DNA of 35,539 nt from a virus, in the IMG/VR virus record IMGVR_UViG_3300009008_000128, positions 1 through 35,539 of that record; one strand, given 5' to 3'. This document shows positions 1-35,539 of the stretch, in pieces. The number at the start of each line of letters is the position of its first letter. The stretch's first letter is position 1. The notes beneath the pieces were generated by a model, which did no database searches, was not told the DNA's origin, and worked only from the letters and a program-made list of their open reading frames with translations. The translations under genes and the position numbers were made by a program.

Positions 1-1973
1 GAATCTTTTGCAGTGTTATCCGCACTACCATCGTCTAATTGAATTTGAATTTTATTGTTAGTACTTGAAAGATGTAATAATTCACCCGGGCTCGTTGTGC
101 CTATGCCGACGTTGCCTGATTTAATATTTAAATTATTCACACTTAGTCCGGCAACTTGTCCAAAATATGAAACATCATCCTGAGAACCAATAATTGTATC
201 TGTATCATCATCGCTAATCTTTATGTATCCATGATTATCTGTTGAATTAAATAAAGCAATAGCATTTGTTCCTCCCGAATTAACTTCCAATTTCTCTGAA
301 GGCGCCGTCGTGCCGATGCCGACGTTGCCTGAGTTGTCTATTACCATTCTAACATTTGAGCCAAGTGTTGAACCATCAACAAATTGCAAATAATCTTCCC
401 CATCTGAATAACCTATTCCAAAATCGCTTTGAGATCCAAAAGTTACTAAATTCTCATCATTGGCTCTGAATACACTACCACTCCACCAAAACTCAGCTGT
501 TCCACTTTCTCTTAAAGCTCCCCAACCAGTAGCATCTAAATTCAAGAATCCTCCAGAATCTAAATATATATCTCCTGAAACTCCTGATTTATCATCATAG
601 CCATATAATCTTATAGCTTGACTATCTGCACCTTGTTGGATTGTTAATTTTCTATCAGGCGAAGTAGTCCCAATGCCGACGTTGCCTGAATTTTGAATAA
701 TCATTTTTTCAGAATTATCATTTGTCCTAAAGACTATGTCTCCTGCCTGTAAATTTATTATATTTAATTGTGAATCTGTAGCACTCCAATGTATCTCCCC
801 AACCCCTGTTGAATCATCATAAAAAAGAAGTGATGGGAAAGAATTATCTTCTATTCTAATCTTCCCGAAGTTTCCTGCAACATGAAGTAACTCTTGAGGG
901 TCAGTCGTCCCAATGCCGACGTTGCCATCATCAGTAATTCTCATAGCTTCATCTAAAGTTTCATCATTTTGAGTTGTTGAAAAAACTAAATCTGTGTTAG
1001 ATTGAATATCATTCCCATTTGTTTTAACAGCATCTATTGAAGCCCCTATATTTGTGGTAAGGTTATTTGGTATGCTGAATAAAAGACCAGTCCCATCACC
1101 TGCCTGTAAATCTCCTGAACTCTCTGCTGTTGATATTTTTATTGGTCTTGATACACCAGAACCTCCAGTTATACTTGTCTTAACTTCTAATTTTTTTCCA
1201 GGACTCCCCGTCCCAATCCCGACGTTGCCAGCGCTATCTATAACAAATTCCGAAGTCCCGCCTATTCCATTGTCTGAATAAATTTTAAATTTATCATCTT
1301 CATTATCTACTCCTAAAGAAAATTTAGTTGTTGGCGTTGCTCCTGTTAAAAATTTTATTACAGCATCATTAGAGGTATCAGTCCCAGCTGTTATATTTAT
1401 ACCAGGATGTCCTGTTGTTCCATAAATATCCAACAAAGCATCAGGACTAGTAGTCCCAATACCGACATTACCATTATCTAAAATAGTGAAAACATCAGCA
1501 TTACTATCCGAACTATAATTTAAAGTTCCATCTATTTCATATTCTATTGAATTTGATCCAAAATTATTCTCAAAAATAAGATTAGCAGAAGTCCCCAAAG
1601 TAGAAGTTCCTATTTTGAAACTACCATCAAATTCTGATTGAGAAACTTCTAACCAATTTGTTCTAACAAAATCTGCATATAAATTATCAATTCGGTTAGC
1701 AGAAGTTCCTATATCTCCTATATTTACAATATCATTTTTGTTCATATCTAGATTACCTGTTAAAGATAATGAACCTACACTTAAATTTGTAGTAGTTGCA
1801 TTTACTACTTCTAAATTATCTAACTGGACTGTTAAATCAGAATTCCAAAGTTGCAAAGTTTCTCCAACTTGTTTCCAAAAATTAGCAGGTTTCCAACCTC
1901 CCCAGTCTGCTTTTGCTATATTTCCTGTTAAAAGAAATAAAATTATTAAAATTGTTCCTAGTATTTTTTTCAT
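1..1973 (-). CDS. NVGIGT-repeat tail fibre protein, N-terminal part (gene runs off left edge)
   Basis: Open frame from ATG at 1973 to the window edge with no stop, about 657 codons. Residues 1-22 form a Sec-type signal peptide (MKKILGTILIILFLL then TGNIAKA before DWGGW), odd for a virion protein. The body holds six modules of about 60-100 residues, each opening with a NVGIGTTSP-like motif (near 1460, 1220, 915, 678, 320 and 108), the usual shaft of fibre or adhesin proteins that end in an S74-type chaperone. The ATG overlaps the stop of the upstream 93-aa gene (TAATG). The 3' part is probably the fragment at the right end of the window. The module motifs are unusually GC-rich for this genome. 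Function by inference: host recognition, or a secreted surface fibre. Confidence 0.85.
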   Translation of the reverse strand, partial: MKKILGTILIILFLLTGNIAKADWGGWKPANFWKQVGETLQLWNSDLTVQLDNLEVVNATTTNLSVGSLSLTGNLDMNKNDIVNIGDIGTSANRIDNLYADFVRTNWLEVSQSEFDGSFKIGTSTLGTSANLIFENNFGSNSIEYEIDGTLNYSSDSNADVFTILDNGNVGIGTTSPDALLDIYGTTGHPGINITAGTDTSNDAVIKFLTGATPTTKFSLGVDNEDDKFKIYSDNGIGGTSEFVIDSAGNVGIGTGSPGKKLEVKTSITGGSGVSRPIKISTAESSGDLQAGDGTGLLFSIPNNLTTNIGASIDAVKTNGNDIQSNTDLVFSTTQNDETLDEAMRITDDGNVGIGTTDPQELLHVAGNFGKIRIEDNSFPSLLFYDDSTGVGEIHWSATDSQLNIINLQAGDIVFRTNDNSEKMIIQNSGNVGIGTTSPDRKLTIQQGADSQAIRLYGYDDKSGVSGDIYLDSGGFLNLDATGWGALRESGTAEFWWSGSVFRANDENLVTFGSQSDFGIGYSDGEDYLQFVDGSTLGSNVRMVIDNSGNVGIGTTAPSEKLEVNSGGTNAIALFNSTDNHGYIKISDDDTDTIIGSQDDVSYFGQVAGLSVNNLNIKSGNVGIGTTSPGELLHLSSTNNKIQIQLDDGSADNTAKD

Positions 1974-2254
1974 TATGATTTTGAATGTTTAGTACCAAAT
2001 AAATATAATGTCGCTGTTCCAGACTCAGCTTTGTATTGCAAAGAAAGAGTATCTGGACCTAGATCAACAGACATTCCTGCTGGAACTAGAATACTATCTG
2101 AATCGATAGAATTATCTGGCTCTACAAATACATTAGAATTTCCAGCATTTAGAACACTATATTTAACCAAACGAACACCTAAGTCTTCAAACAGAACACT
2201 TTGTTCGGTTGTAGTTGCTGATAATTTCTTTTTATAATATCTTGTTTGTGTCAT
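1973..2254 (-). CDS. Small beta-rich structural protein, unknown
   Basis: 93 residues with no recognised domain. The N-terminus is polar and basic (MTQTRYYKKK). The rest alternates short hydrophobic strands with turns (VFVEPDN, ILVPAGMSVDLG, TATLYLFG), as in small virion decoration or fibre-attachment proteins. It sits between two fibre-like genes, and its stop overlaps the ATG of the NVGIGT fibre gene, so translational coupling is likely. No signal peptide. An accessory baseplate or fibre role is inferred from position only. Confidence 0.7.
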   Translation of the reverse strand: MTQTRYYKKKLSATTTEQSVLFEDLGVRLVKYSVLNAGNSNVFVEPDNSIDSDSILVPAGMSVDLGPDTLSLQYKAESGTATLYLFGTKHSKS

Positions 2255-2265
2255 AATGATTTTTG

Positions 2266-3054
2266 TTAATCTGTTAATACTTCTGTTTTATTATCTGCAA
2301 CTTCATCAAAATATAAACGAGCATTTTCGATAAAAGCAGGATTCCCCCCAGCAGATGTTTTTATATAAATTGAAACACGATTACCTGCTTCAACATAAAC
2401 ATCATCAGATTGTGTAACATAAGAAGATGATGATGTACTTTTTTCAACACCAACAGCAATGTCATTTATATAAACTTTACCAAAAGCAGTTTGAGTTCCA
2501 GTAGGTTCTTTTAAATCAAATTTAACTCTGATTTGACCCTGTCTTCTTATAATGAATTCTTTTATTTTTACATATGTTGTTGAGGCACTACTTCTTTCTG
2601 TGTCAGCACTTTCTTTTAAATTATCTGATGGCTCTGCAACTATAAGAGCAATATTATCGCTATCCTTAATTATTAAAATTTCTGTTGTGCTTATAGCTAT
2701 TCCTACAAGAACAGCATTTGTTCCTTCTGTTGTTCCTATTCCTCCACCGCTTTGAACATAATATTTAGCACCTTTAGTTAATCCAGTGAACCCTCCACAA
2801 ATTCCTTCACTTTGAATGTCAATAGGGTTTCCATTAGTTCCGTTAGAAATAGCGAAAGCTGAGAACTCTAATTTACTTAGATCATCCGAATCACATTCAT
2901 ACCATTCATCATCTGAATTATCTATATAAATTGGAACTGGAGTTGTAGCACCATTAATAGTCTCACCAGCCGTTTGTGTATCTACACCACTTACATCATT
3001 TAAGTCGTCTGCTTCTAGTGTATCTCCCGCACTCCAAGGGTAATTTTTAGCCAT
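2266..3054 (-). CDS. Probable baseplate or receptor-binding fibre protein
   Basis: 262 residues. The N-terminus (MAKNYPWSAGDTLEADDLND) has the 'W..G..L.A.DLN' form common at the start of phage fibre proteins that attach to a baseplate. The middle is Gly/Thr-rich. The C-terminal 110 residues (from TTYVKIKEFIIRR to NARLYFDEV) look like a jelly-roll carbohydrate-binding or tip domain. It lies 2 nt after the stop of no overlapping gene, in the same operon as the 190-aa protein upstream, and uses an A-rich leader without SD. Exact receptor and fold are not determinable here. Confidence 0.7.
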   Translation of the reverse strand: MAKNYPWSAGDTLEADDLNDVSGVDTQTAGETINGATTPVPIYIDNSDDEWYECDSDDLSKLEFSAFAISNGTNGNPIDIQSEGICGGFTGLTKGAKYYVQSGGGIGTTEGTNAVLVGIAISTTEILIIKDSDNIALIVAEPSDNLKESADTERSSASTTYVKIKEFIIRRQGQIRVKFDLKEPTGTQTAFGKVYINDIAVGVEKSTSSSSYVTQSDDVYVEAGNRVSIYIKTSAGGNPAFIENARLYFDEVADNKTEVLTD

Positions 3055-3056
3055 AA

Positions 3057-3629
3057 TTATGCATTAGTTAAAGTATATTTCGCACTTATAAATATACTTC
3101 CTGATTTAACCCATCCACCCGTTGCAAGCAACGACCATGCTTGACCTGAATCTGCTGCACCTGAACCATCTATGAAAGCTCCAAACTCTGTGAAAGTTTG
3201 ATCCGCCACATCTCCACTCGCTATAAACCAATCAATATAAGCAATGTTATCATCAAAAGCTTGTGAACTTGCTTGTTTTCTGTAAACTTCATTTCCTAAT
3301 TGAGTATCACTTAATCCGAAAGAAGGACTAACGGCAGTTCCTAAAGCACCATAATCAACTTCTCCAGAATAAGTAGTATCTCCAGCTAACCTTCTTGTAA
3401 AAACATTAAATCCGACTGTTGGAATTATATTTGTTTTTGTTTGAACATTTAAAATAATACCTTTATGTTTTAGGTATTCTAATAAAGTAATATTTTTAGT
3501 TCGAGAATATTCTCGAACTAATTCTAGTTCACTTGAATTTTCTTTAACCCATTTGGCAATAGAGAATATAGTGTATTCTCCTTTTATTCCTCCTCTTTCA
3601 AAAATCTTTTTTAATATTTTTTTAACCAT
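3057..3629 (-). CDS. Baseplate or tail-tip protein, unknown family
   Basis: 190 residues. A charged helical N-terminus (residues 1-60, rich in Lys/Glu) is followed by a Gly/Thr/Ser-rich beta region that includes TNIIPTVGFNVFTRRLAG and DQTFTEFGAFIDGSG, a pattern seen in phage tail proteins that carry a fibre-like domain. It is the first gene after a strong extended -10 promoter and a structured leader (3646-3710), so it starts a separately controlled fibre sub-operon (190 aa, 262 aa, 93 aa, NVGIGT fibre). Start chosen at ATG 3629, directly after that leader. Confidence 0.7.
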   Translation of the reverse strand: MVKKILKKIFERGGIKGEYTIFSIAKWVKENSSELELVREYSRTKNITLLEYLKHKGIILNVQTKTNIIPTVGFNVFTRRLAGDTTYSGEVDYGALGTAVSPSFGLSDTQLGNEVYRKQASSQAFDDNIAYIDWFIASGDVADQTFTEFGAFIDGSGAADSGQAWSLLATGGWVKSGSIFISAKYTLTNA

Positions 3630-3645
3630 AACGAATTTTTTAGTT

Positions 3646-3671
3646 AATCCGTTGGTTCTTCCATTAGGACT
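3646..3671 (-). ncRNA. Structured leader RNA element, copy 1
   Basis: On the minus-strand transcript AGTCC pairs with GGATT (one G-U) around an inner hairpin TGG-AAGAA-CCA. The copy before the portal gene (15461-15490) has CGG-AAGAA-CCG, so the pair changes on both sides while the AAGAA loop is kept. Both copies follow the same type of promoter and precede the first gene of a late operon. A processing, protein-binding or put-like antitermination role is a guess. Confidence 0.5.
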
Positions 3672-3682
3672 TTATTAATAAA

Positions 3683-3710
3683 ATTATAGCATACTCATTT
3701 TCTAGGTCAA
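3683..3710 (-). promoter_or_regulatory. Late promoter with extended -10
   Basis: Minus strand: -35 TTGACC (3705-3710), 16-bp spacer ending in TATGC, -10 TATAAT (3683-3688). The TG one base before the -10 is an extended -10. The -35 lies inside the 3' end of the tail hub gene. Expected transcript start is near 3676, giving a leader of about 47 nt before ATG 3629. Confidence 0.7.
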
Positions 3711-5195
3711 CTCCATAGACAAATCTAACCTACCAGGTCTTTTTGTATCAGTCTGACTTGTTGGAGAATAAGGACTTAATACATAATCAGCATCAACTCC
3801 TGCTCCAAATGGATCTAAAATATAATTCTCTGCTACTTCCATATCTTCATCTGCATCAACAGGGGTAACTAATTCAATTTCTTCATCAATATTTATTTCT
3901 GCTGTATCAGTAAAAATTTGTTCTGAAACTTCTGCCTCATCTGAATCTCTTGGCTCTGGTTCAATTATCTGTTGAAGTAAATCTATAAACTCTTGTCGTT
4001 TAGTAGAAATTAACTCTACTTGATAACCAAAAGTATCATGATCAATTAATTTAAACTGTAGTCTTTTTATGAGTAATCTATCATCAGAACCTCTTATATC
4101 ACTTTGAATATCTACTGTCATTCCAATATTTAAGCCACTCTCAAAAGTAAAAAACTTAGCATCTATAATTGGTTCAGCATAGTATAAAAGTTCAGCAGAA
4201 GCTCGTTTTCGAGCAACAGAGTTACTCTGAATACTATCGTCCCTAATTAATTTTTCTATAGCACTATATAAAGCAATAGAATTTGAATCTTCTGAAATAG
4301 CGAACACAGGTATTTTAGGATTACCAGAAAATTCTATTTCATCAGTATCACTTAAATTATTTTCAAAACGAATTGTTTTTTCTGCGAAGTTATATAAAAC
4401 ATCGACAGAAGTAAAATCATCAATGAAATCTATTCCTATTGTTTGGGACACTGTGTTTAGTTTAATAGTTAGATTTGAGAATTTATAAGGAAGTCGAAAT
4501 GATTTAGAATCATTTCCATTCACTACTAAAATATCTGTGAAGACATCCCCATCATATTCTCCACCTCGAACCTTAACTCTATTCACTACTTGAGATCCAT
4601 CAGAAATTCTTTTTAATGTTTTATAAACATAATTCCCATTGCTATCAGTTAAATCAAAAGGCGAAGATTTTGTTTCATTTGGGAAAAAATGAACATCTTT
4701 ATCGACATCAATATACCAATCGTACTGCATTATTTCTGCTAATCTTTTCATACAAGTAGAAAGAGAAACTTGATTGAAAACTATTTTTTCTATTTCAAAG
4801 TCAGATGTAGCATTAACTGAAGTAAAACCACTTGCATAAGAAGAAACCAGATCAGATATGATATCTGCTATGGTTTCATTTTCATATGTCTTAGAAGCCA
4901 GTATTTTGTCAAATTCATAAGTATGATCTACACATTCAACATTATAAACAATACCATCGGCAGAACTTAAAGAAGAACCATCTACTTGGATTGTTTTTCC
5001 TCCGAATATTTTGGTTGCTCCATCGTAGATTTCAATATCATCATCATAGGCAGGAACTAGAGTTTTATTTCCAGCTTTTATAACTTGAAATTTTGCAGTG
5101 TCAACTTGATAGGTTAGTCTCTGGGTTACTCTCAAAGTTTCTTGTTTTATATTATCTGTCTTATCAACAGTATTTATTTTAACTGTTATACTCAT
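3702..5195 (-). CDS. Tail hub / baseplate protein (Tal or gpD-like)
   Basis: 497 residues. The layout follows siphophage tail-hub proteins. An N-terminal beta-barrel domain (MSITVKINTVDKTDNIKQ, DDIEIYDGATKIFGGK) is followed by a gp27-like region with the ASKTYENETIADIISDLV segment and RLAEIMQYDWYIDVDKDVHF near residues 115-170. The acidic tail (residues 410-497) is probably flexible. It comes directly after the tape measure gene, with stop and start overlapping (TAATG at 5195), the normal place for a distal tail or hub protein. It should form the end of the tail tube and hold the fibres. No lytic domain is visible. Confidence 0.75.
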   Translation of the reverse strand: MSITVKINTVDKTDNIKQETLRVTQRLTYQVDTAKFQVIKAGNKTLVPAYDDDIEIYDGATKIFGGKTIQVDGSSLSSADGIVYNVECVDHTYEFDKILASKTYENETIADIISDLVSSYASGFTSVNATSDFEIEKIVFNQVSLSTCMKRLAEIMQYDWYIDVDKDVHFFPNETKSSPFDLTDSNGNYVYKTLKRISDGSQVVNRVKVRGGEYDGDVFTDILVVNGNDSKSFRLPYKFSNLTIKLNTVSQTIGIDFIDDFTSVDVLYNFAEKTIRFENNLSDTDEIEFSGNPKIPVFAISEDSNSIALYSAIEKLIRDDSIQSNSVARKRASAELLYYAEPIIDAKFFTFESGLNIGMTVDIQSDIRGSDDRLLIKRLQFKLIDHDTFGYQVELISTKRQEFIDLLQQIIEPEPRDSDEAEVSEQIFTDTAEINIDEEIELVTPVDADEDMEVAENYILDPFGAGVDADYVLSPYSPTSQTDTKRPGRLDLSMELT

Positions 5196-7084
5196 TATTG
5201 TATTTTTTGGTTGAATCTAAGTGAATTCATTATTTGTTCTGCAATAGTATCTCCTGCATCTTCTGAAAGAAGTTGGTTACCAGATATGTTTATAGTTGTT
5301 CCTACTCCAGCTCCAGCGAATTGAGTTGAAGGAATGATTGATGGTGTTGTTTGGGCTGTTGCAACACTTAACCCAGATACCCTTGCTCTAGCATTTAATA
5401 TTCTTTGAGCTACACTTTCTTCTTTTTTCGCTCTTGCTTCTGCTTCGTCATTCATCTTTTTAGTATGCTGTGCTTCTGCTGTCTCAATAGCTTTATGTTG
5501 TGCTTTTAAAGTATTTAATTCTTGAAGTTGCAAAGTTAGTTTATCCTTAAACTCTTTTAAGTCTGCTACTCTCTTTCTTTGTATGTTTTCGATTCTTAAT
5601 TCAAAATCAGTTAACTCTGATCTTCTTCTCATTTCAATAATTTCAGCTTCAATACCAAACTTTTGTTCTTTAGCTTTTTGCAAAGATGTTTCTTCTGCTG
5701 AAAGTTTATCTTTCAATATTCTTAATTCTTCTTGTGTTGAAGATTTTATTGCTGTCTTAGATGCCTCCAATTCTTTTTCCTTAACTTGTTTTGTTAAATC
5801 TGCAACTTTTTCTTCTTGTTCCACAATAGCAGTAGCCAAATCTTCTTTAAATTTAACTTGTTTTGATGCATTATCTTTAAAAGATTTAGTTATTTCTTCT
5901 TCTAATCCTTTTATTTTATCAGCAGCCGCTTTTGCTTCTTCAGACATTTCTCCAATTGCTTCAGATACCTGTTTTATTGGTTGTCTTGCTGAAATTAATT
6001 CTTGGATCATTCTATCCGTGGAAGCTGTCATCTCTTCTGATTTTTTTCTAGCTTCATCGTATCTTTTATTAAGTTTATTTGAAATTACACCAGCTAATAC
6101 TGTCATTGCTGTAATTGTTATAGATAATGGTCCTAAGGCAGTTGTAAAGGCAACACCTAGAGTTTTTACAACAGGGATTAAATTTATAAAAGAAGTCTTT
6201 AAAACTAGAACTACCAAACCTAAAGAGGCAAAAGCAGTAGTTAGTCCTGCAATAGCTACTGTCAATCCTGCAGCTACTTTAACTAAAGTTTTATTCTCCT
6301 CTACCCATTCTCTAGTATTATTTACAATTGGAGTAACAATATCTATAAGATCGGCAATAGCTGGAGCTAAAGAATCCCCTACTGCTGCCTTTAAAGTAAA
6401 AACACTCGTAGATAACTTTGCTTGTTTTCCTTGTAATAGTTCAGCAGATTTTGTTGCATCTCCCTGAAAAATAGAAGTTTCTTTTAAGATACCATTATAT
6501 AATGCCGTTCTAACAGATGCATCAGTTGTTACATTCATTAAATCTTGTTGAGAAAATCCAGCTTCTTTTAAAATAACAGAAAGGTTTTTTGTAACACCAG
6601 CATTATCGACCATTATTGAGTTTTGATTTTTAAGACCTTGTGTTGCTCCCTCAATAGCTTGACCAAATTCAAGAGTTCCTTGTCTATTAAATGCAGCAGC
6701 ATCCTTAAAACCCTCCATTAGTTTAATAGATTCTGGTAAAGAAAAACCAGTAGCTAATAAGTTCTTTAAAGAATTTGCAGCACTTTTTACAGATAATAAG
6801 CCATCACTAGCTAATTCAATAGCAGCCTGTTTTGCTGCTGTTACATCCTGATTAAAAGCATTTGCAACAGTATCTAAACCGACTAAAGAACTAGCTAAAT
6901 CATTACTAGCATTTATAACACTTCTAATTCCAAGAGCTAAACTAACTGTTGCAGCAGTTCCAGTAAGAGCCATACCTTTTAAAGTAGACTTATTTTTTTC
7001 AACAGAATCAGCTAGTTTACCAAGACTTTTAGAAGCCTCGTCTTTCATTCTAAGTACTAATTGTAATTCTCTATTTTCTGCCAT
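5195..7084 (-). CDS. Tail tape measure protein
   Basis: 629 residues, the longest tail gene between the chaperones and the hub. It has an Ala/Ser/Leu-rich N-terminal half, a hydrophobic stretch with several possible membrane segments (about residues 265-335, VVLVLKTSFINLIPVV and ITAMTVLAGVIS), and a long coiled coil rich in Lys/Glu (about 340-560), typical of tape measure proteins. At this length it predicts a tail of roughly 90-95 nm under the usual 1.5 angstrom per residue rule. The start codon overlaps the end of the frameshifted chaperone extension (7071-7084). Late in infection it is wound by the G/GT chaperones and is ejected with DNA. Confidence 0.9.
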   Translation of the reverse strand: MAENRELQLVLRMKDEASKSLGKLADSVEKNKSTLKGMALTGTAATVSLALGIRSVINASNDLASSLVGLDTVANAFNQDVTAAKQAAIELASDGLLSVKSAANSLKNLLATGFSLPESIKLMEGFKDAAAFNRQGTLEFGQAIEGATQGLKNQNSIMVDNAGVTKNLSVILKEAGFSQQDLMNVTTDASVRTALYNGILKETSIFQGDATKSAELLQGKQAKLSTSVFTLKAAVGDSLAPAIADLIDIVTPIVNNTREWVEENKTLVKVAAGLTVAIAGLTTAFASLGLVVLVLKTSFINLIPVVKTLGVAFTTALGPLSITITAMTVLAGVISNKLNKRYDEARKKSEEMTASTDRMIQELISARQPIKQVSEAIGEMSEEAKAAADKIKGLEEEITKSFKDNASKQVKFKEDLATAIVEQEEKVADLTKQVKEKELEASKTAIKSSTQEELRILKDKLSAEETSLQKAKEQKFGIEAEIIEMRRRSELTDFELRIENIQRKRVADLKEFKDKLTLQLQELNTLKAQHKAIETAEAQHTKKMNDEAEARAKKEESVAQRILNARARVSGLSVATAQTTPSIIPSTQFAGAGVGTTINISGNQLLSEDAGDTIAEQIMNSLRFNQKIQ

Positions 7085-7277
7085 ATTTTAAATTTTGAAA
7101 TTTATTAAACTTTTCTTCTCCTATAATCCTCGCCATTATATGATCTATCATCCACTTGGGTTGTTTTCTATATGTATGGTAATCCCAACTCATCATTTTA
7201 CATATTTCAACAATGTTCATTTTCTCTGTTGACCGACCCTTTCCAGCAAAACGCTGAGTATAAGAATCGGTTAATCT
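7071..7277 (-). CDS. Tail assembly chaperone T extension, reached by -1 frameshift
   Basis: 68 codons in the -1 frame relative to the 83-aa chaperone gene, read only after slippage at TTTAAAA (7277-7283). The segment includes KMMSWDYHTYRKQPKWMIDH. Its 'W.Y..Y...P.W.I' pattern is typical of the second half of lambda gpGT-type products. There is no start codon with a plausible leader at its head. It ends in TAG at 7071-7073, 14 nt inside the tape measure gene. The fusion would be 150 residues (82 + 68). In lambda and many siphophages the T part binds the tape measure protein and recruits the tail tube protein. Confidence 0.82.
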   Translation of the reverse strand, partial: RLTDSYTQRFAGKGRSTEKMNIVEICKMMSWDYHTYRKQPKWMIDHIMARIIGEEKFNKFQNLKYGRK

Positions 7278-7522
7278 TTTAAACTTTCTGTTTCTGCATC
7301 CATTAAATCAATAAGAGCTTTATCAATAGCTTTATAGTCCTTAATTGTTAGTTTTCTTATTCTTTTAAAAATATTCTCCTTAGAACCATCTAAAGATATA
7401 ACTAAAGTTTTTAACAAAAATTCATTTTCATCTTCCTGTTTTGGCAAATCTAAAAGAACACCTGCTTCAACATAATCTACTAACTCTACTTCTTTCCCAC
7501 TTGGGAGTTGTATTTTTTTCAT
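7271..7522 (-). CDS. Tail assembly chaperone G
   Basis: 83 residues (MKKIQLPSGKEVELVDYVEAG onward), a small acidic protein of the phage tail-assembly-chaperone type (E/41/G-like). The opening 'IQLPSGKEVEL' is common in this family. It lies between the tail tube and tape measure genes. Its 3' end reads AGT TTA AAA GAT TAA, so the last codons contain a slippery heptamer just before the stop. Most ribosomes should stop here and give G; a few per cent should shift to make GT. The upstream DNA is antisense to the TM2 gene, so its transcript must run through from the tail tube gene. Confidence 0.85.
   Translation of the reverse strand: MKKIQLPSGKEVELVDYVEAGVLLDLPKQEDENEFLLKTLVISLDGSKENIFKRIRKLTIKDYKAIDKALIDLMDAETESLKD
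7277..7283 (-). promoter_or_regulatory. -1 programmed frameshift site TTTAAAA
   Basis: In the frame of the chaperone gene the heptamer reads T TTA AAA, which fits X XXY YYZ. It is two codons before the TAA stop. Slippage opens a 68-codon frame that overlaps the tape measure start. This is the standard location for G/GT frameshifting in long-tailed phages. Confidence 0.85.
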
Positions 7523-7535
7523 TTTATTATATGAT
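7508..7535 (+). promoter_or_regulatory. Possible plus-strand promoter of the TM2 gene
   Basis: TTGTAT (7508-7513), 16-bp spacer, TATGAT (7530-7535). It is the only plausible promoter for the lone plus-strand gene at 7566 and overlaps the start of the chaperone gene on the other strand. The -35 matches the consensus at four of six positions. Confidence 0.45.
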
Positions 7536-7565
7536 ATTAACTATTAATAAATAAACAATAATGTT

Positions 7566-7760
7566 ATGAGTAAAAAAACTATAAACATTCTTCTGTGTCT
7601 TTTCTTAGGTGGAATAGGTATTCATAAATTCTATCAAGGAAAAACAGGTCAAGGGATTCTATATCTTTTATTCTTTTGGACTTACATCCCGGGAATAATA
7701 GCTTTTGTAGAATTAATTACATATTTTTTCAAACCGAAAGAATATTTTGAAAACCTTTAA
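7566..7760 (+). CDS. TM2-domain membrane protein (moron)
   Basis: 64 residues that cover a complete TM2 domain: a first membrane helix (NILLCLFLGGIGIHKFY), the short GKTGQGIL turn, and a second helix (LLFFWTYIPGIIAFVELITYF). The G-hinge-H-F-Y pattern is characteristic of the family. It is the only gene on the plus strand, lies head-on to the tail operon, and is followed by a long hairpin and an intrinsic terminator, so it is an autonomous transcription unit. This is the classic arrangement of a moron that can be expressed outside the late programme. TM2 proteins are host membrane proteins of mostly unknown role; a superinfection or membrane-modifying role is only a guess. Confidence 0.85.
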   Translation: MSKKTINILLCLFLGGIGIHKFYQGKTGQGILYLLFFWTYIPGIIAFVELITYFFKPKEYFENL

Positions 7761-7766
7761 TACTAC

Positions 7767-7869
7767 TTGACAACTGAATGAGGTATATATTGGTAGTAAA
7801 AAGTAGGAATTGTTATCGCTTTAAAAAGCCTTGGCATTCTCGCCAATATATATCTTATTCAGTTGTCAA
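7767..7869 (+). ncRNA. Long hairpin element downstream of the TM2 gene
   Basis: Inverted repeat of 27 bp: left arm 7767-7793 (begins TTGACAACTGAAT), right arm 7843-7869 (ends ATTCAGTTGTCAA), loop 49 nt. The two differences between the arms are G-U pairs in plus-strand RNA but would be C-A mismatches in minus-strand RNA, which points to a plus-strand transcript. The loop can form small helices (GCTTT/AAAGC). It could protect or terminate the TM2 mRNA, form a double-stranded RNA signal, or be the remnant of a small palindromic mobile element. Confidence 0.6.
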
Positions 7870-7889
7870 ATAATACTTTAAATAAATCG

Positions 7890-7911
7890 CCCTCCCTAAA
7901 GAGGGTTTTTT
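7890..7911 (+). terminator. Intrinsic terminator of the TM2 unit
   Basis: CCCTC (7890-7894), loop CCTAAA, GAGGG (7901-7905), then six T. Correctly oriented for the plus strand and placed at the 3' end of the convergent tail tube gene. The minus-strand reading lacks a U tract, so late transcription should pass. Confidence 0.75.
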
Positions 7912-7914
7912 ATT

Positions 7915-8901
7915 TTATGCACTCACAGGCGAACTATATTCTGTGGTTAAATTCCTCAATGTCAATTTACTTTGTTGACTATCAGTAGCATTATAGAATG
8001 CTTTGAAAGGAATTGTTTCTAATACTAATTCATCATTTGCTCCTGCTCTGTTCCAATCCATAAAGTTAATTTTATTCAATAGAATTGTAATTGTTGGATT
8101 ATTACCTCCTCCAATATCTGCCGCACCTTGAATCGTAATCTCCATATACTTATCTGTATTAGCTAAGAACAAATCTTTGTAAGTTTCATTTGCAAAATTC
8201 AAAGTAATTTCTCCTTCAATCATCATTTTCGCATTATAAATATCATCTGGAGTATATGAACCAACAACATGATCTCTAATTAATCCTGCATCAAAAGTAA
8301 TATCCACTGTCTTAGCTTTAATACCTTCGGCTGCAACTAAACCTCCTTCTGTGTCTGCAATCTTAACTGTTATATCTCTACCGACAAAATCGTATTCTGT
8401 GTCATAACTAGGAGTTGGAGTTTCGTCGTTAGCTGTTTGTGCTAAGAAATTAGCAGTGAAACGAACATAGTCGTCCATATTTCCAGTAATATTTAATGTA
8501 TTTACCATTCCACCAGCCATAGAAAGATTTTGAATTGCTCCATCTTTCACAAATAAACTCAAAGATGCATGTTGAATTGCTTGTTGAAGTGTAAATTCGT
8601 GATCGTAAACTGAACCAGATACTACACTTGAAGAAACAGCTCCATAAAGGTTATAAATTAAATAACCAATTGCATCTGCATGCACTATACCTTCTAAATC
8701 ACCCTCTATCCATTTTTGGACTATTCTACTTCCATCTGCATCTTCTAAACGACCTCGAGAAGCATCATCCACCACTTTTTCGGCTTTCTCAATTATGTTA
8801 GTAAGGACATTTTTCATCCATACTTCAGGAGTTCCTTGAGCGACTCCCCTGTTGTCTTCTACTCCGAAGCCAACTTCTATTTCGCGACCAATAATTTCCA
8901 T
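7915..8901 (-). CDS. Major tail (tube) protein
   Basis: 328 residues, beta-rich and free of long helices or membrane segments. It falls between the head-tail joining genes and the tail chaperones, where siphophages keep the tail tube gene. The start (MEIIGREIEVGFGVEDNRGVA) resembles the 'G....GVE...G' opening of several tail tube families. The C-terminal half (residues 170-328) has the strand-turn pattern DITVKIADTEGG, VDITFDAGL, MMIEGEITLNF. At 328 residues it is longer than the 150-250 of minimal tube proteins, which suggests an added surface domain. The gene uses an AT-rich leader without SD. Confidence 0.75.
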   Translation of the reverse strand: MEIIGREIEVGFGVEDNRGVAQGTPEVWMKNVLTNIIEKAEKVVDDASRGRLEDADGSRIVQKWIEGDLEGIVHADAIGYLIYNLYGAVSSSVVSGSVYDHEFTLQQAIQHASLSLFVKDGAIQNLSMAGGMVNTLNITGNMDDYVRFTANFLAQTANDETPTPSYDTEYDFVGRDITVKIADTEGGLVAAEGIKAKTVDITFDAGLIRDHVVGSYTPDDIYNAKMMIEGEITLNFANETYKDLFLANTDKYMEITIQGAADIGGGNNPTITILLNKINFMDWNRAGANDELVLETIPFKAFYNATDSQQSKLTLRNLTTEYSSPVSA

Positions 8902-8928
8902 AATATTTTTTTTTAATTAATAATAATA

Positions 8929-9360
8929 TTAAACATCTGTTAAAACTTTGACCTCTAAATTAATCTCTGCCTGAATCTCGATTCCATCTTCAGACTCTTG
9001 AGATTCCCATCCACCCGTTGTTACTTTACACCAAGTCCTATGCCCATTAATTGTATCAAAATTCCAACCTTCATCAAAAGCTTGCAAAACTTGATCCATC
9101 ACTTTCGGCATAATTGTCCCCCATGCATTACTCATTCCAATTCTATTAGTCCCAATAACAACCCATAATCTAAATTCATAAACTTTCATATTATCCCCAG
9201 TAGTAGCCATTTCATTTGTAAATTCTGAAGGAACATAAATAGCACAAGGATATTTTGTTATCTTACTAGTAGGATAACTAAAAATTTCTTTAATTTTAGA
9301 AGAACCCTCTAAGATTGTCTGAATTTTCGATATTAATGTTGGGTAAATTGTTGTTGTCAT
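8929..9360 (-). CDS. Tail terminator / tail completion protein
   Basis: 143 residues. The segment IYPTLISKIQTILEGSSKIKEIFSYP followed by a beta core (YPCAIYVPSEF, YEFRLWVVIG, INLEVKV) matches the alpha-beta layout of gpU-like or SPP1 gp17-like tail completion proteins. It lies between the HK97 gp10-like gene and the tail tube gene. Its start overlaps the stop of the upstream gene (ATGA at 9357-9360). Expected role: cap the tail tube and dock it to the connector. Confidence 0.65.
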   Translation of the reverse strand: MTTTIYPTLISKIQTILEGSSKIKEIFSYPTSKITKYPCAIYVPSEFTNEMATTGDNMKVYEFRLWVVIGTNRIGMSNAWGTIMPKVMDQVLQAFDEGWNFDTINGHRTWCKVTTGGWESQESEDGIEIQAEINLEVKVLTDV

Positions 9361-9767
9361 TTTGCTAAATCTTTAGTTATATTTGTTAATAATACATTTG
9401 ATAGTTGATTTATTCCTCTAGCATTTTTCTTTCTTGCATAATCTAACCATGGTCTTAATTGAACCCCACGAACATTTCTTTTTCTACCATTTAATCCGTG
9501 AACAAAACCTGAATAAGGAGAAGTTGGAAATATTCTTGCACTAAGTTTCCTTATTTCTCTTCTATGAGTATCTCTTAGATTTCCTGTGTCTACTGGAGCT
9601 CCTCCACCTTGTTGCCCCATTCTCCAAGGTTGTCTGATTATTGACTTGTTATAAAGTGCTATACCTCTGACTAAGAACTGACTTGTTTCCTTCTGAACTA
9701 AATCTGGGTTTTTCTTTATAGCTCTCTTAAATTCTTTAAATCCTTTTGTTTCTATTATTATACTCAT
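9357..9767 (-). CDS. HK97 gp10-like neck / tail component
   Basis: 136 residues. The central block APVDTGNLRDTHRREI and the later YSGFVHGLNG, RGVQLRPWLDYARKK are the usual fingerprint of the HK97 gp10-like family (PVDTGxLRxS, Y..xVxxG, RP). It overlaps both neighbours by 4 nt, so it is translationally coupled in a tight neck cluster. Role in the family: head-tail joining or tail completion. Confidence 0.85.
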   Translation of the reverse strand: MSIIIETKGFKEFKRAIKKNPDLVQKETSQFLVRGIALYNKSIIRQPWRMGQQGGGAPVDTGNLRDTHRREIRKLSARIFPTSPYSGFVHGLNGRKRNVRGVQLRPWLDYARKKNARGINQLSNVLLTNITKDLAK

Positions 9768-10084
9768 GCTGATATTTCCATTATGTCTTTTTCAATAATT
9801 AATCTTTTGTGTTGATGATTCCCTATCATAAATACTTTATTCGCCTTTACAGAATAAGTATCGTTTCCAACAGTTAAAGTATCTCCATCTTTAACATCAG
9901 TATCTAAAGGACACCAAACTTTAAAAGAACGAGTATAATCTAGTCTGAATTGCTCTGCTAGTTCTATCTCTGCTTGCTGTAATTGTCCCAAAAATGACCC
10001 CTGTGAAACTTCTGAAGAACTTTCGTTACTCCATACCATTCTTGTTACAGTAAATGTCGTTGTGAAAAAATCTGTTATACTCAT
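9764..10084 (-). CDS. Head closure (head-tail adaptor) protein
   Basis: 106 residues, beta-rich. VKDGDTLTVGNDTYSVKANK is the typical SPP1 gp16 / phage head-tail adaptor segment (DGD.l...g..Y.V). Position just after the gp15-like connector and before the gp10-like gene fits. Stop and next start overlap (ATGA). Expected to sit under the portal ring and close the head after packaging. Confidence 0.7.
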   Translation of the reverse strand: MSITDFFTTTFTVTRMVWSNESSSEVSQGSFLGQLQQAEIELAEQFRLDYTRSFKVWCPLDTDVKDGDTLTVGNDTYSVKANKVFMIGNHQHKRLIIEKDIMEISA

Positions 10085-10689
10085 ATTGTATATTTCTTAT
10101 AACTATTAAGGATGTTCTTTGCTTTTTCCAAATCGTTTAATTCATCATCATCCATATAACTAATTGAATATTCTCCAATCTTCTCGCTTTTAATTCCACC
10201 AATAGCACCAGAACGGCCATATTTATACATCAATGCCGACAACATTGTAGCTACGAAAGAAATATCTGCTGGAACACTTGCTGAATAACCCCATTTTGCT
10301 GTAATTCTCATATTTTGAATTCCTTGAATCCAATATCTATTTCTTAAATGAACTTTCCTAATAGGTAAACCTTGTTCTGAATAATTATTTGGGAACAAAT
10401 AATATCCACTAGTACCACCTTCTTCAATTTCAGTAAAACTATCTCCATAATAATTTGAGCCAACCTCAACTTTTGTAATTTCTACACAATCATCAATTAC
10501 CAAATCCACTCTATCGTTTCCATCATAAAGTCTTTCAGAAGCATTTGTATCTGCTTTAAAGTTTCTTTGAGTTTCTTGGTCGATTAATTGCTGTGCGGCA
10601 AGAATGTAATCATCAGCATCTCCTGTTGAAATAGTTTCATTCAAGAAATTCTCAATTTTTTCTTCTGTTGTATATCCTTTATCAGTCAT
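10081..10689 (-). CDS. Head-tail connector protein (gp6/gp15-like)
   Basis: 202 residues. An N-terminal helix (TTEEKIENFLN) and AAQQLIDQETQRNFKAD are followed by a beta insertion (ERLYDGNDRVDLVIDDC, TKVEVGSNY), then WGYSASVPADISFVATMLSALMYKYG and a C-terminal helix. This order of 'I..ET.R.F', 'DG', 'WGY..vP..I..A' is characteristic of phage gp6-like connectors. It should form the ring directly below the portal. Overlaps the next gene by 4 nt. Confidence 0.82.
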   Translation of the reverse strand: MTDKGYTTEEKIENFLNETISTGDADDYILAAQQLIDQETQRNFKADTNASERLYDGNDRVDLVIDDCVEITKVEVGSNYYGDSFTEIEEGGTSGYYLFPNNYSEQGLPIRKVHLRNRYWIQGIQNMRITAKWGYSASVPADISFVATMLSALMYKYGRSGAIGGIKSEKIGEYSISYMDDDELNDLEKAKNILNSYKKYTI

Positions 10690-10691
10690 AA

Positions 10692-10829
10692 TTATTTTTG
10701 AACTATATTATTTTTAATAATTCCCCCTCTAAATTCTTTGACTAGTTTTAAATGTTTTAAATCAAGCTTCTGATTAGAGTAAACTTTTTTTCCGGTATTA
10801 ACATTTTCGTAAATATATTTGTATCTCAT
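10692..10829 (-). CDS. 45-aa conserved-looking phage protein, unknown
   Basis: 45 residues starting MRYKYIYENVNTGKKVYS and ending FRGGIIKNNIVQK. Small basic proteins of this kind (a short beta hairpin and then an L.....EFRGG...N segment) often sit between capsid and connector genes of siphophages. It ends 2 nt before ATG 10689. Coding status rests on position, an open frame that fills the gap and its protein-like composition. Confidence 0.55.
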   Translation of the reverse strand: MRYKYIYENVNTGKKVYSNQKLDLKHLKLVKEFRGGIIKNNIVQK

Positions 10830-10877
10830 AATTTTAGACTTAATCGCAGGGGCTAAAAATTAACCCCTACTATAAGG

Positions 10878-12206
10878 CTAGGCACTAGCTGAAGCTGTTG
10901 TCAATTTTGTTATAGCACTTGCTAATATAACAATAAATCCAACTCTTCTAGTCCATCTTAATGCTTCTCGATCAGTAGTAATCAAATTGATGTCTCCATC
11001 ATTTGCTACATTTCTAACTGTTCCAGCATCAAACATTTTAGCTTTAATAGCTCCTTTGAAACCATAAATACAACCTTTCTTCAAATCTCCGAACAATACG
11101 AAGGAAGTATCCACAGCAGTATCAGTGCTTGAAGGCATAGCTTCAACTAATACAACTGGGTAACCCCAAATTGTTGCTGGACCTGTTTCTGAAGGTCTTT
11201 GATAAATATAGTTATTTGTAGTGTCTTTCAATTTTCTAACAATACTCATAATAGTTCTATGCATATAGAACTTAGCATTTCCTTGAGCTCCTTGTGGAGT
11301 AGCATCAATCATGGCTAACAAATCATCTGCATCCATAGATGCAAAAGTTGTTCCTGCCAAGGTTACTTCATTAACTGATGTATTATTCAATAGACCAGTA
11401 AATGAACCGTAAGTGGATGTTCCATCTCCTTTAAAGAATGCTTCATCTTCCATTTTTGCGAATCCTTCTGAAACTCTTCCAGTGATAAATGATACTAAAT
11501 CAATTTCAGTATCTTCTAGTAATTCACTTGTTAGAGTAACAATAGCAGCTAATTTATTCAATTCTAGTGTTTCTTGCCCTAATACTGTTTGAGTAGATCT
11601 TATAGCTGCTCCTTCATCTACCCAGTAAGTAGTAACATCCGTTACTAGGTTGTTTGCTTTATATGAATTCTTGCTTAATTGAACTGAAAACATTTCTCGA
11701 TTAGAAACTCCATATTCAGTAATCAAGTGTCGAATTTCTGCTGATAACTCTGAATCAACAGTATATCCAGCAAAAGGAGAACCAGTTGCATCAGTTGTCA
11801 TTTCTTTAAACTTAGCATCACTAATTTTCCCGTATATAGCTTTATGTAAACATCTAACATATTCATTCAATTCTTTTCTGTTAGCTTTTACTTCTTTGTT
11901 ATATACACCAACTCCTTTAGACAATAACTCTTTTTGCTCTTTCAACCATTCTTTTACTTCACCGATAACACTTTCTTTAACTTCTTTTCCAGCTTTTTCA
12001 AAAAGTGCTTTAACTCCCTTTTCAACTTCTTCATCAGTTTCAGGAGCTTCTTCTGGTAAATCTGATACTTTATCCATATCATCTTTAACTTCATTTTTTT
12101 CATCTTCAGAAACATTTTCAGCTTCTTTGATGATAGCTAGTTTTTCACTAGCTGTTGCAAAACCTTTTCCCAAAGCTTCTGCCAATAATTCCTTTAATTT
12201 TTTCAT
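10878..12206 (-). CDS. Major capsid protein, HK97 fold
   Basis: 442 residues. Residues 1-115 are highly charged and helical (delta/scaffold-like domain, probably removed by the protease encoded upstream). The core contains FAGYTVDSELSAEIRHLI, the ETLELNKLAAIVTLTSELLEDTEID block, FAKMEDEAFFKGDG and a late INLITTDREALRWTRRVGF, which together are the standard HK97-type capsid pattern (the spine helix followed by 'E..A...GdG' ). Directly follows the protease gene. About 330 residues should remain after maturation. Confidence 0.92.
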   Translation of the reverse strand: MKKLKELLAEALGKGFATASEKLAIIKEAENVSEDEKNEVKDDMDKVSDLPEEAPETDEEVEKGVKALFEKAGKEVKESVIGEVKEWLKEQKELLSKGVGVYNKEVKANRKELNEYVRCLHKAIYGKISDAKFKEMTTDATGSPFAGYTVDSELSAEIRHLITEYGVSNREMFSVQLSKNSYKANNLVTDVTTYWVDEGAAIRSTQTVLGQETLELNKLAAIVTLTSELLEDTEIDLVSFITGRVSEGFAKMEDEAFFKGDGTSTYGSFTGLLNNTSVNEVTLAGTTFASMDADDLLAMIDATPQGAQGNAKFYMHRTIMSIVRKLKDTTNNYIYQRPSETGPATIWGYPVVLVEAMPSSTDTAVDTSFVLFGDLKKGCIYGFKGAIKAKMFDAGTVRNVANDGDINLITTDREALRWTRRVGFIVILASAITKLTTASASA

Positions 12207-12292
12207 AATAATAATTTTAATTAAGAATAATATTTATAATCTACAATGCCTCGTGCCAAGGGTTTTACGACCTAAACAATACACACATATCA
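12207..12292 (-). other. Short intergenic leader of the capsid gene
   Basis: 86 nt between protease stop and capsid ATG. It has a locally GC-richer block (minus strand AACCCTTGGCACGAGGC) flanked by AT-rich DNA. Only weak hairpins are possible (for example TCGT/ACGA). It may stabilise or process the capsid mRNA; I see no promoter or terminator. Confidence 0.3.
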
Positions 12293-13429
12293 TTACTTAA
12301 TATCTTTAACTTTTAACAAATTTCTCACTGCCTGATTAATTTTCTTCTTCTTATTAATTTTTTTGACATCAACTTTTTGAACTAACATGTCTTCCAAAAT
12401 ATCTTTAGTCTTTAACAAAATTTTCCTTTCAGTGTTCTTTTCTTCTTTCAAAAACTGCGAAATTCTTTGACCTTTAGATTGAACAAATTTTCTCCTATAA
12501 ATTCTTTTTAAAACCAATTCTTTACCAACCTTATATTCTTTTTGATTACTATATAAAATAGACATTTGCCAACTAGAAAACCATTTCTTTGCATCATCTA
12601 CAGTCCAACCATCTTCTTTAGGGAAGAACAACATTTGTATTCCTTTAGCATCCTCATTCAACATATTTCCTACCATAGAAAATACTCTAGGAATTTCTTC
12701 TAGAAGAGTAGCTTTATTCAATGGTCTTTCGAACATTGCTATGTCTCTAACTTTCAATCTTACGAATTCGTTCGTTTCGTCCCAATTGTCTGCATACTCT
12801 TTTTGTACTCCTTCAAATTTTTTATCTTTTTCATCACTTTCTTCCCCTCCATCTTCACTATCGTTGTCTTCCTCTTCGGCATCTTCCCCATTATCTTCTT
12901 CATCCTCAATATTTTTTTCAACATAATTCAATTTATCAATATCAATTCCTTTTTCTTTTGCTTTAGCAAGGGCATCTGCATTAGCTGGAACTGATACTGC
13001 ACTAACTTCTAATAATTCAGATCTAAGAATTTTACTCCAATCTTTCTCATCAAATTCAAGTGGCATAAATCCAATAGAGAAAGCATTTAGGAATCCACCT
13101 GCATATAGGTCGAAGATAATTTTTGCATCAGGATTTTCATTAACTGCAAATTGTATCTTACCTTGCAATTTACCTTTTTCTACTTTAACTGTTTTAGAAA
13201 TTGCTTTACCAATTACTGCTTTAGCATCTCCATAGTTATGACTATTTAGAATGACTGGATTTTTCTTAAAAGCTTTCAAGTCAAAATCTTGAATAACGAC
13301 ATCGCCATGGCGATCTTCTTTTTTTGATGAAAAGATAGCCTCAAGAGTGAAGTTTTCTTCATCAACTCCTTTTACTTCTACATCAAAAATCTTTGTTGCT
13401 TTTTCTCCTACTTTAAATTTATGCTTCAT
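12293..13429 (-). CDS. Prohead protease (HK97 gp4 / U35 family) with extra C-terminal domain
   Basis: 378 residues, nearly twice the usual protease size. Residues 1-165 are the U35 serine protease: DRHGDVV at 39-45, the catalytic His in VILNSHNYGDA (H64) and the ELLEVSAVSVPANADA block with catalytic Ser about 143. Next come an acidic linker (about 170-205, runs of D/E) and a second domain (about 205-378). This contains FVRLKVRDIAMF, MLFFPKEDGWTVDDAKKWF and a very basic end. The 'W(T/K)...A..W' motif is seen with proteases of other phages and may bind capsid or scaffold. It should cleave the capsid delta domain. Confidence 0.88.
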   Translation of the reverse strand: MKHKFKVGEKATKIFDVEVKGVDEENFTLEAIFSSKKEDRHGDVVIQDFDLKAFKKNPVILNSHNYGDAKAVIGKAISKTVKVEKGKLQGKIQFAVNENPDAKIIFDLYAGGFLNAFSIGFMPLEFDEKDWSKILRSELLEVSAVSVPANADALAKAKEKGIDIDKLNYVEKNIEDEEDNGEDAEEEDNDSEDGGEESDEKDKKFEGVQKEYADNWDETNEFVRLKVRDIAMFERPLNKATLLEEIPRVFSMVGNMLNEDAKGIQMLFFPKEDGWTVDDAKKWFSSWQMSILYSNQKEYKVGKELVLKRIYRRKFVQSKGQRISQFLKEEKNTERKILLKTKDILEDMLVQKVDVKKINKKKKINQAVRNLLKVKDIK

Positions 13430-13456
13430 AATAATTTCAATAATTTTAATAATAAT

Positions 13457-15445
13457 TTAAATAACACATCGACAGTTCACCGTTTCCGAAGGATGTCCTT
13501 GAGGATCTCCCGGATAAAGTAATCCATTGTCAAAATATTGATTAATTGGTATCTCATCTCCGTCTAAGCTAGCATGAGTTGGTCTAACATCAGCATCTTC
13601 AACAGTAACCCAAATCTTTGTTTGTAGCCCCGATTGTTTATAACCAGCGAAAGTTCCAGTTTGAGAAACTGAGTGAACTTCTGTTCTAGCGATTGTCTTT
13701 GCTCTAGTTTCTTTTATATTTCCATATGTATCTTGAATTCTTTTAATTAATTGTCTTCTAGTTTCTCCTTCTGCAAAACTCTCTGCGAATTGTTCTTTCA
13801 AAGTTTTAAATGTAGTTTCATTAATTTGTTCTGAAAATACTCTAACCTTTTTATCTAAGGAGGAAGCAATTTCTCCAGAAAAACTAAACTCATGATCACT
13901 ACCAGCAAAAGACATTGCTTCATCACCATATTTAATCATAAGTCGTTCTAATTCTGGTAAAAATGTCTCCTCTGCAATTTTAATCTCAAGTGCAGTATTA
14001 AATGTCTCATCTAATAAATCTTTCTTCTTAAATCGTTTTAGTGGCTCAAGTTTTTCTATCAGTCTTTCTGCTTGCCCAGTGAAATATTTCCTAACAACTT
14101 TTGTAAATTTTTCTTCATCCTTCATTATTTCAGCATCTTTCTTTTTTCCATATTCTTCACGAACAGCTTTGTCTTTCAAAGGATGCACACTCTTATTTTG
14201 CTCTCCAGAGTTGTTTATAATTATTTTATTTTCAGTCATAGTTTTATCTTCTTCCTTTGGTAATTCATCTTCTCCTTCAATCGGATCTAATCCAGTAATT
14301 TCCCTAGCTTCGTTAATTGTCATATATTTATATTTAATTCCATTTTCAGCCCTCTTTAATCCTAATTCAATATCTTGTGGGGTAGGGTCTGTATAACTTA
14401 GAGTAAATCCTTCTGGAGTAAGGTCATCTCTATTTAGAACATCTACTAAATCTTCTATCAAAGGTTTGATTGTTTGTGAAAGGAAAATAATTAAACTCTC
14501 TTTAGCATTTGAGAATTTAATATCTGACATTGAACCAAGAACAGCTTTTGGAACTCCTGTCATAATTAGAATGTCATCAAGAATAACTTTTTTAGTTTCT
14601 AAGAAAGATAATTCATCTGGAGTTAATCCTAAGTTTTTATATTCAGCACCTCCACCTAAGAACATTGGTTGTCCAGACTTTTGAGCTTGAGAATATTTTT
14701 CTTCATAACTATCTTTCATTTCTCTATATTGTGTTTCGTTAAGTGCTTCTTTGAAAGAGAATATTCCCTCTATCTTTCCTCCATTGTTAAGAACTCTTGA
14801 ATGATATTCATTCAATTGAGTTTCTGATTCAATTATTCTTATACCAGACTTTACTATACTTTCTCCTCTAAATGGAGCTTTCAAATCTGGTCTAAATGAA
14901 AAGATTATTTCTTCTGTTGAATATCTGATTTCTCTACCATCTCCGGGTTTGTAAATATATCCTTCAATAGTTCCTTTTTCAATATCATAAATTGGGTTTA
15001 TTTTGTGAGAAGGAATTAACCAAAGGTTTTTTATTTTTTTGTTATCAAATAATTTATCACTATCTTCACTAATTTGACGACTCCCCATTTCTTTCAGAAT
15101 GTAAGCTTCCCCAGTAATATCATAATACTTTTGATACATAGCCCAGAATTTATCAGCAGGATGAAGTGGATTCGGATTATTAAGTAAATCTAAAAGAGGA
15201 CTTTCTTCTACTAATTCTCCTTTCTCATTAAACAATTCAAACTCAACTTGACCGACTTTCTCGGCTCTTTTGTTTGTTGTTTTATTTAAATATAAACTAA
15301 TCTCATTAGTTGTTAAATATTTGTCTTTTGAATATGTCTTATTAAACAAAGGGATGCTTTGTTGTAAAGAGTATGTATAATTTTTCCTTCTAGCTTTTAG
15401 AAAGTTTGTTATTTTATTTGAAAATTTAGAAAATTTTTGAAGCAT
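13457..15445 (-). CDS. Portal protein fused to a MuF (SPP1 gp7-like) minor head domain
   Basis: 662 residues. The first 390 match HK97-type portals: YLTTNEISLYLNKTTNKRAEKVGQVEFEL, NNPNPLHPADKFWAMYQKYYDITGEAYI, PFRGESIVKSG, and the SFLETKKVILDDILIMTGVP region before the stem. A charged linker follows (about 405-445). Residues 560-662 are a MuF/gp7-like head morphogenesis domain: TRAKTIARTEVHSVSQTGTF, VTVEDADVRPTHASLDG and a final CRCVI. Portal and MuF are usually separate neighbouring genes; here they form one frame. Starts after a structured leader and strong promoter at 15461-15533. Confidence 0.92.
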   Translation of the reverse strand: MLQKFSKFSNKITNFLKARRKNYTYSLQQSIPLFNKTYSKDKYLTTNEISLYLNKTTNKRAEKVGQVEFELFNEKGELVEESPLLDLLNNPNPLHPADKFWAMYQKYYDITGEAYILKEMGSRQISEDSDKLFDNKKIKNLWLIPSHKINPIYDIEKGTIEGYIYKPGDGREIRYSTEEIIFSFRPDLKAPFRGESIVKSGIRIIESETQLNEYHSRVLNNGGKIEGIFSFKEALNETQYREMKDSYEEKYSQAQKSGQPMFLGGGAEYKNLGLTPDELSFLETKKVILDDILIMTGVPKAVLGSMSDIKFSNAKESLIIFLSQTIKPLIEDLVDVLNRDDLTPEGFTLSYTDPTPQDIELGLKRAENGIKYKYMTINEAREITGLDPIEGEDELPKEEDKTMTENKIIINNSGEQNKSVHPLKDKAVREEYGKKKDAEIMKDEEKFTKVVRKYFTGQAERLIEKLEPLKRFKKKDLLDETFNTALEIKIAEETFLPELERLMIKYGDEAMSFAGSDHEFSFSGEIASSLDKKVRVFSEQINETTFKTLKEQFAESFAEGETRRQLIKRIQDTYGNIKETRAKTIARTEVHSVSQTGTFAGYKQSGLQTKIWVTVEDADVRPTHASLDGDEIPINQYFDNGLLYPGDPQGHPSETVNCRCVI

Positions 15446-15460
15446 ACGAAAAGTTTTTTT

Positions 15461-15490
15461 AATCCTTTTCGGTTCTTCCGTTAGAGGAGT
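15461..15490 (-). ncRNA. Structured leader RNA element, copy 2
   Basis: Minus-strand RNA: TCCT pairs with AGGA around CGG-AAGAA-CCG. It corresponds to copy 1 at 3646-3671, where the inner pair is TGG/CCA. Both lie about 25 nt after the transcript start of an extended -10 promoter and 20-25 nt before the first ATG. A CGAAAAG/CTTTTCG helix can also form next to the start codon here. Confidence 0.5.
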
Positions 15491-15505
15491 TATTAAGTTA
15501 TATCT

Positions 15506-15533
15506 ATTATCGCATATAGAAGAAATTAGTCAA
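15506..15533 (-). promoter_or_regulatory. Late promoter with extended -10 before portal gene
   Basis: Minus strand: -35 TTGACT (15528-15533), 16-bp spacer ending in TATGC, -10 GATAAT (15506-15511). Same architecture as the promoter at 3683-3710, including TATGC. It overlaps the stop of the 62-aa gene. Confidence 0.65.
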
Positions 15534-15714
15534 GCTTTATATCTCTTGCACCTTCTATTACTCTCATTGTTCTTATTTTTGAGTCTCTAACTTTGATAAC
15601 TAAATTTATTTCTCCATATCTCATTCTTTTAGATTCATCATTTAAAAACCCCAAAAGTATTTTCTCGTTTCTCGTTTCTGCTTCCTTTAATTTTATTCCG
15701 TTTATTGTTTCCAT
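15526..15714 (-). CDS. 62-aa protein, DUF2292-like
   Basis: 62 residues. The segment MRYGEINLVIKVRDSKIRTMRV resembles the short DUF2292 (YezD-like) pattern 'RYGsv.iviqdGkv..ie', a small beta-rich fold of unknown function found in bacteria and phages. It lies alone between the large terminase and portal genes, with its own possible promoter at 15733-15769 and no SD. Function unknown. Confidence 0.6.
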   Translation of the reverse strand: METINGIKLKEAETRNEKILLGFLNDESKRMRYGEINLVIKVRDSKIRTMRVIEGARDIKLD

Positions 15715-15732
15715 TTATTTTAAATTAAATAT

Positions 15733-15769
15733 ATTATACAACGATTAATAATAACTGTCTTGTGGATAA
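15733..15769 (-). promoter_or_regulatory. Possible promoter with TTATCCACA box
   Basis: Minus strand: TTATCCACA (15761-15769), then -35 AAGACA (15756-15761), 17-bp spacer and -10 TATAAT (15733-15738). The box begins right after the TAG stop of the terminase gene. Here box and -35 overlap by one base, unlike the 8-bp gap in the other copies. Confidence 0.45.
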
Positions 15770-17029
15770 CTAGACAAAACCCACAAATTTCTTTTTAGAT
15801 TCAGAATAAACTCCGTATCTCCCGGCATCCATTAAGTGATTAAAATCATCAATAGGATCATTTGTAGGTAACTTATTTTTATCTAAAGCCCAAACATAAT
15901 TTTGTTTTTCAATGATAAGATTTTCACTATCTTCAGTATAATAAACTTTTTTAGAAAGAAGCATGTCAATTCCAGCATTAACACTTCCTTGTCCTTTAAC
16001 TGCTGGTTTAACATTCCATCCTAAATCTTTTAATTCTTCAATAGATTTAGGTTCAACACTATCCCCCCAAATATTTGCTGATTTAGAAATTCCAAGTCTC
16101 TCAAACTCTTTATCAATTAGAGGATTAGTCAATCCTTTTTTATAGCAAAGTTCTCTAAACCAAACTCTTTCATTATGAGTTTTTATTTCTAATATAGCAG
16201 TCGGATCATTTGTAAACCCAAAGTCCAATCCATAAAAAGACGGATACTCCAATTCTTCAAATTCTTTTACAGTAATTGGTTTCCAACCTTTAAATATTCT
16301 TCCCCTTAAACCATCAGAAATATATCCCTTAATCATATTATAATAATGATCTGGTCTGAATGTTTTATACTTCTCGAAGTTAGCAATAGATGTCTTGCTC
16401 ACATTCTTAATATTCTCTTTATAGGTCGTAGAAATGAAAACAGTATCATTCTTACAACTTTCTTTCAATTTCGCCTTAAAATAGCCTTTTACCCCTTTTA
16501 TGTCTATTAAATTGAACCATCTCCTAACAATCCAGTGTTCTTTATGTGGAGGGTTAAGCATCATAATAATTGTAATATCTCCTTTCAATGTTCTCAAAGA
16601 ATCATCTAGTTTCATAAAGTCATCTTCACTTATTTCGTCAGCTTCTTCAATAATAACACAATTATAATTTGCCAAAGATTTTAGTTTTGACTTCTGATCA
16701 CCAGAAGATTTTCTAAAACCGATTCCTGTTATTTTGTTTTCTTTATATTTAAAAGTTAAAGCATGTTCTCTAATATCTATAGCCTTATCAATTTTATTTT
16801 CTTCCATTCTATCTAAAATCTCTTGGAAAATAGAATTTCTAATATCTCCTAAAACTAACCTCATTATGGCACAACGAAAATAATTACCTACATCTATTAG
16901 TTTAGCAACAGCATACTGAGAAGCAACAAAAGATCGTCCTGCTGAACGACCTCCCATCAGGATTATATATCTTATCCTTTCATTATTAACAAAAACAGGT
17001 TGATATTTTTCATTTACTTGTTGATTCAT
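15770..17029 (-). CDS. terL: Terminase large subunit
   Basis: 419 residues. ATPase: Walker A GGRSAGRS at 26-33, Walker B CVIIEEADE at 124-132, coupling motif MMLNPP near 156-161. Nuclease: YGLDFGFTNDPTA with the first Asp at 269, IWGDSVEPKSI (Asp 323) and a late NDPIDDFNHLMDAGRYG. The Walker A lysine position is Arg, which is uncommon. The enzyme cuts concatemeric DNA and drives it into the head together with the small subunit at 17168-17692. A 40-aa membrane peptide gene separates the two. Confidence 0.93.
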   Translation of the reverse strand: MNQQVNEKYQPVFVNNERIRYIILMGGRSAGRSFVASQYAVAKLIDVGNYFRCAIMRLVLGDIRNSIFQEILDRMEENKIDKAIDIREHALTFKYKENKITGIGFRKSSGDQKSKLKSLANYNCVIIEEADEISEDDFMKLDDSLRTLKGDITIIMMLNPPHKEHWIVRRWFNLIDIKGVKGYFKAKLKESCKNDTVFISTTYKENIKNVSKTSIANFEKYKTFRPDHYYNMIKGYISDGLRGRIFKGWKPITVKEFEELEYPSFYGLDFGFTNDPTAILEIKTHNERVWFRELCYKKGLTNPLIDKEFERLGISKSANIWGDSVEPKSIEELKDLGWNVKPAVKGQGSVNAGIDMLLSKKVYYTEDSENLIIEKQNYVWALDKNKLPTNDPIDDFNHLMDAGRYGVYSESKKKFVGFV

Positions 17030-17043
17030 TTTTAATATTTATA

Positions 17044-17166
17044 TTATGTAAATGATAATAAATTTAACAAAATACCACATAAACTAAACATAATTGCAAA
17101 AAAAACAACTCCTAAAAATATACAATATAATAATAACATTAATGATTCTAATAAAAACTTAAACAT
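17044..17166 (-). CDS. 40-aa hydrophobic membrane peptide
   Basis: 40 residues, from MFKFLLESLM to LLNLLSFT, almost entirely hydrophobic, with one long or two short membrane spans. It starts 1 nt after the TAG of the terminase small subunit (TAGTATG), so coupled translation is plausible, and fills the gap before the large subunit. Function unknown; such peptides in phages can be toxins, superinfection blockers or chance frames. Confidence 0.4.
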   Translation of the reverse strand: MFKFLLESLMLLLYCIFLGVVFFAIMFSLCGILLNLLSFT

Positions 17167-17167
17167 A

Positions 17168-17692
17168 CTATTTATCTTCACTAAAATCAACAAAAGTAAT
17201 TTGATTATTTTTAATCTCTTTCCCTTTTGATGTTAGATCCAATCTATTACCAAACTCTCCTGTTCTTTTTTTCTCCATATATTTAAAAGCAATATTAACA
17301 TCAGTACTTAAATTATCATTTATTGTTTTTCTAGCTTTTAAACAAGGTAGCTGTTTACATGTATCTTTTATAGTGGAAAAGTTTGGATGTAATTTATTAA
17401 AATATTTTAATTGATCAATAGAAATACCAGCATAAGCACAGGCTTCTTTATCAGTTGCATCTATTTTATAGGCATTAATTAAATTAATAACTTTTACTTT
17501 TTCAGAAAACCAAGCATTTGCAGTATTGAGAATTTTAAAATCAGCAAAAGCTTTGTCTTTAATAGTGTAAGCAAAAACCTCTTTTTTACCAGTTTGTCTG
17601 TTTTTTTTAGAGAATTTATCAATATTAATATAATTAAACCATTTTCTAGGTTTTGTGTCAATATATAAATTTTTATATTTATTAAAAATCAT
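17168..17692 (-). CDS. terS: Terminase small subunit
   Basis: 174 residues. The middle has a helix-turn-helix region (DATDKEACAYAGISIDQLKYF) followed by LPCLKARKTINDNLSTDVNIAFKYMEKK, the common layout of small terminases: DNA-binding domain, then an oligomerisation helix pair, then a short tail contacting TerL. It lies just upstream of TerL in transcription order and overlaps the methyltransferase gene by 4 nt. It should recognise packaging-site DNA. Confidence 0.75.
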   Translation of the reverse strand: MIFNKYKNLYIDTKPRKWFNYINIDKFSKKNRQTGKKEVFAYTIKDKAFADFKILNTANAWFSEKVKVINLINAYKIDATDKEACAYAGISIDQLKYFNKLHPNFSTIKDTCKQLPCLKARKTINDNLSTDVNIAFKYMEKKRTGEFGNRLDLTSKGKEIKNNQITFVDFSEDK

Positions 17693-18879
17693 AATTTAAT
17701 AGCTTTATTACCTGTATAATCCTCCCACCTTTTTATTATTACATCGATGTATTTTGGATCTAATTCCATTCCGTAACATATCCTATTAGTTTTTTCACAA
17801 GCTATTAAAGTTGATCCACTTCCAGAGAACGGGTCCATTATTATATGCCCGATATTACTCATCAAAAGTATACCTTTAACAGGTAAAGCTACTGGGTAAC
17901 AAGCAAGATGATTTTTCAATTGAGTTTTATTTGTTCCAATCTCCCAATAATTAGTTATTCCTCTATTTGTTTTTTTGTTAAAAAATGCTTTCTTATCATT
18001 CCTAGCACAAACAAACATATCTAAATCTAACTGTATACTTTCTTCATCTCCAACCAATAAAATATCTTCATATTGTCTAGTAAACATTTCCTTACTTGTT
18101 ATCGGTAAAGCATGCTTTTTGTTCCAAACTATTAACTCTAAAAATTTTAAACCAGTCTCCTTTATTATTCTATAAAAGATTTCTATAAATTCCCAACGGC
18201 TGTTCTTGTTATAGCTTATATTCCAAAATATAAAACCACGCAAAAACTTTTTCCATTTATTTATTATTTCTATATTGAAGTCTATATATTCTTCACTCTT
18301 TAAATTATCTTCATAATTCTGATACATTCCTGAATTAATGTTATATGGAGGACTTGTAAAAATAACTTTACCAATCTTTCCATTCATCAGTTTTTCTATA
18401 TCTTCTGAACTTTTGCTATCCCCACACATTATTCTGTGGTTTCCCAGCTGATAAATGTCTCCTAGTTTGGATTTTGGTTCTTCAGGAACTTCTGGAACTT
18501 CATCATCTTTTTCCTCATCTGTAATTAATAAATCTTTGTCAAAACCAGTTAAATCAACCATTGGCTCTGACAATTCTTTTAATTCACTAACAACTAAATC
18601 CATATCCCAATCACTCTCATTCAACTTATTGTCTGCTAAACGATAAGCTTTGGCTTGTTCTTCATTTAAATCAACTTCCAAAACAGGTACTTCATCCATT
18701 TTTAACATTTTAGCAGCTTCAAATCTTCCGTGACCGACAATTATAATCCCTTTCTTATCTATAACAATAGGTTGATTAAAACCAAATTCTTTAATAGAAT
18801 TAGCTACTTGTTTAATCTGTTTTTTAGTATGCAATTTTGCATTCTTAATATATGGCTTTATTTCTTCTATTTTTTTCAT
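17689..18879 (-). CDS. ParB-domain / DNA methyltransferase fusion
   Basis: 396 residues from ATG 18879; a GTG start at 18900 would add seven residues but lies in a conserved-looking hairpin. Residues 1-110 are a ParB/sulfiredoxin-like domain with IIVGHGRFEAAKML (GHGR at 49-52). The catalytic part is a beta-class amino-methyltransferase: TSPPYN (175-180, motif IV) precedes DPFSGSGST (349-357, SAM-binding motif I). TSPPY indicates N6-adenine or N4-cytosine methylation. No cognate restriction enzyme is nearby, so this is an orphan enzyme, likely protecting phage DNA or marking it. Preceded by the structured RNA at 18880-19032. Confidence 0.9.
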   Translation of the reverse strand: MKKIEEIKPYIKNAKLHTKKQIKQVANSIKEFGFNQPIVIDKKGIIIVGHGRFEAAKMLKMDEVPVLEVDLNEEQAKAYRLADNKLNESDWDMDLVVSELKELSEPMVDLTGFDKDLLITDEEKDDEVPEVPEEPKSKLGDIYQLGNHRIMCGDSKSSEDIEKLMNGKIGKVIFTSPPYNINSGMYQNYEDNLKSEEYIDFNIEIINKWKKFLRGFIFWNISYNKNSRWEFIEIFYRIIKETGLKFLELIVWNKKHALPITSKEMFTRQYEDILLVGDEESIQLDLDMFVCARNDKKAFFNKKTNRGITNYWEIGTNKTQLKNHLACYPVALPVKGILLMSNIGHIIMDPFSGSGSTLIACEKTNRICYGMELDPKYIDVIIKRWEDYTGNKAIKL

Positions 18880-19032
18880 ACGAATAATAAGGAGTTGCAC
18901 CTTATAACCTCAATCCTGTCTCCAGACTCGATACAATGTTAGTGTTTCTCACACTAATCGGGGAATTGAACCACCGAGGATTGTTTCCACAAATATGCAG
19001 AAGGCTAGCACTTAGCTTATTCATTGCTTTAT
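18880..19032 (-). ncRNA. Multi-hairpin structured RNA upstream of the methyltransferase gene
   Basis: 153 nt without an ORF, richer in G+C than its surroundings. Minus-strand helices: GCTA/TAGC (19004-19016), TTGT-GGAA-ACAA with a GNRA loop (18981-18992), a T-arm-like hairpin with TTCAATT loop (18959-18976), a perfect 7-bp TTAGTGT/ACACTAA (18939-18957), GTCT/AGAC (18918-18927) and ATAAGG/CCTTAT (18887-18905) beside the start codon. A 7-bp long-range pair CAATCCT/AGGATTG (18977-18983 with 18911-18917) closes the three middle hairpins into a multibranch domain. It is not a normal tRNA: no anticodon arm or matching 5' acceptor strand. Could be a cis-regulator or a processed ncRNA. Confidence 0.65.
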
Positions 19033-19446
19033 TTAAGCACTTATTTGGGGTTTCACACTTTCAGTCTTTTCGGAATTCTTAAAATCAATTAATTGCAAAA
19101 CGATACTAATTATATCAATAGTTGAAACTCGTCCTGTTATACCAAACACATCAGAAATTAATTCAAATATCTCTTTTTGTATTTTATCTGCTTGTTTGCC
19201 TAATTCAAATGGTTTTGGATATTTTTCTGCTAGAATTTTTCCAGCTGGAGAATCATCTCCTAGTGAATAAACTTCTACCCAAAGCTGTTTTTCAGCAACT
19301 TTGACTTTTTTACCATCTCTTTCGATCTCCAATTCATTTTCAAGATTTTCTGGAGATTTTGCAACAGAAAAAGAAAGGTTCAATTCTTTCTGATTTTTAT
19401 CTGCCTCTTTTTTAAGTTCTAATAACTTATCTAGTTTTTCTTGCAT
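19033..19446 (-). CDS. Unknown 137-aa protein with coiled-coil ends
   Basis: 137 residues, no family recognised. The first 35 residues form a charged helix (MQEKLDKLLELKKEADKNQKEL). A beta-like middle (VAEKQLWVEVYSLG) is followed by an amphipathic helix (KQADKIQKEIFELISDVFG) and a Ser/Lys end. It lies between the sugar cassette and the methyltransferase, with an extended -10 promoter at 19478, and its mRNA probably continues into the structured RNA. Function unknown. Confidence 0.65.
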   Translation of the reverse strand: MQEKLDKLLELKKEADKNQKELNLSFSVAKSPENLENELEIERDGKKVKVAEKQLWVEVYSLGDDSPAGKILAEKYPKPFELGKQADKIQKEIFELISDVFGITGRVSTIDIISIVLQLIDFKNSEKTESVKPQISA

Positions 19447-19477
19447 AAAATTTTTTGCTTATTTATTAATTAATAAT

Positions 19478-19487
19478 ATTATAACAC
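19478..19487 (-). promoter_or_regulatory. Extended -10 promoter (TGTTATAAT)
   Basis: Minus strand TATAAT at 19478-19483 preceded by TGT, overlapping the stop codon of the upstream glycosyltransferase. No good -35; the extended -10 would compensate. The same TGTTATAATATT string occurs at 33288. Confidence 0.45.
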
Positions 19488-20297
19488 AGGTTCGCTATAT
19501 TTAACAATTTTACCATCTTTTAATTCTACACAATGTCCGTTTAAATACTTAATTTTATGGATATTGTGCTTATTCATCATTTTAATGAAAAACTGATCTC
19601 TTGCTTTCAATCTTCTATATTCTTCACATGCTCGGACTTTTGCATCTTTAATAACTACCTCTGGAGTATAAATAACTTTCCAATCTGTTTGAGCTAGTCT
19701 TAAATAAAAATCTACATGCTCTCTTAGTTTCAATTCATCGTCCCACAAAACTTTGTCAAAAACTTCTCTTCTGAATAATGCGAAATTCAAAACACAGCCA
19801 GTTTCTTTATACATTATACCTTTATACTCCTTATATTTATCTCCGTCAGATTTATGATATAGAATTCCATCTTTAATTTCTGGGTAGAATTCAAAATTAA
19901 TTGGTATATTATTTTGTTCGACCTTTCCTCCCACTACTCCTATACTTTTGTCCATTTCCATTAACTCCACCATTTTGATTATGTCTGCTTCGTCTGTAAA
20001 TTCAAAGTCATCTTCTAGTAATAAAATATATGGACTATTTGTTGATTCTACTAATTTGTTTCTTGTTTTAGATAAACCACAATCGTAAGGAAGTTCTAAA
20101 ACATTAATCTGACCTTTAATATATTTATTAGAATAATAATCTGAATAAAAACCTCCTCTATTATTTTGCTCCCCTATATAAATACTGTTTTTTAATCCAA
20201 CTCTAAAAATAGATTGAAGTAATCTATCTAAACATTCTTCTCTCAAAAAAGTCGTTATTATTAAATCTACTTTATTTTCCACAGTTTCTTTTAACAT
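19479..20297 (-). CDS. GT2-type glycosyltransferase
   Basis: 272 residues. GT-A fold signs: VDLIITTFLREECLDRLLQSI at the N-terminus, LELPYDCGLSKTRNKLVESTN, then SPYILLLEDDFEFTDEADI, where EDDFE is the metal-binding DxD-type motif near residue 96. Later VVGGKVEQNN and DDELKLREHVDFYLRLAQTDWKVIY match the acceptor half of GT2 enzymes. Overlaps the upstream epimerase gene by 26 nt. Should transfer a sugar from a nucleotide-sugar donor, perhaps onto host surface glycan or a virion protein. Confidence 0.82.
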   Translation of the reverse strand: MLKETVENKVDLIITTFLREECLDRLLQSIFRVGLKNSIYIGEQNNRGGFYSDYYSNKYIKGQINVLELPYDCGLSKTRNKLVESTNSPYILLLEDDFEFTDEADIIKMVELMEMDKSIGVVGGKVEQNNIPINFEFYPEIKDGILYHKSDGDKYKEYKGIMYKETGCVLNFALFRREVFDKVLWDDELKLREHVDFYLRLAQTDWKVIYTPEVVIKDAKVRACEEYRRLKARDQFFIKMMNKHNIHKIKYLNGHCVELKDGKIVKYSEPVL

Positions 20298-21000
20298 AAT
20301 CTAATACTTCTATTTTAACATCCCAATTTGGGGTAGTGTTTGATAATACTGCGAACATTTTTTCTCCTTCTCTAGCATTTTTGAAAACAATGTTCTTCCC
20401 TGTGGCTTCGGCAATGTCTAATACCGATGTTGGGATTGCACTCCCCATTGAATATTCTCCTTTGTCCCATTCAATTGCCTTCACTAATCCCTTAACAATA
20501 TCATCTACATGGACAAAGTCTCTCATAGCTTCACCAGAACCGAAAATCGTGGGTTCATCTTCTCTAATAAAATTATCCACAACCCCTCTATCTTTTTCCC
20601 CATAAATTGAAGATAATCGGCAAATTACAGTATTTTCATGAAGAAGTTTTAAATATTCTTCTCCTGTTTTCTTTGATAAACCATAAGGGCTTTCAGGATC
20701 TAAAGCTCCTCCGGAAGTTGCATAAATTATTTTAGCTTTAGTATATTCTTTAGCTATTCTAATTGTCCCTAAAATGTTAGTTTCAGCATCCCATAGTGGA
20801 TTTTTCATTGAAGGGATTGCACCGGATTGAGCAGCTAAGTGAAATACAATATCAGCATAAGGTAAATCAGATGTCAACAAGTTATCCCCATCTTTTAAAT
20901 CAACACCCATAACAACATAATCAGGGTTTTTTTCTAATTCTTTTTTTAGGCGAGAACCTATATATCCGCGATGCCCAGAAATTAGCACTTTTTTAATCAT
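20272..21000 (-). CDS. NAD(P)-dependent sugar epimerase/dehydratase (extended SDR)
   Basis: 242 residues. Rossmann motif KVLISGHRGYIGSRLKKEL (GxxGxxG at about 8-14), acidic residue for NAD at VMGVDLKDG, IVFHLAAQSG, and the catalytic YGLSK (Y-x3-K). Belongs to the UDP-glucose epimerase-like SDRs, though at 242 residues it is shorter than the usual 310-340 and lacks part of the substrate domain. Likely makes or remodels a nucleotide sugar for the transferases around it. Overlaps both neighbours. Confidence 0.85.
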   Translation of the reverse strand: MIKKVLISGHRGYIGSRLKKELEKNPDYVVMGVDLKDGDNLLTSDLPYADIVFHLAAQSGAIPSMKNPLWDAETNILGTIRIAKEYTKAKIIYATSGGALDPESPYGLSKKTGEEYLKLLHENTVICRLSSIYGEKDRGVVDNFIREDEPTIFGSGEAMRDFVHVDDIVKGLVKAIEWDKGEYSMGSAIPTSVLDIAEATGKNIVFKNAREGEKMFAVLSNTTPNWDVKIEVLDYVKRNCGK

Positions 21001-21730
21001 AATCCTTTTTATTAATTGTTAAAAATTCTTTAGTATCTTCTTTATTTACTCTCTTGAATTGTTTATCTCTATGCTTAATATATGGTATAAAATAAGGGTT
21101 ATTTGCAGGACACATATAATTTGGAGGTAAAACTAAAGTCGGACGATTATCAATTAAGTATCTATTTAGGTGGCTTTCATCTCCCCACATTGCACGGATT
21201 CCATTATTTATATCAGTTCTTATATTTTCAGAAATAACTCTACACATTCGATTAAACTCTCTCCTTGCACCTCCGACAAAACCACAAGCATAATAATTTT
21301 CTCCTTCTTTTTTATCCACAAAAGCTGTGCTTTCTTTTCTTGTTTCATAATTAAATTCATCTCTGAAACGAGTTACATTCCTATGAAGTGTTGCAACTCT
21401 ATAATCTAAGACAGAAGCCGTTACAGGTCTTTCAAATTTTGCTTCTGAATCTATTACAAACAAATAATTTTCTTTGAATAAATCTTTGTGCTTATATAAC
21501 ATTTCAAATCGTAACAAAGGCATTTTCGGCCAACCATAATGTTCCATTTCTATAATAGTAATATCATTAAAATGTTCATAGTCTTTAGGGCGATCTGTGA
21601 ATAAATAAATATGGCAAGGAAAATAAGTTTTTGAAGAATTTATAAGGGCAGGAATAAAATCATTATATTCCCCTGTTGCAACAGTGATTAATCCTTTGTT
21701 ATATTCTTTTTTTCTATTTTTTATTATCAT
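20993..21730 (-). CDS. GT6-family glycosyltransferase (ABO blood-group type)
   Basis: 245 residues that follow the GT6 family in order: KGLITVATGEYNDFIPALI with SSKTYFPCHIYLFTDRP (residues 12-48), WPKMPLLRFEML (67-77), FVIDSEAKFE (91-100) at the metal-motif position, FNYETRKESTAFV (126-138), YYACGFVGGA (146-155), and AMWGDESHLNRYLIDNRP followed by LVLPPNY (180-205). Vertebrate enzymes have DVD and many bacterial ones NxN at the metal motif; here it is DSE. GT6 enzymes retain configuration and add Gal or GalNAc alpha-1,3. Acceptor unknown. Overlaps both neighbours, so part of a coupled sugar operon. Confidence 0.85.
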   Translation of the reverse strand: MIIKNRKKEYNKGLITVATGEYNDFIPALINSSKTYFPCHIYLFTDRPKDYEHFNDITIIEMEHYGWPKMPLLRFEMLYKHKDLFKENYLFVIDSEAKFERPVTASVLDYRVATLHRNVTRFRDEFNYETRKESTAFVDKKEGENYYACGFVGGARREFNRMCRVISENIRTDINNGIRAMWGDESHLNRYLIDNRPTLVLPPNYMCPANNPYFIPYIKHRDKQFKRVNKEDTKEFLTINKKDYD

Positions 21731-22490
21731 TTTTAATCATTTTAATATTCTTCTTATAAGTTTCTGGGTTAAAACCTCCGTATCTATGTTTTTTATATTC
21801 TTCGGTATTCCCACCTTTTTCATGAAAAGCTATAACTTTATCTGTATATGCGACTTTTAGTTTGAGCACACCTAACTTTCTAGCTTTATATATATCCCTA
21901 AAAAACAATTCATGAGCTCCTTCTGCTGGTTTTAGGTTTTCTCTCATTTTTATTGTATCAAACAATTCTCGTCTAGCCATCCAAAAATCAGGTGTATAGT
22001 CTGAATAAATAAGATCCTTGTCGTCAAAGTCCATTACTTTTAATTCAAATACACCATCTTTATTTTCTTTCATTACCTTAAAAATATAATCGGATTTTCT
22101 ATTATTCCTAACATGCCAAACTTGTCCTCCAATTAGTCCTATATCTGGGTTATTGTCTAAAATTTCAATAAACTTTTCTATGTTAGAATCTTTATTTAAA
22201 ATAAAATCATCATCAATTTTTAAAATATATTCTTCATCTTGTAATAAAATTAATTTATCGTTAAATGCTTTTCTCCACCAATAGTTAAATTCTTTCGGTA
22301 AATATACTTTATGCCCAGAATGAATTAATTTAGAATATAATTTACTTTTCTCATCTGTAACTCTCCCATTATCAGAAATATATAATCTTGAGTTGGTTAT
22401 TTTTTCACAACACTCAACAAAGCGAGGAATTAAATCATCTCTTAAAAAAGTATTTACGAATATTGCTATTTTTTTATCTTTTATAGCCAT
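21714..22490 (-). CDS. GT2-like glycosyltransferase
   Basis: 258 residues. N-terminal IAIFVNTFLRDDLIPRFVECC and EYILKIDDDFIL (DDD metal motif near residue 93), then IGLIGGQVWHVRNN and DFWMARRELFDTI. This is the GT-A layout of GT2 enzymes. It shares the 'FLR.dli.r...' start with the other GT2 gene at 19479-20297, so the two may be distant paralogues. Overlaps the neighbouring genes by 10-17 nt. Confidence 0.78.
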   Translation of the reverse strand: MAIKDKKIAIFVNTFLRDDLIPRFVECCEKITNSRLYISDNGRVTDEKSKLYSKLIHSGHKVYLPKEFNYWWRKAFNDKLILLQDEEYILKIDDDFILNKDSNIEKFIEILDNNPDIGLIGGQVWHVRNNRKSDYIFKVMKENKDGVFELKVMDFDDKDLIYSDYTPDFWMARRELFDTIKMRENLKPAEGAHELFFRDIYKARKLGVLKLKVAYTDKVIAFHEKGGNTEEYKKHRYGGFNPETYKKNIKMIKNDNKK

Positions 22491-23044
22491 GTCGTTAAAT
22501 TTGTATTTTGCAAATAATTATCGAAAGAGAATGCTGGTCTTAATACTGGATTTTTCCAATCTCCGAATCTCCATTTTAAATATTCTTCTATGTTTCTAGG
22601 ACATAAAAATTTCTCTCCCATAAATTTAATAGAATCTAAATCGTCCCAAACAATACAAGGAATTTTCAAAGCAAAAGGTTTTTTATTGTGATATAAAGTT
22701 AAATAATAATACTCTCCTAAAACCTCACAGTCATATTTGTAAAACAACAAATCAATCTTGCTTCCATATCTTTTAAAAGTCATAACAGTATCTCTTAGTC
22801 TGAATAATTCAAATCCTCTATCTTGAAATGCTTTTATAATTTCTAAGGCTTTAAAATTCATTACTTCCATAGGGACAGCAAAATCAACATCATCTTCATC
22901 TCCTTTAATCATTCCTTTATCCCTGTATGCTCCTAGTAAAGAACCTCCATCAAGAATAATCTTGAAATCTAATTTTTCAGAGATTTCTTTTGTATCTCGG
23001 ATATTCTTTTTTACATCTTCTATCTTAATCATTATATTCAGCAA
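22481..23044 (-). CDS. LicD/fukutin-like nucleotidyltransferase-fold transferase
   Basis: 187 residues. The core IILDGGSLLGAYRDKGMIKGDEDDVDFAV (about 28-57) has the GS-x-LG-x-R and D-x-D pattern of LicD and fukutin-type enzymes, and FLCPRNIEEYLKWRFGDW is their typical C-terminal block. LicD enzymes transfer phosphocholine or ribitol/glycerol phosphate groups onto glycans. Start at 23044 gives MLNIMIKIED; the second ATG (23032) is also possible. It lies in the middle of the sugar operon. Confidence 0.82.
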   Translation of the reverse strand: MLNIMIKIEDVKKNIRDTKEISEKLDFKIILDGGSLLGAYRDKGMIKGDEDDVDFAVPMEVMNFKALEIIKAFQDRGFELFRLRDTVMTFKRYGSKIDLLFYKYDCEVLGEYYYLTLYHNKKPFALKIPCIVWDDLDSIKFMGEKFLCPRNIEEYLKWRFGDWKNPVLRPAFSFDNYLQNTNLTTWL

Positions 23045-23615
23045 TTACTCTCGCTAATAAAGGATCGTCATCTCCGACTTTTGATAATCCATATTCTTTT
23101 TCTAAATGTTTTATAACAAATCCTTTTTCCAAAAGTTTTGTTGTGAACTTTTCTAAATCAATTAATCTTCTTTCGTGGGTATCATCAGGTTTTTCTCCTC
23201 CTATTACTCTAAACTCTAGCATTAATGTTGCTTTTTGGTCTTTGGCGAAATCTAAAAGTTTATCTTCTATTTCTTCTGAAACTGCATGGATGAACCAGCG
23301 GGCATAGATGTAATCGAAAGGATACTCTTCAGCTTCCCCAGAAGCAACAAAATATTCAAAAGTGCTTTTGCAGTGGTCAATTTTATCTGTTTCTAAATCA
23401 TTATTATTTGGTTCTATTGCGACTATATCAAATCTGTCCTTAGCAAATAAGGATGTATCTCTGCCGTCTCCTGCACCAATTTCCAAAAATTTTAATACTT
23501 CAAATGGTTGGTCGTGGTTTTCTTTATAAATTTCTGTAGCACAAAACTTGGCAAAATCACTCGGTTCAGCAATCTCTTTATTTTTATAAAACTCTTTCCA
23601 ATATTTTTCATTCAT
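23025..23615 (-). CDS. SAM-dependent methyltransferase, class I
   Basis: 196 residues. Motif I FLEIGAGDGRDTSLFA (about 43-58), acidic motif II VAIEPNN, and PFDYIYARWFIHAVSEE as motif IV region; LMLEFRVIGGEKPDD follows. The family acts on small molecules or sugars. The position among sugar genes suggests a sugar O- or N-methyltransferase. Overlaps the LicD-like gene by 20 nt. Confidence 0.82.
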   Translation of the reverse strand: MNEKYWKEFYKNKEIAEPSDFAKFCATEIYKENHDQPFEVLKFLEIGAGDGRDTSLFAKDRFDIVAIEPNNNDLETDKIDHCKSTFEYFVASGEAEEYPFDYIYARWFIHAVSEEIEDKLLDFAKDQKATLMLEFRVIGGEKPDDTHERRLIDLEKFTTKLLEKGFVIKHLEKEYGLSKVGDDDPLLARVIAEYND

Positions 23616-23616
23616 A

Positions 23617-23783
23617 TTATTTTCTCCAAGTTACTTTATTAATAATGTTGCTTATTGAAGTATGGTAAACATTAAACTTAAAGGAAGCCCACTTTTCTGT
23701 TTCATAGCTGTCCATTCCCAACAACCAGTAATTTTATTCTTATATATCTTTTCTAAGAACCTTTTTTTAATTCCATTTTGCAT
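23617..23783 (-). pseudogene. Remnant of an HNH endonuclease gene (frameshifted, truncated)
   Basis: Frame 1 from ATG 23783 to TAA 23652 gives 43 aa: KKRFLEKIYKNKITGCWEWT, then AMKQKSG, the N-terminal block of many phage HNH enzymes (F..KI...GCWEWT). After KSG frame 1 loses sense, but a second frame (ATG 23715 to TAA 23617) gives KWASFKFNVYHTSIS, which matches the expected next block (GY..F..NG..Y). A single-base shift near 23685 would join them. The HNH catalytic part is missing. Overlaps the end of the SQD1-like gene. Confidence 0.55.
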
Positions 23784-24888
23784 GATCTTTAGGCATTAAA
23801 GCTGTTACTACAATATTATCTTTATTTTCTTCAAAAACTTTTATCAGGTTAGGTAGTTCATCTTCAAATTTGATTGGTTTTAAACCAAGATTATCTAGTG
23901 TTGTGGTATCAAAAGTGAATGTATTACTTTCTTTTTCTACCCTAGGATTATCTATATAAGAAATCTCACAACCAGTTTTTTCTTGTATCTTTTTAGCAAT
24001 ATCATTTATATTAAGTGATTCTGTTGTTTGGTGAATAACTCTAAATTCTCCATCTTTAGCCGGATTATTAATCAATAGTTCAATAGCTTCTAAAGAGTTC
24101 TGTAAACAAATAAATCCTCTGACCTGTCCACCAGTTCCATAAACTGTTAAAGGAACTCCTGTGATAGCTTGTGCAACAAATCTATGAATAATCGTTCCAA
24201 AAAAATAATCAGCATCAAGTCTTGTTCCATTCCTGTGAGAATAAACAATTCCTTGGTTTATGTCGGTTATGGTTAGACCCCAAATTCTATTAGCATAATC
24301 TAGCATGTAACTTTCACTAAATTTAGTGAAATGATACCAAGAACCGAAATAGCGAGGTGTTGGGATTTCCCACCTTTCTAAACAAGCATTATTATGTTTA
24401 TCTTTTTTACCAGTAAATACCTCCATTCTTGATCCCTCTGGGATATGTTTACCATCCCAAATATCAGAAGAATATTCACCTTCTGTTCCAAGTTTAATTA
24501 AATGAGCTTTAGGGCAAATTTCTTTCATTGCATAAATAACATTCATAGTTCCTTGCATATTATTTCTCATTGTTTCGGAAGCATGCACTTGATTCATCAT
24601 AGAAAAAGGAGCTGATGGTTGTTCTGCTAAATGAACAATAACATCAGGTTTAAAATCAAACATTAGAGTTTTCAACCCTAAATAATTTTTTGAAATATCC
24701 ATCTTTATAAATTTCTTTTCATGCAATGTTTCATCAATTTCAACTATTGACTTAGAACCTATACTTTTTACATTTTCGTTTCTTAAATTATTATCAATAC
24801 CAAAAACATCACAATTTCTTTCTTTTAAATATTTATGCAATGCTCTTCCAATATATCCTTCTGATCCTAGGATTAAAACTTTTTTCAT
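23767..24888 (-). CDS. SQD1-like NAD-dependent sugar enzyme (UDP-sulfoquinovose synthase family)
   Basis: 373 residues, close to the family size. GSEGYIG at 8-14 binds NAD. Family blocks follow in order: VIVHLAEQPSAPFSMMN, NNMQGTMNVIYAMKEI, LIKLGTEGEYS, SWYHFTKFSESY (Y-x3-K catalytic pair), TDINQGIVYSHRNGTRLD, FFGTIIHRFVAQA, PLTVYGTGGQVRGFICL and GEFRVIHQTTESLN. These match SQD1 more closely than plain epimerases. SQD1 converts UDP-glucose and sulfite to UDP-sulfoquinovose. Sulfite use by this homologue is inference. First large gene of the sugar operon. Confidence 0.85.
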   Translation of the reverse strand: MKKVLILGSEGYIGRALHKYLKERNCDVFGIDNNLRNENVKSIGSKSIVEIDETLHEKKFIKMDISKNYLGLKTLMFDFKPDVIVHLAEQPSAPFSMMNQVHASETMRNNMQGTMNVIYAMKEICPKAHLIKLGTEGEYSSDIWDGKHIPEGSRMEVFTGKKDKHNNACLERWEIPTPRYFGSWYHFTKFSESYMLDYANRIWGLTITDINQGIVYSHRNGTRLDADYFFGTIIHRFVAQAITGVPLTVYGTGGQVRGFICLQNSLEAIELLINNPAKDGEFRVIHQTTESLNINDIAKKIQEKTGCEISYIDNPRVEKESNTFTFDTTTLDNLGLKPIKFEDELPNLIKVFEENKDNIVVTALMPKDHAKWN

Positions 24889-24889
24889 A

Positions 24890-25222
24890 TTATAGATTTT
24901 TAATTAAACTTCTTGTTTCTAATATTAATTCTCTTATTTTGTATTTTGGTAAACAAACTTTTGAATTACAAATTTGATTCCCTTCAGTGTAAAACCAATA
25001 AAGATTAACTCCGCTTACCTCCATAACAAAAAATAAAGCCAAAGATCCTGCTGTTTTTATCTGTAGTCCTTCATTTAGAAAAGAACCAATTAAAGTAATT
25101 AAATCTGGCATATCTTTACAGTCTATTGCTTTTATTCCTATTCTGTTTTTATCAGCAATCCAAAACTCTATATCGTGAGATATTAAAATTTCTGTTATTT
25201 TTTTCAAAGTATTATTTTCCAT
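24890..25222 (-). CDS. Unknown 110-aa protein
   Basis: 110 residues, no family recognised. Short alpha/beta composition: an N-terminal helix (LKKITEILISHDIEFWIADKN), a hydrophobic centre (GSLALFFVMEVSGVNLYWFY), CNSKVCLPKYKIRELI and a basic helical end. The centre could be a strand pair or a weak membrane segment. It begins the leftward unit after promoter 25247-25291, with the AAATAAAC start context, and its stop sits 1 nt before the SQD1-like ATG. Confidence 0.65.
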   Translation of the reverse strand: MENNTLKKITEILISHDIEFWIADKNRIGIKAIDCKDMPDLITLIGSFLNEGLQIKTAGSLALFFVMEVSGVNLYWFYTEGNQICNSKVCLPKYKIRELILETRSLIKNL

Positions 25223-25246
25223 GTTTATTTTATTTTTATTGTATAT

Positions 25247-25291
25247 ATTATATCAAATTTTTTAAGAAAGTTACAATTAAATTGTGGATAA
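25247..25291 (-). promoter_or_regulatory. Promoter with TTATCCACA box (sugar operon)
   Basis: Minus strand: TTATCCACA (25283-25291), 8-bp gap, weak -35 GTAACT (25269-25274), 16-bp spacer, -10 TATAAT (25247-25252) preceded by TGA as an extended -10. Same spacing as at 31398-31442. Confidence 0.6.
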
Positions 25292-25292
25292 T

Positions 25293-25355
25293 GTAGTGCA
25301 GGAGTTTATTTATTCTCGCCTCCTGCTCTACGAGTAAATGCTGTCTCACCAGCAT
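25293..25355 (-). ncRNA. Two adjacent hairpins at the left end of the SD-rich island
   Basis: A 12-bp stem with one mismatch (GTAGTGCAGGAG at 25293-25304 with CTCCTGCTCTAC at 25320-25331) and a 6-bp perfect hairpin ATGCTG/CAGCAT (25338-25355). They follow the stop of the 137-aa secreted-protein gene. There is no U tract, so a simple intrinsic terminator is unlikely; they may protect the mRNA 3' end or mark an island boundary. Confidence 0.45.
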
Positions 25356-25359
25356 AAGG

Positions 25360-25773
25360 TCAAATTGAGGATATAGTTAATAATTTAAAAAGGAATTTAA
25401 CAGCATTCTTTTCAGTTTGTTTATCCAGTTCAGTATGAGCATAATGATTTCCTTTTGTTATGGATAAGTTCCATAGTTTTAAATCTTTATCCAGATAACG
25501 ATAACCTTTTAACACAAAGACTCCTTGTGGAGCTGGCTTCATTAAAGCTACAACTACTCTTGGGTATCCTTTGTCAATTCTGTGTAATTCCATCAAAGCT
25601 ACTCCTTGTATCGGAGTTACCTTTTTAGGAATATACTTTACAAATACATCATCTGGAGACAATTCACCATCATAGGTAAATTGTTGCTCTGCTCTTGCGG
25701 CTACTGATATAACTAATATAGCTAATATCATAACTACAACAGCTTGTAAGAACCTAATAAAATAAATCATCAT
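25360..25773 (-). CDS. Secreted or membrane-anchored 137-aa protein, unknown
   Basis: 137 residues. Residues 1-29 are a Sec signal peptide or anchor (FIRFLQAVVVMILAILVISV, then AARA before EQQF). The mature part (about 108 residues) is beta-rich: DVFVKYIPKKVTPIQGVALM, YPRVVVALMKPAPQGVFVLKGY. No known family. Its SD is AGGAGGTGA right before ATGATG, overlapping the stop of the 30-aa gene, so translation is coupled. The frame past the TGA continues for 17 codons without homology. Last gene of the island. Confidence 0.7.
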   Translation of the reverse strand: MMIYFIRFLQAVVVMILAILVISVAARAEQQFTYDGELSPDDVFVKYIPKKVTPIQGVALMELHRIDKGYPRVVVALMKPAPQGVFVLKGYRYLDKDLKLWNLSITKGNHYAHTELDKQTEKNAVKFLFKLLTISSI

Positions 25774-25783
25774 AACTCACCTC

Positions 25784-25876
25784 CTATGAAAAAAGTATTA
25801 TTAAATCGGCAATTACTCCTAATCCATAAAAGAAAAGGAATATTGCAACAATAACCCAACCTTTTTTACTTAACAT
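25784..25876 (-). CDS. 30-aa single-span membrane peptide
   Basis: 30 residues, MLSKKGWVIVAIFLFFYGLGV then IADLIILFS. A Lys-rich start and one membrane helix. SD AGGAGG sits inside the last codons of the upstream 33-aa gene, and its own stop (TAG) is inside the next SD. The layout is that of a compact translationally coupled set. Function unknown. Confidence 0.6.
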   Translation of the reverse strand: MLSKKGWVIVAIFLFFYGLGVIADLIILFS

Positions 25877-25877
25877 A

Positions 25878-25979
25878 TTAACCTCCTGTAAATCTTGTAA
25901 TTATAATACCTATTATAATTAGGGGTATAGCCACTATAATCATTATTATAAGCACTCCATCTTGCCACCATTTTTTCAT
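25878..25979 (-). CDS. 33-aa single-span membrane peptide
   Basis: 33 residues, MKKWWQDGVLIIMIIVAIPL then IIIGIIITRFTGG. One membrane helix behind an aromatic, basic start. Strong SD (TAGGAGGTTAAAATG). The stop TAA is 1 nt before the next ATG. It is the first gene after the attenuator-like structure at 26065-26102. Confidence 0.6.
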   Translation of the reverse strand: MKKWWQDGVLIIMIIVAIPLIIIGIIITRFTGG

Positions 25980-26064
25980 TTTAACCTCCTATTAAAGAAC
26001 TGAAGTTTAAAGACTTTTCGGTCTATATATCTATATGTTTTATTTAATTAGTAATTTTAGTATT

Positions 26065-26102
26065 AAAAAAGGTAGCTTTATACTCTGCTACCAAGAGTAT
26101 AA
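26065..26102 (-). terminator. Intrinsic terminator with competing upstream hairpin (possible attenuator)
   Basis: Minus-strand RNA: terminator stem GGTAGC/GCTACC (26071-26092) followed by six U. An earlier 9-bp hairpin TTATACTCT/AGAGTATAA (26078-26102) holds GGTAGC in its 7-nt loop, so the two folds exclude each other. Geometry (one nucleotide between stems) argues against a pseudoknot. Lies between the 63-aa gene and the membrane/secreted genes. Confidence 0.65.
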
Positions 26103-26106
26103 GAGG

Positions 26107-26298
26107 TTAATCATTCTGGCTTCTCCTTATGTCATCTATACATCTAGTTATTGAATCAATAAGTCGTCCAAGCTTTATCCTATCTTTAGAGAATTTTTTA
26201 TGTTTCTCTTTAAGAAGTTTAGCTTCTGCTCTTTTTAGGCGGAGAATACGGTTAATGTCGTTAGCAGATTGCTGTGAGTTTTTGTAAACTTTAAACAT
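26107..26298 (-). CDS. 63-aa basic helical protein
   Basis: 63 residues from ATG 26298, chosen because AAAGGAGG lies 5-6 nt upstream; a longer frame reaches 26367 without an SD. The sequence (MFKVYKNSQQSANDINRI to IDSITRCIDDIRRSQND) is Lys/Arg-rich and helical with a coiled-coil look. Could bind nucleic acid. Function unknown. Confidence 0.6.
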   Translation of the reverse strand: MFKVYKNSQQSANDINRILRLKRAEAKLLKEKHKKFSKDRIKLGRLIDSITRCIDDIRRSQND

Positions 26299-26309
26299 TT
26301 CTACCTCCT

Positions 26310-26552
26310 TTAATAAATCTCCTTTCCATTTAATGCTTGTTCTACCCACTCCCAATTTCCTTTCCAAAAATGATTGACAAGATATTCAATTATCTCATCA
26401 GGTGTTTTGTTTGAAAATAAAGTGTGATAGTGTTCGTGAGTTTTTCTTTTAATGATAGCTATGTTTTGCAGACTGTCGTTTCCACCTCTTGATGAGGGAA
26501 TAATATGGTGTCTGCTGTTGACCCTCCTTTTTCTTAACTTTCCGGATTTCAC
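26310..26552 (-). CDS. HNH-like small protein
   Basis: 80 residues from GTG 26552, selected by AAAGGGGGT 8 nt upstream. The core RHHIIPSSRGGNDSLQNIAI followed by KTHEHYHTLFSNKTPDEIIEYLVNHFW resembles small HNH-type proteins (HHI.P.SRGG...N......H...H). The second zinc/metal ligands are partly unlike classical HNH enzymes. It overlaps the upstream 92-aa frame by 104 nt in a different frame, a long overlap for real genes. Confidence 0.6.
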   Translation of the reverse strand: MKSGKLRKRRVNSRHHIIPSSRGGNDSLQNIAIIKRKTHEHYHTLFSNKTPDEIIEYLVNHFWKGNWEWVEQALNGKEIY

Positions 26553-26727
26553 TTTCCACACCCCCTTTCAAATAAAACATATCCTTGAGTGTGTCTATGG
26601 TTCTTATCATTACTTTTGGATTTAATTTTACACCAAGTTGATCTGCTGTAAACTCACAGATAGCCAACAATGTCGGCAACGAAGCTCCCCTAAGTAATAC
26701 TGCTCCTTTATCAGTTATTCTGTTCAA
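26449..26727 (-). CDS. 92-aa protein, unknown
   Basis: 92 residues from TTG 26727, supported by AAAGGAGGT 5 nt upstream; an upstream ATG at 26751 lacks an SD. Sequence begins MNRITDKGAVLLRGASLPTL and has a helical middle (LLAICEFTADQLGVKL) and a very basic end. No family recognised. Overlaps the Zn-ribbon gene upstream by a few bases and the HNH-like gene downstream. Confidence 0.55.
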   Translation of the reverse strand: MNRITDKGAVLLRGASLPTLLAICEFTADQLGVKLNPKVMIRTIDTLKDMFYLKGGVESEIRKVKKKEGQQQTPYYSLIKRWKRQSAKHSYH

Positions 26728-26866
26728 TTTTACCTCCTTTGAAAATGCCAAAGTTTTTTAGCTTATCTTCTTCTTTTTTAAAACATTCTTTGCATATACC
26801 GTGAGAGATACCTTTGCCTTTCTTTTTACCTAATAACTTTAGGCAATAAGCACATATTACTTGCAT
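26711..26866 (-). CDS. 51-aa zinc-ribbon-like protein
   Basis: 51 residues from ATG 26866 with AAAGGAGG just upstream. Two CxxC pairs, CAYC (about 5-8) and CKEC (about 27-30), separated by a Lys/Gly-rich loop, form a small zinc ribbon. Such proteins in phages often modulate RNA polymerase or other complexes, but no family is assigned. Confidence 0.65.
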   Translation of the reverse strand: MQVICAYCLKLLGKKKGKGISHGICKECFKKEEDKLKNFGIFKGGKIEQNN

Positions 26867-26867
26867 T

Positions 26868-26987
26868 TTAACCTCCTTTAAAAAATGAGTATATACTGAC
26901 AATATCGGATATTATGCCAATAAACATATAACCGAAAAACATAAAAAATACGATAGTAAAGATTATTTTACCTGTTAGACTAAACAT
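26868..26987 (-). CDS. 39-aa membrane peptide, first gene of the island
   Basis: 39 residues, MFSLTGKIIFTIVFFMFFGYMF then IGIISDIVSIYSFFKGG, one long membrane span. SD TAGGAGGTTAAAATG. Its last codons (AAA GGA GGT TAA) are also the SD of the next gene, a coupling repeated along the island. Preceded by two TTGTTTACAA repeats. Confidence 0.6.
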   Translation of the reverse strand: MFSLTGKIIFTIVFFMFFGYMFIGIISDIVSIYSFFKGG

Positions 26988-27001
26988 TTTAACCTCCTAT
27001 T

Positions 27002-27047
27002 TTGTAAACAACTTGTCAACCACTTGGTTTTCAATTGTAAACAACTT
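27002..27047 (-). promoter_or_regulatory. Pair of operator-like repeats upstream of the island
   Basis: AAGTTGTTTACAA occurs twice on the minus strand (27002-27014 and 27035-27047), 33 bp apart (three helical turns). Each contains the dyad TTGT-TT-ACAA. A TTGACA also lies between them (27014-27020 region). No convincing -10 was found, so the promoter itself is not placed. Confidence 0.5.
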
Positions 27048-27085
27048 TTTAAAAGAACATAGTTTATTGTCGTTTCAGACATATT

Positions 27086-27259
27086 TTATTTATCTTCTAA
27101 TTCTTTAATCGCCTCATCTATATCTATATAATTGTTTTGTTTTTTATTCATTTTATAATGATCTGTTATTGCTGTAAGTAACAAAATAGCTGAAAGATAT
27201 TCTTTTTCTTCAATCTTTCTTATAGCTCTTTTTATTATATTAAAATCTTTATCTTTCAT
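27086..27259 (-). CDS. 57-aa protein, unknown
   Basis: 57 residues, MKDKDFNIIKRAIRKIEEKE to DEAIKELEDK; acidic and helical. Starts inside the end of the 68-aa gene (ATGAAAGATAA overlap of 11 nt), so coupled. No family recognised; the A-rich start context is of the non-SD type. Confidence 0.55.
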   Translation of the reverse strand: MKDKDFNIIKRAIRKIEEKEYLSAILLLTAITDHYKMNKKQNNYIDIDEAIKELEDK

Positions 27260-27455
27260 AATGTTTATTTAATTCTTCAAACTTATAAAAATCACATTCC
27301 TTTGATGGTATGAAATCTCTTTCAAAGTCTGCATCTTTTCCATCTCTTCTAAAACCATAGCCATAGATACGACGACCAAAATAATTATCAATACAAAACG
27401 CTTTCTGCATCTTTCCTGTTTTTGGATTTTTTAATTTTTTTATGTAACTGCTCAT
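27249..27455 (-). CDS. 68-aa protein, unknown
   Basis: 68 residues, MSSYIKKLKNPKTGKMQKAF then CIDNYFGRRIYGYGFRRDGKD. Basic N-terminal half and acidic C-terminal half with many aromatic residues. No known domain. It is in the small-gene run of the early region, downstream of the promoter at 28109-28154. Confidence 0.55.
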   Translation of the reverse strand: MSSYIKKLKNPKTGKMQKAFCIDNYFGRRIYGYGFRRDGKDADFERDFIPSKECDFYKFEELNKHYER

Positions 27456-27517
27456 AACTATTTACTATAAATCACTTAATCTTGTTCTATTTATTCTGTC
27501 TATCAAGTAGCTTTTCA

Positions 27518-27718
27518 TTATTTTAATTCTATAAACTTAATTTGTGTTGCAAGTTTAAGATTATCTTCATTTAAGTCTATTACTAAATCTCCGTCATTTA
27601 TTTCATCATTTTCAATCATTCTGTTTATTTCATCTTGATCTTTAATTAATTGAAACTTTTGTGCTTCACTAAAACAGACAATTTTATTAAAATTAGTTAA
27701 TATTGATTGTTTGCTCAT
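27518..27718 (-). CDS. 66-aa acidic protein, unknown
   Basis: 66 residues, MSKQSILTNFNKIVCFSEAQ then a D/E/N-rich region (DQDEINRMIENDEINDGDLV) and a beta-like end (ATQIKFIELK). Acidic small early proteins can be DNA mimics, but nothing specific supports this. Its start overlaps the 42-aa gene. Confidence 0.55.
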   Translation of the reverse strand: MSKQSILTNFNKIVCFSEAQKFQLIKDQDEINRMIENDEINDGDLVIDLNEDNLKLATQIKFIELK

Positions 27719-27821
27719 GATCTTTGTAATTATCTGAATTTATCTTCATCTTGAAAATATCATATGTTATAAATAAAGATGCTAATAAAAAGGTAATTAA
27801 AATTAATTTAAAAAAACTCAT
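27693..27821 (-). CDS. 42-aa single-span membrane peptide
   Basis: 42 residues, MSFFKLILITFLLASLFITYD then IFKMKINSDNYKDHEQTININ. One N-terminal membrane helix and a polar tail outside or inside. Start overlaps the stop of the 49-aa gene (ATGA). Function unknown. Confidence 0.5.
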   Translation of the reverse strand: MSFFKLILITFLLASLFITYDIFKMKINSDNYKDHEQTININ

Positions 27822-27967
27822 ATAAATAATGTTATTAAATATAAAACGATTACAACTATTCCCAAAAAAATGAATTGTTTTTTTAATCTCTTTTTTTCTT
27901 TTCTTTCTTCTAAATATTCTTTAACAACTGATTTATATATACCATCCCCTAACTCTAATTCAAACAT
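27818..27967 (-). CDS. 49-aa membrane protein with basic stalk
   Basis: 49 residues. A polar, highly charged first half (FELELGDGIYKSVVKEYLEE, RKEKKRLKKQ) and a C-terminal membrane helix (FIFLGIVVIVLYLITLFI), i.e. a tail-anchored layout. First gene after the long leader RNA at 27968-28102. Function unknown. Confidence 0.55.
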   Translation of the reverse strand: MFELELGDGIYKSVVKEYLEERKEKKRLKKQFIFLGIVVIVLYLITLFI

Positions 27968-27999
27968 AATATTTTTATTTATTTATAATCTTATTCGCT

Positions 28000-28071
28000 A
28001 CCTTACCAAATATCCGTTGTTTTATTGAGTGGTCGTATCCTCATAAAAACTATCGTAATATTTCGTAAGGT
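28000..28071 (-). ncRNA. Large leader hairpin RNA
   Basis: Inside the about 135-nt untranslated leader from the promoter at 28109. A 14-bp stem with a single G-G mismatch (ACCTTACGAAATAT with ATATTTGGTAAGGT) encloses a second helix TTTTAT-GAG/CTC-A-ATAAAA (one bulged A) and a 10-nt apical loop GATACGACCA. Internal loops TACGATAG and CAACGG. Candidate cis-regulatory RNA or early small RNA. Confidence 0.6.
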
Positions 28072-28108
28072 TTTAAATAAGTGTCAATTGTTTATTTTGA
28101 CTATCTTA

Positions 28109-28154
28109 ATAGTAAACTTTCTTGTTCTAGTTGTCAAATTATAACTGTTGATAA
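28109..28154 (-). promoter_or_regulatory. Promoter with TTATCAACA box
   Basis: Minus strand: TTATCAACA (28146-28154), 8-bp gap, -35 TTGACA (28132-28137), 17-bp spacer, -10 TACTAT (28109-28114). It lies right after the HTH gene and drives the small-gene run through the hairpin leader. Confidence 0.75.
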
Positions 28155-28157
28155 CTT

Positions 28158-28415
28158 TTATCTCTTTCTACCTTTTAAATGATTGTTGATGGTTGATACA
28201 TCTCTCCCTATTAATTTAGATATCTCTGTTTGATTAAAACCATCATCAATCATATCTCTAATCAATCTTTTTAGTTTAATTATATTTTCCTTTTTGCGAT
28301 TTTTATTTATTGATAAAGATCTTTTTTTATATTTCTTTACAAATAATTTTTTCAGTTTTATTTTTATCTCGATTTTATTTTTTGGGAAAACTGAATCTTC
28401 TATTTTTTTAATCAT
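28158..28415 (-). CDS. Helix-turn-helix protein
   Basis: 85 residues. Basic first half (many Lys) and a C-terminal HTH: MIDDGFNQTEISKLIGRDVS followed by TINNHLKGRKR, with the recognition-helix pattern I.R..ST...H. Resembles the HTH of small phage regulators or transposase-like domains. It overlaps the upstream gene by 1 nt and is followed by a strong promoter, so a regulator of the early region is a reasonable guess. Confidence 0.65.
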   Translation of the reverse strand: MIKKIEDSVFPKNKIEIKIKLKKLFVKKYKKRSLSINKNRKKENIIKLKRLIRDMIDDGFNQTEISKLIGRDVSTINNHLKGRKR

Positions 28416-28777
28416 TATATTATTTTATCTTTAACGGTTTCAATAAACTTCTCCATTTGTTGTTTATAAAATTCTTCAAAAGTTTTCTGTTTTGAAGTAT
28501 TATTCTTCCAAAATACATATAAAGAATTTCTCAACCTTTGGCTAGGACTCTTATCACTTCTAAATTCTGTTTTTATTTCAGGGATAATTATATCATCAGG
28601 ATTAACATCGACTTCTGAAAATACTGTATGAATATATTTATTCCCCATGTCAAAAATCAAAGCTGTTTCTTTTGCTTTTAATTCTTGTGTCCCTAACTTT
28701 ATTGATAAAGTCCCATCCTTTTTCTTTTGAACTCCATCAATAACAGAATTAAATTGTATAATTTTATTTTTCTTCAT
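28415..28777 (-). CDS. Conserved phage recombination-region protein
   Basis: 120 residues. GVQKKKDGTLSIKLGTQELK, then SPSQRLRNSLYVFWKNN and FEEFYKQQMEKFIETVKDKI. This arrangement (KKDGTLSL...TQEL, SPSQRLR..LY..w, F..FY...Me..I) is widespread in phages, next to RecT/Erf genes, with unknown function. Overlaps the upstream gene by 14 nt. Confidence 0.7.
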   Translation of the reverse strand: MKKNKIIQFNSVIDGVQKKKDGTLSIKLGTQELKAKETALIFDMGNKYIHTVFSEVDVNPDDIIIPEIKTEFRSDKSPSQRLRNSLYVFWKNNTSKQKTFEEFYKQQMEKFIETVKDKII

Positions 28778-29660
28778 TTAATTTATAAACAGATACTAAT
28801 TTATAAAGTTTAAATTCTTGACCTTCTTCACTTATAATTTTAAATTCATCTTTATTTTCTTCGTTATAACCATTATCAGCTAACCACTTTTTATAATTCT
28901 CTTGCTTATTCAATTCTTCTTTTCTAGCATCTTCTTTTTCTTTTTTCTCTTGTTCTACTATTTTAGCAACAACTTTTTTAGCTTCTTCAACTTTTTTATC
29001 AAAATCTTCTTCATTTAATTCATCAATATCTTTTTGAGTAACTCCGTAATCAATACCAGAACCTTGAACTATACCAATATCCTTTAGTCTTTTAAATCTC
29101 TGTGTTCTCTTTTCTTCATTTTTAGCATTATCTATCTCTTCTTGCTTTTTTTCTTCGGCTTCATCTTCCATTTTTTTCTTTCTAATTCTGATATCTCTAT
29201 ATTCTTCAAATTCCTCATTATCCATTTCTAGTAGTTCTTCATCGGTAATTTCTTCTTTATCGCCAATCTTTTTTAATTCATCTTTTCTCCATGGTAAAAT
29301 TTGTTCTCTTTCCTGTTTTATTTTAAGATCTTCGGCTGCTTTCTCGATTGCTTTAAATCTTTCAAATTCAGGCTCTAAAATACCAGTCAATTCTTTTTGC
29401 ATTGACATAATATCTCTATTAATTCCAGTGAATAAATCACGGCAACTCTTTCCAAACTTTTCATTCTCTATCATAATTGAACGAATCTCTTTTTTCTTAT
29501 CTGCTACAATTTTAAGAGAAGCATCATCAGTTAAATCATCACAAACTATTAACTTTGATTCTTCTATAACTTTTTCAAGTTCATCTGGTGTATAAGGAAA
29601 CTTAGCTTTTTCTTGTACTGCTGATTTTAATTCATCAGCATTAATTAAATCTTTTGACAT
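28764..29660 (-). CDS. Coiled-coil protein of the recombination module (DUF1351-like)
   Basis: 298 residues, mostly charged helix (about 110-270 with long E/K runs). The N-terminal part (DDLTDDASLKIVADKKKEIR, IENEKFGKSCRDLFTGIN) resembles the start of DUF1351-type proteins that accompany RecT/exonuclease genes. The last 35 residues form a small beta region (FKIISEEGQEFKLYKLVSV). It has its own promoter at 29692-29736. Confidence 0.6.
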   Translation of the reverse strand: MSKDLINADELKSAVQEKAKFPYTPDELEKVIEESKLIVCDDLTDDASLKIVADKKKEIRSIMIENEKFGKSCRDLFTGINRDIMSMQKELTGILEPEFERFKAIEKAAEDLKIKQEREQILPWRKDELKKIGDKEEITDEELLEMDNEEFEEYRDIRIRKKKMEDEAEEKKQEEIDNAKNEEKRTQRFKRLKDIGIVQGSGIDYGVTQKDIDELNEEDFDKKVEEAKKVVAKIVEQEKKEKEDARKEELNKQENYKKWLADNGYNEENKDEFKIISEEGQEFKLYKLVSVYKLNEEK

Positions 29661-29691
29661 TTGTTTATTTTTTTTAATTAATAATAATTTA

Positions 29692-29736
29692 ATAATATAT
29701 TACTCTTCTTTATTGTCAAACTACGATTGTGGATAA
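29692..29736 (-). promoter_or_regulatory. Promoter with TTATCCACA box
   Basis: Minus strand: TTATCCACA (29728-29736) directly after the TAG of the exonuclease gene, 8-bp gap, -35 TTGACA (29714-29719), 16-bp spacer, -10 TATTAT (29692-29697). Confidence 0.7.
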
Positions 29737-30417
29737 CTAAAAATTGTTAATGAGAAATAACTCACGACATCTAATCCAAAATTCTCTAAATACTAATAAC
29801 TCTTTTTCAGCCTGTTCGATTAATGGCTGTAATTGTTCTCTTGTTACTGTGGTTATTTTTAACTTCAACTTTTCATTAATCATCCTTTCGTCATATTCGC
29901 AAAAATCAAGTTTAAGCAATTTTTCGTTCACAATGAAATAATGAACCACTTGCCATATGTATTGTGCTGGAATCCCGAAAATTGGTTTTGTAGATGAAGT
30001 TATCGCCGACTCTTTATCCGATAAAGTATTTCTTAAAAAACTTGCTACCATATTTTTAGATTTTGGACTTTTAGATTCAAAAGCTTCTGTTAAATCTTCG
30101 GAAAGTCCGTCAGGAGATAATCCCAACCAATCGTGTTCATTGTGCAGACAAAACATTCCTGTGTTAATTTCCTTATCTGTTTGTTTTTCAAATAACTTTA
30201 AAGAATAATCTTCTTCAATGTTTCCTCGTTGCATTGCTTTTGACTTTGGTATCTCGTCCATTTGTTCTGTAGCTTCTTCGCTTATCAGTTCACAGACTAA
30301 GCCAAATTTAGATTTTTGATTTCCCATTACTTGTTTTAATCTCGTTCCGGTAACTACTCCAAGTCTAGCTTTTAACCATTCATCTGTTCCTTGTTTAATT
30401 TCTTTTAAAATCCTCAT
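29737..30417 (-). CDS. YqaJ / lambda-exonuclease-type recombination nuclease
   Basis: 226 residues. Conserved blocks: QGTDEWLKARLGVVTGT at 9-25, RGNIEEDYSLKLFE about 64-77, LGLSPDGL (Asp 103) and EAFESKSPK (E114-x-K116), the D..ExK catalytic core of lambda Exo relatives, then PAQYIWQVVHYF. A 5'-3' exonuclease that makes 3' single-stranded ends for RecT. Located 3 nt after the RecT stop. Confidence 0.92.
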   Translation of the reverse strand: MRILKEIKQGTDEWLKARLGVVTGTRLKQVMGNQKSKFGLVCELISEEATEQMDEIPKSKAMQRGNIEEDYSLKLFEKQTDKEINTGMFCLHNEHDWLGLSPDGLSEDLTEAFESKSPKSKNMVASFLRNTLSDKESAITSSTKPIFGIPAQYIWQVVHYFIVNEKLLKLDFCEYDERMINEKLKLKITTVTREQLQPLIEQAEKELLVFREFWIRCRELFLINNF

Positions 30418-30419
30418 AA

Positions 30420-31367
30420 TTATTTTTTAGGAAAAGGACTTTCAATTTCATCTTCAGGAATTGGTTCGACTTTTGGATCTTCTTTATTTTCTATTACTTT
30501 AGGTTCTTTAAAGTCATTTTTCAAATCATCTTTTAATTCAATTAGTTCTTTATTATTCTGAGCTGACTGTGGGAAACCTTCCCAAACTTTTTTTAGTTCT
30601 TCTTTATCTTTTACTTTTTCTAATTTATCTGAATAGTCATCAATATTAATATCAAATTTAGTTGTATCAATATCTCTTTTTCTTTCTTCAACATTAGAAT
30701 TTTTATTGTCTTCTGCGATAGCTTTATAAATAGTTTCGTTTTTAGGAACAAGTTTTGCAACTTGTTTAAGTACAGTTTTTTTCCACATCCATAATCTTGG
30801 ATCGTTTTCTTCTTTCCAAGGAGAATACTTTGAAGTAAAACTTTTTGAAAATCTTTTGCCCATATCTAGTATTTGTTTTTTTGACATCGCTTCTTTAATC
30901 TTTCCACCGGCTTGCAACTCAACAATTACATAAGCACCAATTGCTTTTCCTCTATCATCATTGAAAGGATCTGCTTTATGTTTAATTTCTCCATTCTCTT
31001 GAGTGAAATCGTCCTTTTCATAAACGATTTCTGCAGTGATTGATTTAGCACCGGCTCTATAAAATAAAGTTACAAGACCTTGATAACCAAGTTGAAACTG
31101 AGCTACTTTATTATAAGGTAAAACATAAGCTTCACCCGAAACTTCTGACGGCATTAGATTTAATTCTGCCATTGTTATAAAAGAATTTATAACTGAAGTT
31201 GGTTCACAATCCAATAAAACAGGATTTCTTTGAACGGAAGAAATAACAGCACTTAAAAATTTCAAAGCTTTTTCCTTTCCCAAATAATTGTTTAATTGGT
31301 TTTGATAATTACTAGCCAAAACGATTTTTAAATCTTTTTCACTATTAAACTTTTTTATTTGATTCAT
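30420..31367 (-). CDS. recT: RecT-family single-strand annealing protein
   Basis: 315 residues. Characteristic RecT blocks: FLSAVISSVQRNPVLLDCEP, SFITMAELNLMPSE, AYVLPYNKVAQFQLGYQGL, ITAEIVYEKDDF, GAYVIVELQAGG, and DPRLWMWKKTVLKQVAKLVP. The last 90 residues are an acidic, poorly conserved tail (ends in PFPKK). Pairs with the exonuclease downstream. The operon starts at the promoter 31398-31442. Confidence 0.93.
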   Translation of the reverse strand: MNQIKKFNSEKDLKIVLASNYQNQLNNYLGKEKALKFLSAVISSVQRNPVLLDCEPTSVINSFITMAELNLMPSEVSGEAYVLPYNKVAQFQLGYQGLVTLFYRAGAKSITAEIVYEKDDFTQENGEIKHKADPFNDDRGKAIGAYVIVELQAGGKIKEAMSKKQILDMGKRFSKSFTSKYSPWKEENDPRLWMWKKTVLKQVAKLVPKNETIYKAIAEDNKNSNVEERKRDIDTTKFDINIDDYSDKLEKVKDKEELKKVWEGFPQSAQNNKELIELKDDLKNDFKEPKVIENKEDPKVEPIPEDEIESPFPKK

Positions 31368-31397
31368 GTTTATTTTTGTTTATTTATTAATAATTTA

Positions 31398-31442
31398 ATT
31401 ATATATTGTTAAAATATGTTGTCAAACTGAAATTGTTGATAA
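31398..31442 (-). promoter_or_regulatory. Promoter with TTATCAACA box (recT operon)
   Basis: Minus strand: TTATCAACA (31434-31442) directly after TAG of the upstream gene, 8-bp gap, -35 TTGACA (31420-31425), 16-bp spacer, perfect -10 TATAAT (31398-31403). Confidence 0.82.
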
Positions 31443-31997
31443 CTATTTATTATTATATTTAGATTGTTGAATATCTGAATTAATTATATTTTCTATTAAA
31501 CCTAAAATATTCTTTTGCATCATATTCTCATTGTTTTTAAAAACTGATTTAAATTTAATTGGATCACAATGTAATCTATTTGGATTATCTTTAAAAAATT
31601 TCTTTTGTATCCCATAAACCCATTCTAAAGTTTTTATAGGAACAGCTGTTTGTGGGTTAAAACCAAACCAAAACAATTTAAAAAATTGAAATCTTCTAGC
31701 TTTTTCTTCTAAAGATAAAGATCTTATTTTTTTTGCATAATCTAAATATTCTTTATTAATTTTATCTAAATGTTTATTTTTTTCAGTATGATTTTGTTCT
31801 GGAATATCTTTCTTAACCATTTTAAAATAAGATTGAAGGACATCTTTTTTTTCTCCCTGCCAATCACCTATTGTTATTAAATCATTTGGAGCTAAATTTT
31901 TTCTTATTATTAAAAAGTTATCAAGGGCTTCAGCAGGGACTTCTGTCCATCCTGCAATACCTTGTAATTTTATAAGACCTATTCTAATTTTACTCAT
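31443..31997 (-). CDS. Unknown 184-aa protein of the replication region
   Basis: 184 residues, no family recognised. Several helical segments, with SLSLEEKARRFQFFKLFWFG and TLEWVYGIQKKFFKDNPNRL in the centre and an Asn/Lys-rich end. It comes just after the O-like gene, the usual place of a helicase loader or primosome partner, but it lacks a Walker A motif, so a DnaC-type loader is not supported. A-rich AAATAAAC start context. Confidence 0.6.
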   Translation of the reverse strand: MSKIRIGLIKLQGIAGWTEVPAEALDNFLIIRKNLAPNDLITIGDWQGEKKDVLQSYFKMVKKDIPEQNHTEKNKHLDKINKEYLDYAKKIRSLSLEEKARRFQFFKLFWFGFNPQTAVPIKTLEWVYGIQKKFFKDNPNRLHCDPIKFKSVFKNNENMMQKNILGLIENIINSDIQQSKYNNK

Positions 31998-31999
31998 GT

Positions 32000-32713
32000 T
32001 TATTTTTTGTTACAGTCAATGACTTTTTGTTTATAATTTTTTTGAATAGAAACTTCATCTTCCCAACCCCAAGCATTTAACCAAGTTGATGGATGTTTCC
32101 ATTCAGGACAAAATTCATTATTTTGTTTTTGTTTATTTTTTTCTTCTTTTTGAATTTTAATTGCATCGACCAAAATTTGCAAGCTTGGGATAACTTTTTC
32201 TTTTTTTAATTTATTCCAAGTTTTTTTAGCTTGACCTTTTCCTTTTTTAAGTGGGTATTCTTTCCAAAAAATATCAAAATCTTTATCGTCTTTATTATTA
32301 TCTTTATCTTTATTATTATACTTATTATTATACTCTAGAGTTACTCTAGAAGAATTATCCTTATTTTTCAACAAATTTAAAATTTCAATAGGTAACTTAG
32401 AAAAATACTCTTTTTCTTTAACTTTTGTAAATCTACCTTTTTTTGCTTCAACAAATTCATCACCATTTAAAATATAATATCCATCAATATAATTAATAAA
32501 TTTTTTTTCAATTAATTGATTTCTACATAAATTTATAAGTTTTACATCATACCCTGTATAAGCAACTAAAAGCTTGTCAGGACATTTAAAAATTTTTGTA
32601 GTATTTCTTTTTGGATTAGTTAATAAAGCCAAATACAACAATCTAGTATCAGAATTTAATTCATCAATTTTTTCATCTTCCCAAATTGTAGTTCTTATTA
32701 ATGCTGTTTCCAT
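32000..32713 (-). CDS. O-like replication initiation protein
   Basis: 237 residues. Winged-helix N-terminus (RTTIWEDEKIDELNSDTRLL), YLALLTNPKRN, LINLCRNQLIEKKFINYIDG. The second half has a low-complexity linker (Asn/Lys/Asp-rich, residues 130-145) and the common C-terminal block FDIFWKEYPLKKGKGQAKKTW and HPSTWLNAWGWEDE of phage replisome organisers. In lambda-like phages the origin lies in the linker-coding region; here 32280-32340 is made of TTATTAT/TTTATC repeats, which could serve that role. An attenuator-like hairpin precedes it. Confidence 0.75.
   Translation of the reverse strand: METALIRTTIWEDEKIDELNSDTRLLYLALLTNPKRNTTKIFKCPDKLLVAYTGYDVKLINLCRNQLIEKKFINYIDGYYILNGDEFVEAKKGRFTKVKEKEYFSKLPIEILNLLKNKDNSSRVTLEYNNKYNNKDKDNNKDDKDFDIFWKEYPLKKGKGQAKKTWNKLKKEKVIPSLQILVDAIKIQKEEKNKQKQNNEFCPEWKHPSTWLNAWGWEDEVSIQKNYKQKVIDCNKK
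32280..32345. repeat. AT-rich repeat tract inside the O-like gene (possible origin)
   Basis: Reiterated TTTATC and TTATTAT units encode the Asn/Lys/Asp linker of the initiator. In lambda and its relatives the iterons lie at this place in the gene. The units here are short, imperfect and could simply reflect low-complexity protein. Confidence 0.35.
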
Positions 32714-32731
32714 GTTTATTTTTTAAAAATT

Positions 32732-32773
32732 AAAAAGAACAGGCAAACACTGAAATGCAAACCTGCTCTTTTT
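32732..32773 (-). terminator. Hairpin with U tract 18 nt before the O-like gene (attenuator candidate)
   Basis: Minus-strand RNA: AAAAAGAGCAGG (from 32773-32762) pairs with CCTGTTCTTTTT (32743-32732), 12 bp with one G-U that is only paired on this strand, then AAUUUUU. The 18-nt loop holds TTTCAGTGTTT, complementary to AAACACTGAAA located upstream in the same RNA (32797-32807). Pairing of the two would compete with the terminator. Confidence 0.55.
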
Positions 32774-32818
32774 AATATTTAAATATAAAGAAATATTTTC
32801 AGTGTTTTTTATTTGCAT
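32745..32818. repeat. Inverted repeat pair overlapping the attenuator loop
   Basis: AAACACTGAAA (32745-32755) is the exact complement of TTTCAGTGTTT (32797-32807). ATGCAAA (32755-32761) is the complement of TTTGCAT (32812-32818). The two modules occur in swapped order, so they cannot form one continuous helix. Confidence 0.6.
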
Positions 32819-32828
32819 ATTTAAAACA

Positions 32829-32873
32829 TATTAAATTAATAATTATAAAAAGTAAAGTGTAAACTGTTGATAA
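32829..32873 (-). promoter_or_regulatory. Weak promoter with TTATCAACA box (replication operon)
   Basis: Minus strand: TTATCAACA (32865-32873), 8-bp gap, -35 TTTACT (32851-32856), 16-17 bp spacer, -10 TTAATA or TAATAT. A second, degenerate box (TAATCAACA) overlaps the stop of the HNH gene. Weak hexamers suggest regulated use. Confidence 0.45.
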
Positions 32874-32882
32874 CCTTGTTGA

Positions 32883-33197
32883 TTACTCGTATAAATGAAT
32901 ATTATTTTGGTAAAAAATTATATCAGATTGTATATAAACATAACCAACTTCTTCTACAAAATCTTTAGTGTAATTTAAGTATTTAAAATGTTCTTCTTGT
33001 GTATGCCTTACTTCATTATGACATTTTTTACAAAGATAAATAGAATTTAAAATCGAATCAGATACTCTACCTAGAATATGATGAATTTCTAACCCACCAC
33101 AATTTTCACCATTACCACCACAATTAGCACATTTATAATTATGATAATCAAACCAAAACCATCTTATATTATCTTTAAATGGAAACTTTAATTTCAT
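32883..33197 (-). CDS. HNH endonuclease
   Basis: 104 residues. CANC (23-26), HHI (39-41), N51, CKKC (56-59) and H60 give the zinc-bound HNH fold (C..C, HH...N...C..C H). The enzyme is short and complete. Many phages keep a free HNH near terminase genes to assist packaging; this one sits before the replication genes, so a homing or replication-linked role is also possible. TATAAT at 33204-33209 lies only 6 bp before the ATG, which suggests a leaderless mRNA. Confidence 0.88.
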   Translation of the reverse strand: MKLKFPFKDNIRWFWFDYHNYKCANCGGNGENCGGLEIHHILGRVSDSILNSIYLCKKCHNEVRHTQEEHFKYLNYTKDFVEEVGYVYIQSDIIFYQNNIHLYE

Positions 33198-33203
33198 ATA
33201 TAT

Positions 33204-33212
33204 ATTATATCA
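33204..33212 (-). promoter_or_regulatory. Extended -10 promoter giving a leaderless HNH transcript
   Basis: Minus strand TGATATAAT with -10 at 33204-33209. The expected start point falls on or next to the A of ATG 33197. No good -35 (it would lie in the terminator loop). Confidence 0.45.
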
Positions 33213-33242
33213 AAAACAAAACACTCCCGAAAGAGTGTTTTG
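33212..33242 (-). terminator. Intrinsic terminator after the lysis genes
   Basis: CAAAACACTC (33217-33226) pairs with GAGTGTTTTG (33233-33242) around CCGAAA. On the minus strand it is followed by T-rich GTTTTTG, closing the late transcript from the lysis genes. Stem is symmetric, so weak function on the other strand is possible. Confidence 0.75.
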
Positions 33243-33254
33243 TGAATCGATTCA
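33243..33254. promoter_or_regulatory. 12-bp perfect palindrome TGAATCGATTCA
   Basis: Located between the extended -10 promoter at 33288 and the terminator, with AAAGAGTGTGAG beside it. A protein-binding site (operator) is plausible; no partner is known. Confidence 0.35.
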
Positions 33255-33287
33255 AAGAGTGTGAGCAATAAACAAACCCACGAAAAT

Positions 33288-33296
33288 ATTATAACA
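33288..33296 (-). promoter_or_regulatory. Extended -10 promoter (TGTTATAAT)
   Basis: Minus strand -10 TATAAT at 33288-33293 with TGT before it, partly matching TTTAAA as -35 16 bp further up inside the holin gene. It fires toward the terminator, palindrome and HNH gene. Confidence 0.45.
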
Positions 33297-33536
33297 CTAT
33301 TTTTCAGATTTTAAAATCTTTGTTTGGTCATAAAGTCCACATGCTGAAAGTCCAATTACTAATCCTGTTATACCAGCTGAAACTGAAAAACCAGAAAGCA
33401 AAAATCCAAAAGCTAAACCTAAAACAATAGATGCTAAAGGTAGATATTTACTAGGTAAATATTGCCCTACAACTGAATTTAAAGCTGTAACTAAAGTTAA
33501 AATACTTCCATCTTGAATTAATTGTGAAATTTCCAT
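33297..33536 (-). CDS. Holin-like membrane protein
   Basis: 79 residues. Two hydrophobic segments, about 33-49 (PLASIVLGLAFGFLLSG) and 52-68 (VSAGITGLVIGLSACGLY), and a short charged C-terminus (KILKSEK). Size, two membrane helices and the position right after the amidase fit a class II holin. Several Gly-rich helix contacts favour membrane clustering. Shares no clear family signature. Confidence 0.7.
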   Translation of the reverse strand: MEISQLIQDGSILTLVTALNSVVGQYLPSKYLPLASIVLGLAFGFLLSGFSVSAGITGLVIGLSACGLYDQTKILKSEK

Positions 33537-33545
33537 TTTATTTTT

Positions 33546-34043
33546 TTAATTAATTGATAATTTTCTTAATAAATTTAATAAAGTTTGTTTAAGATAATTT
33601 AGTTGACTTTCTAAAATTAAATTATTTTGTTTATCTTGCTTTATTAAATCTTTTTTAAAAATACTTTCTACATAATCTTTTGTTAAACAAGGACATATCC
33701 TCTCAGCCTGTAAATCACAATGCCTATATACTTTATCATCATTTCTTATTAAACCTCTCAAAGATTGAATTTGAGCATCTGTGGGCATTTCTACAAGGAA
33801 GTTTCCCTGTAAACAAATTCCTATATATCCTTTATTATAGCCTTTTGTATGCATTCCTTCTTCATTATCTTTTCTGAACTGAACAACATTTCCTTTCGGA
33901 TCTATTGTATATTGATACCCTCCATAAAAACCAAGCTCTGATTTCATATCCCAGAGTTTCTTATGGTATCTATTTATAGACCAAGTTTGATAAAAAACTT
34001 TTTTCCTCGATATAGCACTATGATGTAATATTATTTTTCTCAT
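33546..34043 (-). CDS. N-acetylmuramoyl-L-alanine amidase endolysin (PGRP/amidase_2)
   Basis: 165 residues. IILHHSA (H7/H8), GGYQYTIDPKGNVVQ, GMHTKG (H65), GYIGICLQGNF and RHCDLQAERICPC with H108 and C117 as zinc ligands: the T7-lysozyme-like order. PTDAQIQSLRGLIR is the helix before the second zinc motif. A short Lys/Leu-rich helix (about 125-165) follows and could bind wall or membrane. No signal peptide, so it needs a holin. Cuts the amide bond between MurNAc and the stem peptide. Confidence 0.92.
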   Translation of the reverse strand: MRKIILHHSAISRKKVFYQTWSINRYHKKLWDMKSELGFYGGYQYTIDPKGNVVQFRKDNEEGMHTKGYNKGYIGICLQGNFLVEMPTDAQIQSLRGLIRNDDKVYRHCDLQAERICPCLTKDYVESIFKKDLIKQDKQNNLILESQLNYLKQTLLNLLRKLSIN

Positions 34044-34062
34044 TTTGCTTTTCTATTACATT

Positions 34063-34263
34063 TTATTTTGTCATTAAAATATTTGTATTTTGTTGAACAA
34101 CAACTGACAATTCAGTCATTGCAGAAGACATCCCTATAAAGGCTTCAGTATTTCGATCAATATGATGAGAAGTTATTTTAAAACAAAATATAACCAATAA
34201 TACACATATACCGAATAGACCTCCTTGTTTCATTAATTCCTTTAAAATTTCTGCTTTAATCAT
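34063..34263 (-). CDS. Small holin-like / membrane-anchored lysis protein
   Basis: 66 residues. A membrane helix at about 16-32 (FGICVLLVIFCFKI) followed by a helical soluble part (NTEAFIGMSSAMTELSVVVQ). Single-span proteins of this kind precede amidases in many phages (BhlA-like holins). Together with the 79-aa protein it suggests two membrane components in the lysis cassette. The upstream interrupted gene ends 7 nt inside it. Confidence 0.65.
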   Translation of the reverse strand: MIKAEILKELMKQGGLFGICVLLVIFCFKITSHHIDRNTEAFIGMSSAMTELSVVVQQNTNILMTK

Positions 34264-34486
34264 TTTTATTTTTTAAGTAATTTTTACAATCTTCTAAAGA
34301 ATCAAATTCGACTATATTTTCTTCTTTTATATTTTTATGGATTTGGCTTTCTAAATATCAATATTTTGAATAAAAACTAGAAATATATTTTTCTTGATCT
34401 TCCTTTGCTCCTGTAATATAAACAATAGTAAAGACTATTATTCCTGAAACTATTATTATCCCTACTGTTTTAAATTTATTCATCAT
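34256..34486 (-). pseudogene. Small membrane protein interrupted by an in-frame TGA
   Basis: A 77-codon frame from ATG 34486 (SD AGGAG 6 nt upstream, overlapping the end of the fibre gene) to TAA 34256, broken only by TGA at 34358-34360. Before TGA: MMNKFKTVGIIIVSGIIVFT as membrane helix and IVYITGAKEDQEKYISSFYS KY. After TGA: YLESQIHKNIKEENIVEFDS and LEDCKNYLKNKND. The second part stays in frame and ends at the next gene's start (ATGATTAA). TGA for TGG (Trp) is one base, so a recent nonsense mutation, a sequencing error or read-through are all possible. Layout resembles a one-helix inner-membrane spanin. Confidence 0.6.
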
Positions 34487-34487
34487 A

Positions 34488-35539
34488 TTATTCTCCTACA
34501 TATTCTATATTAAGATTCATATAACTCGGTGTGAAATTGATATCTGCACCATTATCATGTCTTGCTCTTAAATCAACATTTACAGGAGTTGTAGTTGCTC
34601 TCATAAATCCAGTTAAAGAACTACTACCTATATCATTAGCTACTGAGTATTTTCTATGATTATGACATTGGTGTTGTTCTACTCCATTTAAGAATACAGC
34701 ATATTTGAAAGTTACATTATTTGTGCCACTACCCCCATTTATAGAAGCAGAACATCTATAAACACCATCTTTAGTTATAGTTATTTGGTCATTTGCTACA
34801 TCAGGAGTTACATTATTTGAAAGTCCATCATCTGTAAATCCTGTTAATTTAGTATATGTAACTCCAGTAGTTATTGATTGAGCTGTACTTCCGTCTGCTA
34901 AATGAATTTCTCCATATGTTCCATTTTCATAAATTTCACCTTCTACATCTAATAAACCATTCGGAGTTGTCGTCCCTATTCCAATATTCCCATCCCCTAA
35001 AATAGTCATTCTAGGTAAAGATGGGCTTCCAGTGTAGAACAATATATCTCTATCTGCATTTTCTCGTCCTTGAATTATAAAGTGTCCGACTTCTGTAAAT
35101 GGATAAGCTCCACCAGCAGCACTTGTTGTATATAATGAACTAACACCACTAGGTACTGAACTTTGGAAATCTCCATAAATTTTTATACCTGCACCAGAGG
35201 AGCTAGTATCACTAGCAAATATTGTTCCATCTTTTACTTCTAATTTTGTTGTTGGGCTATTTGTTCCAATACCGACGTTGCCATTTTGTTGTATTGTCAA
35301 TTTTCTACCAAAATTATCCCAAGCATCTGCTTGTGTTCCAAAATGTAATTTACCAGCTTCTAATCTCATCTCAAAATTTTCATCTGCACTACCATCTGAT
35401 TCACCAAGTTTTACAGATGCATCTGAACCTACTTTTAATCCTAATTCTTTTATAGCATTCAACATTGTCCAAAAAATTGGATCTGATTCAATAGACAAGA
35501 AACCATCTTTTCCTTCTTGCACAGCTTCAGGAATTACTT
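34488..35539 (-). CDS. Fibre protein C-terminal part: S74-like fragment, NVGIGT shaft, C1q-like tip
   Basis: Open to the right edge; the GTG at 35522 is not a real start, since the frame continues (V-I-P-E-A-V). Residues near the edge (VIPEAVQEGKDGFLSI then FWTMLNAIKELGLKV) are the second half of an S74-type intramolecular chaperone. Unusually they are followed, not preceded, by more fibre: two NVGIGT motifs (near 35270 and 34980) and a final domain of about 125 residues (YTKLTGFTDD, DGVYRCSASI, YMNLNIEYVGE) with a C1q/TNF-like jelly-roll pattern. Probably the 3' part of the gene that starts at 1973. Confidence 0.85.
   Translation of the reverse strand, partial: VIPEAVQEGKDGFLSIESDPIFWTMLNAIKELGLKVGSDASVKLGESDGSADENFEMRLEAGKLHFGTQADAWDNFGRKLTIQQNGNVGIGTNSPTTKLEVKDGTIFASDTSSSGAGIKIYGDFQSSVPSGVSSLYTTSAAGGAYPFTEVGHFIIQGRENADRDILFYTGSPSLPRMTILGDGNIGIGTTTPNGLLDVEGEIYENGTYGEIHLADGSTAQSITTGVTYTKLTGFTDDGLSNNVTPDVANDQITITKDGVYRCSASINGGSGTNNVTFKYAVFLNGVEQHQCHNHRKYSVANDIGSSSLTGFMRATTTPVNVDLRARHDNGADINFTPSYMNLNIEYVGE

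Follow-up and report, generated by a model that had tools for sequence, protein, structure and literature searches.

In other systems, DnaA is well known both to activate and to repress transcription, and the genes that it regulates include nrdA, polA, glpD and fliC of E. coli, sda of B. subtilis, and gcrA, ftsZ and podJ of Caulobacter (PMC8203912, PMC11317965). The promoters analyzed here resemble those cellular ones in having DnaA boxes in their promoter regions. However, the known targets are few genes, studied singly, whereas the layout described below is phased to the -35 hexamer and recurs over a phylum and its phages. The mechanism of DnaA activation has been described as poorly understood (PMC11317965), and we found no helical rule for it in the literature searched. 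Among phages, the λ pR promoter is stimulated by host DnaA (PMC7466680). The present promoters would be like λ pR in that respect if, as their sequences suggest, host DnaA stimulates them. The DnaA boxes of λ pR lie downstream of the start site, whereas the phage studied here has, at several of its promoters, a single box that precedes the -35. Class I and class II activators, such as CRP, use sites that lie on the same face of the helix and about 10 bp apart; protein and site differ in the present case, where the box centre would fall near -49/-50, -59/-60 or -41. In the open-licence papers searched, we found none that connects Patescibacteria with DnaA boxes and promoters or that reports this layout in their phages.

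Boxes and promoters of the window

The window is the whole stretch of DNA analyzed, the 35,539 nucleotides of IMG/VR virus record IMGVR_UViG_3300009008_000128. A preliminary description had pointed to TTATC(C/A)ACA boxes standing exactly 8 bp upstream of four early promoters, to a weaker fifth copy and to a sixth next to its -35. All of these boxes are present, on the minus strand, and three of the promoters have precisely the layout described, with TTGACA as the -35. The box TTATCAACA at 31434–31442 (5′ flank ATAG) directly follows the TAG stop of the gene at 31443–31997 and stands 8 bp from the recT promoter, TTGACA-16-TATAAT (31398–31425, a 12/12 match), whose gene, at 30420–31367, encodes RecT by Pfam. 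The box TTATCCACA at 29728–29736 (flank TTAG), directly past the TAG stop of a YqaJ-family gene (29737–30417), has the same gap to TTGACA-16-TATTAT (29692–29719, 11/12), which is ahead of the gene for a protein of 298 residues without family (28764–29660). The third, TTATCAACA at 28146–28154 (flank AAAG), is 8 bp from TTGACA-17-TACTAT (28109–28137, 10/12), and the next minus-strand ORF is 27518–27718. In a promoter scan of positions 16000–35539, these three rank among the best matches.

At the fourth promoter, the 8-bp claim holds only approximately. The box there, TTATCCACA at 25283–25291 (flank TACA), is ahead of the gene at 24890–25222, and the -10 is indeed TATAAT; but the better -35, TTGTAA, stands 6 bp from the box, with an 18-bp spacer (promoter 25247–25276), and the hexamer at 8 bp, GTAACT, scores 3/6. 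The fifth copy, TTATCAACA at 32865–32873 (flank AAGG), does keep the 8-bp gap, although its promoter, TTTACT-17-TAATAT (32828–32856), is weak; read by eye, it precedes a replication-initiation/DnaD-like gene (32000–32713). The sixth, TTATCCACA at 15761–15769 (flank CTAG), lies directly past the terminase stop codon and abuts the -35 of AAGACA-17-TATAAT (15733–15761), which, again by eye, is ahead of the gene at 15526–15714. Gaps of 0–2 bp form a class in other phages as well. The sole basis for regarding the promoters as probably early is the genes downstream (RecT, the DnaD-like protein and others). Between the terminase side and this early region, at 19479–24888, there are glycosyltransferase-, epimerase- and methyltransferase-like genes, as judged from translations only.

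That several boxes begin directly after a stop codon was also described correctly (31434, 29728 and 15761), and the reason is that the TAG stop provides the AG of the motif. A G is directly 5′ of the box at five of the six window sites, and AG at four. Across 59 phage sites, the wider motif includes this AG, with A at a frequency of 0.81 and G at 0.68.

At 30% GC, the window has many TTGACA/TATAAT-like matches, so that chance together with AT-rich sequence has to be considered. There are nine TTATCMACA words in the window against 1.45 expected. TTATCMACA-N8-TTG occurs three times in the record, and the reversed pattern does not occur. Promoters that score 10/12 or more and have a box at gap 8 number three in the window, while 400 dinucleotide shuffles yielded none. 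The words at 5161, 20573 and 21312 (plus strand) lie within genes, in antisense orientation, and do not count as promoter boxes. The controls, namely shuffles, out-of-phase gaps, reversed patterns and a second phylum (see below), all stayed at background level, and we regard the probability of a chance arrangement as negligible.

The consensus DnaA box, TTATNCACA, is represented by TTATCCACA at three of the six window sites and by TTATCAACA, one base off, at the other three. Such words near a replication-initiation-type gene, and their clustering in some phages (G401), would also be expected of replication-origin or DnaA-titration sites whose proximity to promoters is incidental. The window boxes, however, occur singly, with 1.4 kb or more between them, not as the clustered boxes or iterons of a phage replication origin; they stand at separate promoters with distance and phase to the -35 locked, and titration does not need a fixed spacing. 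An origin or titration role is thus highly improbable.

Phasing in phages and in Patescibacteria

IMG/VR was scanned for a box followed, after any gap of 0–30 bp, by TTGACA-N16-18-TATAAT, and near-duplicates were removed. Among the 68 deduplicated TTATCCACA matches listed, the gap is 8–10 bp in 23, 17–21 bp in 19 and 0–2 bp in seven, with none at 12–14 bp. These listed gaps have a periodicity of about 9–10 bp (R=0.47, p=5e-5 versus uniform gaps), whereas the reversed box shows weak periodicity only (p=0.09). AG is directly 5′ of the box in 42 of the same 68 listed cases. The 37 TTATCAACA cases among the matches listed have gaps less ordered than those of TTATCCACA. The fixed 8 bp of the preliminary description applies within the window phage only, and gaps found elsewhere are of 9 or 10 bp, or longer by one turn. 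For a given phage the gap is mostly constant: 8, 8 and 8 in the window, 11 and 11 in L054, and 8 and 8 in L073. In phage G397, six of seven TTATCCACA are 8–10 bp ahead of TTGACA, and just one of them had led to its selection.

Among RecT relatives (L004–L016), upstream sequence is available for 12 loci, and in 7 of these a box lies within 600 bp of recT, in most cases at a gap other than 8; L012 and L009 have AG-flanked boxes close to recT with gaps of 18–20 bp. No close relatives of the genes at 31443–31997 and 29737–30417 were found in IMG/VR, and the portal matched nothing but a fragment that shares 100% identity with the window. Phage G401 (133 kb; L406, 93–106 kb) presents a more elaborate arrangement, in which several promoters have two direct and one inverted AGTTATCCACA upstream of TTGACA, and the exact AGTTATCCACA word, which occurs 16 times in the record, is confined to 95–105 kb.

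Bacterial chromosomes have the same layout. Among the matches listed from a genome scan with TTATCCACA, those in Patescibacteria have mainly gaps of 5–11 bp (27/43), and those in other taxa are spread out. Across 380 genomes, which take their Patescibacteria label from that of genome G001, there are 99 cases at gaps 8–10 and 10 at gaps 12–14 (binomial p=1.5e-19); with G001 removed, the counts are 62 and 8 (p=2e-11). Reversed-pattern controls in the 380 genomes gave one case in each gap range, and a control set of 130 larger genomes from the phylum of Alkaliphilus gave three at 8–10 and none at 12–14. For TTATCAACA, there was no clear enrichment in Patescibacteria (8 versus 4 control matches in 264 genomes). 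In G001 itself (932 kb), which was selected for containing a match but whose boxes were unselected by position, 29 of 94 TTATCCACA are 8–10 bp ahead of TTGACA (two at gap 8, 22 at 9 and five at 10). A second class of nine boxes has gaps of 18–21, peaking at 19 (five boxes), and the interval between the classes is nearly empty; the reversed-box control has a peak at 6. The gap to the -35 is thus quantised by about 10 bp in phages and in G001, as for upstream activator sites that must be on one face of the helix. Since the phase to the -35 is fixed and is repeated one turn out, it is likely that a protein binds at the box and touches RNA polymerase, which supports the suggestion of the preliminary description.

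The genes behind the chromosomal boxes include dnaA (L412–L414), lexA (L428, L203 and L274), recA (L436 and, by eye, L186), and BRO-domain, ORF6N-domain, Phd/YefM and Gp49-like genes; the layout was also read by eye at nadA-, aspartokinase- and rplJ-like genes. The dnaA promoters of L412–L414 have a box 9 bp ahead of TTGACA and a second box just past the -35 that overlaps the spacer. The second box suggests repression there, the phage promoters having the upstream box alone, and the two-box layout would suit activation at low DnaA and repression at high DnaA. In Magasanikbacteria L397, TTATCAACA is found 3 bp from TTATACACA, near dnaA. Six promoters, of lexA, recA and other genes (L428, L433, L434, L435, L436 and L440), contain a LexA-like GAAC-N4-GT operator between the -35 and the -10, with the DnaA box 8–10 bp upstream of the -35, so that joint control by DnaA and LexA is possible. 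DnaA boxes and LexA operators also occur together in the E. coli uvrB promoter (PMC6015884), although the arrangement of operator between the hexamers and box 8–10 bp upstream sets the six promoters apart. No LexA operators were recognized by eye within the window promoters.

We propose that the box (A)AG-TTATC(C/A)ACA acts as an element of upstream activation for sigma-70-type promoters. It would be occupied by a host DNA-binding protein, DnaA being the most likely one, about a helical turn ahead of the -35, or on the same helix face one turn nearer or farther, and this protein would raise initiation by touching RNA polymerase; the upstream position of the box would favour activation over blocking. 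Patescibacteria would use the layout at scattered promoters, among them those of dnaA, lexA and recA and of toxin-antitoxin and mobile-element genes. The same layout would be used by their phages, the window phage very probably among them, so that a pre-existing host factor would drive recT, replication-type and other early genes at entry. Taken as a whole, we consider this reading reasonably likely. Many natural promoters with quantised spacing would offer a testable geometry of RNA polymerase contact, and they suggest that, in Patescibacteria, replication control and SOS genes are linked with phage takeover.

Candidate proteins for reading the box

Host DnaA, named in the preliminary description as a possible transcription factor here, is still the leading candidate. 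The word is a DnaA box, dnaA promoters carry it, and the DnaA of Patescibacteria retains the box-reading signature GGRDHTTxxH in five of six genomes tested. On these grounds, DnaA is probably the factor that reads the boxes. The tolerance of the site is less easily accommodated. In phages, position-5 variants, TTAT[AGT]CACA, which E. coli DnaA tolerates, are unphased (p=0.27), while position-7 variants, TTATCC[CGT]CA, picked as a negative control, are phased to the -35 (R=0.44); in G001, TTATCCCCA behaves like the consensus box (5/23). A DnaA-like tolerance would leave position 5 free and keep A at position 7, and this is not what was found, the yardstick being the E. coli consensus and not the host's DnaA. 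The phasing of the position-7 variants is evidence against a strict DnaA reading. E. coli DnaA, moreover, mostly binds paired boxes 2–3 bp apart (PMC11317965), unlike the single boxes of the window.

The same activation geometry might be produced by another Patescibacteria transcription factor, or by a specialised part of RNA polymerase, with a site that contains TTATCCACA. The tolerance at position 7 with little at position 5, the extended AG...GnT flanks and the occurrence of the layout, read by eye, at the general nadA-, aspartokinase- and rplJ-like genes all fit such a factor. So does G001, the genome richest in copies, in which dnaA was not found by profile or by tblastn of the 932 kb, in a fragmented assembly. 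However, the core is an exact DnaA box and the dnaA promoter has the same layout in several Patescibacteria, and we know of no alternative factor with a TTATCCACA-type site. We regard a non-DnaA factor as rather unlikely. The broader formulation, in which Patescibacteria and their phages share a phylum-level promoter class with AGTTATCCACA placed about one turn ahead of the -35 and possibly read by a factor other than DnaA, is similarly doubtful; if it were correct, a phylum for which few regulators are known would have an undescribed global activator.

The preliminary description also considered a phage activator, namely the small HTH protein encoded at 28158–28415 (minus strand). The protein is basic, with an HTH_38-like fold by Pfam, its GRDVST resembles the GGRDHTT of DnaA, and its gene ends just ahead of one of the boxes. 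A search of 50,697 phage records found no match to it, however, and bacterial chromosomes bear the same element. An activator role is not supported, and a phage-encoded protein binding the boxes is very unlikely. GRDxST, tried as a DnaA-like motif of box-bearing phages, was rejected, since it occurs in the window HTH protein, an HTH_38 by Pfam, and in no other phage locus examined.

Probable host of the window phage

A search for the host with the window RecT against the 380 Patescibacteria genomes found relatives that are at best 30–37% identical, and therefore no host is assigned from RecT. A Shine-Dalgarno-like motif precedes just two of 40 genes (minus strand, 2254–34263). Few such motifs, taken together with TTGACA/TATAAT promoters, would fit Patescibacteria better than Bacteroidota, and from these sequence features the host is probably a member of the Patescibacteria. 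As a sequence marker, the box layout may help in matching uncultured phages to Patescibacteria hosts. The gene leaders of the window are A/T-rich, and several end in AATAAAC-ATG.
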